64,000 nucleotides of DNA. Source: Panicum virgatum. Its lineage: Eukaryota > Streptophyta > Magnoliopsida > Poales > Poaceae. Positions 1 through 64,000 of this stretch are shown here, in pieces. Location: assembly GCF_016808335.1 (NCBI RefSeq), contig NC_053146.1:43156809-43220808 (forward strand), written 5' to 3'. The position numbers and the translations under genes were made by a program. The notes beneath the pieces were generated by a model. It was not told the DNA's origin, ran no database searches, and saw only the letters and a program-made list of their open reading frames with translations. Numbering within the stretch: position 1 is the stretch's first letter; the number at the start of each line of letters is the position of its first letter.

Positions 1-849
1 CTAAGTCCAATCTAATTTGGATCTCATTCTCATTAGGCTTCTGGCCCTTAAGTGTGTGACTCTATGGGCTCACACGAGAATAGACATGGCCCAGTACTCA
101 AACTGGTCAATAGTTGATAGCGGTCTCTAGCAAGATGTGTCAACTCCTAAGCACGCGTGAATCATATCTATCGAGCCGTCACAATCTTATACATGATGTT
201 CCCTTTGCCTCACGCTATTTAGTCTAATTTGAAGCCGACCACTCTTTCTCGATCCTGTGATTCGGAATCCTTGGTTAACTCTTAAACCTAGCATGACCAA
301 GCATTTCTTTATTCGAATCACTCGAGAGGCCCAGAAATATCTCTCTCTTGTAGAGGGGAAAATCCCATCTTGACCGACTATGTCTCACAGCATGCTTCTT
401 GACATACCCGAAAGCCACCTTTATAACTACCCTGTTACGGTGTAGCATTTGATGGCTCCTAAGTAAGTCCGTTCACATCTTGAGTACATACGACGATCTC
501 AGGTCTTAGGACACAGGGTACATATCGTGTAATGAGAAGTCATCATCTCGTGTTGGGTCAGTTCTGTCTCAAGTCTCACATGAACCCACATTATTAGTTT
601 GATATCTCCATTTCCATGACTTGTGAAACGTAGTCAATCAACTAATACATGTGCTAGTCTAATATTCATGTGCGTCCTCACATGAACTCCGACTAGGAAC
701 ATTTTAGAATATACATACAAGTAAAGAGTTTCACAAATACTTCACATAAGCATCAATCAATATAAGTTGTCATCCATGGATATTCAAGGAACACTTTATT
801 AATCATGAATACAAGGAAATATGATCGTCTCTAGGGCATATTTCCAACA
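1..849 (-). repeat. Copia 3' LTR (partial, truncated by window start)
   Basis: It aligns end to end with 6342-7190 with scattered substitutions and ends with the same CA. The remaining part of the LTR, including the TATA region seen in the right copy, would lie before base 1. Confidence 0.93.
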
Positions 850-862
850 GTCTCCCACTTGC
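850..862 (-). other. Copia polypurine tract
   Basis: Directly beside the 3' LTR, the minus strand reads CAAGTGGGAGAC and then TGTTGGAA. This is the expected purine-rich primer site for plus-strand synthesis. Confidence 0.8.
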
Positions 863-869
863 ACTAGAG

Positions 870-3800
870 TCAATCTACAATATATCTAATACCCATTGCT
901 CTTGTGTGCCTCTCATGCTTGGGCTGTGGAAGAGGTTTTGTCAACGGATCTGAAATGTTCAGGTCCGTGTGTATTTTGCATATTTTGATCTCACCACGAT
1001 CGATGAACTCTCGAATGAGATGAAATCGCTGCATAACGTGTTTGCTCTTCTGGTGATTTCTTGGCTCCTTGGCTTGCGCAATAGCTCCACTGTTGTCACA
1101 GTAGAGATCCAGCGGGCTAAAGGCATTAGGGAACACACCAAGCTCAATAAGGAACTTCCTTATCCAAACACCTTCCTTCGAAAGCAGCGATGTACTCGGC
1201 TTTTGTTGTAGAATCGGCACCGTCTCCTGCTTAGAACTCTTCCAGCTAACCGCACCACCATTTACTTTGAACACGAAACGACGACCTGAGACTTTGAATC
1301 ATCTTGTCGGTTTGGAACTAGCATCAGTGTAACTAGTTACAACGAGCTCCTCCTCACCTCCATAGACTAGAAACACATTCTTAGTTCTTCTCAAGTACTT
1401 GAGGATGTTTTTCATAGCTGTCCAGTGACTCACCTGGATCTGACTGGTACCTGCTCGTAACACTTAGAGCATAAAAAACATCTGGGCGTGTACTTATCAT
1501 TGCATACATGATAGATTCAATTGCTGAGGCATGTGGAACTTTGCTCATGCGCTCTTGCTCATCAGTCATCGTAGGACACTGAGTCTTGCTAAGATGTATG
1601 CCATGTAACATAGGCAAGAACTCTTTCATTGCCTCTTCCATGTTGAACCGCTTCAACACTTTGTCAATGTAAGTATCTTGGCTTAATCCTATAAGCCTCT
1701 TTGATCTATCTCTATAGATCTTGATACCCAGTATGTATTCTACTTCTCCTAAATTCTTCATCGAAAAACTATTTTTCAGTGAAGTCTTTACAAACACAAA
1801 CATAAGAATATTATTTCCAATCAGCAGTATATCATCTATATACAGGATTAGAAATGCAACAGAGCTCCCACTTTTCTTCTTGTAAACACAAACTTCTTCT
1901 TCGTTTTTAATGAAGCTAAACCCTTTGACTACTTCATCAAAATGAATATTCCAACTCCGAGATGCTTGCTTTAATCCATAAATGGATTTTTAAAGCTTTC
2001 ATATCTTTCTAGCATTAGTCGGATCGACAAAACCCTCGAGCTGCATCATATACACGTCCTCGGTCAGATTTCCATTAAGGAAAGCTATTTTGACATCCAT
2101 CTGCCATATTTTATAATCAAAATATACAACAATAGCTAGAATAATCCGAACAGATTTAAGCATCGCTACGGGCGAGAAAGTCTCGTCGTAGTCAACTCCT
2201 TGAACTTGTCGAAAACCTTTTGCGACAAGTCGAGCTTTATAGATGTGAACATTTCCATCTATATCTTTCTTCTTTTTATAGATCCATTTGTACTCTATGG
2301 TTCTCACACCATCAGGCGGGTCTATAAAGTTCCAAACTTAATTTTCCTTCATGGATTCTATTTCGGATTTCATGGCATCTTGCCATCTCTCGGAGTCAGG
2401 GTCTGCCATCGCCTCTGCATATGTCGCATACTCATCATTGTCTAACAATAATAATTCCCGCGCTGCGCGGAGCCTAAGCCTTGCTGACCTTCGTGGTTGT
2501 GGAGGTGCTTCTGTTGCCATAGGCATCTCAACTTGTTTAGCTATATTAGCGTCACTTGTAGAGGCTTGTCCTATTGGCTCATCTCGAACTTCTTCGAGTT
2601 GCACCGTTCTTCCACTTTTCTATCCTTTGAGAAACTCTTTCTCTAGAAAAACTCCGTTCCGAGCGACAAACACTTTGCCCTCAGATCGATTGTAGAAGTA
2701 ATACCCTAAGGTCTCCTTTGGGTATCCCACGAATATACACTTATCCGATTTGGGTGCAAGCTTGTCAGACTGGAGTCGTTTGAGAAATGCTTCACAATCC
2801 CAAATTTTTAGAACAGACAAACTGAGAGTCTTGCCAGTCCATATCTCATATGGTGTCTTGTCTACGGATTTTGACGGCACCCTGTTCAGTGTGAAAGCTG
2901 CTATTTCTAGAGCGTAACCCCAAAATGACAATGGTAAGTCCGATTGGCTCATCATTGATCGAACCATGTCCAACAGAGTTCGATTACGTCGCTCGGAAAC
3001 CCCGTTCCTTTGAGGTGCTCTAGGCGGCGTAAGTTGTGGAACAATTCCGCAACTCTTCAAATGATCGCTAAATTCGTGACTCAGATATTCGCCCCCACGA
3101 TCAGATCGCAAGGCTTTAATCTTCTTGCCACGCTGATTTTCAACTTTATTTTGAAATTCCTTGAACTTTTCAAAGGTTTCAGACTTATGCCTCATCAAGT
3201 AGACATAGCCATATCTACTTAAGTCACCAGTAAAAGTAATGAAGTATTGGAATCCTCCTCTAGCAGTCGAGCTCATTGGTCCACACACATCAGTATGTAT
3301 GAGTTCCAGCAAATCCGATGCTCTCTCTGGAAAACCTGTGAACGGTGTCTTGGTCATCTTATCTAGCAAACAAGCTTCGCATATCTCGTATGATTCAAAA
3401 TCAAACGAACTTAGAAGTCCATCCTCATGGAGCTTCTTCATGCGTTTCTCGCTTATATGACCGAGACGACAATGCCACATGTAGGTATGATTCAAATCAT
3501 TTAGCCGAGACCTTTTAGCACTTATATTACAGATAGGAGAATCATCAAGATATAAAATGAATAGCCCATTCTTAATGGACGCCAAAGCCACAAACATATT
3601 ATTCTTAGAGATCACACAATCATTGTTTTCACTCGTAAAAGAATAACCATCCTTTGTCAAACATGAAGGAGACACAATGTTTCGACTCAAACTAGAAACA
3701 AAATAACAATTATTAAGCTCCAAGACAAATCTTGATGGTAGGTGTAGTTGCATCGTCCCGACGGCCAAAGCAGCAACTCTTGCATTATTGCCGACGCGGA

Positions 3801-3950
3801 AGTCAACTTCTCCTCTTTCAACGCTTCTACTCGTTGTCATTCCCTGCATCGAATTGCATATATGATCAACCGATCCGGTATCAAATACCCAAGAATTAAC
3901 ATAAGAGTCAGCGATAAATATTTCTTAATATGAACGACAAGCGTACCCGA
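870..3950 (-). pseudogene. Copia pol remnant: protease, integrase, RT, RNase H
   Basis: Reading from 3950 down: a protease core with WVFDTGS around 3890; a GAG-pre-integrase HHCC finger (HTYMWHCRLGH ... CEACLLDK) near 3480-3360; an integrase core with D (IHTDVCGP), D (RSDRGGEY) and E (VSERRN), about 3310-2970; an RT with KGFRQVQGVDYDETFSPV (about 2215) and a YIDD catalytic box near 1835; and an RNase H with LYCDNSGA (about 1090) ending at 870. Stops interrupt the frame at 2620-2622 (TAG), 2338-2340 (TAA) and 1999-2001 (TGA), and the RNase H lies in another frame. Protease and integrase catalytic residues look intact, but the polyprotein cannot be made whole. Confidence 0.92.
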
Positions 3951-4793
3951 GGTGGAAGAATGATTCTTCTGTGTGGCTAGGTATAGCTTGCAGTTCTTCT
4001 TCCAGTGTCCTGGCTGGTGACAATGAAAGTACTCCTTGTCTGCGGCTGGTCCAGGTTTCGCCTTGGGTGTAGGGTTTGGCTTGGAGTTCGTAACCTTAGC
4101 TTTTCCCTTCTTCTTCTTCCAAGAAGAACCTTTCTTCTTGAAAGTAGGCTTATTTTGGATATCCATCACATGGCCGCCACCTGTGCTTTTATTGATGTCA
4201 CTCTCTGCCGTTTTGAGCATGCCGCACAGCTCATTCAAGCCCTTCTCAGCCCCGTGCATGTGGTAGTTTGAGACAAAGTTTCCATAACTCGGAGGCAAAG
4301 GGGCAAGAATGAAGTCAGTGGCCAACTCTTGGCCAAGTGGGAAGCCTAGCTTCTCCAGCATCTGTGTGTAACCAACCATCTTGATTACATGCGGCCCTAC
4401 TGATGCTCCTTCTGCTAGTTTAGTTTCAGCAAAGGCCTTGGACACATTGAACCTTTCAGTCATGGCCTGAGTCTAAAACATGTCCCGTAGCGCCACGATC
4501 ATATCGTGTGCCGCATGGTTATTCTCAAACTGCATCTGCAGCTCAGGTTCCATGTAAGCTAGCATGAGACAGCTCACTTCACGGTCTTTATCAACCGTTC
4601 TCCTGTAAGCATTTCTCTCAGCATCAGGGGCATCTGCACCAGGCTCCTCTGGCAGTGGGTTATCTAGAACATCTTCCTTGTTAGCTGCCCTGAGAACAAT
4701 TCTCAGGTTGCGGATTCAATCCGTGTAGTTTGTCTCATTCAATTTGTTGCTCTCAAGTACGTAACGTAAAGCAAAAGGTTGATTTTGAGTCAT
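3837..4793 (-). pseudogene. Copia gag remnant with damaged zinc knuckle
   Basis: The start codon at 4793 opens a copia-type gag (MTQNQPFALRYVLESNKLNE). In-frame stops lie about 25 codons in and again near 4470. The capsid-like region continues to about 4060, then a basic Lys-rich stretch and a nucleocapsid knuckle reading YFHCHQPGHWKKNC. The family pattern is CX2CX4HX4C, and here the first Cys is Tyr. The gag frame then passes out of phase near 3930, apparently through a one-base deletion, so the protease lies in a different frame. Confidence 0.88.
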
Positions 4794-5597
4794 TGATCTA
4801 CAACAAATAAATGCAAAATACTAAGACAAAAGTATTCATGATGGAGTAAACGACATTAAACAATTTAATAGAATTTACTCCCACTAAAATCAATATCCCT
4901 ATGTTGATTCTTAGTGATTCAAGACCCACAACTAACACGTCCACTAGTGAGCTTTTGCATCACCGCTAGAAGATGAGGTAGATCGGTAAGCAACTCTTGC
5001 TAATTATATCTCATATGACTCTTGTTGTTGGGTGACATCTCCATGTCTTGCTCCCAACCTTTATGCCCCAAGGTCCTTAACCATTAAGATGACCTTGTCA
5101 AGCTCATCAACCCTATATGCGTGCATGTATCCGATACAGCCTGTCTAGTCAAGGAAAACCAGTGGCGCCCTAATTTCATAGACCCACCACCAATCGTACA
5201 AAACATGGGACAGTGCAAGATTTAGTTGGTAGGGCATGATAGCTCAAAATTTGTGAGGGATCGTTCTACTTCTACTATGACGCATGTAGTAGTAAAACGT
5301 TAAGAACGACAAGCACATAATTGTGAATCAGTATGACCCTTGTTCTCATGGTGATCTCCATCTCCATAAAACTTGTTCGTCATGTAGATCTCCATCTTCA
5401 TGGAACTTGTTCACCATGTTGATCTCCATCTCCATGTACATGTGCACCATCCTTCATGTAATGAAAACTCCAAGAACTAGAACTTGCTATTACACCTAAT
5501 AGCTAGTAAATAAAATTACATTCAGAACTTGGATCATCACAGGTTGGCACGCAAGCCATTACATCAAATGCAACAATTCATATGGCTCTGGCCGAAT
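4794..5597 (-). other. Copia 5' leader, no gene
   Basis: AT-rich non-coding DNA lies between the gag start and the inferred inner end of the 5' LTR. It contains a short direct repeat of the type GATCTCCATCTCCATG near 5350-5440. I see no ORF with family resemblance. Confidence 0.5.
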
Positions 5598-7190
5598 TGT
5601 CATAATCACGACACGCAGGTCATTAAACAATTGCACACATGCATCACATACACATAGGGGCCATACCTATTACAAAACATACAAAACAGAGTTATGCGAT
5701 TCCGACGTTCGAACTTAAAACGGCGAAAACTCTATCTTCTGGGCCGAATTTCGCAAATCTAAATTTTGCGAAAATAGAAATGCTGTTCTAAACCAAATAT
5801 AACTTTTTTCTGTAGATACAAATCTATATAAAATTCACCTTAATCCGAGTTCGTATGCAAAAGTTATGACTGTTTTACTGTAAAACACACTTTTTCAACA
5901 AATCGGAATTCGCAGTAGATCCAATTTATTGCCCTATGCATCTCATGCATCTGGCTTATGCCCTAAGCTTCGTTTCAACCAATCACATTGATCTCCAACC
6001 GCAATGACCGGGTTTATGAGCATCACTTAACTCCGATGGCGGAAAACCGACCGGTAGGAGTATGTCGTTGCACAACCTTCGCAGCATGTTTACGAAACTA
6101 GGTCACAGATCGGTCACGAATCGAAGTCCACACGTACGGGAAGAAGCATCGCACTCCGGATTGCTAGATCCACGAGAACAATTAGGGCCGATGCACAAGG
6201 AGGAGGAACAGGGAGGGGGCGGTTCATGTAAACAGTACCCCCACCCTTGTATTTATAGCCCCTTAGGCGCCCCCTAGGTGGGCTCCCATGGGCCCCACCT
6301 TGGGCATCCCCTACTGGGCCAACTAAAGCCCATTAGTGCATCTAAGCCAAGTCTAATTTGGATCTCGTCCTCATTAGGTTTCTGGCCCTTACGTGTGTGA
6401 TCCTATGGGCTCACACGTGAATAGACATGGCCCAATACTCCTACTGGTCAATAGTTGATAGCGGTCTCTAGCAAGACGTGTCAACTCCTAAGCACGCGCG
6501 AATCATATCTGTCGAGCCGTCACAATCTTATACATATTATTCCCTTTACCTCGCGATATTTGGTCTAGCTTGAAGCCGACCACTCTTTTCTCGATCCTGT
6601 GATTCGGAATTCTTGGTTAACTCTTAACCCTATCATGACCATGCATTTCCTAATCCGAATCACTCGAGGGGCCCAGAGATATCTCTCTTTTGTAGAGGGG
6701 AAAATCTCATCTTGACCGACTATGTCTCACAGCATGCTTCTTGACAGACCCGAAAGCCATCTTTATAACTATCCTGTTACAGTGCAGCGTTTGATGGCTC
6801 CTAAGTAAGTCGGTTCACATCTTGAGTATATACGACGATCTCAGGTCTTAGGACACAGCGTACATATTATGTAATGAGAAGTCATCATCTCGTGTTGGGT
6901 CAGTTCTGTCTCATGTCTCACATGAACCCATATTATTAGTTTAACATCCCATGTCCATGATTTGTGAACCGTAGTCAATCAACTAATACATGTGCTAGTC
7001 TAGTATTCATGTGCGTCCTCACATGAACTCTAACTAGGAACATTTTAGAATATCCATACAAGTAAAGAGTTTCATAAATACTTCACATAAGCATCAATCA
7101 ATACAAGTTGTCATCCATGGATATTCAAGGAACACTTTATTAATCATAAATACAAGGAAATATGATTGTCTCTAGGGCATATTTCCAACA
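5598..7190 (-). repeat. Copia 5' LTR
   Basis: The outer end is certain (7190, shared with the left LTR). The inner end at 5598 is inferred. Plus-strand TGTCATAATC would make the LTR end in CA on the minus strand, and just beyond it (5584-5595) is a poor match to an initiator-Met primer site (CGGCCAGAGCCA). A length near 1.6 kb would fit Angela-like elements. Confidence 0.65.
6250..6257 (-). promoter_or_regulatory. TATA box of copia LTR
   Basis: The minus strand reads GGCTATAAATACAAGG, a canonical TATA box inside the 5' LTR at the expected U3/R boundary. Confidence 0.7.
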
Positions 7191-7399
7191 GCTAACGCGT
7201 AATAATATACATACATTTACTCAAATAGTGATGAACTCCTTAAAAATTGCATCAATTAGCTCATCATGAAAGATGATCCTTATCTGCAAAAATCGAATAA
7301 CATAATTAAGAACAAGAAAGAACACAACAAAATTACAGATCAATAATTAAGTACTCAAGTTTGGATCTTACAAAATGAGACCAAAGAACTGTTCTTGGT
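7191..7399. other. AT-rich DNA, nothing recognised
   Basis: This short stretch lies between the copia LTR and the first recognisable LINE codons. I see no gene or repeat. It may be pre-insertion DNA or decayed LINE 5' sequence. Confidence 0.4.
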
Positions 7400-7444
7400 T
7401 GATAGACTTGCTAATTTTGCTTCCAAAATCATTTCTCCATGTCA

Positions 7445-8163
7445 GCGGTTTTTGTTAATGGCAGATTCATTGTGATTGGTGCAGTGATGCTTCATGAATT
7501 TGTCCACAAGTAACAAACAAATAAAATGTGGGGTGTGGTGTTCAAGATCGACTTTGAAAAAAGCCTATGACAACATCTCTTGGGACTTTGTGGATGAAGT
7601 TATGAGGAAGAAAGGCTTTGAAGATGTCCTAAGAAATTGGATTACGAGCATAGTTAGGGGAGTAGAGTGTGTGTCAACATCAATGGAGAAAATCCCCTAT
7701 TTCAAGACGCACCGTGGGTTGAGGCAAGGGGATCCCCTATCCCCACTGTTATTTAACCAAGCAGTGGATGTCTTAGCTCGTATTATGACTAAAGCAAAAG
7801 AATAGGGGTTCATGAAGGGGGTAGTACCTCACCTAGTACCTGGGGGGATTACCCATTTGCAATATGCTGATAACATTTTTCTCATGGTGGATGGAGATTC
7901 GATCAAGAACATAAAGTTCCTATTATATTGCTTTGAGTGGATGTCAGGGATGAAAATCAACTATCAAAGTGAGATGGTGCTGTTTGGAATGGGTGAAGAT
8001 GAACAATAGATCATAGCGAACATGCTCAATTACAACATTAGCCAGATGCCCCTGAGATATTTAGGATTTCCCATTAGCAGCAGAAATGAAGGCATGGGAG
8101 CCTTCAAAAACATAGTAGCTAAAATAGGGAAGAAATTACATCCTTGGAAGGGTAAACACTTAT
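7445..8163 (+). pseudogene. LINE 1 reverse transcriptase, first part
   Basis: RT motifs appear in order: FVNGR (about 7455), a motif A region with KAYDNISWDF (about 7560), GLRQGDPLSPLLF (about 7720) and the catalytic box YADN (about 7865), where active L1 elements have YADD. Then come MKINYQSE and LRYLGFP. Stops lie after AKE (7803-7805) and DEQ (8007-8009), and there is a frame change near 7450. The catalytic second Asp is Asn, so the RT would be dead even with the frame open. Confidence 0.9.
8159..8163. repeat. Target-site duplication CTTAT, left copy
   Basis: It directly precedes TGTCGATACC of element A and is identical to 22925-22929. Confidence 0.92.
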
Positions 8164-9236
8164 TGTCGATACCCCAGGACTGGGGTACCCCCTCTTGCTG
8201 TGTCGAGGCAAGGGCCTTGTAGTTATCCTTGACTACGTCCAAACAGCCGGACCCCTGCGGTCCGGAGTCCTGTTCCCCCGACAACGGTCCCGGACCTGTC
8301 TCACAACTGAGAAAGGTCCAGGAACACCGCGTGTCCCGGAAGAGGCAGGCGCTCAGCACGAACAGCCGGGGCTCCGGACCTCCCGTGGAGTCCGGACCCC
8401 CGCGGAAGTCCCGGACCCCCTGTATAGTAACCGGACCCCTCACTAAGGGAAGAAATCGACACCCCTCCCCGGGGGGGGGGGGGTCCGGAGCAGACACATA
8501 TACAAGGTCGCTTGGTCTCCATACTAAGCCTCACCCACCACTGCATTCATTGTGGTAGGTGGACGTCCGCATTGATGCAGCAGAAGCCGAGGCGATTCTT
8601 TGACCAGGGGGCACTATTGATCGCGTATTACCAAGGTACATAGTGGAGCTGCTGGCGCCGCCCACGCCGCGCCTGTCAGTCTGCCATAACAGATGGATAC
8701 GACGGCTCGGCTTCACCCATTATGACGCCTACGTAATAGCCTCAACAGGTCACGCCGCAAGCTACGTTCCCCCAACGGGCACCTTGTTGACACGATAAGA
8801 GAAGACCTCCTTTCGTCAGAGAGTCAGCAGGGCATGGAAGCATATCGGAGGAAAGATTCGTAACCACTGTAGTCATTTGAGTACTCTGCGCAGTATGCTG
8901 CACAGTACGTTGGGCCCACTTGTCGGGGCCTCAATGCCCTATGTATCCGCACCCCTTGGTCTATAAAAGGGAGGCGCCCGCTAGAAGAAAGCCCCAAGGC
9001 TGGGTGAAAGCCAAGGCCGGCAGAGGATAGGTTCATACAAGAACAATACATCTCCCAGTGGACGTAGGGTATTACGCTCCGGCGGCCCGAACCACTCTAA
9101 ATCGTGTGTTCTTGTGAGCTTCCTTCCAAATCTAGATCTGCCCAATCGCCAAAGTACTCCCCAGAGTCCTCCCTCACTGGGAATAGGCGGGTGCGCTCCG
9201 CCACCCGGCTGTGGGTACCCTAGAAATCCCGCAACA
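8164..9236 (+). repeat. Element A 5' LTR
   Basis: 1073 bp, starting TGTCGATACCCC and ending CCGCAACA. It contains a run of 13 G near 8471 and a TATA box at 8961-8968. The first 26 bases hold an almost perfect palindrome (8168-8189). Confidence 0.93.
8961..8968 (+). promoter_or_regulatory. TATA box of element A 5' LTR
   Basis: GGTCTATAAAAGGG lies about 275 bp before the LTR end. The same motif is in the 3' LTR at about 11977-11984. Confidence 0.75.
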
Positions 9237-9256
9237 TTTGGCGCCGTCCGTGGGGA
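9237..9256 (+). other. Element A primer-binding region
   Basis: TTTGGCGCCGTCCGTGGGGA directly follows the 5' LTR, the position and type of a gypsy PBS. The cognate tRNA was not determined. Confidence 0.65.
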
Positions 9257-10700
9257 GTCGGGCGCTGGTTGGATCTTCGGCTCCTGGGTCCATGTTCATC
9301 CTCTGCAACGACAAACGAGAAGATGAAGGAAGGCAGGGCGTCACCCACGCCACATGCCGTGACACTGGGGCACCAACGCCCACGGCCCGATGGCGCACGG
9401 CAGCGGCGTCTGTTGTGCGTCGCCACAGCAACACCTCAGAGTCGGCATGGCAGCGCACAGCGAAAGCGCCGCTAGGCGCTGCTACCCCTACGTCGACTCA
9501 AGGTTTTCTCTCAAGCAATGGTCATGCTTCCTCTGCGGCGGTATGGCGTCGGCTCAAGGCTTTCTCTCAACATGGAGCCTGGAGCCGACGGCCATCCCGG
9601 AGGAAGTTGACCGTGTCGTCGTGTCATCTCCGGCACCGCCCCAGGCTCTTGGTGCTGCTGCAGACAGGACCCCGCCACTAGGCGTGGGGGCCCAGGCGCG
9701 AGCACCAAGGACAAGCCGGCGAACGACCGCCCTTCTCCACGCTCCGTGCTCGTCCATACGAGCACACATTTTCCCGCTGCGCCAGGGCGGAAAGCCAGCT
9801 CCTGCCGCAGCAGGGGGCGGGCGGCCGGCTCTCGGTGGCGGACGGCGGCGGCAGGGGGCCTCTTCCATTCAAGGCCAAAGAATTTGTCTCAAGCTGCCTA
9901 AGCATATGACAGCTCTTAGGCAAGGAGTGGCCCCCCGAGCTCCCGAGGTGTTGCTGGATGATGCGGTTCAGGCACATCCAGTACGCCTTCGCCTCCGATG
10001 ACTATGAAGAATTCGGGAGTGGCCATGCCACTCCCAACCGAAGAAGAACACGCTGTATAGCATGCAGCCGTAGGTTACTCCTAAGAAAAGATTAAGAGAG
10101 TTCCTCCTTTGTAATAACGTGGCGCCTACGTGTGTGTCCAGAGCGGTCAAGGTCTAACCTTGTAAACCCGACCTCTGGCCCTATCACACAAACAGGCAAA
10201 AAGCGGTCCGGAGCGGTAGAGGTCCGACCTCGTAATCCCGACCTCTGATGTATACCGTGATAACCACAATAATAAAGGAGATTTATTTTCTTAGTCTTGT
10301 CTCGACTCCACCCTGATCACATTCATTCGATCTGGTTGGCTATTTCTTGGTTAACCATCTCTTCCCCCTAAACAGAGTCTTTTCTTTTTTGCAGCGATCC
10401 AAGTTAAGTAGCCAGGCTTGGAGTCAGGTGAGGACGCCCCTTCTAGCTGGAAGGCAGTCCGGACCCCTAAGGGCCTGCTCTGGAGAAGTGGTACTCGTAT
10501 CCTGGCGTAGAGGAGCTCCGCGTAGCTTAGTCTGGTAATGTGCCCTAAGTTCACGTACTTCACTACCCTGTTACAAGTACTCTAGTATCCTAGACTGCTG
10601 TCTTTAGAGGTCCCGGACTCCCTTCTAGTATAAGGCTTGGATTCCTACACCTTACTGTGAGGTCCGGTGACGTTTTTCTTTGGTTCGTCAGCAATAATCC
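9257..10700 (+). other. Element A interior, no recognisable coding domain
   Basis: This is GC-rich DNA with several overlapping open frames (for example 9390-10001) of low-complexity composition and no retrotransposon motif. Open frames on both strands here look like a by-product of GC richness. It probably serves as packaging or template sequence, which is inference. Confidence 0.6.
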
Positions 10701-10902
10701 AAGTCCACTCCGGTGGCCCGCTCCGGCGGAGACCGCTCGCCACGGTCGCTCCAAGTCCACTCCGGTGGCCCGCTCCGGCGCAGATCGCTCGCCACGGTCG
10801 CTCCAAGTCCACTCCGGTGGCCCGCTCCGGCGGAGACCGCTCACCACGGTCGCTCCAAGTCCACTCCGGTGGCCCGCTCCGGCGGAGACCGCTCGCCACG
10901 GT
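10701..10902 (+). repeat. Four tandem 52-bp repeats in element A
   Basis: Units start at 10701, 10753, 10805 and 10857, each beginning AAGTCCACTCCGGTGGCCCG and ending near CCACGGTCGCTCC. Within each unit, TCCGGTGGCCCGCTCCGGCGGA contains short inverted CCGG motifs. Units differ at only a few positions, and the last is slightly short. Confidence 0.9.
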
Positions 10903-11160
10903 CGGCAAGAGCCAGGTCCGGGAAGTAGTGCTTGCTCCCTGAGCGATCCGAAGTCTGTGTAGCCGCTTAGCTTGGTTCCGTACCCTAAGCCTACACCTTC
11001 ATCGCCCTGTGGAGAGCACTCTAGTACCTGAACCTGGCAACGAGTGTACCGGCCTCAGGGGTCCGGGACACCCGCTCTCTCCATGAGCACACCAACGCAA
11101 TCAAGTTGCGTAGAAACACATCACGATAGTGGCCCCACCCGCGGGTTCGTACCTCACCCG

Positions 11161-11179
11161 AGGTGGGCCCGGGGGCCAC
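11161..11179 (+). other. Element A polypurine tract
   Basis: AGGTGGGCCCGGGGGCCAC abuts the 3' LTR. The same 19 bases flank the 3' LTR of element B. Confidence 0.8.
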
Positions 11180-12252
11180 TGTCGGTACCCCAGGACTGGG
11201 GTACCCCCTCTTGCTGTGTCGAGGCAAGGGCCTTGTAGTTATCCTTGAGTACGTCCAAACAGCCGGACCCCTGCGGTCCGGAGTCCTGTTCCCCCGACAA
11301 CGGTCCCGGACCTGTCTCACAGCTGTGAAAGGTCCAGGAACACCGCGTGTCCCGGAAGAGGCAGGCGCTCAGCATGAACAGCCGGGGCTCCGGACCTCCC
11401 GTGGAGTCCGGACCCCCACGGAAGTCCCGGACCCCCTGTATAGTAACCGGACCCCTCACTAAGGGAAGAAATCGACACCCCTCCCCGGGGGGGGGGGGGT
11501 CCGGAGCAGACACGTATACAAGGTCGCTTGGTCTCCATACTAAGCCTCACCCACCACTGCATTCATTGTGGTAGGTGGACGTCCGCATTGATGCAGCAGA
11601 AGCCGAGGCGATTCTTTGACCAGGGGGCACTATTGATCGCGTATTACCAAGGTACATAGTGGAGCTGCTGGCGCCGCCCACGCCGCGCCTGTCAGTCTAC
11701 CATAACAGATGGATACGACGGCTCGGCTTCACCCATTATGACGCCTACGTAATAGCCTCAACAGGTCACGCCGCAAGCTACGTTCCCCCAACGGGCACCT
11801 TGCTGACACGACAAGAGAAGACCTCCTTTCGTCAGAGAGTCAGCAGGGCATGGAAGCATATCGGAGGAAAGATTCGTAACCACTGTAGTCATTTGAGTAC
11901 TCTGCGCAGTATGCTGCACAGTACGTTGGGCCCACTTGTCGGGGCCTCAACACCCTATGTATCCGCACCCCTTGGTCTATAAAAGGGGGGCGCCCGCTAG
12001 AAGAAAGCCCCAAGGCTGGGTGAAAGCCAAGGCCGGCAGAGGATAGGTTCATACAAGAACAATACATCTCCCAGTGGACGTAGGGTATTACGCTCCGGCG
12101 GCCCGAACCACTCTAAATCGTGTGTTCTTGTGAGCTTCCTTCCAAAGATAGATCTGCCCAATCGCCAAAGTACTCCCCAGAGTCCTCCCTCACTGGGAAT
12201 AGGCGGGTGCGCTCCGCCACCCGGCTGTGGGTACCCTAGAAATCCCGCAACA
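11180..12252 (+). repeat. Element A 3' LTR
   Basis: 1073 bp, TGTCGGTACCCC...CCGCAACA, nearly identical to 8164-9236 (for example GGTACC here against GATACC in the left copy). Confidence 0.93.
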
Positions 12253-12269
12253 TTTGGAAGGCACAGCCG
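12253..12269. other. 17-bp junction between elements A and B
   Basis: TTTGGAAGGCACAGCCG. The first five bases equal the start of A's primer-binding region (9237-9241). GGAAGGCAC and CACAGCCG also occur a few tens of bases away inside the adjoining B LTR (about 12287-12315). It is neither a copy of CTTAT nor a TSD for either element. Confidence 0.85.
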
Positions 12270-13280
12270 TGTCGTGGTGCTACAAACCACAGCCGGGTGG
12301 CGGAAGGCACCCGCCCTAGCCCCAGAGGGAGTGTACTCGGGGGTTAGCTAGTCTTAGATCGATCTCACTCAAGAACACGATGAACACAGCAAGATTTAGA
12401 GTGGTTCGGGCCGCCGGAGCGTAATACCCTACGTCCACTGTGTGTTGTATTGCCTTCCCACGAGAGTGAGAGAGTTGCGAGAGCTTGTGTCTGTCTGGAT
12501 GTCCCTGTGCACAGCGAGCGCCTCCCTTTTATATCTCAAGGGGGCGCGTACACAGCTGTTGGGTCCCCGACAAGTGGGTCCAACTGTTGTAGTATAAAAT
12601 AACGTACTGTTCATACATTATGGCATCGCAGGCAAAGGTGATCTCTCTCTGGATTCCCTTGCATGCTCCCGGAGCCCTTCGTTCATCATGTCCTGGCGCT
12701 GTCTTGTCGGGACGGAGCCTGACGTAGCTAGTGGCATCGCCCACCACGTTGCTTAAGCAGGCGGTGTAGCTTGCGGCGTAGGCGGCATGATGGAAAAGTG
12801 CCGTGCTGTCGTATCCATTTAATGCTGCAGGCGGTCTCTGCGCAGCCGCGGCACAGGCGGCTGCACTGTGCTCCTTGGTAATACGCGGTGTACAGCGAGG
12901 CCTGACAAAGGCTGACTCGCGTGCAGCGGCGGAGAGCACGCCTTGTCCATCTGCATTAAATGCGGTAGGTGCGCGGGTCTTCGAGCGGAAGGCTCCCGCG
13001 CGAGCCCGTTCCTCTGGGCTACGTGGCAGCTCCGGACCCCTACGCGGCAAAGGGGGGTCCGAGGCCCCGGCGGTCAACATGGAGCTTCCCTTTTATAGAG
13101 ACACGTGGCGTCTCCGGACCCTTCCCCAGGCGGGGAACGGGTCCGGGGCCGTTGGCCTGGTGAAGGAAGGGCCTGACCCGTGGGCCTGGCTACTCCGTCC
13201 TTTCCACGCAGTTACGGATAACTACGCAGGTCCTGCCTTGCTGCAGTAAGAGTGGGTATCCCTGCTACAGGGTACCGACA
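12270..13280 (-). repeat. Element B 3' LTR
   Basis: 1011 bp, plus-strand TGTCGTGGTGC ... GGTACCGACA. It is 38 bp shorter than the right copy because of one deletion near 13050 between short GGTCCG repeats. TATA on the minus strand (GAGATATAAAAGGG) lies at about 12527-12534. Confidence 0.92.
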
Positions 13281-13300
13281 GTGGCCCCCGGGCCCACCTT
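13281..13300 (-). other. Element B polypurine tract
   Basis: The minus strand reads AAGGTGGGCCCGGGGGCCAC directly before the 3' LTR. It is the same tract as in element A. Confidence 0.8.
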
Positions 13301-13770
13301 GGGGGAGGTACGAACCCACAGGTGGGGCCACTTCTGCGATTTGGCTCTGTATAGCTTGAAGCTCCTTTCTGCAGGGGTCTTGACCGGCTTGACCACTCAT
13401 CGGGTTGGTTGCTGCCTCATCACATCGCAACGGCTTACTGACTACGGGCCCCACGCACAGTTGTTCACCTAGTCATGCGCGCGATGTTCGGCATTGTTGC
13501 GGCCGGAGTAAACGGATCATTTACCACCGGCGCAGCTCCCGAAAAGCTCGGCCTCGCCTGCGATTAATGCGCGCACGTCAGCTCAGCTTCCCCCTTGCTT
13601 CACGCGCGTGGGAGACGGTTCGGATCCCGCCTTTTCACACCTCTGTTGGTTACCCGCTCTCCCTGACAGGTGGGCCTGGCCCCCCTTGCCATGGACCGGG
13701 CGGTTAACCCTAGGTGCGGGCGTCGCTTAGGTTCCAGCGACGGTTCCGGGGCGTGCCGGTTGAGTCAGGC

Positions 13771-13778
13771 TTTATATT
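13771..13778 (+). promoter_or_regulatory. Possible TATA box for the antisense ORF
   Basis: GGCTTTATATTGGGG lies about 130 bp before the ATG at 13909 and is followed by a pyrimidine-rich stretch (13800-13930) typical of a plant 5' leader. Confidence 0.45.
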
Positions 13779-15407
13779 GGGGTGAACCACATTCTGTGGT
13801 TTCTTTCCCACTTTCGCCTTCTTCCTTCCATCCTTTGCGCCCCTTTGCCTTCGAGCTTTCCTTGCCCCTTGCTCCCCTGCGCCGGCTTCCTCTCACCTCC
13901 ACTAAGCGTTGGCATCCCTTGTTCATCCCCGCCGCTTCCAGACCGAGGGAGAGTTGAACACAGTGCGCCACCTACTCGGGAGGAGTGCACAGGAGACCGG
14001 CTGGGGGGTTCGAGCAGGCTCGGTTCCTCTTGGCAACCTCCGCGCCGGGGAGTTTGTGCTATTCACCTCGCACATCTCCGCCGGCGTGGGACTGCCGATT
14101 TCTTCGTTCCTGTTGCTGCTGCTGGAAGACTTCGGCCTCCAACTTCAGCATCTGATGCCCCACTCCCTCCTCCTGACGTCCATCTTTGTGCACTTATGCG
14201 AGATGTTCGTGGGAGTACGCCCCTGCGTCATCCTCTTCCGCTACTTCTTCATTCTGGTGAGGTCCGGAAGGAGCAAGGACGAAGTGGGGGGATACTACTT
14301 CCAGATAAGGAGCGACCTGCCGACTCCTTACATTCCCGGTCTTGCTGGCGGAAGGTGGGAGGAGTGGCGCAGGGATTGGGTGATCGCCACCACCGAAGCC
14401 AACGAGCGCCTTGCCCTGCCGACTGGGGGCCCCACCTCCGACAAAGCATCCTGGAGGGCCAAGCCGTCGCTGCAGCCGGAGTTCGACTCCGTGCTGGACA
14501 AGATCAGGTCGCTGGCGGAGAGCGGCCTCACCTCGTGGCACGTGCTCATAGACTTCGTGAAGCGCCGGATCGCCCCCTTGAAGCAGCGGCCGCGACCGGC
14601 GTGGAGCTTCACCGGCCTCAACGATTGTAGCAGGACCCACCGCGGGGAGGGGAGCGACCTGACCCAGGAGGCCTTGGAGGTCCTGGTGCGCAACGTGACG
14701 GGAGACGCCTTCAACCCGGAGAACCTGATCCTCCCGCAGAGCACAGTCCCCCTCTGCAAGGATCCGGCGAGGATGGCGGTGCTGGCTACCCTGCCAACCC
14801 TGGACGACGGAGGACTGGCCCCACGGCAGACCGGAGGCGACCCGAACCGTGGGCTCCGGATCCCTGGCGCGTCCGGGGATCAAGCTACGCTGAGCGCTGC
14901 GGGATCCGGTGCCACCATGAAGGGGAAGCAGGCCGCGGCTAGCAGCGCGGCCGCAGCTGGCTCCAGCAGGCCACAGAGCAGCTCCGGTGCATCGTCGGGC
15001 GACGCCGGCCGGCGGAGGCTACTCTGGGGCGACGGGACCCTGGTCTCGGAGCCCGCCGCGAAGTGCCAGAGGTCTTCTGAGGGTGCAGGCCAGGGTAGCT
15101 CCCGGACCGCCGGCCCCCACGGGTCCTCTGGGGCGACTGGACCACCACCATCGCCGCCGAGGAATTCCTCCCGCCGGCAGCAAGAGCCGCAGCAGCCGCA
15201 AGAGCAGCGGCAGCAGGCACGCGGGCGGCAACAGCAGCAACAGGTGCGACCCCGGGTTGCGCCCATGCCGCAGCCATAGGGATAGCAGCAGTGGGAGCAA
15301 GCCCGGGTTGCGCCTGCATCGCAGCTGCAGGGGCAGCAGCAGCAACAGCAGCAGCCGCAAGAGAAGAGGCCCGGGCTCCGGGGACGCTGGGTACCCGGTA
15401 CTTCTGG

Positions 15408-15484
15408 GTTAGTGTCATCCTGCTCTCTTCCCTTGTGCCGGTGCTCTGTTTTTTTTTCTGAAGGCTTTTCTGCTTTGCTACCAG
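15408..15484 (+). other. Predicted intron in the antisense ORF
   Basis: The donor is TCTGG/GTTAGTG and the acceptor TTTGCTACCAG/GGCTCC, with a long T run (15449-15458). Removing the 77 bp joins two Ala/Ser/Pro-rich reading frames in phase. Confidence 0.6.
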
Positions 15485-15683
15485 GGCTCCTCGCCCCAGC
15501 GGTTCTTCTACCATCGCTGGCACATCGGCAGGTGCCCAGGCGGCGGCGGCCTCGGCGTCGACAGCGACGGCGACAGCAGGTGCGGGACCCTCAGGTACGG
15601 CGACCTGTGCTAGCCCCGTGGTGCGTGACGTGATGCTGACAGGCGTGTCTTTTTCAGACTCAGCAGCGCACAACTCTGCAGCG

Positions 15684-15976
15684 GCAGGGGCGCCGGTGCT
15701 GGGTGCAGCCGCACCCGACGCGGCGACAACGGAGGCGTCGGCGCTGAACGCAGCCGCTCCCGATACGGCGGCGGCGGAATCGCCGGTGCTGGGTGCTGCT
15801 CCCCCCGATGCTGCGGCAGCGGAGGCGCCAGTGCTGGGCGCAGCCGCTCCCGACGCGGCAGCCGAGGCGCCGGTGCTGGGCGCTACCGTACCCGACGAAT
15901 CAGCGGCGGAGGCGCCGGTACCGGGCACGGCCGCTCCCGACGCGGCGGCGGTGGAGGCGCCGGAGCTGGGCACGGC
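15684..15976. repeat. Tandem 39-bp repeats coding on both strands
   Basis: About eight imperfect units encode GAAAPDAAAAEAPVL-like repeats on the plus strand and ASAAAASGAAAPSTG-like repeats on the minus strand. Several units are shortened by multiples of three. Confidence 0.8.
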
Positions 15977-18900
15977 ATACCTCTGTAACCCTGAAGGGCC
16001 CCTCCCAGCTGGGGGAAAGTTTGTGGAGCTCTGCTCGGCTCAGGATCCGTCTGAGGACGAGGTCGCCAGCCCAGAGCTCCCTACTGTGCACGAACCGTTG
16101 ATGATAGCGCCGAAGCGCCTGGTTGTAGCGTGCATTTCGGATTGCTGCTCGCCACCTTCGCTCGTCAACGAAGTCCACGTCGTCGCACCGCAGCTGCTCC
16201 TGCATGGATTCGTCAAAGGCCTGGACCCGTGGTGAGCCCAAGTGAATTTCTGGGGGAAGGCATGCTTCAGCCCCGTAGACCAGGAAGAACGGAGTCTCCC
16301 TGGTGGCTCGGCTGGGTGTGGTCCGGTTGCCCCATAGTACGCACGGAAGCTCGTCAACCCACTTGGCACCATGCTTCTTCAAGCAGTTGTAGGTGCGGGT
16401 CTTGAGTCCCTTGAGGATCTCTGCATTCGCTCTCTCAACCTGTCCATTACTGCGGGGATGTGCTACGGATGCAAAGCATAGCTGGATGCTGATGTCCTCA
16501 CAGTACTCTTGGAAGAGTCTGCTTTTGAATTGGGTCCCGTTGTCCGCGATAATACGGTTTGGGATGCCAAATCTGCACACAATGGACCTGAGGAATGCGA
16601 CTGCTGATTTCTTAGTGATATTCACCACAAGGGTAACTTCCGGCCACTTGGTGAACTTGTCGATGGCGACATAGAGGAACCGGTACCCGCCGACAGCTCG
16701 GGGGAAAGGCCCCAGGATATCCACACCCCACACAGCGAATGGCCATGAGGGCGGAATCATCTGCAGAGCTTGAGCCGGGGTGTGTATTTGCTTTGCATGG
16801 AATTGGCATGCTTTGCAGGACCTTACCAGCTCAGCCGCATCCTGGAGTGCTGTTGGCCAGTAGAAGCCATGCCGGAAGGCCTTGCCAACAAGCGTGCGAG
16901 AGGAGGAATGACTTCCGCACTCGCCTCCATGGATCTCTGCGAGCAATTCGCGGCCCTCTCCCTGGGAAATGCACCGCATGAGGACACCGTTGGTGCCACG
17001 GCGGTAGAGATCCCCTTCTACCACCGCGTAGCGTTTAGCCAATCGGACTATGCGCTCAGCGGACACATCGTCATCAGGGAGAATGTTATCTTTCAGGTAG
17101 TCCCGGATCTCGGCGATCCATGCATCGGGAGCTCCCAGAGTAGGTGGCGGTGGCTCTGTGAGGTCACCAGGTTCCTCAACAGAGCACACAGCCCAGGTCG
17201 GGCACCATATGTGGAATGCTGCTGGGACCACTAGCTTCGAGGTGCTAGCTTGATCCCCTTCACCCAGTTCGGCGGGCTGGGCGGTAGGTCTCAGCAGCCG
17301 CCTTTCGAAGACACCCTCGGGCATGGGTGCCCAGGTAGATGCTCTTGCGGAGAGATCATCTGCTGCTGAGTTGAGTTCGCGGGGAACGTGTTGCAGTTCC
17401 AAGGCGTCGAAGTCCTTCTCGAGCTTCCTCACGTGTATGAGGTATGCCGCGAGCTGGGGATTGTTGCAGTTGCAATCCCCTCAGACCTGCTTGATGATTA
17501 GCTGTGAGTCCCCCTTCACCAGGAGCTGCTGGACCCCTAGTGAGAGGGCTTGCGTCAGGCCAAAGATCAGAGCTTCGTACCTCACCATGTTGTTGGTGGC
17601 CTTGAACTCAAGATGCACCATGTACTTCAGCTGATCTCCGTTTGGGTCGATGAGGACCACACCAGCCCCGGCCCACTTCTCGCGGACGGATCTGTCAAAG
17701 AAGAGTGTCCAGTGAGGCTCGGTGAAGACTGGTGTCTTGATTTCCGGCTCCGGGGGTCCAGCGTTTACGACCGGACCCCCAGGATTGTTTGGGGAAGGAG
17801 TCCATTCCGCTATGAAATCAGCCAGGATCTGGCTCTTGACCGCATGGCGTGGCTGGAAATCCAGTTGGAACTCTGCCAGCTCTGCTGCCCACTTGGCGAT
17901 ATTGCCTGTGGCGTTGGAGTTGTGCAGGATCGCTCTTAACGGGTAAGAGGTCACTACAACAACTCGGTGTGCTTGAAAGTAGTGGCGCAGTTTCCTGGAC
18001 GCAATAAGTATTGCATAGATAAGCTTATGCGTCTCAAGATACTTGGCCTTTGCCTCGTGGAGGACTTCGCTGATGTAGTAGACTGGCTTTTGGACGGTGC
18101 GGACCCTAGTTACCGGGTCCGGCTCGCCCTTGTCCACCACATCAGGCCCTTGGGCCCCCAGCGGTTCTGGGTTCCCACCGGGACGAGGCTCCCCCGGACC
18201 CGCTTGTGCGGGGTCCGGACCTTCAAGCTGGGGTGAGGCTGACGGGCCCCCGTGTCCGGGGTCCGGCTCACCATCCTTGGCCGGGAGGACCTTAGTGTTC
18301 CCCTGGCGAGTTTGCTCCATCATTTCGGCGACCAGCACCATGCTGACCGCCTCCGCGGACGCAGCAAGATACAGAAACAACGGCTCACCGGGTTCCGGAG
18401 CCACCAATACTGGCAGCGAGGTGAGGTGCTGCTTCAGCGCCTGGAAGGCCTGTTCAGCCTCTTCGGTCCAAGAAAATGGACCGGACCTCCTCAATAGCTT
18501 GAAGAAGGGAAGGGCCCTCTCGGCCAGCCTCGATATGAAGCGGCTAAGAGCAGCGAGAGATCCAGTAAGCTTCTGGACGTCCTTGATGCGGCCAGGAGGC
18601 CTCATTGCTTCGATCGCCTTGATCTTGGCTGGGTTTGCCTCGATGCCTCGATGTGAGACCAGGAAACCCAGCAGCTTCCCCGCTGAGACGCCGAAGATGC
18701 ACTTCTCTGGGTTCAGCTTCGTGCGCGTGGCGCGAAGACGGTCGAAGACGAGGGACAGGTCCTCCACGAGTGTTGACCCTACCTTAGTCTTGACCACAAT
18801 GTCATCGACATAAACCTCAACAATATCTCTAATTAGATTACAGAAGGTTTTGTTCATAGCTCGTACAAACGTGGGTAAGGCATTCCTTAGACCATACGGC

Positions 18901-19394
18901 ATGACAATGTAGCAATAAAGCCCATCTACTGTTACAAAGGCAGTATGTTTCCTATCCTCTCTAGACATCTGAATCTGATGGAAACCAGAGTATGCATCTA
19001 GAAAAGACAAAAGGTCGCACCCGGAGGTGGAGTCCACGATCTGATCAATACGCGGAAGAGGATAGGGGTCTCTTGGACATGCCTTGTTGAGGTTGGTGTA
19101 GTCGATGCACATTCGAAGCTTCCCGTTGGCCTTTGGGACGATGACCGGGTTGGCCAACCACTCGGGGTGGTAGACCTCCTCGATGAAGCCGGCGTGTAGG
19201 AGCTTGCGGACTTCTTCGCGGATGAAGTTCTGCCGCTCCACGGACTGCTTCCGAGGCTTTTGGCGCACCGGCGTGGCGTCGGGGTAGATCCTCAAATTGT
19301 GCTCGATCACTTCCCTGGGGATCCCGGGCATCTGTGATGGTTCCCAGGCAAACACGTCGACATTTGCCCGGAGGAAAGCGATGAGCGCGTCTTC
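15900..19394 (-). pseudogene. Element B pol: RT, RNase H, integrase
   Basis: The RT begins near 19355 (FAWEPSQMPGIPREVIEH). It has the LANPVIVPKANGKLRMCIDY block, LSFLDAYSGFHQI and an intact catalytic box YVDD (about 18815). A Pro/Gly-rich insert near 18300-18140 lies inside the RNase H region, and a second RNase H-like segment (FFDRSVREKWAGAG, about 17700) follows. TGA at 17481-17483 breaks the frame. After 17432 come ELNSAADDLSARAS, an HHCC finger (IHGGECGSH ... CKACQ, about 16930-16800) and the integrase core with D (WGVDILGP), D (IADNGTQF) and E (NGQVERANAE). The last codons overlap the antisense ORF at 15900-16235. Confidence 0.92.
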
Positions 19395-21818
19395 CTATTT
19401 CTCCTCCAGGTTCCCCGCGATGCAGGTGGTCCTGGTGGAGTCTGCTCCAATCTGCACCGTCTTCACGGGAACATGGTCCGGATCGGACGGTTGGACCTTG
19501 GGAGCCTTTGCAGGCGCCTTGGGTTGCGAGGTGGACGGATCCTCCTCAGAACGTGCAGCCTCTGCCTCCAGAGCATGCAGTCTCTCAACTGCAGCGACGG
19601 CAGCGGTGCGGTCGCCCTGCACGGTGAGGACTCCGGCAGGGGAAGGCATCTTCAAGACCAAATACCCATAATGGGCAATGGCCATGAAGCGGTAGAGTGC
19701 CGGTTGGCCAATGATGGTGTTGAACGGAAGGTTCACCTCCGCAACATTGAACATGACGCTCTCTGTGCAGAAGTTCTCCTCGGTCTCGAACGTGACCGGC
19801 AATGTGATGCTCCCCAGAGAGAACACCGGGTGTGGGCCCACTCCGGAGAATGGGAGAGAGGGAGTCAGCTTGGACTCCGGGATCTGCAGCTGCTTGAACG
19901 CTGCATAACTGATGACGTTGAGGCCAGCCCAAACATCAATCAGCACGTGGTAGAGCCTCACATTGGATATGACAGGAGCAGTGACTAAAGGTAGCACACC
20001 AGCTCCGGCCATATTCTCCGGGCAGTCGGATGGCCCGAAAGAGATGGTGGTGTTCATCCACCTCTGGTGTGGCGCCGCCTTCGGGACCCCCGGCTTCACC
20101 GAAAGGACCTCCCGGCGAAGGGTCTTCACGTCCCGCCGGGAGACAAGCTCCCAGCTTCCGCCATACATTACGTACAGCTTCTTGCGGCGGTCGCTGTTGT
20201 CGGAATCAGAGTCGTCGTCGTGATAGACGCCCTTCAGCTCTCGAGCGGGGGATTGGTACCCCAGCTCCTTCTCCCCGGCTGCGGCCCCGCCGTCGGAGGC
20301 CTTCTCCTTGCCGGCCCGCTGGCGAGGAGGGGGTGAACCGTCCTTAGAGGACTGCTCACGCCGCCCACTGACTCGCTTCGCGAGCTTTTGGATCTCACGG
20401 CAGTCAGCGGCGCTGTGGCGTGCGGTGGGATGCACTGGGCATGAACCTCCGCTTCCACCTTGCGGGCGAGGGCGTTTACCATGTGCGTTCTGGCCCCCAG
20501 CCGCTGCCGCCGCTGCCGGCGCCGCCGCTGGCGCTGCTGCTGCAACGACTGGTCCACTAGAATGCGGCTCCCCGCGACCCCGGTTCTTGTTCTTCTTCTT
20601 CTTGCCACCGCCCTGAGCGGTAGCACTGGATCCACCAGCCTTGGTGTCTCCGTCTTGGGGGGCTGAGTGCCATGCACGGCCCTCAGCGGCCCTGGCACAC
20701 TTGTCTGCCAGGGAGAAAAGCGTAGTGACGCTTTCCACCTCGTGCGTCGCCAGCTTCTCGAGCATCTTCTCATCACGTACCCCCTGGCGGAAAGCAGTGA
20801 TAATAGATGCATCTGAGATACGAGGGATGGTACCCCGTACCTTGGTGAAGCGCGAGATGAAGGCCCGAAGCGTTTCCCCGGGTTTTTGCCTCACGGCGTG
20901 AAGGTGTGCCTCCACACCATGCTGCTGGTATGCACTGGCGAAGTTCGCTATGAACCTCGCACAGAGCTCTTCCCAGGACTGGATCGTCCCAGGTGTGAGG
21001 TTCATGAGCCAGGTCCGGGCTGGCCCAGACAAGGCTACATGAAAGTAGCTTGCCATGACTGCGCCGTTACCACCAGCCGCTGTGATGGCGGTAACGTACA
21101 CCTGCAGGAATTCCGACGGGTTAGTGGTACCGTCGTACTTTTCCGGCAGGTGGGGGCGGAACTTGGGTGGCCATGCCACGGCGCGGAGGTGCTCCGCAAG
21201 TGCAGCACAGCCCACCCCAGCCACCGGTGCGCCTGACTATATACGGGCGTTCACCGGAGGCCTAAGTGCCAGCGCGTCCAAATCAGCATTGAGGTTGCGA
21301 CCCTCAATGTTGAGATGGCGCTCGCGCGCCCTCTCGACGGAGACACGGGCATCCTCTCCTGCGCGCCGGCGGTTGAGCTCCGCCCGCAAGTCTTCTGTTC
21401 GTGCACCCCTCACGGTAGGGGAGCGCACGGACGCCGACGCCCCGCCCTGACGCTGGCGGTAAGGTACCACCGCGTTGCCGGGCGGAGGTCGTTGCCCAGT
21501 CCTTGCAGAACTGGAGGGGGCCTGAGCCAGGTGGAGGAGACGGTCAACGTCGTCCCGCCACTGCTTCAGGGCGTCTGGCGAGGCTGCCTCAGCCGGAGGG
21601 TTGCGAAGCAACTCCCTAGCCGCTGCCAGCGCTCCGCCGCTCACAGCCTGTGAGGGGGCCCTTGATGGGCGCCCTGACTCTTGCCGGCGAGCGGCGCGCG
21701 CCGCCGCCAACGGTGGCTGCTCCACAGGCACAGTTGCCCCTGGAGCAGGAACGCGAGAGGCATGTGGCGTGGAGGACGCCACACCCTCCGTCATCTCCAC
21801 GTCGTCCACGCGAACCAT
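19395..21818 (-). pseudogene. Element B gag and protease
   Basis: ATG at 21818 lies 58 bp after the 5' LTR. The N-terminal 193 codons are Ala/Arg-rich. A TAG at 21237-21239 follows, then the retrotransposon gag domain (KFRPHLPEKYDGTTNPSEF to about RQGVRDEKMLEKLA, 21150-20740), a basic Gly/Lys-rich stretch and a Cys/His-poor segment (CPVHPTARHSAADC, about 20430). Around 19945-19915 is the protease core LIDVWAGLNVIS. The Asp is kept, but the small residues that normally follow it are Val-Trp, so activity is doubtful. TAG at 19395-19397 separates this part from pol in the same frame. Confidence 0.9.
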
Positions 21819-21861
21819 GGGGACGAAGAAGAGATGAACTGCGACCAGCTAAAGGCCCCTA

Positions 21862-21875
21862 CCTGGCATGCCAAA
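21862..21875 (-). other. Element B primer-binding region
   Basis: Directly after the 5' LTR the minus strand reads TTTGGCATGCCAGG. Position and TTTGGC start fit a gypsy PBS; the tRNA was not determined. Confidence 0.55.
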
Positions 21876-22924
21876 TGTCGTGGTGCTGCAAACCACAGCC
21901 GGGTGGCGGAAGGCACCCGTCCTAGCCCCAGAGAGAGTGTACTCGGGGGTTAGCTAGTCTTAGATCAATCTCACTCAAGAACACGATGAACACAGCAAGA
22001 TTTAGAGTGGTTCGGGCTGCCGGAGCGTAATACCCTACGTCCACTGTGTGTTGTATTGCCTTCCCACGAGAGTGAGAGAGTTGCGAGAGCTTGTGTCTGT
22101 CTGGATGTCCCTGTGCACAGCGAGCGCCTCCCTTTTATATCTCAAGGGGGCGCGTACACAGCTGTTGGGTCCCCGACAAGTGGGTCCAATGTTGTAGTAT
22201 AAAATAACGTACTGTTCATACATTATGGCGTCGCAGGCAAAGGTGATCTCTCTCTGGATTCCCTTGCCTGCTCCCGGAGCCCTTCGTCCATCATGTCCTG
22301 GCGCTGTCTTGTCGGGACGGAGCCTGACGTAGCTAGTGGCATCGCCCGCCACGTTGCTTAAGCAGGCGGTGTAGCTTGCGGCGTAGGCGGCATGATGGAA
22401 AAGTGCCGTGCTGTCGTATCCATTTAATGCTGCAGGTGGGCTCTGCGCTGCCGCGGCACAGGCGGCTGCACTGTGCTCCATGGTAATACGCGGTGTACAG
22501 CGAGGCCTGACAAAGGCTGACTCGCGTGCAGCGGCGGAGAGCACGCCTTGTCCATCTGCATTAAATGCGGTAGGTGCGCGGGTCTTCGAGCGGAAGGCTC
22601 CCGCGCGAGCCCGTTCCTCCGGGCTACGTGGCAGCTCCGGACCCCTACGCGGCAAAGGGAGGTCCGGGCGGACGCAGGGGGCCTCGGACCCTTACGGGGG
22701 GTCCGAGGCCCCGGCGGTCAACATGGAGCTTCCCTTTTATAGAGACACGTGGCGTCTCCGGACCCTTCCCCAGGCGGGGAACGGGTCCGGGGCCGTTGGC
22801 CTGGTGAAGGAAGGGCCTGACCCGTGGGCCTGGCTACTCCGTCCTTTCCACGCAGTTACGGATAACTACGCAGGTCCTGCCTTGCTACAGTAAGAGTGGG
22901 TATCCCTGCTACAGGGTACCGACA
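21876..22924 (-). repeat. Element B 5' LTR
   Basis: 1049 bp, minus-strand start TGTCGGTACCCTG and end GCACCACGACA. It carries a TATA box near 22132-22139 (minus). A block just downstream of TATA (GGACGTAGGGTATTACGCTC and CCCGAACCACTCTAAATC) is shared with element A's LTRs. Confidence 0.92.
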
Positions 22925-22929
22925 CTTAT
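22925..22929. repeat. Target-site duplication CTTAT, right copy
   Basis: It directly follows GGTACCGACA, the outer end of element B, and is identical to 8159-8163. Only one copy is needed to restore the LINE reading. Confidence 0.92.
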
Positions 22930-24190
22930 CCTTGGGGGGGCTTTAATTCTGAAAAATTCATCTTTAACCAGCATGTCGACGTTCATAATGAGAAAGTTTA
23001 TGCTTCATGATGGGGTGCATAAACAAATGAACAGTATAAGAAGTCAGTTTTTCTTGAGGGGGAATTGTGACAAGTTTAAATACCACATGATTAAATGGGA
23101 TAATGTATGTGTGCCTACAGACTGGGGGGGCTTGGGATTATTAATACCAGAATCTTTAATGAATATCTTTTGATGAAATAGGTTTGGAGAATTTATAACA
23201 GTACTGAGAAAGATTTGTGTTGCCAACTTCTCAAAACAAAATATTTGAAGCAAAATATTTGAAGCATAAACCTCTGTTGTGCCACGAAGGAGCCAAAGGT
23301 TCGCAATTTTGGAGGGGTCTGAACAAAATTAAGCATGGCTTTAGCCGGGGCTGTCTTTCATGTGAATAATGGGAGGTTAACCAGATTTTTGGATGATGTT
23401 TGGAAGGGAGACATCCCTCTCAAACTAGCCTACCCCATGCTCTATGATCTGAGTGAGAATAAGATAGGGGTGGTAAGTGATTTCTTTGTGAATGGATGCT
23501 GGCAACTCGCTTTTAGAAGAGCCTTGACCCCGCAAGATGTACCTATATAGGAAGATTTGATGGATCAACTTGAGGGAGTGTGTTTGAATTCTGAACAGGA
23601 TGTTGTTAAGTGGGCTTTGCAGAAATCGGGATGCTTCTCAACAGGATCTATGTATAAGTGGTTCTCTCATAGGGGTGTGGTGAATAAAAGACTGAAACAT
23701 ATTTGAGGTAGCATATTACTCATAACAGACTGCCAACTGGGGTGGAATTAAAAAGGAAGTGTTGTCTGTAGCATTTGTAAAAAAACTTGAGACAATAGAC
23801 CATATTTTCTTCTCCTATATTGTGGCTAAGTTTCTTTGGGCTTGCTTCAACGAAGCTTTGGGCTGGGACCGGATCCCGACGGGGTTGCAAGATTTCTTGG
23901 ATGCTTGGATTCCCTTGGGGTGCAAGGATTATAGTGCTAAACTTTTTTTTGCTAACCATGGTGATCTGGACTCTTTGGACCTCACGTAATAAATGGGTGA
24001 TTGAGGGCATGTTGCCACGTTACCCTGCTGACTTGCTGTTCAAAACGAATGCCTTTCTGCAGAAATGGAAGGTGCTACTACGAGAGGGTGACCAAACCAA
24101 GATCAAAGACTGGGCAAGACAAGTGAAGAGATGGACAGAGATCTTCCTGGAGGAAATAAGGCGGCGACCACCTAAAGACATCTTTTGTTG
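22925..24190 (+). pseudogene. LINE 1 ORF2 C-terminal part (post-RT and zf-RVT region)
   Basis: It continues the RT after the inserted element. A post-RT region with KFKYHMIKWDNVCVPTDWGG (about 23075-23135) is followed by a decayed zinc-binding RVT region: HIFFSYIVAKFLWACF at about 23800 matches the usual HLFF-C-A--W pattern of plant L1 C-termini. There are many stops and frame changes. It ends before the 3' tail at 24270-24326. Confidence 0.82.
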
Positions 24191-24326
24191 ATTAGTGCTC
24201 TTTTGTATTAGCTCCTGCCTTATCGTTCCTGCAGTTTTGTTCTCTGTGCGAACTGGCAACCTCAATGAACCTCTGTACGTTGTTATTGCTTTCTATAAAA
24301 GCTGGGTTAACCCCTTTCTAAAAAAA

Positions 24327-24769
24327 TTAATCTAAGCAAAACACACACCTAGTTTGAATGATGGTTATTGAATAAAAAGGATCAGGATCGGCCAAACAAC
24401 GGACACATTCTTAATGATCTCTAATACGATACAATGTCCATGACTCAAAATAAGATGGTGCAATACTCTGACAGCTTGTGGATGTCCACTTGTTTTGATG
24501 ATTTAGTTGACTTAGATCTACTCTTGACATGAGCTTGGTGATATTTGAAATATTTTGTTCTTAGTTCTTCACATATTCATAGAATGTAAAAGGTAGAGTC
24601 CATATATGACGTGGGTGACGATTTTAGTGCGGGCTACTCTTGGCTTTTGAGATGGACTCGAACTTGGTATGGTATGGGCTTCCGACTTGGTTTGGACGTC
24701 CTTGTTGACCTTCTCCTCCTCCATGCCTCCCTTCAACCACCTTCTGATTCTCTTCATTGTTCCTAAATA
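24327..24769. other. Intergenic DNA, nothing recognised
   Basis: Moderately AT-rich, with no conserved ORF or repeat that I can name. Confidence 0.4.
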
Positions 24770-24771
24770 TA

Positions 24772-25010
24772 CTAACATTCGTTCACAAATACTTGTCAAC
24801 TTTGAATTTTACTATTACTACTTTGACAGCTAATTATTTAAAAAGTATTTAATTGACTAGAATACTTAGAGTATCATTGTATTTTATGTCAATAATACTT
24901 TATGTATGACACATATTTGAAATAGCATAACAATGGTTTTATGAGAAAATTGAAGGTCAAACTTTGAATAGTAAAGTCAAAATTGTCAATTATTTGTGAA
25001 CGAAGGTTAG
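24772..25010. mobile_element. MITE with TA target duplication (Tc1/mariner-like, Stowaway type)
   Basis: 239 bp flanked by TA (24770-24771 and 25011-25012). The terminal inverted repeats start CTAACATTCGTTCACAAATA and CTAACCTTCGTTCACAAATA and extend about 45 bp with mismatches. AT-rich interior, no ORF. Confidence 0.78.
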
Positions 25011-25078
25011 TACTATAGTTTCCAAGTTCCACCTGTGATTTATAGTTGCCAAGCTCAAACTCTAGTGATTATCCCCTG

Positions 25079-25254
25079 TATATCAACGTAACAAAAGAGT
25101 GATATCCTCATCAAGAATTATGTATATCAACTTAACAAAAGAGTGATATCCTCGTCAAGAATTATGAATATCAACGTAACAAAAGAGTGATATCCTCATC
25201 AAGAATTATGTATATCAACGTAACAAAAGAGTGATATCCTCGTTAAGAATTATG
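25079..25254 (+). repeat. Four tandem 44-bp repeats
   Basis: Units start at 25079, 25123, 25167 and 25211. Each begins TATATCAAC or a near variant and ends AAGAATTATG. Differences are few (for example CTCATC, CTCGTC, CTCGTT). Confidence 0.92.
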
Positions 25255-28200
25255 ATTGAGGGGCCGAGAGGGCAAACATAGCCAAGCCATCAAAACTAGT
25301 TGAATTTTTGAAAAAAAACATAAAACTTGCAGAGCAGAAGACACTATTAACCATGAATCAAAGTAGATAACTTTATCATAGACATAGTTAAGTTGGACCA
25401 AATGCTCAAATCAGCTAGGGCTCCTGGACCAATCAACTAGAGGTTGAGCCAAATCTAGATGACCCACAGATCATAACTCTCTGAGCACCCGGCTGTGAGC
25501 TTGTGCTAGAACCTGCCGGTTGAGCCGGAGCTACCAGCACATAATTGAATAAGATTGAGCTAATCAAGCACGTGTCTCTATACAATTGTTAGTAATAATT
25601 TGAGCTTTGAGACACCTGCGTTGCACATCAAATTTAGATTCCTTTGTATCATGGTTTTTAAAATGGAATTAAACCTTTAACTTGAATCTGGAAGCTTGCA
25701 AATCTTTTCCTTTAACAATATGGTAATGACTCTATTCAAGCCGGCCATATTTTTATTCTCTGGAATGGCTGGTTCAATCCGTCATCCATTATTGATCGGA
25801 GGCTCATGCGTCAAGCACGACCTTATTTTTCTTAGGGGCCGGCCGGCTAGTCATCTTCCTCTTCATCGCTTGCTCACGTAAATGTGGCCCTCTCCAAAGC
25901 TGCTCTCTCTTGTCCTTCAATTTGTTCATCGAGCTCCAGTGGCTCAAGGCTGATGGCGGATGACGATGTGGTCCTCCTCCTCCTCCTTACGGATTGAGGC
26001 ATGGTTGGGTTAAAGTTCAGGGATTTGGGGGCGAGGGTTAGGGGTCAGGGATTTTGGCCGGATGGCCAGCGATGAGGCCGTGTGCCGAAGATCTACATGG
26101 AGGCCTACTCCTCCCTCCTCTCCCTCGGCCTTGATCCATCGACACTCGCCTGCCTGGTGCACCTCCCTTCTCTTGTCTGCCCAGAATATGTTCAAGCAAA
26201 TGCATGTGTGGCTTGTTCAAAATGTTGCTCACAAGTATTGTAGTGTCCATGAGAAGCTGTATAGCAAGGAGGTAACGGTGGCTGACTAGGAGATGGTGAG
26301 GGAGCATGTCGACGAGGTGCTGCTTGAGCCAGGCGACATGGATGTCACATTCCTCGTGGTCAGTGATCTATTCGAGTAGCAATTGCTTTGCTTCTTGTTC
26401 CTCTTTTTGTGTTGACTGTGTTGAAACATTTTTTGATCATAGATGTGTGCTCATCCCACATATAAAGTTGTTAAGGACTACATACGTGAAAGTCTGATTG
26501 GAGTTGCCTGCAATCTTGTATTTAGTTTTGTGAATTGATTTGTTCTTTTGCTATGAACATATGTGCAGTAAGATAATAGCACTACTTGCTGGTCCAGTTA
26601 GTATAAATTATAGGATAGTTAGCTCTTTTCAGTCATTGTCTTTTCCCTATTTTTGATAATGATTTATATTGGGACTCATGGCACTAGGTTAGAATTATCC
26701 ATCTTTGGTTAGTGTTTTTTATGTTCATATAGACTAGCACATGGGAACAGAGGATAGTTAACTTATGAATTGTTTAATTGATATAATTAAAATTCACACT
26801 AAATAGTAATCAAAATTCTTATGATATGTTACTTATGATATTGAACAAGCATTCAAAATACTGGTGATTGGTTGAACACATGGAATTCTTAACCATATAT
26901 CACTATACTAAGCGATACTTTTGCTGCACATGGGCAATAACCTGATCCTAGATAGGCAACAATCTTCTATTAATTGGGCATAGTACTATCTCAATTAGGT
27001 AAAAACACTATCAAGAGAAAGACTTGTTAGCTGTTACTACTTAAGCAAAGTCCTATCTCAATTAGGACTAAAGGCTTTATTTTGCATAATTATATCCAAC
27101 AAGTAAATTGTTGTGTTCCTACTGAACACATGGAACCATAATGCTGGCAACTTACCACATGTATATATGCAAGAATTTTTATATCCAACAAGTAGGCATT
27201 CATACCTTTGTCGTGCCTTTTATTATGCAGGTTCAATTTATGTATCCATCATGTCCATTTGTTTCCAAGCAGTAGTTTGCTGTGTTCATAATTTTTAGTG
27301 AATGAGCACAACATTGTTATCAAAGTTCATAAGTATTTGTTCTTGTTCATCTAAAATTTAACTCCTTGCCATAAATAATTTCTTGCTGAAAACTTGAGTG
27401 AGAATGAAGTATATGAATCCCATCTTGAGAGTAATATGGCTCTAAACTAGGCAATAATATAGTTTTGAATTACCCAACAATATACTTCATCAGGCAATTT
27501 TCATTGAGCGTTTCGTAATTCCTTTTTGATTGCTTGCCTTTAGCAGTAGTTTTCTAGCTCACATACAACTACAAACGCTGGTACTAGATACTCTAGAAAC
27601 AACTCTTTGATTCGACAGGCAAGGTTTCTAGCCTTCTACATGTAACCTGATTATTGTTCTGTTTTTGCAGCTTTGCTAGGCAAAATATGCTAGTAGATTG
27701 TGCAATCCTGGATCACATGCTTTCATTTTACGTTCTGATTTAATTTGTTGCTTGGTATTAGTGCAGGCTCACACAAAGCCAATGATGTCGGCAATCCATG
27801 CTTGCCTTTGGTGCTGGAGGATCAGGTGTGAATTAGAAGACTTTGTTTTGTGTATATGTTGATGACAGTCCTTAGATGTAAGTGCTTTGTCCATGTTCTA
27901 ATATGCTCACAATTTCTAGAAGCTTTACTTATGTGGTTCCTCAAAGTTGCTTATTGTATCCAATGGTTTGAATTACAAGCAAATAAAATGCTACAAATTA
28001 CGTTGGATGGGTTTCATAAAAGAAATGCTACATGTAAATTTTTTTTCCAATAGGCAGCATGTAATGCCATTTTACTATGTGGACAAGACATGCGCCCAAA
28101 ACTCATTTTTACAGCACACGAGGCAGGACGGGAAACTGACATGCTAGAAAAGGACAGCTGGTAGTGCAGGTTTTTTCCCACCCTAAAAAAAGAAACAGCC

Positions 28201-28730
28201 ATGCAAACGACTTATATTACGACCGGCCTTAAGTTAAGTTGCATTCTTAAAATATTGCAGATGTCAATCACCTTATTCATATCTTTGTTTACCACTAAAA
28301 CAAAGAAAACCCATTAAAGGAGGGATGAATCCAATTTCACAAGCGAACTTGGCGATAATATGAAGTTTCATCTAGATGAATAGCGTTTGATGAGTCTCAA
28401 ATTCTTGGCCTGCCTCAAATTCTTGATCTCCCTATTATGCAAGGATCAGCTCAACACCCAAGACAACCTCCTACTCCACATGATTTTGCTCAAACCAGTT
28501 AAAGCCCTATAAGTTCAATGATCCATGAGGATCATGTTGGCACATCACATTTTCTTGGTGGGCTCGTACCCAATTTTATCTAAGTGAACCTTAATGTATT
28601 CACATCACGTACATTGTGCGTGATTTGCAGTGTTACCACACCAATAGCTCTTCCCACATTATTGACATCTAATCAGCTAGATATCATTCTGATCACCCTC
28701 TAGCACATCTAGAACTTTTGAAACAACTAA
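25255..28730. other. Long AT-rich intergenic stretch, one unidentified gene-like patch
   Basis: There is no retrotransposon domain and no convincing gene. At 25920-26390 the GC content rises and short coding-like phrases appear (for example a frame at 26062-26289 ending in YCSVHEKLYSKEVTVAD), but stops close every frame. It may be a captured or decayed exon. The rest, including 26400-28700, shows no signal I can name. Confidence 0.45.
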
Positions 28731-28794
28731 GACCTTGTTCGGTTATATGGAATTTATTTTGCTCGGAATAAATCCTATATAACCGAACAAGACC
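28731..28794. repeat. Compact palindromic element, possible short MITE
   Basis: An inverted repeat with arms of about 27 bp around GCTCGG: the left arm starts GACCTTGTTCGGTTATAT and the right arm ends ATATAACCGAACAAGACC. TTGTTCGG termini are common in grass hAT-type MITEs. Confidence 0.6.
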
Positions 28795-28865
28795 TAAATC
28801 TTTAACAACATCATCAACATCCTAGGTAGGCATTGCGACCTAAGACTGGCGTAATGATTTGAGGT

Positions 28866-29778
28866 TCAAGATGGCAACGGGTACAGAATACCCGTAAATC
28901 CGCGGATACCGAACCGTTGGGCGCGGATTCGGGTCTGGGTTTGTACCCGCGGGCACGGGTGCGGGTACGACTTCAAACCCGATAGGTATTTTATAACGGG
29001 TTTCAAAATTTAATACCCAAACCCGCAAATCCGCTGACATATGGACCCTACTACCCTTGTATATATAAATGATCTCTAGGGTTTCATTCATCCCCTCCCA
29101 ACCTCCCCACTCTCCTGTCCCGGCCGCCACCCACAAGCCCCAATCCCCCACCAGCGACGCGCCCGGCGCCCCCCAGCTAGCGGCCAGCGCCGCGCCCCCA
29201 AGCAGCCCGCCCAATCCCCATCGCCCCTCCGCCTCCCCTCCCTCCTCCTCGGCCCCCTGTGCTGCATAGCGACGCCGCCCCGCCAGTGCTGCCCAGCTCC
29301 GAGCCGCCGAGGTCCAAAGCCCCGACCCGCTCGGCCGCCGTTCCACCGCCGGTCGTTGCTCCACCGCCAGCCGCCGCTTCCCGTGTCCAGGTGACGCGCC
29401 CCGTGCCCAGGCAACGCACCCAGGCGACGCATCCAGCGAGATGCGCTAGGCGGCCTGACCCCCAACCCCAGCGCCTTGCTCTATCATCACTTGTTTGTGT
29501 TAATCTATGTTGAACAAGAACTCTTGTTTGATTTTGATTATGTTTGCTATGTATATTAATTTTTGCTTGCTGTTAAAATTGAATTTTGTGCTTCATTTTC
29601 TAAAGTTTGCGGGTACACGGGCGTGCCCGCGGGTACTCGGATATCTGCGGATAGCGGGTACGGGTCTGGGTTTCTACCCGTCGCGGGTTGCGGGCGTGGG
29701 TGCGGGCACGGGTTTCGGCTTGCGGGTGCGGGTTTCTGAAGTTAGTATCCGCGCGGGTTTTACCCGTTGTCATCTATA
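28866..29778. mobile_element. hAT-like non-autonomous element
   Basis: 913 bp flanked by an 8-bp duplication TTTGAGGT (28858-28865, 29779-29786). The ends share AGATGgCAACGGGTA / AGATGaCAACGGGTA and many sub-terminal CGGGTAC/GTACCCG motifs. The middle has TATATATAA near 29060 and a GC-rich leader-like stretch, as if it kept the promoter end of a larger autonomous copy. No transposase domain was seen. Confidence 0.78.
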
Positions 29779-29786
29779 TTTGAGGT

Positions 29787-30307
29787 GTTGCTAGGAAAAT
29801 GTACTTTGATGTTTGGCTCCAGCTCATTCTCGACTCAGATCCTATTTGACTGCCCAGAATTGACTGGACTGGATTGGCTGGGAGAGCTACTGGTGAAGCC
29901 AGACATCGAGCTCCACGCAGCATCCAGCCAGCCCAGCCAGCGGTTGCAGTCCAGCCGAACAAGCTGTCATTTCCTTGGGACAGTTGGATCATTACAAATC
30001 TCTAGGACCGTATACTCATTTTTGAATTGGGTTGAAAAGCGGTGTAAATCATATGCTACCCTTAAGAAAAGCGCTTGTCTTCTCTAGATTTTATATGAAA
30101 TAGCATAGGAAGAACACAAATACTACCCATCTAGAAAAATCGGTGCAAATCAATCTTCAACAACTTTCCTCATTCTTCCATGGAGGAAAAACATGCTAGC
30201 ATCGTCCACGAAAGTCAATCAAATTAATATTCACTGACATTTCACGGAGAAAGGATGCACGTCAATCAAAACCTTGAAGACCACGGCTAAGAGATTTTAA
30301 AGAAAGG
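29787..30307. other. Upstream intergenic DNA with a possible small MITE
   Basis: Around 29809-29966 there are loosely inverted ends (TGTTTGGCTCCAG and CAGTCCAGCCGAACAAGC) that may mark a short hAT-like MITE. The rest is featureless. Confidence 0.35.
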
Positions 30308-30536
30308 CCACATTTAGTTTCCAAAATTTTTCAAGATTCTACGTCACATCAAATTTTTGGACACATGTATGGAATATTAAATATAGTTAAAGAAAATAAC
30401 TAATTATATAGTTTAGCTGTAAATAATGAGATAAATCTTTTGAGTCTAATTAATTCATAATTAAACATTAATTATCAAATACAAACGAAAATACTACAAT
30501 AGCCGAATCCAAAAAATTTCACCAACTAAACACACC
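30308..30536. mobile_element. Common grass MITE in the upstream region of the BAH-PHD gene
   Basis: It starts GGCCACATTTAGTTTCC and ends CCAACTAAACACACC, with interior ATTAAATATAG, ACTAATT, TCTTTTGAG and CAAATACAAACG. The layout matches the very abundant grass MITE family with TTTAGTT termini. It lies about 340 bp before the gene's ATG. The TSD was not resolved. Confidence 0.7.
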
Positions 30537-30872
30537 AAAAAAATATCAATATATTCACCCTCACAATCCACAAACAGCGAACATTCTAGCCCCTTGTGGC
30601 GTCAACGGCAAAGCCAGCCCATCAAATCAGCCGTCCAAAAACATCAGACGCAGAACCAGCCAGCGTCCATCGGACGGCGGAGAGAGGCCGGTCGCCACCT
30701 GGATTCAAACGTCCCGTCACTCCCACTCACCGAAGGAAATTACCAAGCTGCCCCTAGCCCGCTCCTTCTCCCTCAGCCTCCTGCTCCGTCGGAACGGGCA
30801 GCCGCTGCATTCCCCCCCTCCCTCACCTCCACCCTCGCAGCTAGGGTTTGCTCCCAATCCAACGCCTCCGCC

Positions 30873-33800
30873 ATGGCTAAGACGAAGCAGGGGAAGCGGG
30901 ACGTCGACGCCTACACCATCAAGGGCACCAACAAGGTGGTCCGAGGTAAGCTCCCGCCCCGGCCGTGTTCGTGATCGCCGCCTAAGATTCGAGCTCTGAC
31001 GGGTCTGGCTGCTGCGCGTGAAGTGGGGGACTGCGTGCTGATGCGGCCGGCGGACACGGACAACCCGCCGTACGTGGCGCGGGTGGAGCGGATGGAGTCG
31101 GATGGGCGCGGCGGCGTGCGGGTGCGGGTGCGCTGGTACTACCGCCCCGAGGAGGCCAAGGGCGGCCGCCGCCCATTCCACGGCGCCAAGGAGCTCTTCC
31201 TCTCCGACCACTTCGACACGCAGAGCGCGCACACCATCGAGGGCAAGTGCGTCGTCCATTCCTTCAAGAACTACACCAAGCTCGACAACGTCGGGCCTGA
31301 GGATTTCTACTGCCGATTTGACTACAAGGCGAGCAGCGGCGCATTCACCCCCGACCGTGTCGCCGTGTACAGTTCTCTTCCCACTCTTATTTACCTATTT
31401 ATAACCTTGGGTCATGTGGCCATCAGTTCATATAGTGTCGCTTTGCTTGCAATGCAATGTGGGATTGCTGATCTTATGGTGGGGTTTGCAAGTTTAGGTA
31501 TTGCAAGTGTGAGATGCCATACAACCCGGATGACCTCATGGTGCAGTGTGAGGGATGCAAGGACTGGTAAATTCCTGTGAAAAACGCCACCTTTTCCTCA
31601 AGGATGCATGTCCCCTGTTTATGTGGTCGTTATATGAGCTGCCTCTGTTTAGATGTTGCACTTTGCTGCTTTGTAGCCATATGTCTACTTTGTCATGCAG
31701 AATGAATTAGCTATGTTGTGCGAAGCAGAGTAGACATGATTTGGATTACTGATTTTGTCCTGAAAGTAACACTGAACATTGATTGGAGTACAACCGAAGA
31801 ATATCTCTGAGGTTTCTTTGAGCCTTATGCTCATGTACTTGCTTGTTCCCTGTGGAAGATACTTGGTAATCACTATTAGCAGGTGTTGCTTGCATATCTT
31901 TTGTAGACATGTATAGTTTCAAGAATAGCAACACATATCATCAAAGAAAGGACTGGTTTCTTGAAATTCCATAGCATTTTTCTATGTTATCTGATTTGCT
32001 CTGTTTCATCATACATGTTGTACATTTGTTTTTTACTGTTTGATGAGAAGCTACCTTCTGTTTCGACCTGATTGTGGTGCATGTCATCCCACCCAGAATG
32101 CTAGAAGCTAATGTGGGATGGGAAATGAAGATGCCAGGCATTCTTTTTGGGGTTTTGCAATGGCATTTTTAATTATTTTATTATGTATATAAATAAGCTC
32201 ATAATATGTTTGATCTGCATCATTTGCTTATAAGAATGTTTACACATCATGGTCCTGTCTGTTGTTCTGAATTCGAAGCCTTGGGCTCCTGGCACAAGCA
32301 AAGGATTCACTACTTTTTGGAGAAAATATGCACATTTGTACTATATTACCACAAAATGTCTCAGTATCTATCTATTTATATGTTGCATGAAGTACTTATC
32401 TGCATGGTATTTTTTAAAAGTACAATCTGTGTGCATGATAAATGTATGGTGTGTACTCTTAGCAAATTTTATTGTACTTGTTGCTGAAGGATGCTATGCT
32501 GGCATAGATACAATGTTTTTCATCTTCTTTGGCTTTCTGTTGAAAGGTTCCTTGAGACTTTTTTCATTATGCATAACAGTATCTGTCACCATTTAATTCT
32601 ACATTGTGATATATTATCTTCGCCAATCATTATTTTCTCTACATCCTGGTGCTATGGATAGGACTTATACATGAAACCCTGTTTTCTCTATAATTTGCGG
32701 GAAATGTGTATTTAATACCTTAACAATGTAATGCTATTTCTGCTAATTGTATGCTGTAATTATTATTCTTTATTTACATTTTTTATTACTCATCCAACTT
32801 TTAACTTGTGTAGGTTCCATCCATCCTGTATGGGAATGACCATTGAGCAGGCCAAAAAGATAGATCACTACATGTGCTCCGACTGTGCTAAAGAAAATGG
32901 TGCAAAGAGAACCTCAAATTCATACCCAGGTCCAACAAACTCTGATTCTAAGGTCATTGCCTTTTTTTTCTGTCTTTATCAGTTATCACATGACTGCATA
33001 GATTGTTTGCTACTTTTCTGTTTTTCATGTAGTTTCTCTTTCTATTTGAGATGATTTTTAGGCTGACCCTGTAAGATCTGTTTTTGCATGCAATGTGTTT
33101 CCAGAACTGGTGGTTGTTGCCTGTTTTCCTAAATTAATTGATCAGTGCTTTTTGCTGAGTTGTTGACTACATAGCGCTCAATTTTGGTGATGACTGCTGC
33201 AATTAACTCTTGAAACTATTTGCATGCGTTGTGGTTATTTTTCATGTGTCTTGCATTGAGCAATACTGCAATACTGCTTCATGATTATTTGATCCAGCAT
33301 CTGTATTATTCTTCATTCTGTATGGTTTAATTTGTGTAAGCTGCCCTACTGTAACTTTGTATCTTGTTAGCTAATGGATCCTTGCATTCTCAGTAAGATT
33401 ATTTATGCTGCCTCTGTAGAGCATTAGCAGCATTGCCGTCTAGCATCTCATGCATGCTATTCTTGGTCATTAATCTTTGATTTGGAATGCTAGTCGTTAA
33501 ACTTGACTTCCAGTCTTCTCTTCCAATGACTGAAGCATGTTCTCCTTGATCGATAATACCACCTAGTACATTCTGAGCACCTAAAAACATCTCATAGAGA
33601 TATGGAGCTTGCTATTCGAATTATAATGAGATTACTGCTAATCTGTGACATTCTGGAAAACATAAGCTATGATCACATGACAAATCAGCTATGTTGCCCG
33701 GATACGCGGATACGGATACCGGTACGCGATACAAGGATATTCCGATATGCCATTTTTCCAAAAACAAGGATACGGGGATTTGCCAATATATATAAAAAAT

Positions 33801-34001
33801 AAAAATAAATAAAAGTTTCAGGAACTAGAATGTGAGAAAATAGAAGTTCCAAGGACTATAATGCGTCATAAACTCATATTTTCATATGTTCTATAATTAT
33901 TAGAAAAGGGAAGGGGCAAAGGAAAAAAGAACCAACCTTATCTTACCTGTTCGTCTGTTCCACGAATGGATGTCGGTCGTCTTCTTCCCCAACCTCCGGC
34001 A

Positions 34002-34041
<40 letters not shown>

Positions 34042-34954
34042 ATGTGTAGCGGCCAACTCCGGCGGCCACGGCTCCTCCGCTCCCTCTCCGGAGGCCGCGG
34101 CTCATCCTCTCCCTCTCTAGCGGCCGCGCGGGCCGTCCAGAGGCGCGCTCCGGCGGCCGTGGCGGCCCGCCAGCGGCGAGCTCCAGCAGCGCAGCACCAC
34201 CCTAAATAGTGCTTTAACAGATGTGCAGGCCTCTGTCTGGACAGGCCGCGCAGCCGCTGGAGCTGGAGCAGTAGGAGGCACGGATGGGTGGGCGGGCGGT
34301 GGTGACAGCAAGGGAGCGACGAGCGATGGGGAAGGAGCGGGAGGAGGCACAGGCGGGTGGCCGGGCGGCGGTGACGGCAAGGGAGCGATGAGCAGCGGGG
34401 AAGGAGCAGGAGGAGGCGTGGGCGGGTGGCCGAGCGGCGGTGACAGCAAGGGAGCCGTGCGAGGCTGCTGCGGGCCTGCGGCTGCGCGAGTGGGGATGAG
34501 AGGGTGGTACAGCTGAACGGAGGACCTTTTATACGAAGCGATTGAGTGGTGTTGTTAGGGTTTGAAGATATCGGACAGGTATCCACAGGTATCCCACGAG
34601 GATCCGATTTATTTTTATTATTTGAAAATACCTAAATAGTCTGATACTTATGGGATACGTATCAGGGAGTATCCATGAAGTACGGGTATCCGATACCGGT
34701 ACGTGAGTTTTGCGAAGTATCCGCATATCATAGCAAATCAGTGACCTGATCATATCTGCTGTAGTGTTGAGCCCAAAATAAACAGCGTTTGAACCTCCGC
34801 TAGTATTTTAGACTCTGCATTTCTTGGTGCATATTCATGTAATAAAACTGGGCTTGTTTCAACTATCCCTTTTGCATACAAGTTAACAAGATTATGTAAG
34901 TTTTCTGTTCCGTTCTCTTCACTGCAGATTGAAGCAAAGAGGCGCAAGAGATAA
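30873..34954 (+). CDS. EBS/SHL-like: EBS/SHL-like BAH-PHD chromatin reader, five exons
   Basis: Exons: 30873-30945, 31024-31366, 31498-31566, 32814-32952 and 34928-34954; all introns are GT-AG. The product is 216 aa. After a basic N-terminus ([10 protein letters not shown]), the BAH domain spans about residues 20-137, with aromatic residues Tyr41, Trp62 and Tyr64 spaced as in the methyl-lysine cage of Arabidopsis EBS. The PHD finger (about 140-186) has all eight metal ligands: C141, C143, C156, C159, H164, C167, C183, C186. A basic tail, KRRKR, may serve as a nuclear signal. Family members read H3K27me3 through BAH and H3K4me3 through PHD and repress flowering; this role is transferred by homology. 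Length agrees with grass homologues. No frame damage was seen. Intron 4 (1975 bp) holds a hAT-like element. Confidence 0.93.
33689..34733. mobile_element. hAT-like element inside intron 4 of the BAH-PHD gene
   Basis: 1045 bp flanked by an 8-bp duplication CAAATCAG (33681-33688, 34734-34741). The ends are CTATGTTGCCCGGATACG and, inverted, CTATGATATGCGGATAC. Sub-terminal GGATACGG/CCGATACC motifs repeat at both sides. The GC-rich middle has a (TC)n run at 34006-34038 and a 69-bp minisatellite (about 34243-34449). No transposase domain was seen, so it is non-autonomous. Confidence 0.78.
34243..34449. repeat. 69-bp minisatellite within the intronic hAT-like element
   Basis: Units restart at about 34312, 34381 and 34450 with GGGAGC. 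Each carries GAAGGAGC and GGCGGGTGGCCG, and the first unit is partial. The 69-bp length keeps a Gly-rich open frame, probably without meaning. Confidence 0.75.
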
Positions 34955-35763
34955 ATGCCGTAACAGAAACATCCCTGGTGAGGAAATGCGCTGTTTATGG
35001 CGCCAGCTCTTTGTTGCTGGTGCAGATTTAAGATGTGGAGATGTACAACTGTGAGAGAAGAGCCAGTCATTTGTAGGACAAAATCATGTTTGACTGTTCT
35101 GCTGTGTATCCTGGGGACGTTTCCTGCAGTTTAGAACGTTAGAGTGGTGAGTAGGTTAATTTCCCTGCGGCTGCGCAACGGGTGATCAGCCGCTTGAGGT
35201 GGGGAAAGAAGTTGAGAAATGCTAGAATGCTGCTGACTCTGTCGATGTAACCGTATCAGTGTGTGTTTTAACATATTCCCCTGCTGGAAACGTTCCCTTG
35301 TGTGAATGATGTTGATGATAGCTGACTGTTTCATAATTTAATTAGATGCTGCGAAGAGTTTACAAACCGGTTATCTATGGCTGCTGCTGCTGCTGTATGA
35401 AATTTTATCGAGCTTGATCCTTGAAGTTTCCATGTGTAGAACTGTTTGATGACGAGGAAATTATGCTGGATGTTCTAGAGAGAACTTGGAAGAGCATTCC
35501 AGATCAGCGTTATGTGTCCATGTGCAATCAACTACTTTAGCTTCCAATGCTTCAAGGCTTACAGATTTCCTTTACTGGCTTGTACGTTGCATCAATGTGC
35601 AGTTGTGTCTGTTCTCGCAGTTGACTGACAGATCTTGGATCTTGATTGGAAATGTGATGATGAATCAGGAAGGCATCTTGATGAAGTTGCAGAAACCCTG
35701 TGAGCTTTGACGTTGACCAGTGGTGGAGTGGCACTGTCTGCGACTATGATCCGGTGCCAAGCC
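34955..35763 (+). other. 3' flank of the BAH-PHD gene
   Basis: It probably includes the 3' UTR, perhaps to about 35340 where AT-rich sequence follows (TTTCATAATTTAATT). The poly(A) site cannot be fixed from sequence alone. No other gene was seen. Confidence 0.45.
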
Positions 35764-35779
35764 GGCATGGCACCAAGAC

Positions 35780-35957
35780 TTTTTTTTTTTAATAAAGCAG
35801 GAGCACGGCAAAGCATTTGAGAAGGAAGCAAGCGAGGTTTTACATAGTTGTGATTACATAAAATCTGAGAGGCATAACCCTGCCCAAACAAAGGCTCAAC
35901 AACCAGAAAGCTAAGCCGACATAACATTAGGAACTAAGCAAGCTCAGGGCGGCCACA
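35780..35957 (-). mobile_element. 3' end of a LINE, 178-bp insertion
   Basis: A T run at 35780-35790 (poly(A) on the minus strand, preceded by GCTTTATT) starts the insertion. It is flanked by a 16-bp duplication with one mismatch (35764-35779 GGCATGGCACCAAGAC, 35958-35973 GGCATGGCATCAAGAC). Poly(A) plus a long variable TSD is the mark of target-primed reverse transcription. Confidence 0.75.
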
Positions 35958-36219
35958 GGCATGGCATCAAGACATAGGAATGTGGCAACGCAGCACCGTG
36001 GTGCCTGCCAGCACAAGCAGCAGGCACACACCTGCATGGTGCCGGTATAGGAGTACGTTGGCCAGATCGAGCAAGAATCAACCCACAGGACGGCACCGGA
36101 GGCAGCACATGTCGCACTCGACTGCACCGTAGTTACATCGCCCATGATTCATCGCTAGATCGTGAAGAAACAGCTAGGCTTCTGACTTTAGATGCAAGCG
36201 TCAAAGACTCTAGGAGAGT

Positions 36220-36432
36220 AGAACCTCTTTGGTTGAGTACCACACTTTTTCGAACTCTTTATTTGGCACTTGTGTGACAACTGTTGTTGGTTCCTGCCAC
36301 AGTTTAAGGCGTGACTAACTCATCATGTACCCATTCTTTAGCTAAACATTTACTAAGGTTGCCTCATTGGTCACATCTGGGCAATGTGTTGGCAAAGATG
36401 TGCTGTAAATTGTCTAACTAACCAAACATAGG
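36220..36432. mobile_element. Possible MITE
   Basis: The ends are loosely inverted: ACCTCTTTGGTTGAGTA on the left and TAACTAACCAAACATAGGT on the right, similar to Tourist-like termini. No clear TSD. Confidence 0.3.
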
Positions 36433-36639
36433 TTTTGATGCGGCGGAGAGCGGACCAGCAATTTTAAATCCTTGCACCAAATCAAAAGGTGTTATTGGCT
36501 TACTCCGCCGCTGGCTGGACAAGGTACTGCCGCCTGCATGCTAGATTGAGGCTATTCGAGAACACTGCCAGGCTTCTTTAATTTGTTCAAAAAAAGAAAT
36601 CACGTTGGGCTTCTTTCGGGCATCCATGATACGGCGATC

Positions 36640-36657
36640 CTTTTTACTTCAAAAAAA
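36640..36657 (+). mobile_element. 18-bp retroposition scar
   Basis: CTTTTTACTTC followed by a run of A, flanked by identical 14-bp copies ATGATACGGCGATC (36626-36639, 36658-36671). It fits a LINE insertion truncated to almost nothing. Confidence 0.6.
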
Positions 36658-36671
36658 ATGATACGGCGATC

Positions 36672-37296
36672 AGCGCAGCCCACGGACCATGTTTTGTTGC
36701 TATCATATTTGCACATAATAATAAAAAAATCTTAATATGAACAGATACTACAGCGATAAGAGGTTTGAATAATAATAAAATCTTAAATTTTAATGGATAT
36801 TTTCAGTTACTTTTACCTTAAATTTTTTCTAGCAGTTGATCTACATAAAGTATTTATAAAAATTAATAAAATAAGTATTCGGTCTCACTTTTTGGTATTT
36901 GGTCCCACATTTTGAAAGTACCAGTAATTTATTTTATGTACTTTTAGATACTTTCTACCTTCACCACTGTATGATTTTATTAGACGGACGGTTTCTATTT
37001 TTTTTCAATCATAAAATTTCTCAATAAAATATATGACTGGAGCTAAACTACTTCATTTTAAGAGGACGTACCCCACAAGTGTTACGGACTGGGGGGTGGG
37101 GTGGCGGCGCCACGACTATACGCTCGTGTTATAAATGCTCCGCCTATCCTCCTAAAGATTTTTGGTGGGATGTACAAAGCATTGACATAATAGATAGTTG
37201 ACAGCACAGCCCATGACCATGCATACATGTGGAACCTGCTGCATGTCCTTGCTTACATAGTTGACAGTGCAGCCGTGTCCTTTTCTCTTTCCTGTT
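36672..37296. other. AT-rich DNA, nothing recognised
   Basis: No gene or named repeat. It contains AATAATAATAAAA-type runs and a GGTCTCAC/GGTCCCAC repeat near 36880-36910. Confidence 0.4.
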
Positions 37297-37475
37297 ACTT
37301 TCCTTGCATTTAATAGGCTAGACATTGCCCAAGAATCTAGGGACTTCTCCTCGGTTGAGTTCTGGTCAGGACAAGGACTCAAGCGTAGGGTGTTGGGTTA
37401 CGCAGTGATTGAGCGTGCTAGAAAAAAGCAAACTTCTAGGGTAAAAAACTTGAGAGACGGTGACACCGACACTAA

Positions 37476-38330
37476 CCGTGTGTTTTGGTTGGGGTTGGGG
37501 CGGGTTGGGATGGAGCGAACCCGCTCCCATAGCTGTTTGGATGGAGATGAGGAGGGTTGGGTTGGCTCCAGAGGAGAATATTCCTCTCAGATGCGGGTTC
37601 GACTCCTCCCTCAAAATTTGGCGAACGGAGCCGCTCCAACCAGGTTGGCTCACGTCAACATCTCCCGTCGCCCTCTCCGTCTTCTCCGTCCGTTGTGCTC
37701 GCGACTCCCCTCGCCGCCCCTTGCCAGCCCGCCGCGCCGCCCATCTCCGGCTGCCTGCGCTGCCCCATCTTCTTCTTCCCCGACCACAATGGGCCAGACC
37801 GTGCCGCCCCATCTTCTTCTTCCCCGGCTGCGGCGCTCCCTTCCCCGGCGGCGCGGCACCGGATCTCGCGCATCGCGGTCTGGCGGCCCGGGGCTGGGCG
37901 GCACGTCCGGCAGCGGGGCGCGCTGGGCGGCAGGGCCGCCGGCGGGGCGCGCTGGGCGGCGGGGCTTCTACGCGCGGGGCGGCGGCGGAGCTCGCGGTAC
38001 GAAGGAAGAAGAAGAAAGGGCGAAAATCCAATTTGGTTTCTCTTGTAGGGTTCCTGATGCAAAAGTGCTAGAGAGAAGCTTTTGCGGATCCAGCCTTGAT
38101 TGAATTCTAGTAAGTCCAAGGTTCCCGATGAAAAGTGCAACCCAATCCCTGTAGCAACACTGTTAAATTGCCATCCAACCCATATTCCCAATTTCTTCAA
38201 CCAAATATGAGATGGGTTGACTCTGTCCTCAAAATTAGAGGTGCAACCAAACAATAAGATGGGTTCAACCCAACCCAAAAAACTGGGTTGGATCCAACCC
38301 AACCCACCCGACCCTCAACCAAACACACGG
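37476..38330. mobile_element. PIF/Harbinger-like element in LINE 2
   Basis: 855 bp flanked by TAA (37473-37475, 38331-38333). The ends are CCGTGTGTTTTGGTTG and, inverted, CCGTGTGTTTGGTTGAGGG. Removing it with one TAA restores the conserved GDT-FHLK stretch of the host LINE, which proves the boundaries. The interior is GC-rich with overlapping open frames but no transposase motif. Confidence 0.85.
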
Positions 38331-39066
38331 TAAGTACTTCCACTTGAAAGCAAATGGTCGTCGACGTAGGAATCACATTTTTTGCTTCCAGGATGGCACG
38401 GGCTGGGCAACTTCCCATGAGGACAAATCAAGATTGGAGCAACTCCATTTTGCCAATATGATGGCCACGCCTGGGCCTCGTGACCTGGACTTCGACTGGA
38501 CTGCACTCAACCTCCATACCTTCGACCTGTCCCACCTTGATGCGCCTTTCACAGAAGATGAGGCACTTGCGGCAATCAACCACACGGCTCCGGACAAGGC
38601 GCCGGGCCCTGATGGATTTATGGGAGCCTTCTTTCGTTCCTGTTGGAGTATAATTAAGGGGGACCTCATGGCGTTGTTCCACACGCTTCACAGCCTGCGA
38701 AGCTTAAACTTTGACTTGCTAAATACAGCGAACATAATCCTCCTCCCCAAAAAATTTGGAGCCGAAAAAAATCTCTGACTATAGGCCGACCAGCCTCATT
38801 CATAGCGTCGCGAAGCTTTTCACCAAGATGCTAGCGTTGAGACCGGCCCCAGCAATGAAGGACATCATTTCAAAAATCTAGAGCGCTTTTATGAAAGGGC
38901 GCAGCATCCACGACAACTTTTTGTTTGTCAATAGTATGGCAAGGCGGTTTCATCACAATAGAGTGCCCATGCTCTTGGTAAAGTTGGACATCCAAAAAGC
39001 CTTCGACTCAGTGCGCTGAGACTACCTCCTCTCACTTTTGAGCTGTCTGGGATTCCCAGTAAGATG

Positions 39067-39244
39067 GAGGGACTGGATAGCTGCACTTCTAACGACCTCC
39101 TCTTCTCAGTTGCTTCTCAACAGCATCCCCGGCGAGTCAATCCCGCATGGAAGAGGAGGGACTGGATAGCTGCACTTCTAACGACCTCCTCTTCTCAGTT
39201 GCTTCTCAACAGCATCCCCGGCGAGTCAATCCCGCATGGAAGAG
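39067..39244 (+). repeat. Perfect 89-bp tandem duplication in LINE 2
   Basis: Two copies run head to tail (39067-39155 and 39156-39244), containing CTGGATAGCTGCACTTCTAA and ending with CCCGCATGGAAGAG. I saw no differences. 89 is not a multiple of three, so it shifts the RT frame. Confidence 0.88.
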
Positions 39245-41006
39245 GACTGCATCAGGGTGACCCGCTTTCACCTCCGCTTTTCATCCTTGCGATTGACCCT
39301 CTACAACGTCTTCTACAGCTTGAAATGGAAGCCGGCCTCCTAAGCAGAATATGTCGGAATCCCAGTAGACTGCGCACTTCTTTGTATGCGAATGATGCCG
39401 TCCTTTTTGCCAAGCCAATCAAAGAGGATATTAACACACTAGATAGGCGACTTGAGTTTTTTGGCGAAGTCATCGGCTTGCAATGCAACCTCCAGAAGTC
39501 CAAAGTGGTACCGATAAGATGTACAGACCTTGACCTCGATGACAATCTCCAGGAGTTCCACGCTCAATGTGGGAATTTCCTCGATCAAGTACCTTGGGCT
39601 TCCGCTCACGGTACAACGCCTGAAAAGAGTGGACCTACAACCTTTGGTGCATAAGGCGCCCGGGAAACTAAGGGCTTGGTTGGGTCGCAACCTGACGCAA
39701 GCGGGGCGACTTGCTTTAACCAAATCAGTGCTCTCATCGCAACTTGTGTACCTTCTCACAGTCATCAACACTTATGCTGAGTTTCTTGAAAATCTAGACA
39801 AATTGAGGAAGCGCTTCCTGTGGGTGGGAGATCAGGCGTTGTCCGGCGGTAAGTGCAAAGTGAATTGGCCAACGGTCGGGCGTCCGCTACAGCTAGGAGG
39901 CCTTGGCGTGCTTGACCTCAAATCTTTTGCAAGAGCGCTCCGGGTGCGTTGGCTCTGGCAAAAACAGAGCCAACCAGACAAGCATTGGGTGGGAATCGGC
40001 ACACCGTGCACTAAGGCTGATAAATTGCTCTTCGCGGCTTGCACAACCACTCATATTGGTGACGGTCGAGCATCTCTTTCTGGCACTCAACCTGGGCGAG
40101 GGGAAGGCGACCCAAGGACATAGCGCCCAGCATTTATAACGCATCTCGGAAAAAGAACCGATCTCTAAGTGAAGCCATACTTGACCATGCGTGGGTCAAG
40201 GACCTGAATGTATTGGCTTGCCTCACCGTGGGGCACCTGCAGCAGTTCATTGTGCTTTGGTTTGTTGTCCAAGAGGTGTGCCTCCAACGGGACGCACAAG
40301 ATCGAGTGACGTGGAAGCTGACGGCTTCCGGAGAGTATGAATCCGCCTCGGCTTACCGTGCTCAATTCTTCGGCTTGGTAAACTTTGACCTCCGCTGGCT
40401 TATTTAGAAGCCTTGGGCTCCAACAAAATGCAAGTTCTTCGCTTGGCTGATTATCAGAAATAGAGTGTGGATTGCGGACTAGCTTGCTGCGTGAAATCTG
40501 CCGCGAAATGAGGAGTGCCATCTGTGTAGAAGCCGACCGGAATCAATGCATCATATCCTTGTTGCTTGTCGCTACTCCAAGCGTCTTTGGGGCCTAGTTG
40601 CTGGTTGGGCCTCCATCCCCCAAGCCGACCCCTCAAGGTGGCTGGTTATAGGCATTGTGAGAGACTGGTGGCTTAGCATGGGAACCTTGGAGGGAGTTTC
40701 CGGGCGTGGATTTTGCTCGCTCCTTCTTCTTGTGAATTGGGAGTTATGGCTTGAGCGCAATGCGAGAACCTTCAAGCGAGAGGAGCGGCTTGTACATATT
40801 CTGCTGCTCAAGATCAAGGAAGAGACCAGAACTTGGGGTGTTGCCGGAGCTAAGCACCTCTCTGCGCTGCTGGAGGGTGCTTAGGTTCTCGTTCGATTTT
40901 GCGTACTTATTGCTATCTTGTTTTCTTGTACATGCTTTTCTTTTTATTCTCCTATAAATGATCTGCCAGGATCTTTTACTTGTAACCTTCTTCTATATTA
41001 ATAGAA

Positions 41007-41336
41007 GGAATAAGTCCAATTCACCCCCCTAAACTTGTCAAGGAGTTCGGAATACCCCCCCCCCCGGAACTACAATACCAGGAATGGAACCCCCCTCAAC
41101 TCTCAAAACCAGACAAATCACCCCCTTGGCTGGTTTTCACGGCGGTTTTCGCTGATGTGGCAGTGGGCCCCACATGTCAGTCTGCGGGCCCCAGATGTCA
41201 GCCGCCTACTTTCTCCTTCCTCTATGTCCGCCGCCTCCCTCTGCACTGGCTCCGCCGGTGCCGCCCGGCCGCCCCAGCCATCCTCCGCCTCTGCCCACCG
41301 CCGCCGCGTGCCTACCCTCCGCCCACAGTGCGCCAG
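41007..41336 (+). repeat. Mutator-like left TIR
   Basis: About 330 bp, inverted match to 51473-51800, including CACATGTCAG and the GCC-rich inner part. The gypsy element inserted at its inner edge. Confidence 0.85.
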
Positions 41337-42504
41337 TGTTATTGCCATAAATTAAAAGGTTAATTAATGGGCCGCGAGTGAGTTGGGCTTAATGAAGAAA
41401 TTAAAAGAGGCTTACGAATTGGCTCCTGCGTGAGTGTTTGGGCCATGTGGGCCATATATCTTTAGATTTAGTGCAGTTTGAGCTAGAGATAGAATCTGAT
41501 ATGGACACATTAGTTTAGATTGTTGTCCAAGTCTCCGGACTATAAATATGTACTCTATGACATTTGTTAAAAAAAAGAACGTCATCACGTTTTGCAAACA
41601 ACAACTCTCGGCGCACCGCCACCCCTAATTCTAGGGTTTCGTCCAAGTAAGCGTCATGCTGCCCTGATCGTACTGAAGCATTTTTTATGACGAGTAGTGC
41701 TAGTTATCCTGATTTTCGTAGCATGATTTTTAGTAGATTCATCATGCTTTTGTTGCTTATCATCTACGAACATCATGTCATCTCTGCGCGATCATGTTTT
41801 AATCTTATACTAATTCTCGTTGCATGGAATTAGTCACGTAGAGGTGACACTCTGCTCCTTTTTTATCTAATAGATCTAATCAGTTATGGTTAGTTCTTAT
41901 ACTTAAGAATTGGCGTAATATCTGCTAGTTTAGGCCTTGCAAACGGGTTGGACGATCCGGCGACGTATTAGATGCTTTGCCTCGATCTTAATAGGGATTG
42001 ATCCGGGAATCGGCTTTCGCTTGTTCTTAGGCCTCTTTTCTGGTCAAGGTTTGGTTATCTTTTACGCTCGTTAGGCCTAACTACGTGTAGGATGTTCCCA
42101 TCTAGCAGTGAAGCTTTTACCGTCGTGGATTAGATTAGCTAGATTTAATTGAAGCAGTTTTTGCAGTTATTTGCTTTATCCATTACCATCTGGATATGCA
42201 GATCCAATCTGACACCGGGATTCAATCGGCTCTTTAAAGCCGATGCAAGAGTCGTCCCGGGGAGCCGACCACGGCTCGGACTAATGTTTACACGTGTCTG
42301 TGTTTGTAGGCAAATCATCAAAGGCACGTTCGCACCCTCCTGATCGGGTATAGATCAGGTGGCACGCCCTGCATCTCTGGAAGCGACGGCGTGTGCCTGG
42401 ATCTGGGCCGTTGACCGAGGGACCGGTGCTAGCCAGCGCCCCAGCAGCCTCCCGGCTCCTCGTGTTGCCTGTCACTACTCGCCGGTGGGTTTTGACCGAC
42501 AACA
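41337..42504 (+). repeat. Element C 5' LTR
   Basis: 1168 bp, TG...CA. TATA (GGACTATAAATATG) is at 41541-41548. Bases 41668-42504 match the 3' LTR remnant without any length change. Confidence 0.9.
41541..41548 (+). promoter_or_regulatory. TATA box of element C 5' LTR
   Basis: TATAAATA follows CCGGAC, about 200 bp into the LTR. The 3' LTR has no equivalent because that part is missing. Confidence 0.7.
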
Positions 42505-42505
42505 C

Positions 42506-45500
42506 ATTCTGGCACACCCGGTGGGACACTCATCAGCAACAACGTCCACCGCCGGATTGACTGGACCTCAGAGCCAAGCGCCGATCACCAGCCCTATCAC
42601 GTATGAAGAGCTGACCCCCCAGCACAAGCAGAAATACGATGAGGTCCAAGCTCAGTTCGAAGCCGATCTCATCGGCTCTTTCGAGAGGACCCGCAACCAC
42701 GGCATCAGGTGGAAGGGGTTCTCACCCGAAGGTGCTCTCGACAACATTGACTTGTCCGTACCATCAGAGGAGCACACCAGAGCCCTGTGCCAGGAGATGA
42801 ACTACATGGTGGCTCACACGCTTCATCGGCACTCAGAAAGCCTAGTGAATGAGCTCGAGCGTGTGGCACATCGTGTCTTCCAGGAGGTGATCAAGAACCA
42901 GTACTCCCCATCAGGACCAATCCTGGGGAGTCACAGGGGAGAGGACTCACTTCAGTCTAGGCCGCCAATATCGTATTCGCTCACAAATCCAGGTCCGCAG
43001 GCTTCGCCGATCTACGTCGCCTACAAGATCGGCGGTGATCCCGGGGAGGGTTAGTTCCTGAACGAGCCGCCTAATGAGATCCCGCACGGCTACACGTGCG
43101 TGTACATACCTGACAGCATCAGTCCAACGCGCGCGGGACATCTGGTGGGTACAAGAGCTTCAGGGGCAGATGCGGAGAAACAGGCATGGCTAGCGAAGTA
43201 CGCTACCGGGCCGAGTGCTGAGCCCTCGGCCGCAGGAGTTCTTAGTGTGGATTAGATCAGCGCAATACTAAGGGATCAGTTCGGCATTCTGCCCAAGAGA
43301 AAGGCGATCGGCTATTCCAAGCCGTACCCAAGCGAATACGACTTGATCCCGTTACCACCCAAGTATCGGCTCCCGGAGTTCACCAAGTTCAGCGGGTCAG
43401 AAGGGGCCAGCTCCATCGAGCATGTGAGCCGATACCTAACTCAGCTCGGGATGATTTCGGTATCGGATCCTCTGAGGGTCCGGTTCTTCTGTCAGTCTCT
43501 CACGGGCTCAGCCTTTGGATGGTACACATCATTGGCCCCAGATTCGATCCGCACTTGGAGGCAGCTGGAAGATCAGTTCCACACCCAGTATCACTCAGAG
43601 GCTGCTGAAGCCGGGATTGCCGACCTCGCCCAAGTCAAGCAGAAGCGAGGGGAAAGTGTGTCGGAGTACATGCAGCGCTTCAGAGAGGTTAAGAATCGAT
43701 GCTACTCATCGCGCATCACAGAAAAGGAGGCAGTCGATTTGGCAATTCTGGGGCTCGCTAAGCCGATCAAGGATCTGGCTTTTCAGTTGGAATTCACCTC
43801 TCTGGCGCACATGGTACAGAAGCTCACGACGTATGAACACTATCACCCTGAGCTGTACCAGGAAAAATTCAAGCGCCATGTGAATATGGCCCAAGCAGAT
43901 GATTCTGATGATTCTAGCAGGGAACAAGAAGTGGCTGTGGCAGAGTGGACCCGGGGGGCAAACCCCGTCCCGTGCAAGTGGGTCAAACAGAAGGGGCTTG
44001 TGAAGGGCTTTGATTTTGACGTGGCCAAGGCAGAGCAGATATTCGACTTACTGCTCAAGGAAAAACAGTGGAAGCTCCCAGAGAATCACAAGCTGCTAAT
44101 GACGCAAGAGCTGCAGGGGAGGTTGTACTGCAAGTGGCACCACTCGTTCACCCATGCCACGAATGACTGCAAGGAGCTGCGTCGGCAAATCCAATCATCT
44201 ATCGAGCAAGGCCGATTAATTCTGGCCCAACACATGATGAAGGTGGACAGTCAACCATTCCCACAAGCTAACGTGGTGGAGCTGTCGGATTCTAGACCTG
44301 AGGGCCAGAACTTGGCGTTCCAGATTAACATGGCGGGACCCATGCGCCACCGTGACGAGCAGAGGAAGGAGGCCGCTTCTGGCAAACGGCCCCAGGATGA
44401 AGACAAGCCGGAGCAGCAACATGTTACTGAAGAACAAGTGCGTCACATCCGCAATCAACTCCCAGCTTCTAATCGGCTTCTGAAAAAATACCAGTATCAG
44501 TACAAGTTGCGCCGCCAATATGAATCGGAAGAGGAGGAGTATGAGCACCACACAGGGAGGACGCTGGGGAGGCGCCAGGCTATACGCGACCACTGGCATT
44601 GCCCGTTCTTCAGGTACTGCTGGAATTCCGGCATGAGCCGATTGCCTACTATCGATGATTGCTTGGAGTGCAGGCCTCGGGGACGCCAGCCAGGCAAGAC
44701 GTCGGTGTTCCAGCGCTTGGGGCCCAAAGCACGTCACGACGGCCATATTGAGCGGCCATCCAGGGATGATCTTGAGCTAGAAGGGGAAGATAAGTATCAT
44801 CATCCACGATGGTGTCCTGACGGGCTCAGCCGCTCACAAAAGCGCAGAGTGCAGCGCTTACGCAATCTCGAGGAGGCAGAAGCAAGGTACCTCGACGTGC
44901 TGAGGAAAGCGCATCCGGATCTCGCGGAGCAAGTCAGGCACCCGCGAAGGGTGGAAAGGCGCCCTCCAAGGAGGGAGTGGCGCCCCAAGCAGCCAAGAGC
45001 TGATGAAAAGCCATCGGCTGATGTGAATATGTTGTTCGTGCTCCCGTCGGAGTTTCGGGCGCCCCAACCAGAGGAATTGGCCGTCGCGCGGCTGGATCTT
45101 GGCCCACAGCCGATCATCTTCGAGAAGCCCAAGGAGAAAAGCTACAAGCACCTGAAGGGATTATATCTCAAGGGCCTCATCGACGGCAAGCCTGTGAACA
45201 AGATGTTGGTCGACACTGGCGCCGCGGTCAATCTAATGTCGTACTCAGTACTGCGCCGATTGGGTCGTTCTGCTGGTGATCTTATCAAGACCAATGTGAT
45301 GCTCAATGATTTCAACGGCCAGCCGTCGGTGGCACAGGGCGTCCTCAATGTGGAGTTGACAGTTGGCCGCAAGACCGTCCCAACCTCGTTCTTCATCGTC
45401 AACAGTACGAGTACGTACACAGTGCTGCTTGGGAGGGATTGGATTCACGCCAATTATTGTGTTCCTTCTACGATGCACCAGTGTTTGGTCCAATGGGATG

Positions 45501-45616
45501 GCAATGAAGTGGAGGTGGTCCGTGCAGATGACTCCAGTGAGGTTTCGCTCGCAGACATGAACGCCTGGGACGCGGAAAGGCAAGAGCCGATCTCAGGGAT
45601 CGCGCTGGAAGACTGA
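42506..45616 (+). pseudogene. Element C gag and protease
   Basis: One frame runs from near the 5' LTR to 45616, with TAG at 43052-43054 and 43253-43255. No ATG stands at the expected start. The N-terminal part has ITYEELTPQHKQKYDEVQ. The retrotransposon gag domain spans about 43370-43880 (PEFTKFSGSEGASSIEHV ... EYMQRFREVKNRC). A charged linker with CKWHHSFTHATNDC (about 44130) is a zinc-knuckle-like remnant. The protease around 45205 keeps LVDTGAAVNLMS with its catalytic DTG, followed by LLGRDWI. Confidence 0.9.
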
Positions 45617-45920
45617 GATCAGATCGAAGTGACAAAAAACGGATTGAGGCTGGTCTTATCCACTGGCCTCACAGAATAAATACATCCTGGCATGCTACGG
45701 AGCCTAGCAGGTTTAGTGAGGCCGGTCCCAGCGACCGGCCCCAAAAAATAGACAATTCTTGTTTACAGTCGAAATTGTTACATTGCGGACAGACTTTAGC
45801 CTGCTCTGGCAGTTGGTTAGTTAATGAGCATTCAGTTTCGAGGGGTAATATAGAGACGGCCGGCCCGTGCGGTCGGCCGAAAATTTTCTTTTGTCATCTC
45901 CCCGTGTTTGCTGTCGACGT
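45617..45920 (+). other. Gag-pol spacer of element C, possible intron
   Basis: Pol resumes in another frame after about 300 bp with no conserved protein. There are two GC-rich inverted repeats (GGCCGGTCCCAGCGACCGGCC near 45722 and CGGCCGGCCCGTGCGGTCGGCCG near 45858) and a pyrimidine-rich acceptor-like end at about 45900-45924 (GACGTGGCAG). Ogre-type Tat elements have an intron near here; a good donor was not found. Confidence 0.4.
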
Positions 45921-45924
45921 GGCA

Positions 45925-48900
45925 GATGATGACGAGTCGCCTGCGTCCACAGTCGATTTTACAGGCGAAGGCAAGTTGGGGTACGGGTTTACATCAGCTG
46001 ACGATTTGGAGGAAGTTGATATTGGTCCCGGGGACAAGCCGCGACCAACATTTATCAGCAAGAAGCTAGACCCAAGCCTGCGTGAGCCGATGATAGCACT
46101 GTTGAAGGAATACCGGGATTGTTTCGCGTGGGATTATACTGAAATGCCTGGTCTGGATAGAAGCATCGTCGAGCATCGGCTCCCGCTTAAGAAAGGATTT
46201 CGGCCGTTTCAACAACGAGCAAGGCAGATGAAGGCTGAAGTCGTAGAGGAGGTCAAGAAAGAGGTGCAAAAGAAGTTGGACGCAGGGTTCATCAGGCCAT
46301 GTAGGTATGCAGAATGGATCTCCAGTGTGGTCCCTGTACAGAAGAAGGATGGCCGATAGAGAGTCTGCGTGGATTTCAGAGACCTCAACCGAGCGACGCC
46401 AAAGGACGAGTATCCGATGCCCGTGGCAGAAACATTGATCAACGCCGCTGCCGGTCTCAAAATGCTGAGCTTTATGGATGGTAACGCCGGCTACAACCAG
46501 ATTTTCATGGCCCTAGAGGATATAAGCAAGACCGCGTTCAGAGTACCAGGCGCGGTCGGCTTGTTCGAGTACTTGGTTATGACCTTTGGATTGAAAAATG
46601 CCGGCGCAACGTATCAACGCGCCATGAATTACATTTTTCATGATCTCATCGGCAAGCTGGTAGAAATCTACATTGATGATGTCGTGGTCAAGTCCACATT
46701 GGCTGGGGGGGCATCTGGAAGATTTGCGTAAGGTTTTGGAGCAGACTCAGAAGTTTGGGCTCAAAATGAACCCGAAGAAATGTGCCTTTGGCGTATCGGC
46801 CGGTTAGTTCTTAGGATTCCTGGTACATGAGCGAGGAATTGAGATCGGCTTGAAGAGTCAAGAAGCGGTAAAGACAATGAAGCCGCCTACTACGAAGAAG
46901 GAGTTACAGAAGCTCATCGACAAAATCAACTTTGTCAGACGATTTATCTCCAATCTGTCTGGGCGCATCGAGCCGTTCATGGGTCTGGTGAAGATCAAGT
47001 CCGAGGATGAGTTTCACTGGAGGGCAGAACAGCAGCAGGCTCTTGATGAAATCAAGGAATATTTGTCAAAGCCTCCAGTATTGGTTCCGCCTCAACAGGA
47101 CAGGCCTTTCTACGTGTACTTGTCTGTGGGTGACACTTCCATCTCCTCGGTTCTGATTCAGAAACATGACGATCAGGAGAGGGTTGTCTTCTACCTCAGT
47201 AGGCACATGTTGGACATCGACACCAGGTATCCTGAAATTGAAAAGCTTTGCCTTTGTTTATTCTTTACATGTACAAAGCTTCGACATATTTTGCTCTCGG
47301 CGGAAATGATCGTCATATGTAAATTGGATGTCATCAAGCATATGCTGTCGGCTCCTATTCTAAAAGGCCGACTAGGAAAATGGATGTTTGCGTTGTCAGA
47401 ATTCGATATCCGATATCAACCTGCAAAGGCAGTCAAGGGACAGGCACTGGCGGATCTCATTGCAGACAGGGTCAACACTGACGTGTCTGCACTTTTTGTA
47501 AGTGCTTGGGCCATGTTTTTCGACGGATCGGCTTGTGATGATGGGTGCGGCGTAGGAATTCTTTTGGTATCGCCTCGTGGGGCGACTTATTCTTTTTCCA
47601 TCAGGATGGCTACTCCATGCACCAATAATTTAGTAGAGTATGAGGCTGTTCGCAAGGGGATGGAATTACTCCTAGAAGCTGGTACAGAAGCAGTGGAAAT
47701 ATTTGGGGATTCGAAACTGGTGATTTCTCAGCTCACGGAAGAATATAAATGTGAGAGCGAGCTTCTTTTTTCGATATGGATGCAGTGCCGTGAGTTGATG
47801 TCACAATTCATGTACATTAATTTCCACTGGATACGAAGGACTTTGAACAGTGAAGCCAATGACTTGGCACAGATGGCTTCTGGATACAAGGAAACAGCTG
47901 ATGGGGTCGATGTAGAGGTTCAGTTTCTAGAACCTGGAGACTGGAGAGCCAATATCTTCAATTATTTGAAGGATTCGGCTCGGGGGGCACCCAGAAGGAT
48001 AAGACTCAAAACTATGAAGTATGTTCTGATAGGGGACGATATGTTCTACAGGACTTTGGAAGGACTGCTGCTTAAATGTTTGGGGCCTTCGGAGTTGAAT
48101 CGGCTCTTGCATGAGGTTCATGAAGGAGCCTGGGGTACTCATCAATCGGCTCATAAGATGAAATGGCTGATTAGACGATCGGGATATTACTGGCCTACCA
48201 TGCTTGAGGATTGCTTTAAATATTACAAGGGATGTCAGGCATGTCAGAGATTCGGCAAGATTCAGATGGTGCCGGCATCAGTAATGAATCCTATCATTAA
48301 GCCATGGCCGTTCAGGGGTATGGATATGATTGGCCAGATTAACCCGCCATCTAGCAAAGGTCACTACTGGGTTTTAGCTATCACAGATTATTTCACAAAA
48401 TGGGTGGAGGCGGTACCCATGAGGTCGGTGGCATCGAAAGATATGATCAGTTTCGTTAAAGAGCACATCATTCATAGGCTTGGGATTCCTCAGACCATTA
48501 TGACCGATGGAGGATCGGTCTTCATATCGGAGGAATTTAGAAAGTTTGCCGATGACACGGGGTTCAAGCTGATCAGATCATCCCCGTATTATGCCCAGGC
48601 TAATGGACAGGCTGAAGCATCCAACCAGAGCCTTATCAAGCTGATCAAAAGGAAGATCGATGAATATCCTAGGCGCTGGCATGAGGTGTTGTCAGAGGCT
48701 TTGTGGGCATATCGTATTTCGTGTCACGGATCCATCAAGACGTCACCATACCATTTGGTCTACGTTCAAGACGCTGTGTTGCCATGGGAGATCACGGCCG
48801 GATCAAGGAGTGTTGAGTTTCAGAATGATCTATCGGCTGAAGAGTATGCAGCCTTGATGAGCGGTAATGTGGAGGATCTTACAGAGCTAAGACTTTGGTC

Positions 48901-49192
48901 ACTCGAGAAGATCAAGGAAAACAAGGCTAAAGTTGCTCGTGCATACAACAAAAAGGTCAAGCCGAAAGAATTCCAGGTTGGAGACCTAGTTTGGGAGGCA
49001 GTGCTACCATTGGGAACTAAAGACAGGAAGTATGGTAAGTGGTCTCCTACTTGGCATGGACCGTACAAGGTTGATCAGGTCCTGCCTAGAAATGCATACA
49101 TACTTGAAGAATTAGATGGTGTCAAGTTTCCTGTAGCCGTCAATGGCCAACACCTCAAGAAATATTTTCCGAGCACGTGGGAAGGCGACTAA
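45925..49192 (+). pseudogene. Element C pol: RT, RNase H, integrase
   Basis: RT motifs: DCFAWDYTEMPGLDRSIVEH (about 46115), WISSVVPVQKKDGR, VDFRDLNRATPKDEYPMP, LSFMDGNAGYNQI and an intact box YIDD (about 46670). The frame is broken by TAG at 46357-46359, a G run at 46705-46711 that shifts the frame by one, and a TAG near 46804. From 46850 to 49192 the frame is open for 780 codons: RNase H (FFDGSACDDGCGVGI with VEYEA and FGDSK), an HHCC finger (CKGCQACQ-like KGCQACQRFG), the integrase core (D of MDMIGQI, D of MTDGGSVF, E of GQAEASNQ) and a C-terminal chromatin-proximal part with FQVGDLVW. Confidence 0.92.
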
Positions 49193-49214
49193 CAAGAGCT
49201 GATGAGATCCATCT

Positions 49215-49475
49215 GGCTGCATTATAAAAGGCCAACACGTTGAGTTGGCCAGTAAAAAAAAGCAAAAATGAGATAGGCCAACACGTTGAGTTGGGCAGTA
49301 AAAAAAAGGCAAAAATGAGATAGGCCAACACGTTGAGTTGGCCAGTAAAAAAAAGAGTGAGAGAGGCATCACCTCCAGAAACAGTAACATTAAGGAAAGC
49401 CGATGCGTTGCCATCACCTCCAGGAATAGTAACATTAAGGAAAGCCGATGCGTTGCCATCACCTCCAGCATATAA
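49215..49475 (+). repeat. Two short tandem arrays after element C pol
   Basis: The first array has three units of about 48 bp, each with GGCCAACACGTTGAGTTGGCC (or TTGGGC), a 7-bp stem hairpin, followed by an A run. The second has about 2.5 units of 44 bp with GCATCACCTCCAG ... CATTAAGGAAAGCCGATGCG. Confidence 0.85.
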
Positions 49476-49858
49476 AAAAAAGAGTAGGATCTATTCTATC
49501 GACCAATTGTTGAGAGCATCGGGAAGCTACAAGAGATCACCAACAAATTGCCGATGCCGCCAATACTGCCAATACCGGTATGACGAGCAAACTTTATTTC
49601 TTACTGCAAAATACTTGGGAATTTTGAATTTAAATAGCTTCGCTCCTCAGTGATATGCTAAATTCCTACCAGAGCCATATATACACATTTAAAACCTTTA
49701 TACATATGCTGCTTGTGTTTGCATTGAGCATTGTCAAATTCTTTGTGATCCTTGTGAGATTCGCTTCATATTTTTTAAGATCAAGATCACGCAACCACTC
49801 ATATGCTGACTTCTACATTGGAAGTTACGCAAGTATATGACTTCTACATTGGTATTAC

Positions 49859-50695
49859 TCGTACTGAAGCATTTTTTATGACGAGTAGTGCTAGTTATCC
49901 TGATTTTCGTAGCATGATTTTTAGTAGATTCATCATGCTTTTGTTGCTTATCATCTACGAACATCATGTCATCTCTGCGCGATCATGTTTTAATCTTATA
50001 CTAATTCTCGTTGCATGGAATTAGTCGCGTAGAGGTGACACTCTGCTCCTTTTTTATCTAGTAGATCTAATCAGTTATGGTTAGTTCTTATACTTAAGAA
50101 TTGGCGTAATATCTGCTAGTTTAGGCCTTGCAAACGGGTTGGACGATCCGGCGACGTATTAGATGCTTTGCCTCGATCTTAATAGGGATTGATCCGGGAA
50201 TCGACTTTCGCTTGTTCTTAGGCCTCTTTTCTGGTCAAGGTTCGGTTATCTTTTACGCTCGTTAGGCCTAACTACGTGTAGGATGTTCCGATCTAGCAGT
50301 GAAGCTTTTACCATCGTGGATTAGATTAGCTAGATTTAATTGAAGCAGTTTTTGCAGTTATTTGCTTTATCCATTACCATCTGGATATGCAGATCCAATC
50401 TGACACCGGGATTCGATCGGCTCTTTAAAGCCGATGCTAGAGTCGTCCTAGGGAGCCGACCACGGCTCGGACTAATGTTTACATGTGTCTGTGTTTGTAG
50501 GCAAATCTTCAAAGGCACGTTCGCACCCTCCTGATCGGGTATAGATCAGGTGGCACGCCCTGCATCTCCGGAAGCGACGGCATGTGCCAGGATCTGGGCC
50601 GTTGACCGTGGGACCGGTGCCAGCCAGCGCCCCGGCAGCCTCCCGGCTCCTCGTGTTGCCTGCCACTACTCGTCGGTGGGTTTTGACCGACAATA
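49859..50695 (+). repeat. Element C 3' LTR remnant
   Basis: 837 bp, the same length as its partner 41668-42504 and nearly identical. The promoter-bearing first 331 bp and an adjacent polypurine tract are absent. The join is at TCGTACTGAAGC. Confidence 0.88.
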
Positions 50696-50700
50696 GCCAG

Positions 50701-51472
50701 CCACCGCTGCTGCCACCCTCATCTCTCTCCTCTCTCTATCTCTCCGCCGCCTTCCTCCGCAGCGCCGGCCACCATCGCCGGCGCCCACCCACGCTGTTGC
50801 CGCCCCCGCTGCCTGCCGGCCACCACCACCCACCCCCGCCGCTGCCGCCCCGGCTGCCTGCCGCCCGCCGCCGCCCATCCCTGGCCCCCTTCTCCCTCCC
50901 TTCCAGAGCGCAAATCCGCCATCACCACCGCCTGGAGCTTCATTCCGTCGGTGAACCCCGCCCTAGCTGCAGTGTCTCCGGCTGATTCACCGCGCTGAGA
51001 GCCCAGCCGTGACCTCACCGTCAACCCCACCCTCTCCTCTCGACTCGTCGGGCGCCGCATTGACTCATCGCCGACAACCACGAGCCGCTCCACGCCGCCG
51101 AACCACGTCACCGGTGAGACCCTATCCCCGGCCTCCGTATCCACCAACCGACCGCGTGGGAGTGTTCGTTGTGTCCTCGCGCAGCTCGTGCGCGTGCCGT
51201 CGCGTCGCGTTCACCGCCGGCTTCACCAGAGCACATTTCGCGCCGCCGCGCCGCCATGGCCTTCGCCGCTCGGTCGTCGTTAGCTCGCCGCCGGCGCGCT
51301 CCGACCCCACCGATCGCGTCACCTGATGCGTCTCGCCGCGCTGGTCCTCCTCATGCCGCGCCTTGTCGCCGGCGACCACCTCGTCGGCGGTACCCTCTAG
51401 CAAAAGCCGCCATGGCCGCACCCTTGACCAAGCCGCTGCCGCCTGCCACCCACCGCCGCCCACCCCCGCCAT
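50701..51472. other. Interior of the Mutator-like element
   Basis: Very GC-rich; open frames on both strands are likely compositional. Near 50717-50770 a CTCTCTCCGCCGCC-type block repeats part of the TIR. It might contain a captured gene fragment, but I recognise no protein. Confidence 0.45.
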
Positions 51473-51800
51473 GGCCAGCGCGCTGCGGGCGGAGGGCAGG
51501 CACGCGGCGGCGGTGGGCCGAGGCGGAGGACGGCTGGGGCAGCGCCGGCGGTGCCACTACAGAGGAAGGCGGCGGAGAGAGAGGAAGAGAGGAAGGAGAG
51601 AGTGGGCGGCTGACATGTGGGTCCTGCAGACTGACATGTGGGGCCCACTGCCACATCAGCGAAAACCACCGTGAAAACTAGCCAGGGGGTGATTTGTCCG
51701 GTTTTGAGAGTTGAGGGGGATTCCATTCCCGGTATTGTAGTTCGGTGGGGGTTATTCCGGATTCCTTGACAAGTTCAGGGGGGTGAATTGGACTTATTCC
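51473..51800 (-). repeat. Mutator-like right TIR
   Basis: About 328 bp, the inverted partner of 41007-41336 with scattered substitutions. It ends GGACTTATTCC before the 9-bp TSD. Confidence 0.85.
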
Positions 51801-51857
51801 TTAATAGAAATGGCGCAGTCTAGGGCCGTTCGTTCAAAAAAAACTTTCCTTGCATTT

Positions 51858-53439
51858 CTATTTTTTCTTTCTTTTCTATTGTATTTGTTTAGTTATTTGT
51901 TCTCTTTCTTTTTTTTCTTTTCTGATTATGAACCTTATGCACAGTCTTTATTTGAATTTGTAATTTATCTTTTGCATAATTCATATCAACCATATTTGTT
52001 TCTTATATAATTGAATGTTAACATATCTATACTTATACTTATTTGTTACTATATAGAAAACTATTGTTCATATTTAAGAGCAAGTCCTGCTCAATGTATA
52101 TTAAATTATTTGTATATTAGACTTATTAGTTGATGACTGAAATAATTTATTTCCTTTATATACTAACTTATTTAGCACATGTATATATGTTTATAAGAAT
52201 AACCTTTTGGATCTAGATGTATTTGTTCTTCATATAAAATTATTTGTGCTTATAACTAATTTGTTGATAATATAAAATTCTTTATTTGCTTTGGATATTA
52301 AATTATTTGATGATGTTGACTTATTTGTTCAAGATATTTATTTCTATTATTTATTATATACAATTAATTGTTTGTGATGTTAATATTTGTTTGTATTATT
52401 ACTATTTGTCTATCATGTTTAATTTTTTATTTGTAAAAAATAATTATTTGTTCATATTGTTAAAATATTTGTTACAGTAGCCAAAATCAATTATTTAGCA
52501 TTAAAAATATGATTTTAAAAGTATCATGCAAACATAGAAAAGTGTGGTTTTTGTCGAAGATCTTATCGTAAGAAAGATAATAGAGCAACCCAAATTAATT
52601 TGGATACTCGGTTTAATTTTTATACCTTTGTTTTAGTTTCAAAGTTGCATGCATTTAGCTGATGCCATCATCGTCGTTTTCTTTTGCATGAAGGCATGCA
52701 TAGAATCTTTAGTCAGCAACATGCATTTACACACAAACAGCCTATATGGTCTACATTGTTGGGATGACAACCCATCTAACACTGCATTAATTTATCATCT
52801 TCGGATGATGATTCATGCATTTGTCGCCTTTGGTGACATGTAGTCTCACCAGGTGTAGGGGTTGGGAAAGAGACGTCTGCCTTCTGGGTATTACCACGAT
52901 ATATATTCAAAGAGAGGAAAAGTCCAAAATAGTTACTCGAATATGATTAAAATTTGAATAATCTTATAAATTATTTTATAGTTCAATTAACTCCTTCAAA
53001 CTTTTAGGTTTAATTTATTTCGCATGGGTGCATTAATGATATATATTTCAAGAAGAAAAATGTCTAAATTACTCCCTTCAATTATGATTAATGTTCGAAT
53101 AACAATCTGAACTATTTTTTGATTGAATACAAGTGAGTGTGCCACAATATATATTCCAAGAAGGAAAATGCAAAAATTGTTCCCCTCATCTGTGATGAAA
53201 GTTTGAATTACCTACTAAACCATCTTTTCGTTAAATTTACTCCTGCAACTATAGTAACTTTTCCCTTAATAAGATTTATCTTTTTTTAGTTCTCCGTGCA
53301 CAAGTAAAGTTTTAAGTTAAAATATATAGAATTATAGTACATAGCAACTCATGTTAAAAATTAATTATAAATTTGTATTATTACTTTTAGGACGAGTTTT
53401 ATCTACACTTACGTGTAGCTACTCCTACTGCTGTATCGG
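51858..53439. other. AT-rich intergenic DNA
   Basis: No gene. Very AT-rich from 51900 to 52500 with many TTATTTGTT motifs. It contains the degenerate array listed separately. Confidence 0.5.
52896..53265 (+). repeat. Degenerate tandem array, about three units of 105-140 bp
   Basis: Each unit starts with ATATATATTC(A/C)AAG-like sequence (about 52900, 53038, 53146), continues GGAAAATG or similar, and later has ATGATTAA and TTTGAATAA variants. Strongly diverged. Confidence 0.55.
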
Positions 53440-53478
53440 GTTTGCAGGGGACGTTTCACCCGCTAAGGGTGTACTGGT

Positions 53479-53703
53479 TCAATTTGCGGCGGGGCAAGCA
53501 GGAATCTTCACGATCATCTGACAGCGCTCGGTGCCCAGCAAGCTAGACTTGTGTCCGGAGTACTGTGGGGGCTCAGTGTAGTCAAACGCCCTGAGCATCT
53601 GCCACAGCAGACGAGGAAAGTGGCCGGTGTGGAGGGCATTGGAGTGCGCCCAACCCTCAGCGTCCACGATCACGTGCGTGAAGCTAGCCATCTGTAAGAA
53701 CAC
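53479..53703 (-). CDS. Small ORF in LARD-like interior, unknown function
   Basis: 74 codons, starting MASFTHVIVDAEGWAHSNAL and ending IPACPAAN. It is preceded by TGTGTTCTTACAG, which looks like a splice acceptor directly before the ATG. Upstream (54003-54030) another TTCTTCTGCAG suggests a multi-exon leader. The composition looks coding, but I know no function. It may be a fragment of a protein carried by this element family. Confidence 0.4.
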   Translation of the reverse strand: MFLQMASFTHVIVDAEGWAHSNALHTGHFPRLLWQMLRAFDYTEPPQYSGHKSSLLGTERCQMIVKIPACPAAN

Positions 53704-54720
53704 ATAGCACTAACGTAAGTCACAGTTTTCAAAAGAAACAGGTTTAAACTTGGTAACGCAACACAAATAAATTTTTAAGAACACATAGTAAAAACATGGT
53801 GATCCAAATAAATTTTTGTGAAGCGCAACCGAAGGTAACAAAACAAACACACAACTTGGGTAAGCAAGATGCATGCCACGTTCTAGCGTTTCTCACCCAA
53901 ACAAGTACCAAAATATGGTATACGAGAACATTCGGTGGCACAATTACGTTCTCTCCCTATATATAGACTAGTCGTTCCTACGATCAAGGATTTATAACGC
54001 GCTTACGGAGTTAGTTTCCTGCAGAAGAACACAGAGACAGATATAAATATCCATTTCTGGACCCTTCGTGCCAGCACACACGAACGGCCCCCATGTGTCC
54101 TACGCCACACGGGTAACGCATATGCAGTTTCCCACATATTCACACATACATTACCATCCACTATAGAGATGGCACCCAGACGTTCGACGCTGAATGGGCA
54201 GCGCTGCATACGTCATAACAACGTATTCACTTTCCGTACACTCGCCTTACGGGACATCCAAGGGTAGACGTGTCCCAAGGGTCACGGTCATGGCCAACCG
54301 CATGACAGGTTTACATTTCGTAACATTGCCTTACGAAATGGCCGTGATCACAATCACACGGCATGAAATCCGCACTCCATATCAGGCGGCAGATAGCGAC
54401 AGGCTCATTTGAATTGAGCCTTATCACCTCCTCGTGTGCTCAACATACGGGACCCGCGCACGTATGAAACACGTGGGCTATTCTAAGGACTACCAGAATG
54501 CTTACCTTGCTTACCTCAACGTAGGTGCGTCGTTACAGAAGTAAGGTTTAACAAAAAGTAAAAGCTGAAAGTGCTGGAATAAAATAGATACTTAGTTGCC
54601 ACCTAACTTATATAAATAATTAGGGCATACGAACTATCTATTCTATTCCTTAGCGCATCTAGCGTCAACTTTTCGAAAAAACCCGAAATCGTTGCAAGGT
54701 AATCACCCCAGTGCAATTTA

Positions 54721-54734
54721 GAGCTCTGATGCCA
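54721..54734 (-). other. Primer-binding site (initiator Met type) of LARD-like element
   Basis: The minus strand reads TGGCATCAGAGCTC two bases after the LTR end. This is one mismatch from the classic TGGTATCAGAGC. Confidence 0.75.
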
Positions 54735-54736
54735 GC

Positions 54737-57700
54737 TGTAGCAGCACCGTCCAAATTAAACCGGCTTAAATGCACCAACCATCATCTTAATACTTAATCA
54801 AGTTACTGTGCACTTAAAACGGTGTAACCTGACAGGCTGTCGGGTAAAATCCCGATTAAACTACTGTACTCCAGGATCACAATTGCACTTAGACCCGTAC
54901 AAAGATGAGCATAGGTGTTACCAGCATACAGAAATCTTCAAATTAATTTACAACACCAGTTTTACATAAAAGCCTTAAATACAAACAACAGAGTTCAAAC
55001 GCACAGCGGAAGTTTAAAACTGAGTTCGAAATACAATACGATAGCTACGACGACGATAAAAGGTGAGCTCCACATCCTGCCCACCGATGTGACGCCAACC
55101 TGCCCAATCTTCACGGGGAAGACGGGGCCCACTCGACGGTCCAACCTGGAGGAAGCGGCTGTCCAATCCAGGACGCACAGATCTCCTCGAAGTCTGCCGG
55201 GACACAACCTGCTCAGAGGGGTTACAACAACAACCCTGAGTATACTAATACTCAGCAAGGCTTACCCGACCTTGGGTATACTTAGCCCATTACCTAGACA
55301 TGCAAGGCTTTTTGGCTCTGGAGTTCTTTTGCTGAAATGCTGCTAGGATTGAATCCTTACTTTCAATATTTTAGCTCCATTTAGTATATCAAGTATTAAC
55401 TAAGTTCGCCTATTCATCTAAAACACACATGGTGGAACAGATTATCTTTTAGTAACTTCCAAACCAGTCTTTTCCAATCCGTTTTCATTCCACTTTCTTA
55501 CTACGATGTGACAAAGAGATCAAGGCTCTCATAACCGCGAGTCACGGCGAATCGATCTGATTTAACCTTGCAAGGTGGACCTAACTCACACGACACATGT
55601 AAGCCCCGTCGGGCCACGCGCGTCAACTGTTTCCAGATTACCACGACATCTGAACTACGCCTGCTAAAACCCAGGTGATGGGCCCCTCGCAGTGAACTCC
55701 CGGAGAACCCGGAGGCGGCATCCTATCCAACACCCGCCAACTCCCACGCCCAGCGTAGCATGGCGGAATTCAAATCACCGCTGTAAGGTGGTACACAGCT
55801 TACCGGTTTCGACTACCTCCTACTTCCGGTATGTGGTTAGTACTGTTCAATCCTCGATCAGCACTGCCAACAACGGAACGGTCCTCAATCGACACAGGCG
55901 GAGCTTACTTTCCATCCATTCCATACCACAACCAACTCATTTCCGCCCGGTCTCCATTTCTCTTTACTCAACAATTAATTTCAAGCCAAAGCTAAGGGAT
56001 CAAGATCCTAAACTCGCGAGTGACAGTAATCACTCGACTTCTACCGAAATCCTATTTAGCAAAGCATTTCTATCGACACCTGCATACTAGTATAGGCCCA
56101 CGGTACCTAGGGAAACATGCATACTATGGTTCCATTCAACTCCTAGAACATAAATGCACAAAACTTAAATAAACATTAAATTATTAAAATAAGGTTATGC
56201 TCCGGGACTTGCCTTGCAGGTCAGCGGGGTTAACTAGGTCTCCGGGGGCGTGCTCAACGGCGTCCTCCTGCTGCGCTCCTGCTCGTGGCTCCTGGACCGG
56301 CTCAGCAACTAGCTCGTGGACAGCGTCGTTCGTGGCGTCTACACGAATAAAATATGTCATGCAACAGATAGGACACAGAGCAATGCATAAGTGCTTACGA
56401 TGCGAAAACAAAGTTCAAACATTTAGCCTGAAGTGTTTCCAACGAAAACAACTACTAAAATGACTTAGGTTAGCATGGATTAACAGGAGTTTGCTTTGCA
56501 TGCATGAAACAATTAACTAACCCTAGCAAGTAAACGAAGTATAAATAGATCTACCCAAAAGCGCATAGCAACATGCCATGAAACTTTTACAGTGGACTAC
56601 ACATGAAATGAGTAAGCCACTGCGAATTTTCCATAATTTTTAGAGTTATAGAACAAGTGGTACAAAATAGACTAGGTTAAACACAAAATGAATTTTCACC
56701 AGAGAAAAAGTGATAAAATGCATGCTTAAGCATTTTTCCTCAGAAGATCATGATTTTATAAACCTAACAAAATTTGTTTGGCATTTTTCGCATTTTTCTG
56801 TGATTTTCTACGCAATTATAAACTTTCAGCCGAAAATAGAATAATTAAACAAATTGAAAAACATAAAAGAGGGGGGCTGACAGCCGGGGCCCACCCGTCA
56901 GCGAGCCCGGCCCGCCCCCCTTCCTCTGCTCCCCGCGCTCCAGGCCGTGGTCGGCGGGGCGGCCAGACACCGCGGCGGCGGCGGCGGCCTGGCCCGCTCG
57001 CGGCTCGCCAGCTGCGCGGCCTGGCCCGACCGCGGCCCAGGCAGCCCGGCGGAGCCGGCGCCCGCGGCGGTGCGGAGGCAGGGCATGACGGCGCGTGGCC
57101 GTTCCGGCCCGGCCGGCGGCGGAGGCGGCGTCCAGGCGGCGGGGTAGTGACCTATGGGGGCCGGCGGCTGTGGGGCGCGCGGGATGCGGGGCGCGCGCGG
57201 GGCAGAGCGCAGGGGGCGCGTGAGGAAACAGGGCGGCGGCGCACACGGAGCAGGGCGGCGGCGTTCCGCCGGCGGCGGTGCAGGGCGGTCACGGGGTGGG
57301 GCGGCGCGAGGTCCAGGGAGGCCAAGCGGCCCAGGGGCGCGCGGTAGGGGCGAGGGGCGGCGCCCAGGGAGGTCCGGCGGCGTGCGCGCGGAGGCGGCGG
57401 CGCGTCCACGGTGGCGCGGCGGTGCTGCGGCGGCGATAGCGCCCGAATCGAAAGGGGAAACGGACGGGGAGCAAGAGGAGGTCGCGGGGAATCTCACCGG
57501 GGGCTCGTTTTGCGCGAAGGAAGGCCGGAGGAAGGTCGTCGGCGGAGAGGGGCGGAGCTCGGCCAGTGAAACTTCGACGTCGAGCTCTGCTCGCCTCCAC
57601 TCGCTGCTCCGAGGAAGGAGAAGGGAGGAACGGGACGGGACAGGAACCTTCGAGGCGTTCGCGAGGATAAGGGCGCCGACGCCGAGGTCGGGCGCGATTG

Positions 57701-58066
57701 CCGACGCGTGGAGCGGCGCCGACGAGCACAGTCGCCGGTATGGCCGGCGAGCGTCACAGTGCCGAGCAGGAGATGCACTGTTTCTTCGTTTAAATGATTT
57801 TTGTCCGAGTTTGACCAGTTAAAACTCAAATTTTCATATAGAAACTTGAAATTTGGCCAAAATAAAAGTTGTAGAGGAAGAAAAGATCTACAACTTTCGT
57901 TTTGGGCGAAAATTGATTTGGAGCTCGGATCAAGGACAAAAACGAGATCGAACACAGCTAAGTAGATGTTTATTGCGCGAACGCGATTAGCGTTAACGAC
58001 AAATTTGAGTCCCCGATTAGCGAGTTAACTCTTGATTAGCGAGATGATTAATACAGGGGTGTTACA
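54737..58066 (-). repeat. 3.3 kb LTR (5' LTR) of LARD-like element
   Basis: The plus-strand ends are TGTAGCAGCACC and GGGGTGTTACA, giving TGTA...TACA termini. The part at 56880-57760 is extremely GC-rich and opens long frames on both strands, but without conserved domains. ACTTTCGTTTTGGGCGAAAATTG-type motifs near 57900 are typical leader/U3 sequence in grass repeats. Confidence 0.7.
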
Positions 58067-58996
58067 ATAGAGCGACTCGCGTATGGGATAGACTAAAGCC
58101 CACCTGTCATTGATACAAGACGGACTGACCAAAAAATTAGGTGGAAACCTTACTCGTTTTAGTAATATAAGTATAGATAAGAGGAGTAACTTGGAACTTT
58201 TTCCTTATGAGAACTCTATCCTCGTACTATCTATGTGTGTCTCATATTGTTATATGCAAATAATTTAACCTCCAGTCACCATTAGCAATTCCTTGCAGAG
58301 CTGGGATCACATCTCTTCGAGTTGGATGGGTGATTGAAACCATGAGGTTAATTGGACTAATTCACCAAAGATTCAACTTCTGACAAGCACGGTGATTCGG
58401 TGAATGCTCGTGTGGTACCTAGTTTCAAATTACCGAACTAAGCATAATTCAGCTAGTAAGGTAATTCCGAGTGAAACCTACTCGAACGATTTCAGTCCTC
58501 GACATGTCACGAGTGCTCGTATTTGATTGATTATATAATTAACCGACAGTATTTCTTACTGGTAGCCATCGTGTCCATCGACAGCAAGACATTTATGATG
58601 ACTTTATCAATTTTAAGATATACCATCTCTCAGTGCTCATAGAAGTAAGGATGCGTGTCTCTATTTGTAAGAGTGACGAGTTTATGAGCATATACTTGCG
58701 TCCATACAATATTTTACAAGTACTAAACTAGCAACAGTTACCATATTACTCAAATCATAACATCGTTTAACACAAGAACTATCTTGCAAGCAAAAGGAAC
58801 CAATAGGAACGATTCGCTAAGCTCCGCGGTCGCTTGTACATCTGGGGATGCATTTCTGGGCCTCTAGCTTAGCGCGCTTTTAATTCGTCAAGGCAAAGAA
58901 GCGCGCAGGAGTTGTTGAATAAGAACGCCCATCTATTTATTAATGGATCGGCTGGCGGTTAGGGATATGGCGCCCATACTATGCGTGCTGTCGATG
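58067..58996. other. Intergenic DNA, nothing recognised
   Basis: No ORF or named repeat seen. Confidence 0.4.
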
Positions 58997-59004
58997 GACA
59001 CGAT

Positions 59005-59969
59005 CAGTGGCGGACCCAGCTTTTTGTCAAGACTAGGGCTAAAATTCAACGGCCAAAACTAACCCATGCGCATCACATATAAAGTAACAGCTACAGTAAA
59101 AGGTCCAAATTGAGAGAGAAAACTTGAAATTAAAAGTTTGATACAATACCTAGCCAGGTAACCAAGATTTGGAGCGTTCATTCGGTCACATCTTCCATTT
59201 CCTCACCGCTATTGGCACCTCCTGCACATGGATAAGATGAAAGGTCTAAAGAGATAATAATAGAAGCAAAATGCAGCATCATTCTAAATACTATATTCCA
59301 ACCAAGGACGATTTGTATACCATTTCTCATGAAAACTCCTATAGCGGCCACTTATTTTCCTTCTTGGATATGTATGACCAATTGGTTGGCATGGACCTAA
59401 CAAAATATACTCCCTTTTGGCATCATCTCTAATGTTCGGATGCATTTCATCAATTGGTTTCCGAAGGCCAGGATCCACAATAATATCTTCATCAGGATCA
59501 AGCACATGATTCGAATCCTGATCTACAATCTCCTCCTCAATTCCTACTGTTCCTGCTCTAGATTAGGAGGCTCACTTGACTCCATAGCAATGGCAAGAGG
59601 ATCAAATTGGACTTGTGCAGCACTTAATCTAGTCCCAGCTGTATTTTGTTCTGTACCTTGAGATGGAGGTGGAGGAGATTGATTTGTGTCTTGTTCAGGA
59701 GCTGAAGGTGGAGAACCATCACCCACTTCATTTGCATTCTGTTGTGTGGCAGGGGGGACACATGCAAAATAAGATTGCAAAGTCCTGCTCCTCTTCATTA
59801 TGCAAACTATAACACCAATTTGCAATTGCTCATGTCAGTGCCAATAATATTCATATGCATTTGGGAATTGGAATTTCGGAGAGAAATTACCTCAATAATA
59901 CTCGGCAGCAGTGCAGCCCGCAGCCCAGCAGCGGCAGGCGCGCAGCGCAGCGGGCCAGAGGCGGCCGGC
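59005..59969 (-). mobile_element. hAT element (ZMYM1/TTF-type), one side, interrupted by a copia element
   Basis: The left terminus CAGTGGCGGACCCAGC is a typical plant hAT end. GACACGAT before it would be half of the 8-bp TSD. The other end is not seen because a copia element starts at 59970. Coding sequence points right to left. Confidence 0.7.
59280..59825 (-). pseudogene. hAT transposase N-terminus with TTF-type zinc-finger region
   Basis: KRSRTLQSYFA (about 59795) opens the protein. A low-complexity linker and a stop near 59545 follow. After a frame change comes DPGLRKPIDEMHPNIRDDAK, then LLGPCQPIGHTYPRRK and RSFHEKWYTNRPWLEYS (59475-59285). This is the start of the TTF domain of ZMYM1-like hAT transposases; the following Cys-rich finger, DUF4371 and dimerisation regions are missing. 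A short last exon after TGTGCAG near 59224 may remain. Confidence 0.8.
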
Positions 59970-60686
59970 TGTAAGGATCGATGGACCAAGAGGGGGGGTG
60001 AATTGGGCCTTTTTCAAATTCTAAAACAAAGTAAAGCAACCTTATCCTATGCAATGCTAGTAGGGCACCAATTCACCAACCGGATAACTAAGCTACTAAC
60101 ACAAGCTAAGAGAGCTAAAACAAAGTAAAGCCTAGCAAGATGAGCTAAGTTATGATCTCTAAGTCAAGCACATGAGTAAATTGCATGAAAGAAAATGCTT
60201 GAATAAAAGGAATGGACAAGAGACAACCGGATTTTTTCCCGTGGTATCGATGTGTTGGCACACACCCCTAATCCACGTTGTGACACTCACAAAGAGTATT
60301 GTCACCTCCCAAGTCACCGAGACGAGGGCGCTCACTAAGAGTCTCCGTTCACCATCCCGGCGTGGTGGAGATCAAGCCACGTACAATCTTCTTCTCCGGG
60401 CTCCCACAATCCTTGGCAAGCTCCGCGAGAAACACCTCGATCACCAAGATCGCCTAGGTGATGCCAATCACCAAGAGTAACAAGCTAAGGCCTTCACTTG
60501 AGCACGAACTGATCACCAAGAACGGATGCACACTAGCTTCTCTCTACTCAAGTCCTTAATCTTGCTTCTTGATTGATTGAATGCACAAGTATGTGAATGA
60601 TGAAGCTCAAGGTGGCTCTTGACTATGGTATGAGTGTTTGGATGTTGCCTGGTGTCAAGAGTGGGCGAAATGACCCATTGGAGGGG

Positions 60687-60694
60687 TATATATA
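60687..60694 (-). promoter_or_regulatory. TATA box of SIRE-like LTR
   Basis: The minus strand reads CTGCCTATATATACCCCTCC. Confidence 0.75.
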
Positions 60695-60747
60695 GGCAGC
60701 TCACACAAATAGAGCCGTTGGAGAAAAGCTGCCAGAAAACTGCGTAG

Positions 60748-61207
60748 CGCCGGTTAATCCGACGTACCCCCCATTGTCATCGTCGGTTTAACCGGTGAAT
60801 GTAAACTGCCTCTTCTGAAAACTAGCCGTTACAACTGGGGCAGATTAACCGACGTAGCATCGGTTTAACCGGTGAGTGTAGTTGTCCACTGAACCACTGA
60901 AAAATCAAGTCTCTGGACAACTGCACCGACGTTAACTCAAACCTATCGTCGGTTTAACCGGTGAGTATAACTTTTAAATTCCTCTGAAAAACCATCTCAC
61001 TGGTCAATTGCACCGACGTCTTGATTCAAACAACGTCGGTTAATCCGGTGAATAGAACTTGAATTTCCCTGGAAAAACCAACTCTGGACTAATGCACCGA
61101 CGTTAAATTCAAACACGTCGGTTTAACCGGTGTATTGAATTTGTCCAGACTCTGTTGACTTTGTTTAACCGACGTATGGAAAATTGAGAGCGTCGGTTAA
61201 ACCGGTG
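60748..61207 (-). promoter_or_regulatory. Six repeated palindrome modules upstream of the LTR TATA box
   Basis: Each module has ACCGACG, a spacer of about 5-16 bases, then CGTCGGTTTAACCGGT or a near variant. They lie at 60748-60796, 60844-60873, 60924-60963, 61011-61049, 61096-61132 and 61165-61207, spaced about 70-95 bp. On the minus strand they precede the TATA box by roughly 50-520 bp, in U3, where enhancers sit. Confidence 0.7.
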
Positions 61208-61653
61208 TATAGACTTTTTCTGATTTTGTCTTTTCTGATTTGAGTCTTGAATGAAATCCAAATATTCTTGAGATATAGTTTGAGAACCACTTATTTGAAC
61301 TTCTAGAAACCTGAGTGACCATAGTGTGCATCCATTTTCAAATGACCATGTCCATGCTCAAGTTACTTAGCCTTAACCCCTCTTAATAGTGCGATCACTA
61401 CAAAACTATAAAACCTATACTAACCTAAGTGTCCTTCTCAACCTTATGACACTTAGGACTAGAAAGATCCTTAGTCTTGACATAAAATTGAGTTGAATAC
61501 CGAGATCGCCTTTTTGAATAATGAAATTGAGGGGCCTCTTTTGACATATGACCAAATGAGCGATAATGATCTATTAAGCTGCACAAACTCATTAGTCACA
61601 ATAATGGTTGTCATTAATCACCGAAACATACCTTGACGGCCTAGATGCTTACA

Positions 61654-61672
61654 ATCTCCCCCTTTTTGGTGA
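61654..61672 (-). other. SIRE-like polypurine tract
   Basis: The minus strand reads CACCAAAAAGGGGGAGAT, adjacent to the LTR start TGTAAG. Confidence 0.85.
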
Positions 61673-62207
61673 TTGATGACAACATAAACATAAAAAACGA
61701 GAGAGCGAGAAAGATAAAGCAAGATAAACACAAGCAAACTCGAAAGCAGGACCAAAGAGCTCAACGGCTCAAACGAAATCCATAGATATGTCTCAAAGAA
61801 CGGCATACTCAAGCGACAAATGTACATATCCATGAATTAACACCAAATGTGATACAAAGAATCAAAGTCCTGATAACTACGAGCTCTCTCTAGCACTACC
61901 CTCCCCCTAACTCTGGTGCTCCCCCCCCTAACACCTCTCCCCCTTTGGCATCAAAGCACCAAAAGGCGAGCTACGGGTCGTGCTGTCGTGGTACGGCGAC
62001 GAAGCGGTCCGGGTCGTCGTCGTCGGACGGAGAACTCTCACCCTCGGTGACAGACGGAAGCTGCTGGTCTGGGTCTGAGCTCACTGGGGGGGTGACGGTC
62101 GTGGAGGCTCTCGTGCTGGCACTGCCTGGTAGAGGATCCGTAGAAGTCGTAACCGGGCCAGCGGAAGAAGTATCAATATCCGAAGAAGTGACCGCTGAAG
62201 CTGCCGG
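61673..62207 (-). other. Untranslated stretch between ORF and PPT
   Basis: No conserved ORF on the minus strand. The plus-strand open frame at 61945-62268 is Ser/Gly-rich and probably chance. Confidence 0.5.
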
Positions 62208-63992
62208 CTACGTCGACTGTGGAAGCAGGGACTCCTCTACTGCTCCTCCCCCTGAAGGTGCTGCCTGAAGTGAGGAAGGGAGGGCGACCGACTGAACCGC
62301 TGACGGTGAGTCCTGAAAGAGTGTGGTCGCTGGCAGTGGAGAGAACAGTGGACGACCGGCAGACCCAAGTAATGCGGACATCGAGAACGTGGTCTCTGGT
62401 GTCGCTGAGGTAGCTGGAGCTGCAGTAGGGGCTGGAGCTGGTGTAACGGCAAGCTGAGGTGCTCCAACACCCTGAAGGCCTGGCTGTCCTGGCTGCTGCG
62501 GGGCGAGTCCGGTGTGAGAGTAAAGCTGTGAGATCATCCCGAACATCGCCATCATGCCCTGCTGCATCTGCTGGAACTGAGCGTCTGTCCTCTGTGAAAC
62601 TCTGTCAATGAGGCCGACAAAATGCTCCTCTGTCGCTGCACGCTCTCGGGCTGCCTCTCTCTGAATAGCAGCAATCTGAGCCTCATGGGCTCTCCTGGCC
62701 TCCTCCTGAGCAAGTCTGTCCTCCCTCTGCTGGGTCACGAGCTGCTGTAGTAGTGAAGTGAGCTCGGACGGCTGAGTCACCTGAGACTCAGAGACTGTAG
62801 CAGCTACTGGTGACTCTGGAGCTGGCTCTCTAGACCCCCCTGCCTCGTGGTCGTGACTAGCTGGGGCTGCTGCAGGGAAGTACTCTACGTCCTCGGAGGA
62901 GTCTGACTCAAGCTCAGACCAGTGTATCTCATCCTCTCCTCCGGGAAGCTGTGCCTCGGCGGCAAGCAGTGCCTCGTCCTCCTATGCTACACGGGCCTGT
63001 GCCTCTGGTGACAACTATGCCATGGCAGCTCTCTCTGCCTGTCTGCCCCTCCTCCGGTCCTGTGGAGCTGTCGGTCGGTAAACTGGGAACCGGGGAGCCT
63101 CGTCGTGACGGTAGGGAGCGCTGATGGGTGACTCTGCTGGCACAATCATAGAACATATATAGCTGATCCAGTGTGCAAAGGGAAACTGTCGCACCACACC
63201 CATCCCGTCTGTGATCACATCCTCTATCTCAGCCAGAATAAAGTCAACTATGTCAAACGGCTCGTGAGTGAGGATGTGTAGAAGCAGGAGCTGCTGCAGT
63301 CCTGTAAACCCCTCTGGGTAGCCACTCCTCGGTAGCAAAGTCCTCCGGAGTGCCATGTGTACTGCGTATGCCTCTGGGGTCAGCAGGCTGGGAACTCTGG
63401 CGTAGGTGGCAGGGAACGGCTGGCGGAAACACTGAGAGATCGCCTCATGAGAGGGTGCAATCCCGCCAATCATCGCTCTGCGCGGTGGATCTGCATCTCC
63501 GTAAACCATCTCGTGCAGGGAGACGTCAACTAAGTCAACTCCGAGAATCCCTGCTATCGTCGCTCTCGACAAACCAAAGACCTGGCCTCCATAAACAAAG
63601 TGTACTGCTCGACGCTCGGGAGCAATCCAGGCCGTGGCATAGAAGACTCTGACCCAGTCCTCAATATATCTGTTCTGCTCAATCTGGAGTAACCTGGGCA
63701 GGCCCCTGAAGTGAGCGAAGTGCTCTCTGACATCTGCTCCCCCTGCGGCTGTCCTCAGAGACACCCAGTCAAGCACTCTGTGCGGGAAGATCCTGTGACC
63801 CCGCCTCTGGTAGGTCTCGTAGAAACTGGCCTGCAGAAGCGTCCAGAACCTACGGTCGACTCGGCTGTCACGGGTCACGGGGAACCAGTCCTCCTCCTGA
63901 ACACTCCACCTGAGCCTCTTGACCTTCGCCGCATTGGCCTTGGTCAAGTTCTGGAGCAGCACACCTGGCTCCAGACGCACAACAGTGTCCAT
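62208..63992 (-). pseudogene. Extra ORF of SIRE-like element (plant transposon-protein / env-position ORF)
   Basis: One frame of 594 codons before the final stop, broken by two TAGs (63015-63017 and near 62985). The N-terminal globular region (about residues 25-300) has RFWTLLQASFYETYQ, HRVLDWVSLRTAAGGADV and FVYGGQVFGLSRATIAGILG, a pattern seen in putative plant transposon proteins carried by retroelements. An acidic linker follows, then a Gln/Glu/Arg-rich heptad region near 62750-62620 (probable coiled coil) and a Pro/Ala/Ser-rich tail. No signal peptide or membrane segment is obvious, so the env label means position only. The true start may lie past the window end. Confidence 0.65.
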
Positions 63993-64000
63993 ACGGAACA

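Follow-up and report, generated by a model that had tools for sequence, protein, structure and literature searches.

The window, a 64,000-nucleotide stretch of Panicum virgatum DNA, contains two LTR retrotransposons, element A on the plus strand and element B on the minus strand, which adjoin through their U5 ends across 17 bp and are flanked as a pair, on the left by sequence with a LINE reverse transcriptase match. The features, with the basis of each assignment, are as follows.

7192..8158, plus strand: left flank, with a LINE reverse transcriptase (RVT_1) in its later part (Pfam, E 3.4e-16)
8159..8163, plus strand: left copy of the target-site duplication (TSD), CTTAT (sequence comparison of outer edges)
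8164-12252, plus strand: element A as a whole, 4.1 kb, in which no coding domain was found
8164..9236, plus strand: A 5' LTR, with the outer U3 end TGTCGATACC (LTR alignment)
9237..9256, plus strand: A spacer TT and 18-nt primer-binding site (PBS) TGGCGCCGTCCGTGGGGA (read from the sequence and compared among leaders)
9257..11161, plus strand: A internal region (ORF list and Pfam)
11162..11179, plus strand: A polypurine-tract region GGTGGGCCCGGGGGCCAC, identical in B (sequence comparison)
11180..12252, plus strand: A 3' LTR, with the inner U5 end ...CGCAACA (LTR alignment)
12253..12269, no strand assigned: U5-U5 join TTTGGAAGGCACAGCCG, made up of the TT spacer, TGG of the PBS and then filler like the U5 edge of B (BLAST, alignment and filler test)
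12270-22924, minus strand: element B as a whole, 10.7 kb, gag-RT-RNaseH-integrase
12270..13280, minus strand: B 3' LTR, with the inner U5 end (LTR alignment)
13281..13298, minus strand: B polypurine-tract region (sequence comparison)
13906..15279, plus strand: ORF opposite to the strand of B, PF04195 (Transposase_28, putative gypsy type transposon; Pfam)
15900..17480, minus strand: B ORF carrying integrase domains and the latter half of an RVT_3 match (Pfam)
17481..19394, minus strand: B ORF with RVT_1 and RNase H domains (Pfam)
19395..21236, minus strand: B ORF with Retrotrans_gag (Pfam)
21856..21875, minus strand: B spacer TT and PBS TGGCATGCCAGGTAGGGG (read from the sequence and compared among leaders)
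21876..22924, minus strand: B 5' LTR, with the outer U3 end TGTCGGTACC (LTR alignment)
22925..22929, plus strand: right copy of the TSD, CTTAT (sequence comparison of outer edges)
22930..24900, plus strand: right flank used for the empty-site reading, the frame persisting a few residues past the joined flanks (translation)

A preliminary description of this DNA had proposed that the LINE reads through once the 14.76 kb between the flanks is taken out. When the flanks were joined in silico, the frame did run across the junction as ...KGKHLS/LGG, a motif that we take to be typical of plant LINEs, but it shifted soon after, and the right flank piece gave no Pfam match at E<=1. The same description had assigned two complete LTRs to each element, with the U3 termini outermost and the U5 ends inward, and alignment of both LTR pairs bore this out: the outer ends are the U3 termini of A and B, and the U5 edges of the two 3' LTRs face the join. 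Element A has LTRs, a PBS and a polypurine tract and lacks gag-pol (a Pfam match at E<=0.01 was obtained for 0 of the 3 internal ORFs tested), as is characteristic of a non-autonomous LTR retrotransposon. Element B has TG..CA LTR ends, a PBS, a polypurine tract and the domain order gag, RT-RNase H, integrase that defines the Ty3/gypsy type; the TSD expected around such an element was absent from B itself and flanked only the A-B pair. The two 5' LTRs are identical at 604 of 1003 aligned bases, making A and B members of two families whose LTRs are about 60% alike. Since the U3 edge, the tract preceding U3 and a 63-bp block are common to both elements, A is probably mobilised by the enzymes of a B-type element.

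The sole TSD at this locus is the 5-bp CTTAT external to the pair, 8159-8163 being identical to 22925-22929, as previously proposed. Comparison of each outer 5-mer with the 5 bases past the corresponding inner end gave 2/5 matches for A and 0/5 for B, and thus the search for a second TSD belonging to either element alone found none in the window. Nested insertion was rejected here: no inner element with a TSD of its own lies within an outer element that it interrupts. The LTR pair of A carries 15 differences (11 transitions and 4 transversions) in 1073 aligned bases and that of B likewise 15 (11 transitions and 4 transversions) in 1010, along with two indels of 39 bp and 1 bp; the two ages are equal, as a single event predicts. 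Across the three composites compared, namely the window, L011 (A 0/1043; B 0/273, the B LTR being present only in part) and L025 (A 8/1028; B 7/1054), the ages of the A and B LTRs were equal within each composite.

The first bases of the join, TTTGG, are the 5 bases directly 3' of the A 5' LTR; the BLAST repeat (8164-9241 versus 11180-12257) extends 5 bases past the LTR, confirming that the join opens with the primer-binding region of A. The remainder had been likened to templated filler. GGAAGGCAC also occurs at 12302 and CACAGCCG at 12288, both in the U5 edge of B, and these two tracts account for 14 of the 17 join bases. That much coverage arose in 11 of 20000 shuffled versions of the join, in 64 of 20000 17-mers drawn at random from the window, in 5 of the 923 17-mers of 12341-13280, and in 375 of 20000 17-mers from the B-LTR pool, which contains the template's second copy. 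The resemblance of the filler to the B edge is therefore more than chance, though not overwhelming, and the templating proposal stands to that extent.

Further A-B joins were sought in the 1.13-Gb genome from which the window comes. All 20 fetched matches, a set that leaves out one partial match (C2:63995169), showed an A-type U5 head-to-head with a B-type or B-like U5, and about two dozen such pairs are present in all, nearly always one of each type. Exact-pattern scans for U5-U5 joins returned 18 A-B, 1 B-B and 0 A-A (reversed controls all 0), and a strict exact-pattern scan for U3-U3 joins returned 0, as did its reversed control. At best odds of one half, the probability of at least 18 of 19 joins being mixed is 3.8e-5. 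The absence of A-A and the scarcity of B-B joins could reflect palindrome loss or mis-assembly. With about two dozen A-B pairs in the same genome, an arrangement that at first resembled a one-off accident seems to arise by a recurrent route.

To the TSD comparison we brought 21 loci including the window, and both outer edges were readable in 11; the other ten (L012, L015, L016, L017, L020, L021, L022, L024, L026 and L027) lay outside the test. The outer 5-bp TSD was perfect in 10 of the 11 testable loci and matched at 4 of 5 bases in the remaining one, while the best match to a TSD of either element's own was 3/5. In 8 of these 11 loci a solo LTR stands on the B side or on both sides. A distant outer B edge was sought and not found for L013, L014, L015, L018, L019 and L023; the inner B-side LTR is solo in all of these except L015, and so itself provides the outer edge. 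An outer edge was likewise sought and not found for L020 and L022, and, going outward at L021 and L027, the next LTR on the B side has polypurine-tract sequence rather than host DNA in front of it. Five more A-B loci (C5, C6, C16, C17:39655291 and C18:75028097), viewed in 300-bp pieces, showed the outer edge of an LTR on one or both sides.

The join itself was compared across 25 loci, a set that leaves out L026, and took 21 distinct forms, at or close to both U5 ends throughout. An assembly error is unlikely because the joins are this diverse and outer TSDs occur in 11/11 testable loci. The A-side T-run was retained in 17 of the 25 joins and the B-side A-run in 18 as scored (19 counting L018), so the U5 bases that integrase normally trims are still present at most joins. 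The commonest joins, TTTTAAA and TTTAAA (6/25), are plain end-to-end junctions with no copied filler, while some others extend into primer-binding or tRNA-like sequence. The run-on at L022 proceeds as ATCGAACCCAC, a continuation absent from all 11 A leaders read. The B run-on at L018 is more like B's own leader than a tRNA copy, an observation that we counted against the explanation favoured below.

Taken with the equal LTR ages, the single outer TSD and the recurrence, the earlier reading of two cDNAs and one insertion is upheld: it is highly probable that A and B entered together, their U3 ends integrated and their raw U5 ends end-joined. One virus-like particle would package the RNAs of both elements, which probably shared it, and each would be reverse-copied to DNA. 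Integrase would then trim the U3 end of each cDNA to TG and insert both at positions 5 bp apart, leaving a single TSD outside the pair. The U5 ends would stay unprocessed and be ligated by end joining, through either NHEJ or polymerase theta, before or after integration. The joined ends would mostly retain the bases between LTR and PBS, with PBS or tRNA-like run-on, loss of end bases or, as in the window, short copied filler at some joins. More tentatively, at somewhat under even chances, the U5-U5 heterodimer may be a recurring partner-specific product: a particle with one A and one B RNA would yield two cDNAs where same-RNA particles yield one, integrase would act on the near-identical U3 ends, since A and B are unlike at U5, and the raw U5 ends would be joined by the plant.

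The order of the two steps distinguishes a pair of alternatives. In the order given by the preliminary description, free cDNAs are ligated U5 to U5 and the dimer is then integrated as ordinary linear DNA; the untrimmed U5 at most joins favours this, resembling HIV-1 2-LTR circle junctions with unprocessed U5 followed by PBS in the sections of PMC5618025 on such junctions, but random joining of free ends predicts U3-U3 joins as well, of which the strict pattern found none, and we regard this order as possible, at rather less than even chances. If instead one intasome held the U3 ends of two cDNAs and host repair then joined the two free U5 ends, the joining of U5 rather than U3 ends is accounted for, and the relevant part of PMC8742673 documents integration of two donors in vitro with a TSD of 5 bp. 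That same part reports an HIV-1 preference in vitro for U5/U5 pairs, and the sequence reads alike under either order; we place integration first just short of an even chance. Had reverse transcriptase passed from the U5 end of A to that of B, the join would have arisen during cDNA synthesis. The window filler can be read as a copy of B's U5 edge, and template switching is the model that PMC1950507 gives for other complexes, but the commonest joins, being plain, speak against it, and we judge it improbable.

A and B could in principle have come together through two separate insertions in the same place, or through a deletion or inversion that followed, nested and rearranged LTR elements being common in grasses according to PMC1950507. 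The preliminary description had called this less economical, and the evidence goes further: one outer TSD in 11/11 testable loci (one with a mismatch), with no TSD of A or B alone, together with 25 loci whose joins fall at or close to both U5 ends, leads us to reject it as very unlikely. Multiplication of the A-B composite as one unit is also very unlikely. In its favour, L011 and L022 are close on both sides (A 0.006, B 0.006), as are L015 and L016 (0.007 and 0.009), the Mantel r over 20 loci is 0.177 (reached in 32/2000 permutations), and L026 is a local copy of the L012 junction. It is nevertheless already contradicted by the diversity of the joins, which differ even between L011 and L022; moreover, L025 and L015 are 0.007 apart in their A LTRs but 0.295 apart in their B-side LTRs, and TSDs and flanks differ among loci.

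Several known systems resemble the joint insertion of two cDNAs in part. The template-switching complexes of Sabot & Schulman 2007 (PMC1950507) also hold two element bodies in one 5-bp TSD from one integration event; they have three LTRs with a shared inner one, one orientation, close parents and similar outer LTRs, whereas A-B composites have four LTRs when complete, opposite orientation, families about 60% alike and a U5-U5 join. A complex of that kind was rejected here: the third, shared inner LTR is missing, two different inner LTRs stand face to face, and the outer LTRs are not near-identical. Retroviral 2-LTR circle junctions (PMC5618025) are likewise end-joined cDNA with unprocessed U5 and at times then PBS, but they join U5 to U3 within one molecule, whereas A-B joins two molecules U5 to U5 and is integrated. 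Concerted two-donor integration (PMC8742673) inserts the ends of two DNAs together with a 5-bp TSD; there the enzyme is HIV-1 integrase acting in vitro, whereas in A-B the U3/U3 ends were used in a genome and the other ends joined. That HIV-1 integrase favours U5/U5, the opposite of the U3/U3 needed, was counted against our best explanation. Wheat autonomous and non-autonomous partners (PMC9744471, PMC11302176) similarly set a small element beside an enzyme-coding one; head-to-head joint insertions were not encountered in the excerpts of those papers, 'head-to-head' occurring 0 times in that of PMC11302176. In the relevant part of PMC12312487 the head-to-head pair is two VANDAL21 elements, handled under class II alternative transposition, and that of PMC11624286 raises head-to-head or tail-to-tail EVD insertions only as speculation. 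A search of open-access PMC found no title or abstract dealing with LTR retrotransposons inserted head-to-head through a U5-U5 join; among published complexes with one TSD, the closest are those of Sabot & Schulman 2007, and the head-to-head heterodimer class is without counterpart among the titles and abstracts searched.

Large inverted insertions of this class would tend to be annotated as two nested or truncated elements, and where only a solo LTR is left on each side (L009, L010 and L028) the composite is an inverted LTR pair about 2.1-2.2 kb long that would be taken for a terminal-inverted-repeat transposon. The sharing of particles by the RNAs of autonomous and parasitic LTR retrotransposons in plants, and the number of cDNAs per particle, are hard to observe. 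If the two-cDNA reading is true, every composite would document in the genome a single co-packaging event, with one date from its A LTRs and another from its B LTRs, and the raw cDNA ends, including the LTR-PBS spacer, PBS or tRNA-like run-on and repair filler, would be preserved in its join. On the partner-specific reading, each join would also identify the elements that shared the particle and the repair route by which the insertion was closed.

In the window composite, two LTR retrotransposons lie with their U5 ends facing each other and 17 bp between them:

8164-12252, plus strand, element A, LTRs of 1073 bp
12270-22924, minus strand, element B, LTRs of 1049 and 1011 bp

The 5-bp target-site duplication (TSD) CTTAT was found to the left of A and to the right of B and was absent at both inner ends, confirming the preliminary description of two opposite elements within one TSD. 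The comparison of LTR ages that it proposed gave equal values: the A pair differs at 15 of 1073 aligned bases (11 transitions, 4 transversions; K 0.0141) and the B pair at 15 of 1010 (11 transitions, 4 transversions; K 0.0150). The claim that a LINE host reads through once the composite is removed held in part. The left flank encodes a LINE reverse transcriptase (Pfam RVT_1, E 3.4e-16), and when the flanks were fused at one CTTAT the frame continued across the join as KGKHLS/LGG, but it soon shifts. The right flank piece gave no Pfam hit at E<=1, and the case from the LINE is therefore not as strong as that from the TSD. Two other repeat pairs in the window resemble LTR pairs, 1-850 with 6342-7191 (92.6%; span 1-7191) and 41668-42502 with 49859-50693 (97.6%), the latter (41668-50693) enclosed by an inverted pair at 41005-41333 and 51478-51802 (86%).

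Pfam analysis of the ORFs of B identified gag, RT-RNase H and integrase in the order of gypsy elements; the coding region is split in three by in-frame stops, one of them within the RVT_3 match, and the opposite strand carries an ORF of 457 codons matching PF04195 (13906-15279). In A, three ORFs reach 150 aa, and none of them matched a Pfam family at E<=0.01. Alignment of the A and B 5' LTRs showed identity at just 604 of 1003 bases, but both elements have the same tract before U3, the same U3 edge (TGTCGRTACC) and a common block of 63 bp (94%). Their primer-binding sites (PBS) differ, that of A presumably fitting a lysine tRNA and that of B-type elements, we assume, an arginine tRNA. Judged from sequence, A would be a passenger of a B-type element. 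Internal tandem repeats lie in A at 10646-10956 (period 52) and in B at 15678-16015 (period about 45).

The preliminary description had also proposed a search for other A-B joins, and such joins are present. When the genome (1,129,937,113 bases, 627 contigs) was queried with 217 bp around the window join, at least 22 further sites matched across the join, plus one partial, among the 40 of 2882 candidates that were scored. Twenty of the 22 were fetched for inspection, and all 20 have an A-type U5 head-to-head with a B-type or B-like U5. Counting join types by exact patterns only, we found 18 A-B U5-U5 joins (the window, 12 of the loci fetched and another five, which include the two unfetched matches of the 217-bp search), one B-B U5-U5 join, and no A-A U5-U5 or U3-U3 join across this one genome, from which all recurrence counts come; reversed controls gave 0 throughout. 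Exact patterns miss variants: the A-B scan lacks 8 of the 20 loci that were fetched. Under a null of random pairing, in which mixed pairs make up no more than half at any A:B ratio, 18 or more mixed joins of 19 have P 3.8e-5; the scarcity of A-A and B-B joins could also stem from palindromes being lost or mis-assembled. The one B-B join found (contig C14:25315154-25315211) is truncated at one end and runs on into a B-type PBS at the other. At C7:22334680-22354019, which holds loci L012 and L026, A and B pieces are duplicated and inverted locally, and its two head-to-head junctions are copies of each other, separated by about 9 kb.

Both outer U3 edges were readable in 11 of 21 loci (the window and the 20 fetched). 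A perfect 5-bp repeat lies outside the pair in 10 of these 11, and in L010 it matches at 4 of 5 bases; for a TSD of either element alone, agreement between the inner neighbours and the outer 5-mer never exceeded 3 of 5 bases. Two LTRs are kept on both sides in three loci (window, L011, L025), five (L013, L014, L018, L019, L023) have a solo LTR on the B side, and both sides are solo LTRs in three (L009, L010, L028). The LTR ages of A and B agree in all three two-sided composites, with differences of 8/1028 (A) and 7/1054 (B) in L025 and of 0/1043 (A) and 0/273 (B, LTR in part only) in L011, which is therefore young. In L014 (873-6111) the A LTRs show no difference over 1041 bases and B is a solo LTR within the same TSD; either LTR-LTR loss was very quick or B gave only LTR-length DNA. 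Tandem arrays, in which LTRs alternate with internal regions, make up the B side in L016 (5012-9834, unit about 2.3 kb), L021 (1324-4999, unit about 2.6 kb) and L027 (L037 313 to L027 4998); the arrayed elements are B-type or B-like, and adjacent LTR copies differ at 10/934, 4/1103 and 3/1052 bases, respectively. Multiplication of the A-B composite as one unit is spoken against by partner exchange, A LTRs 0.007 apart adjoining B-side LTRs 0.295 apart. A distances correlate weakly with B distances across 20 loci (r 0.177; 32 of 2000 permutations as high), and this may reflect families active in the same period.

Join sequences are of 21 kinds among 25 loci (excluding L026, the local copy of the L012 junction), the commonest being plain TTTTAAA (4) and TTTAAA (2); the T-run of A is present at 17 joins and the A-run of B at 18 as scored, or 19 counting L018. 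In the A elements read, the LTR end ACA is followed by TT or TTT and then TGGCGCC, and in the B-type and B-like elements read by TT and then TGGC. Because the leaders read this way before TGG, TTTTAAA and TTTAAA have the look of two U5 ends that met untrimmed, each retaining its spacer plus one base more; solo-LTR loci (e.g., L010, L028) have lost their leaders, and for them the reading is by analogy. An extra base would be predicted where the last base of the tRNA remained on the minus strand, behaviour reported for HIV-1 (PMC5618025). The L013 join is TTTTGGCGCCAAAA, in which the palindrome GGCGCC may be shared by the run-ons of both sides. In L022 the A run-on continues beyond the PBS as ATCGAACCCAC, seen in 0 of 11 A leaders read (ten diverge directly after GGGGA, L019 a few bases later), and, being complementary to a T-arm-like stretch, it looks copied from a tRNA. 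The B-side run-on of L018 (4987-5021) passes the PBS and resembles B's own leader, not a tRNA, and tRNA copying is no explanation there. The filler of the window join can be read as two copying steps from B's U5 edge; stepwise filler copied from a nearby edge is typical of polymerase-theta joining.

The U3 ends were trimmed and lie inserted at a spacing of 5 bp, and the U5 ends were mostly left untrimmed and joined; integrase therefore seems to have worked on the U3 ends only. According to PMC8742673, integrase in vitro can pair the ends of two donor DNAs, leaving a 5-bp TSD, and HIV-1 integrase preferred U5/U5 pairs there, whereas in the A-B composites it was the U3 ends that inserted. To judge from the shared U3 edge and the differing U5 edges of A and B, A's U5 edge may be a poor substrate for B's integrase. 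The lack of U3-U3 joins argues mildly for integration before U5 joining.

Head-to-head U5-U5 insertions were not found in the open-access literature searched. The nearest published case is that of same-orientation complexes with a common LTR within one TSD (PMC1950507), from which A-B pairs differ in two defining features, the shared third inner LTR and the near-alike outer LTRs. We file A-B pairs as a form of complex LTR retrotransposon insertion, set apart by its head-to-head U5-U5 layout.
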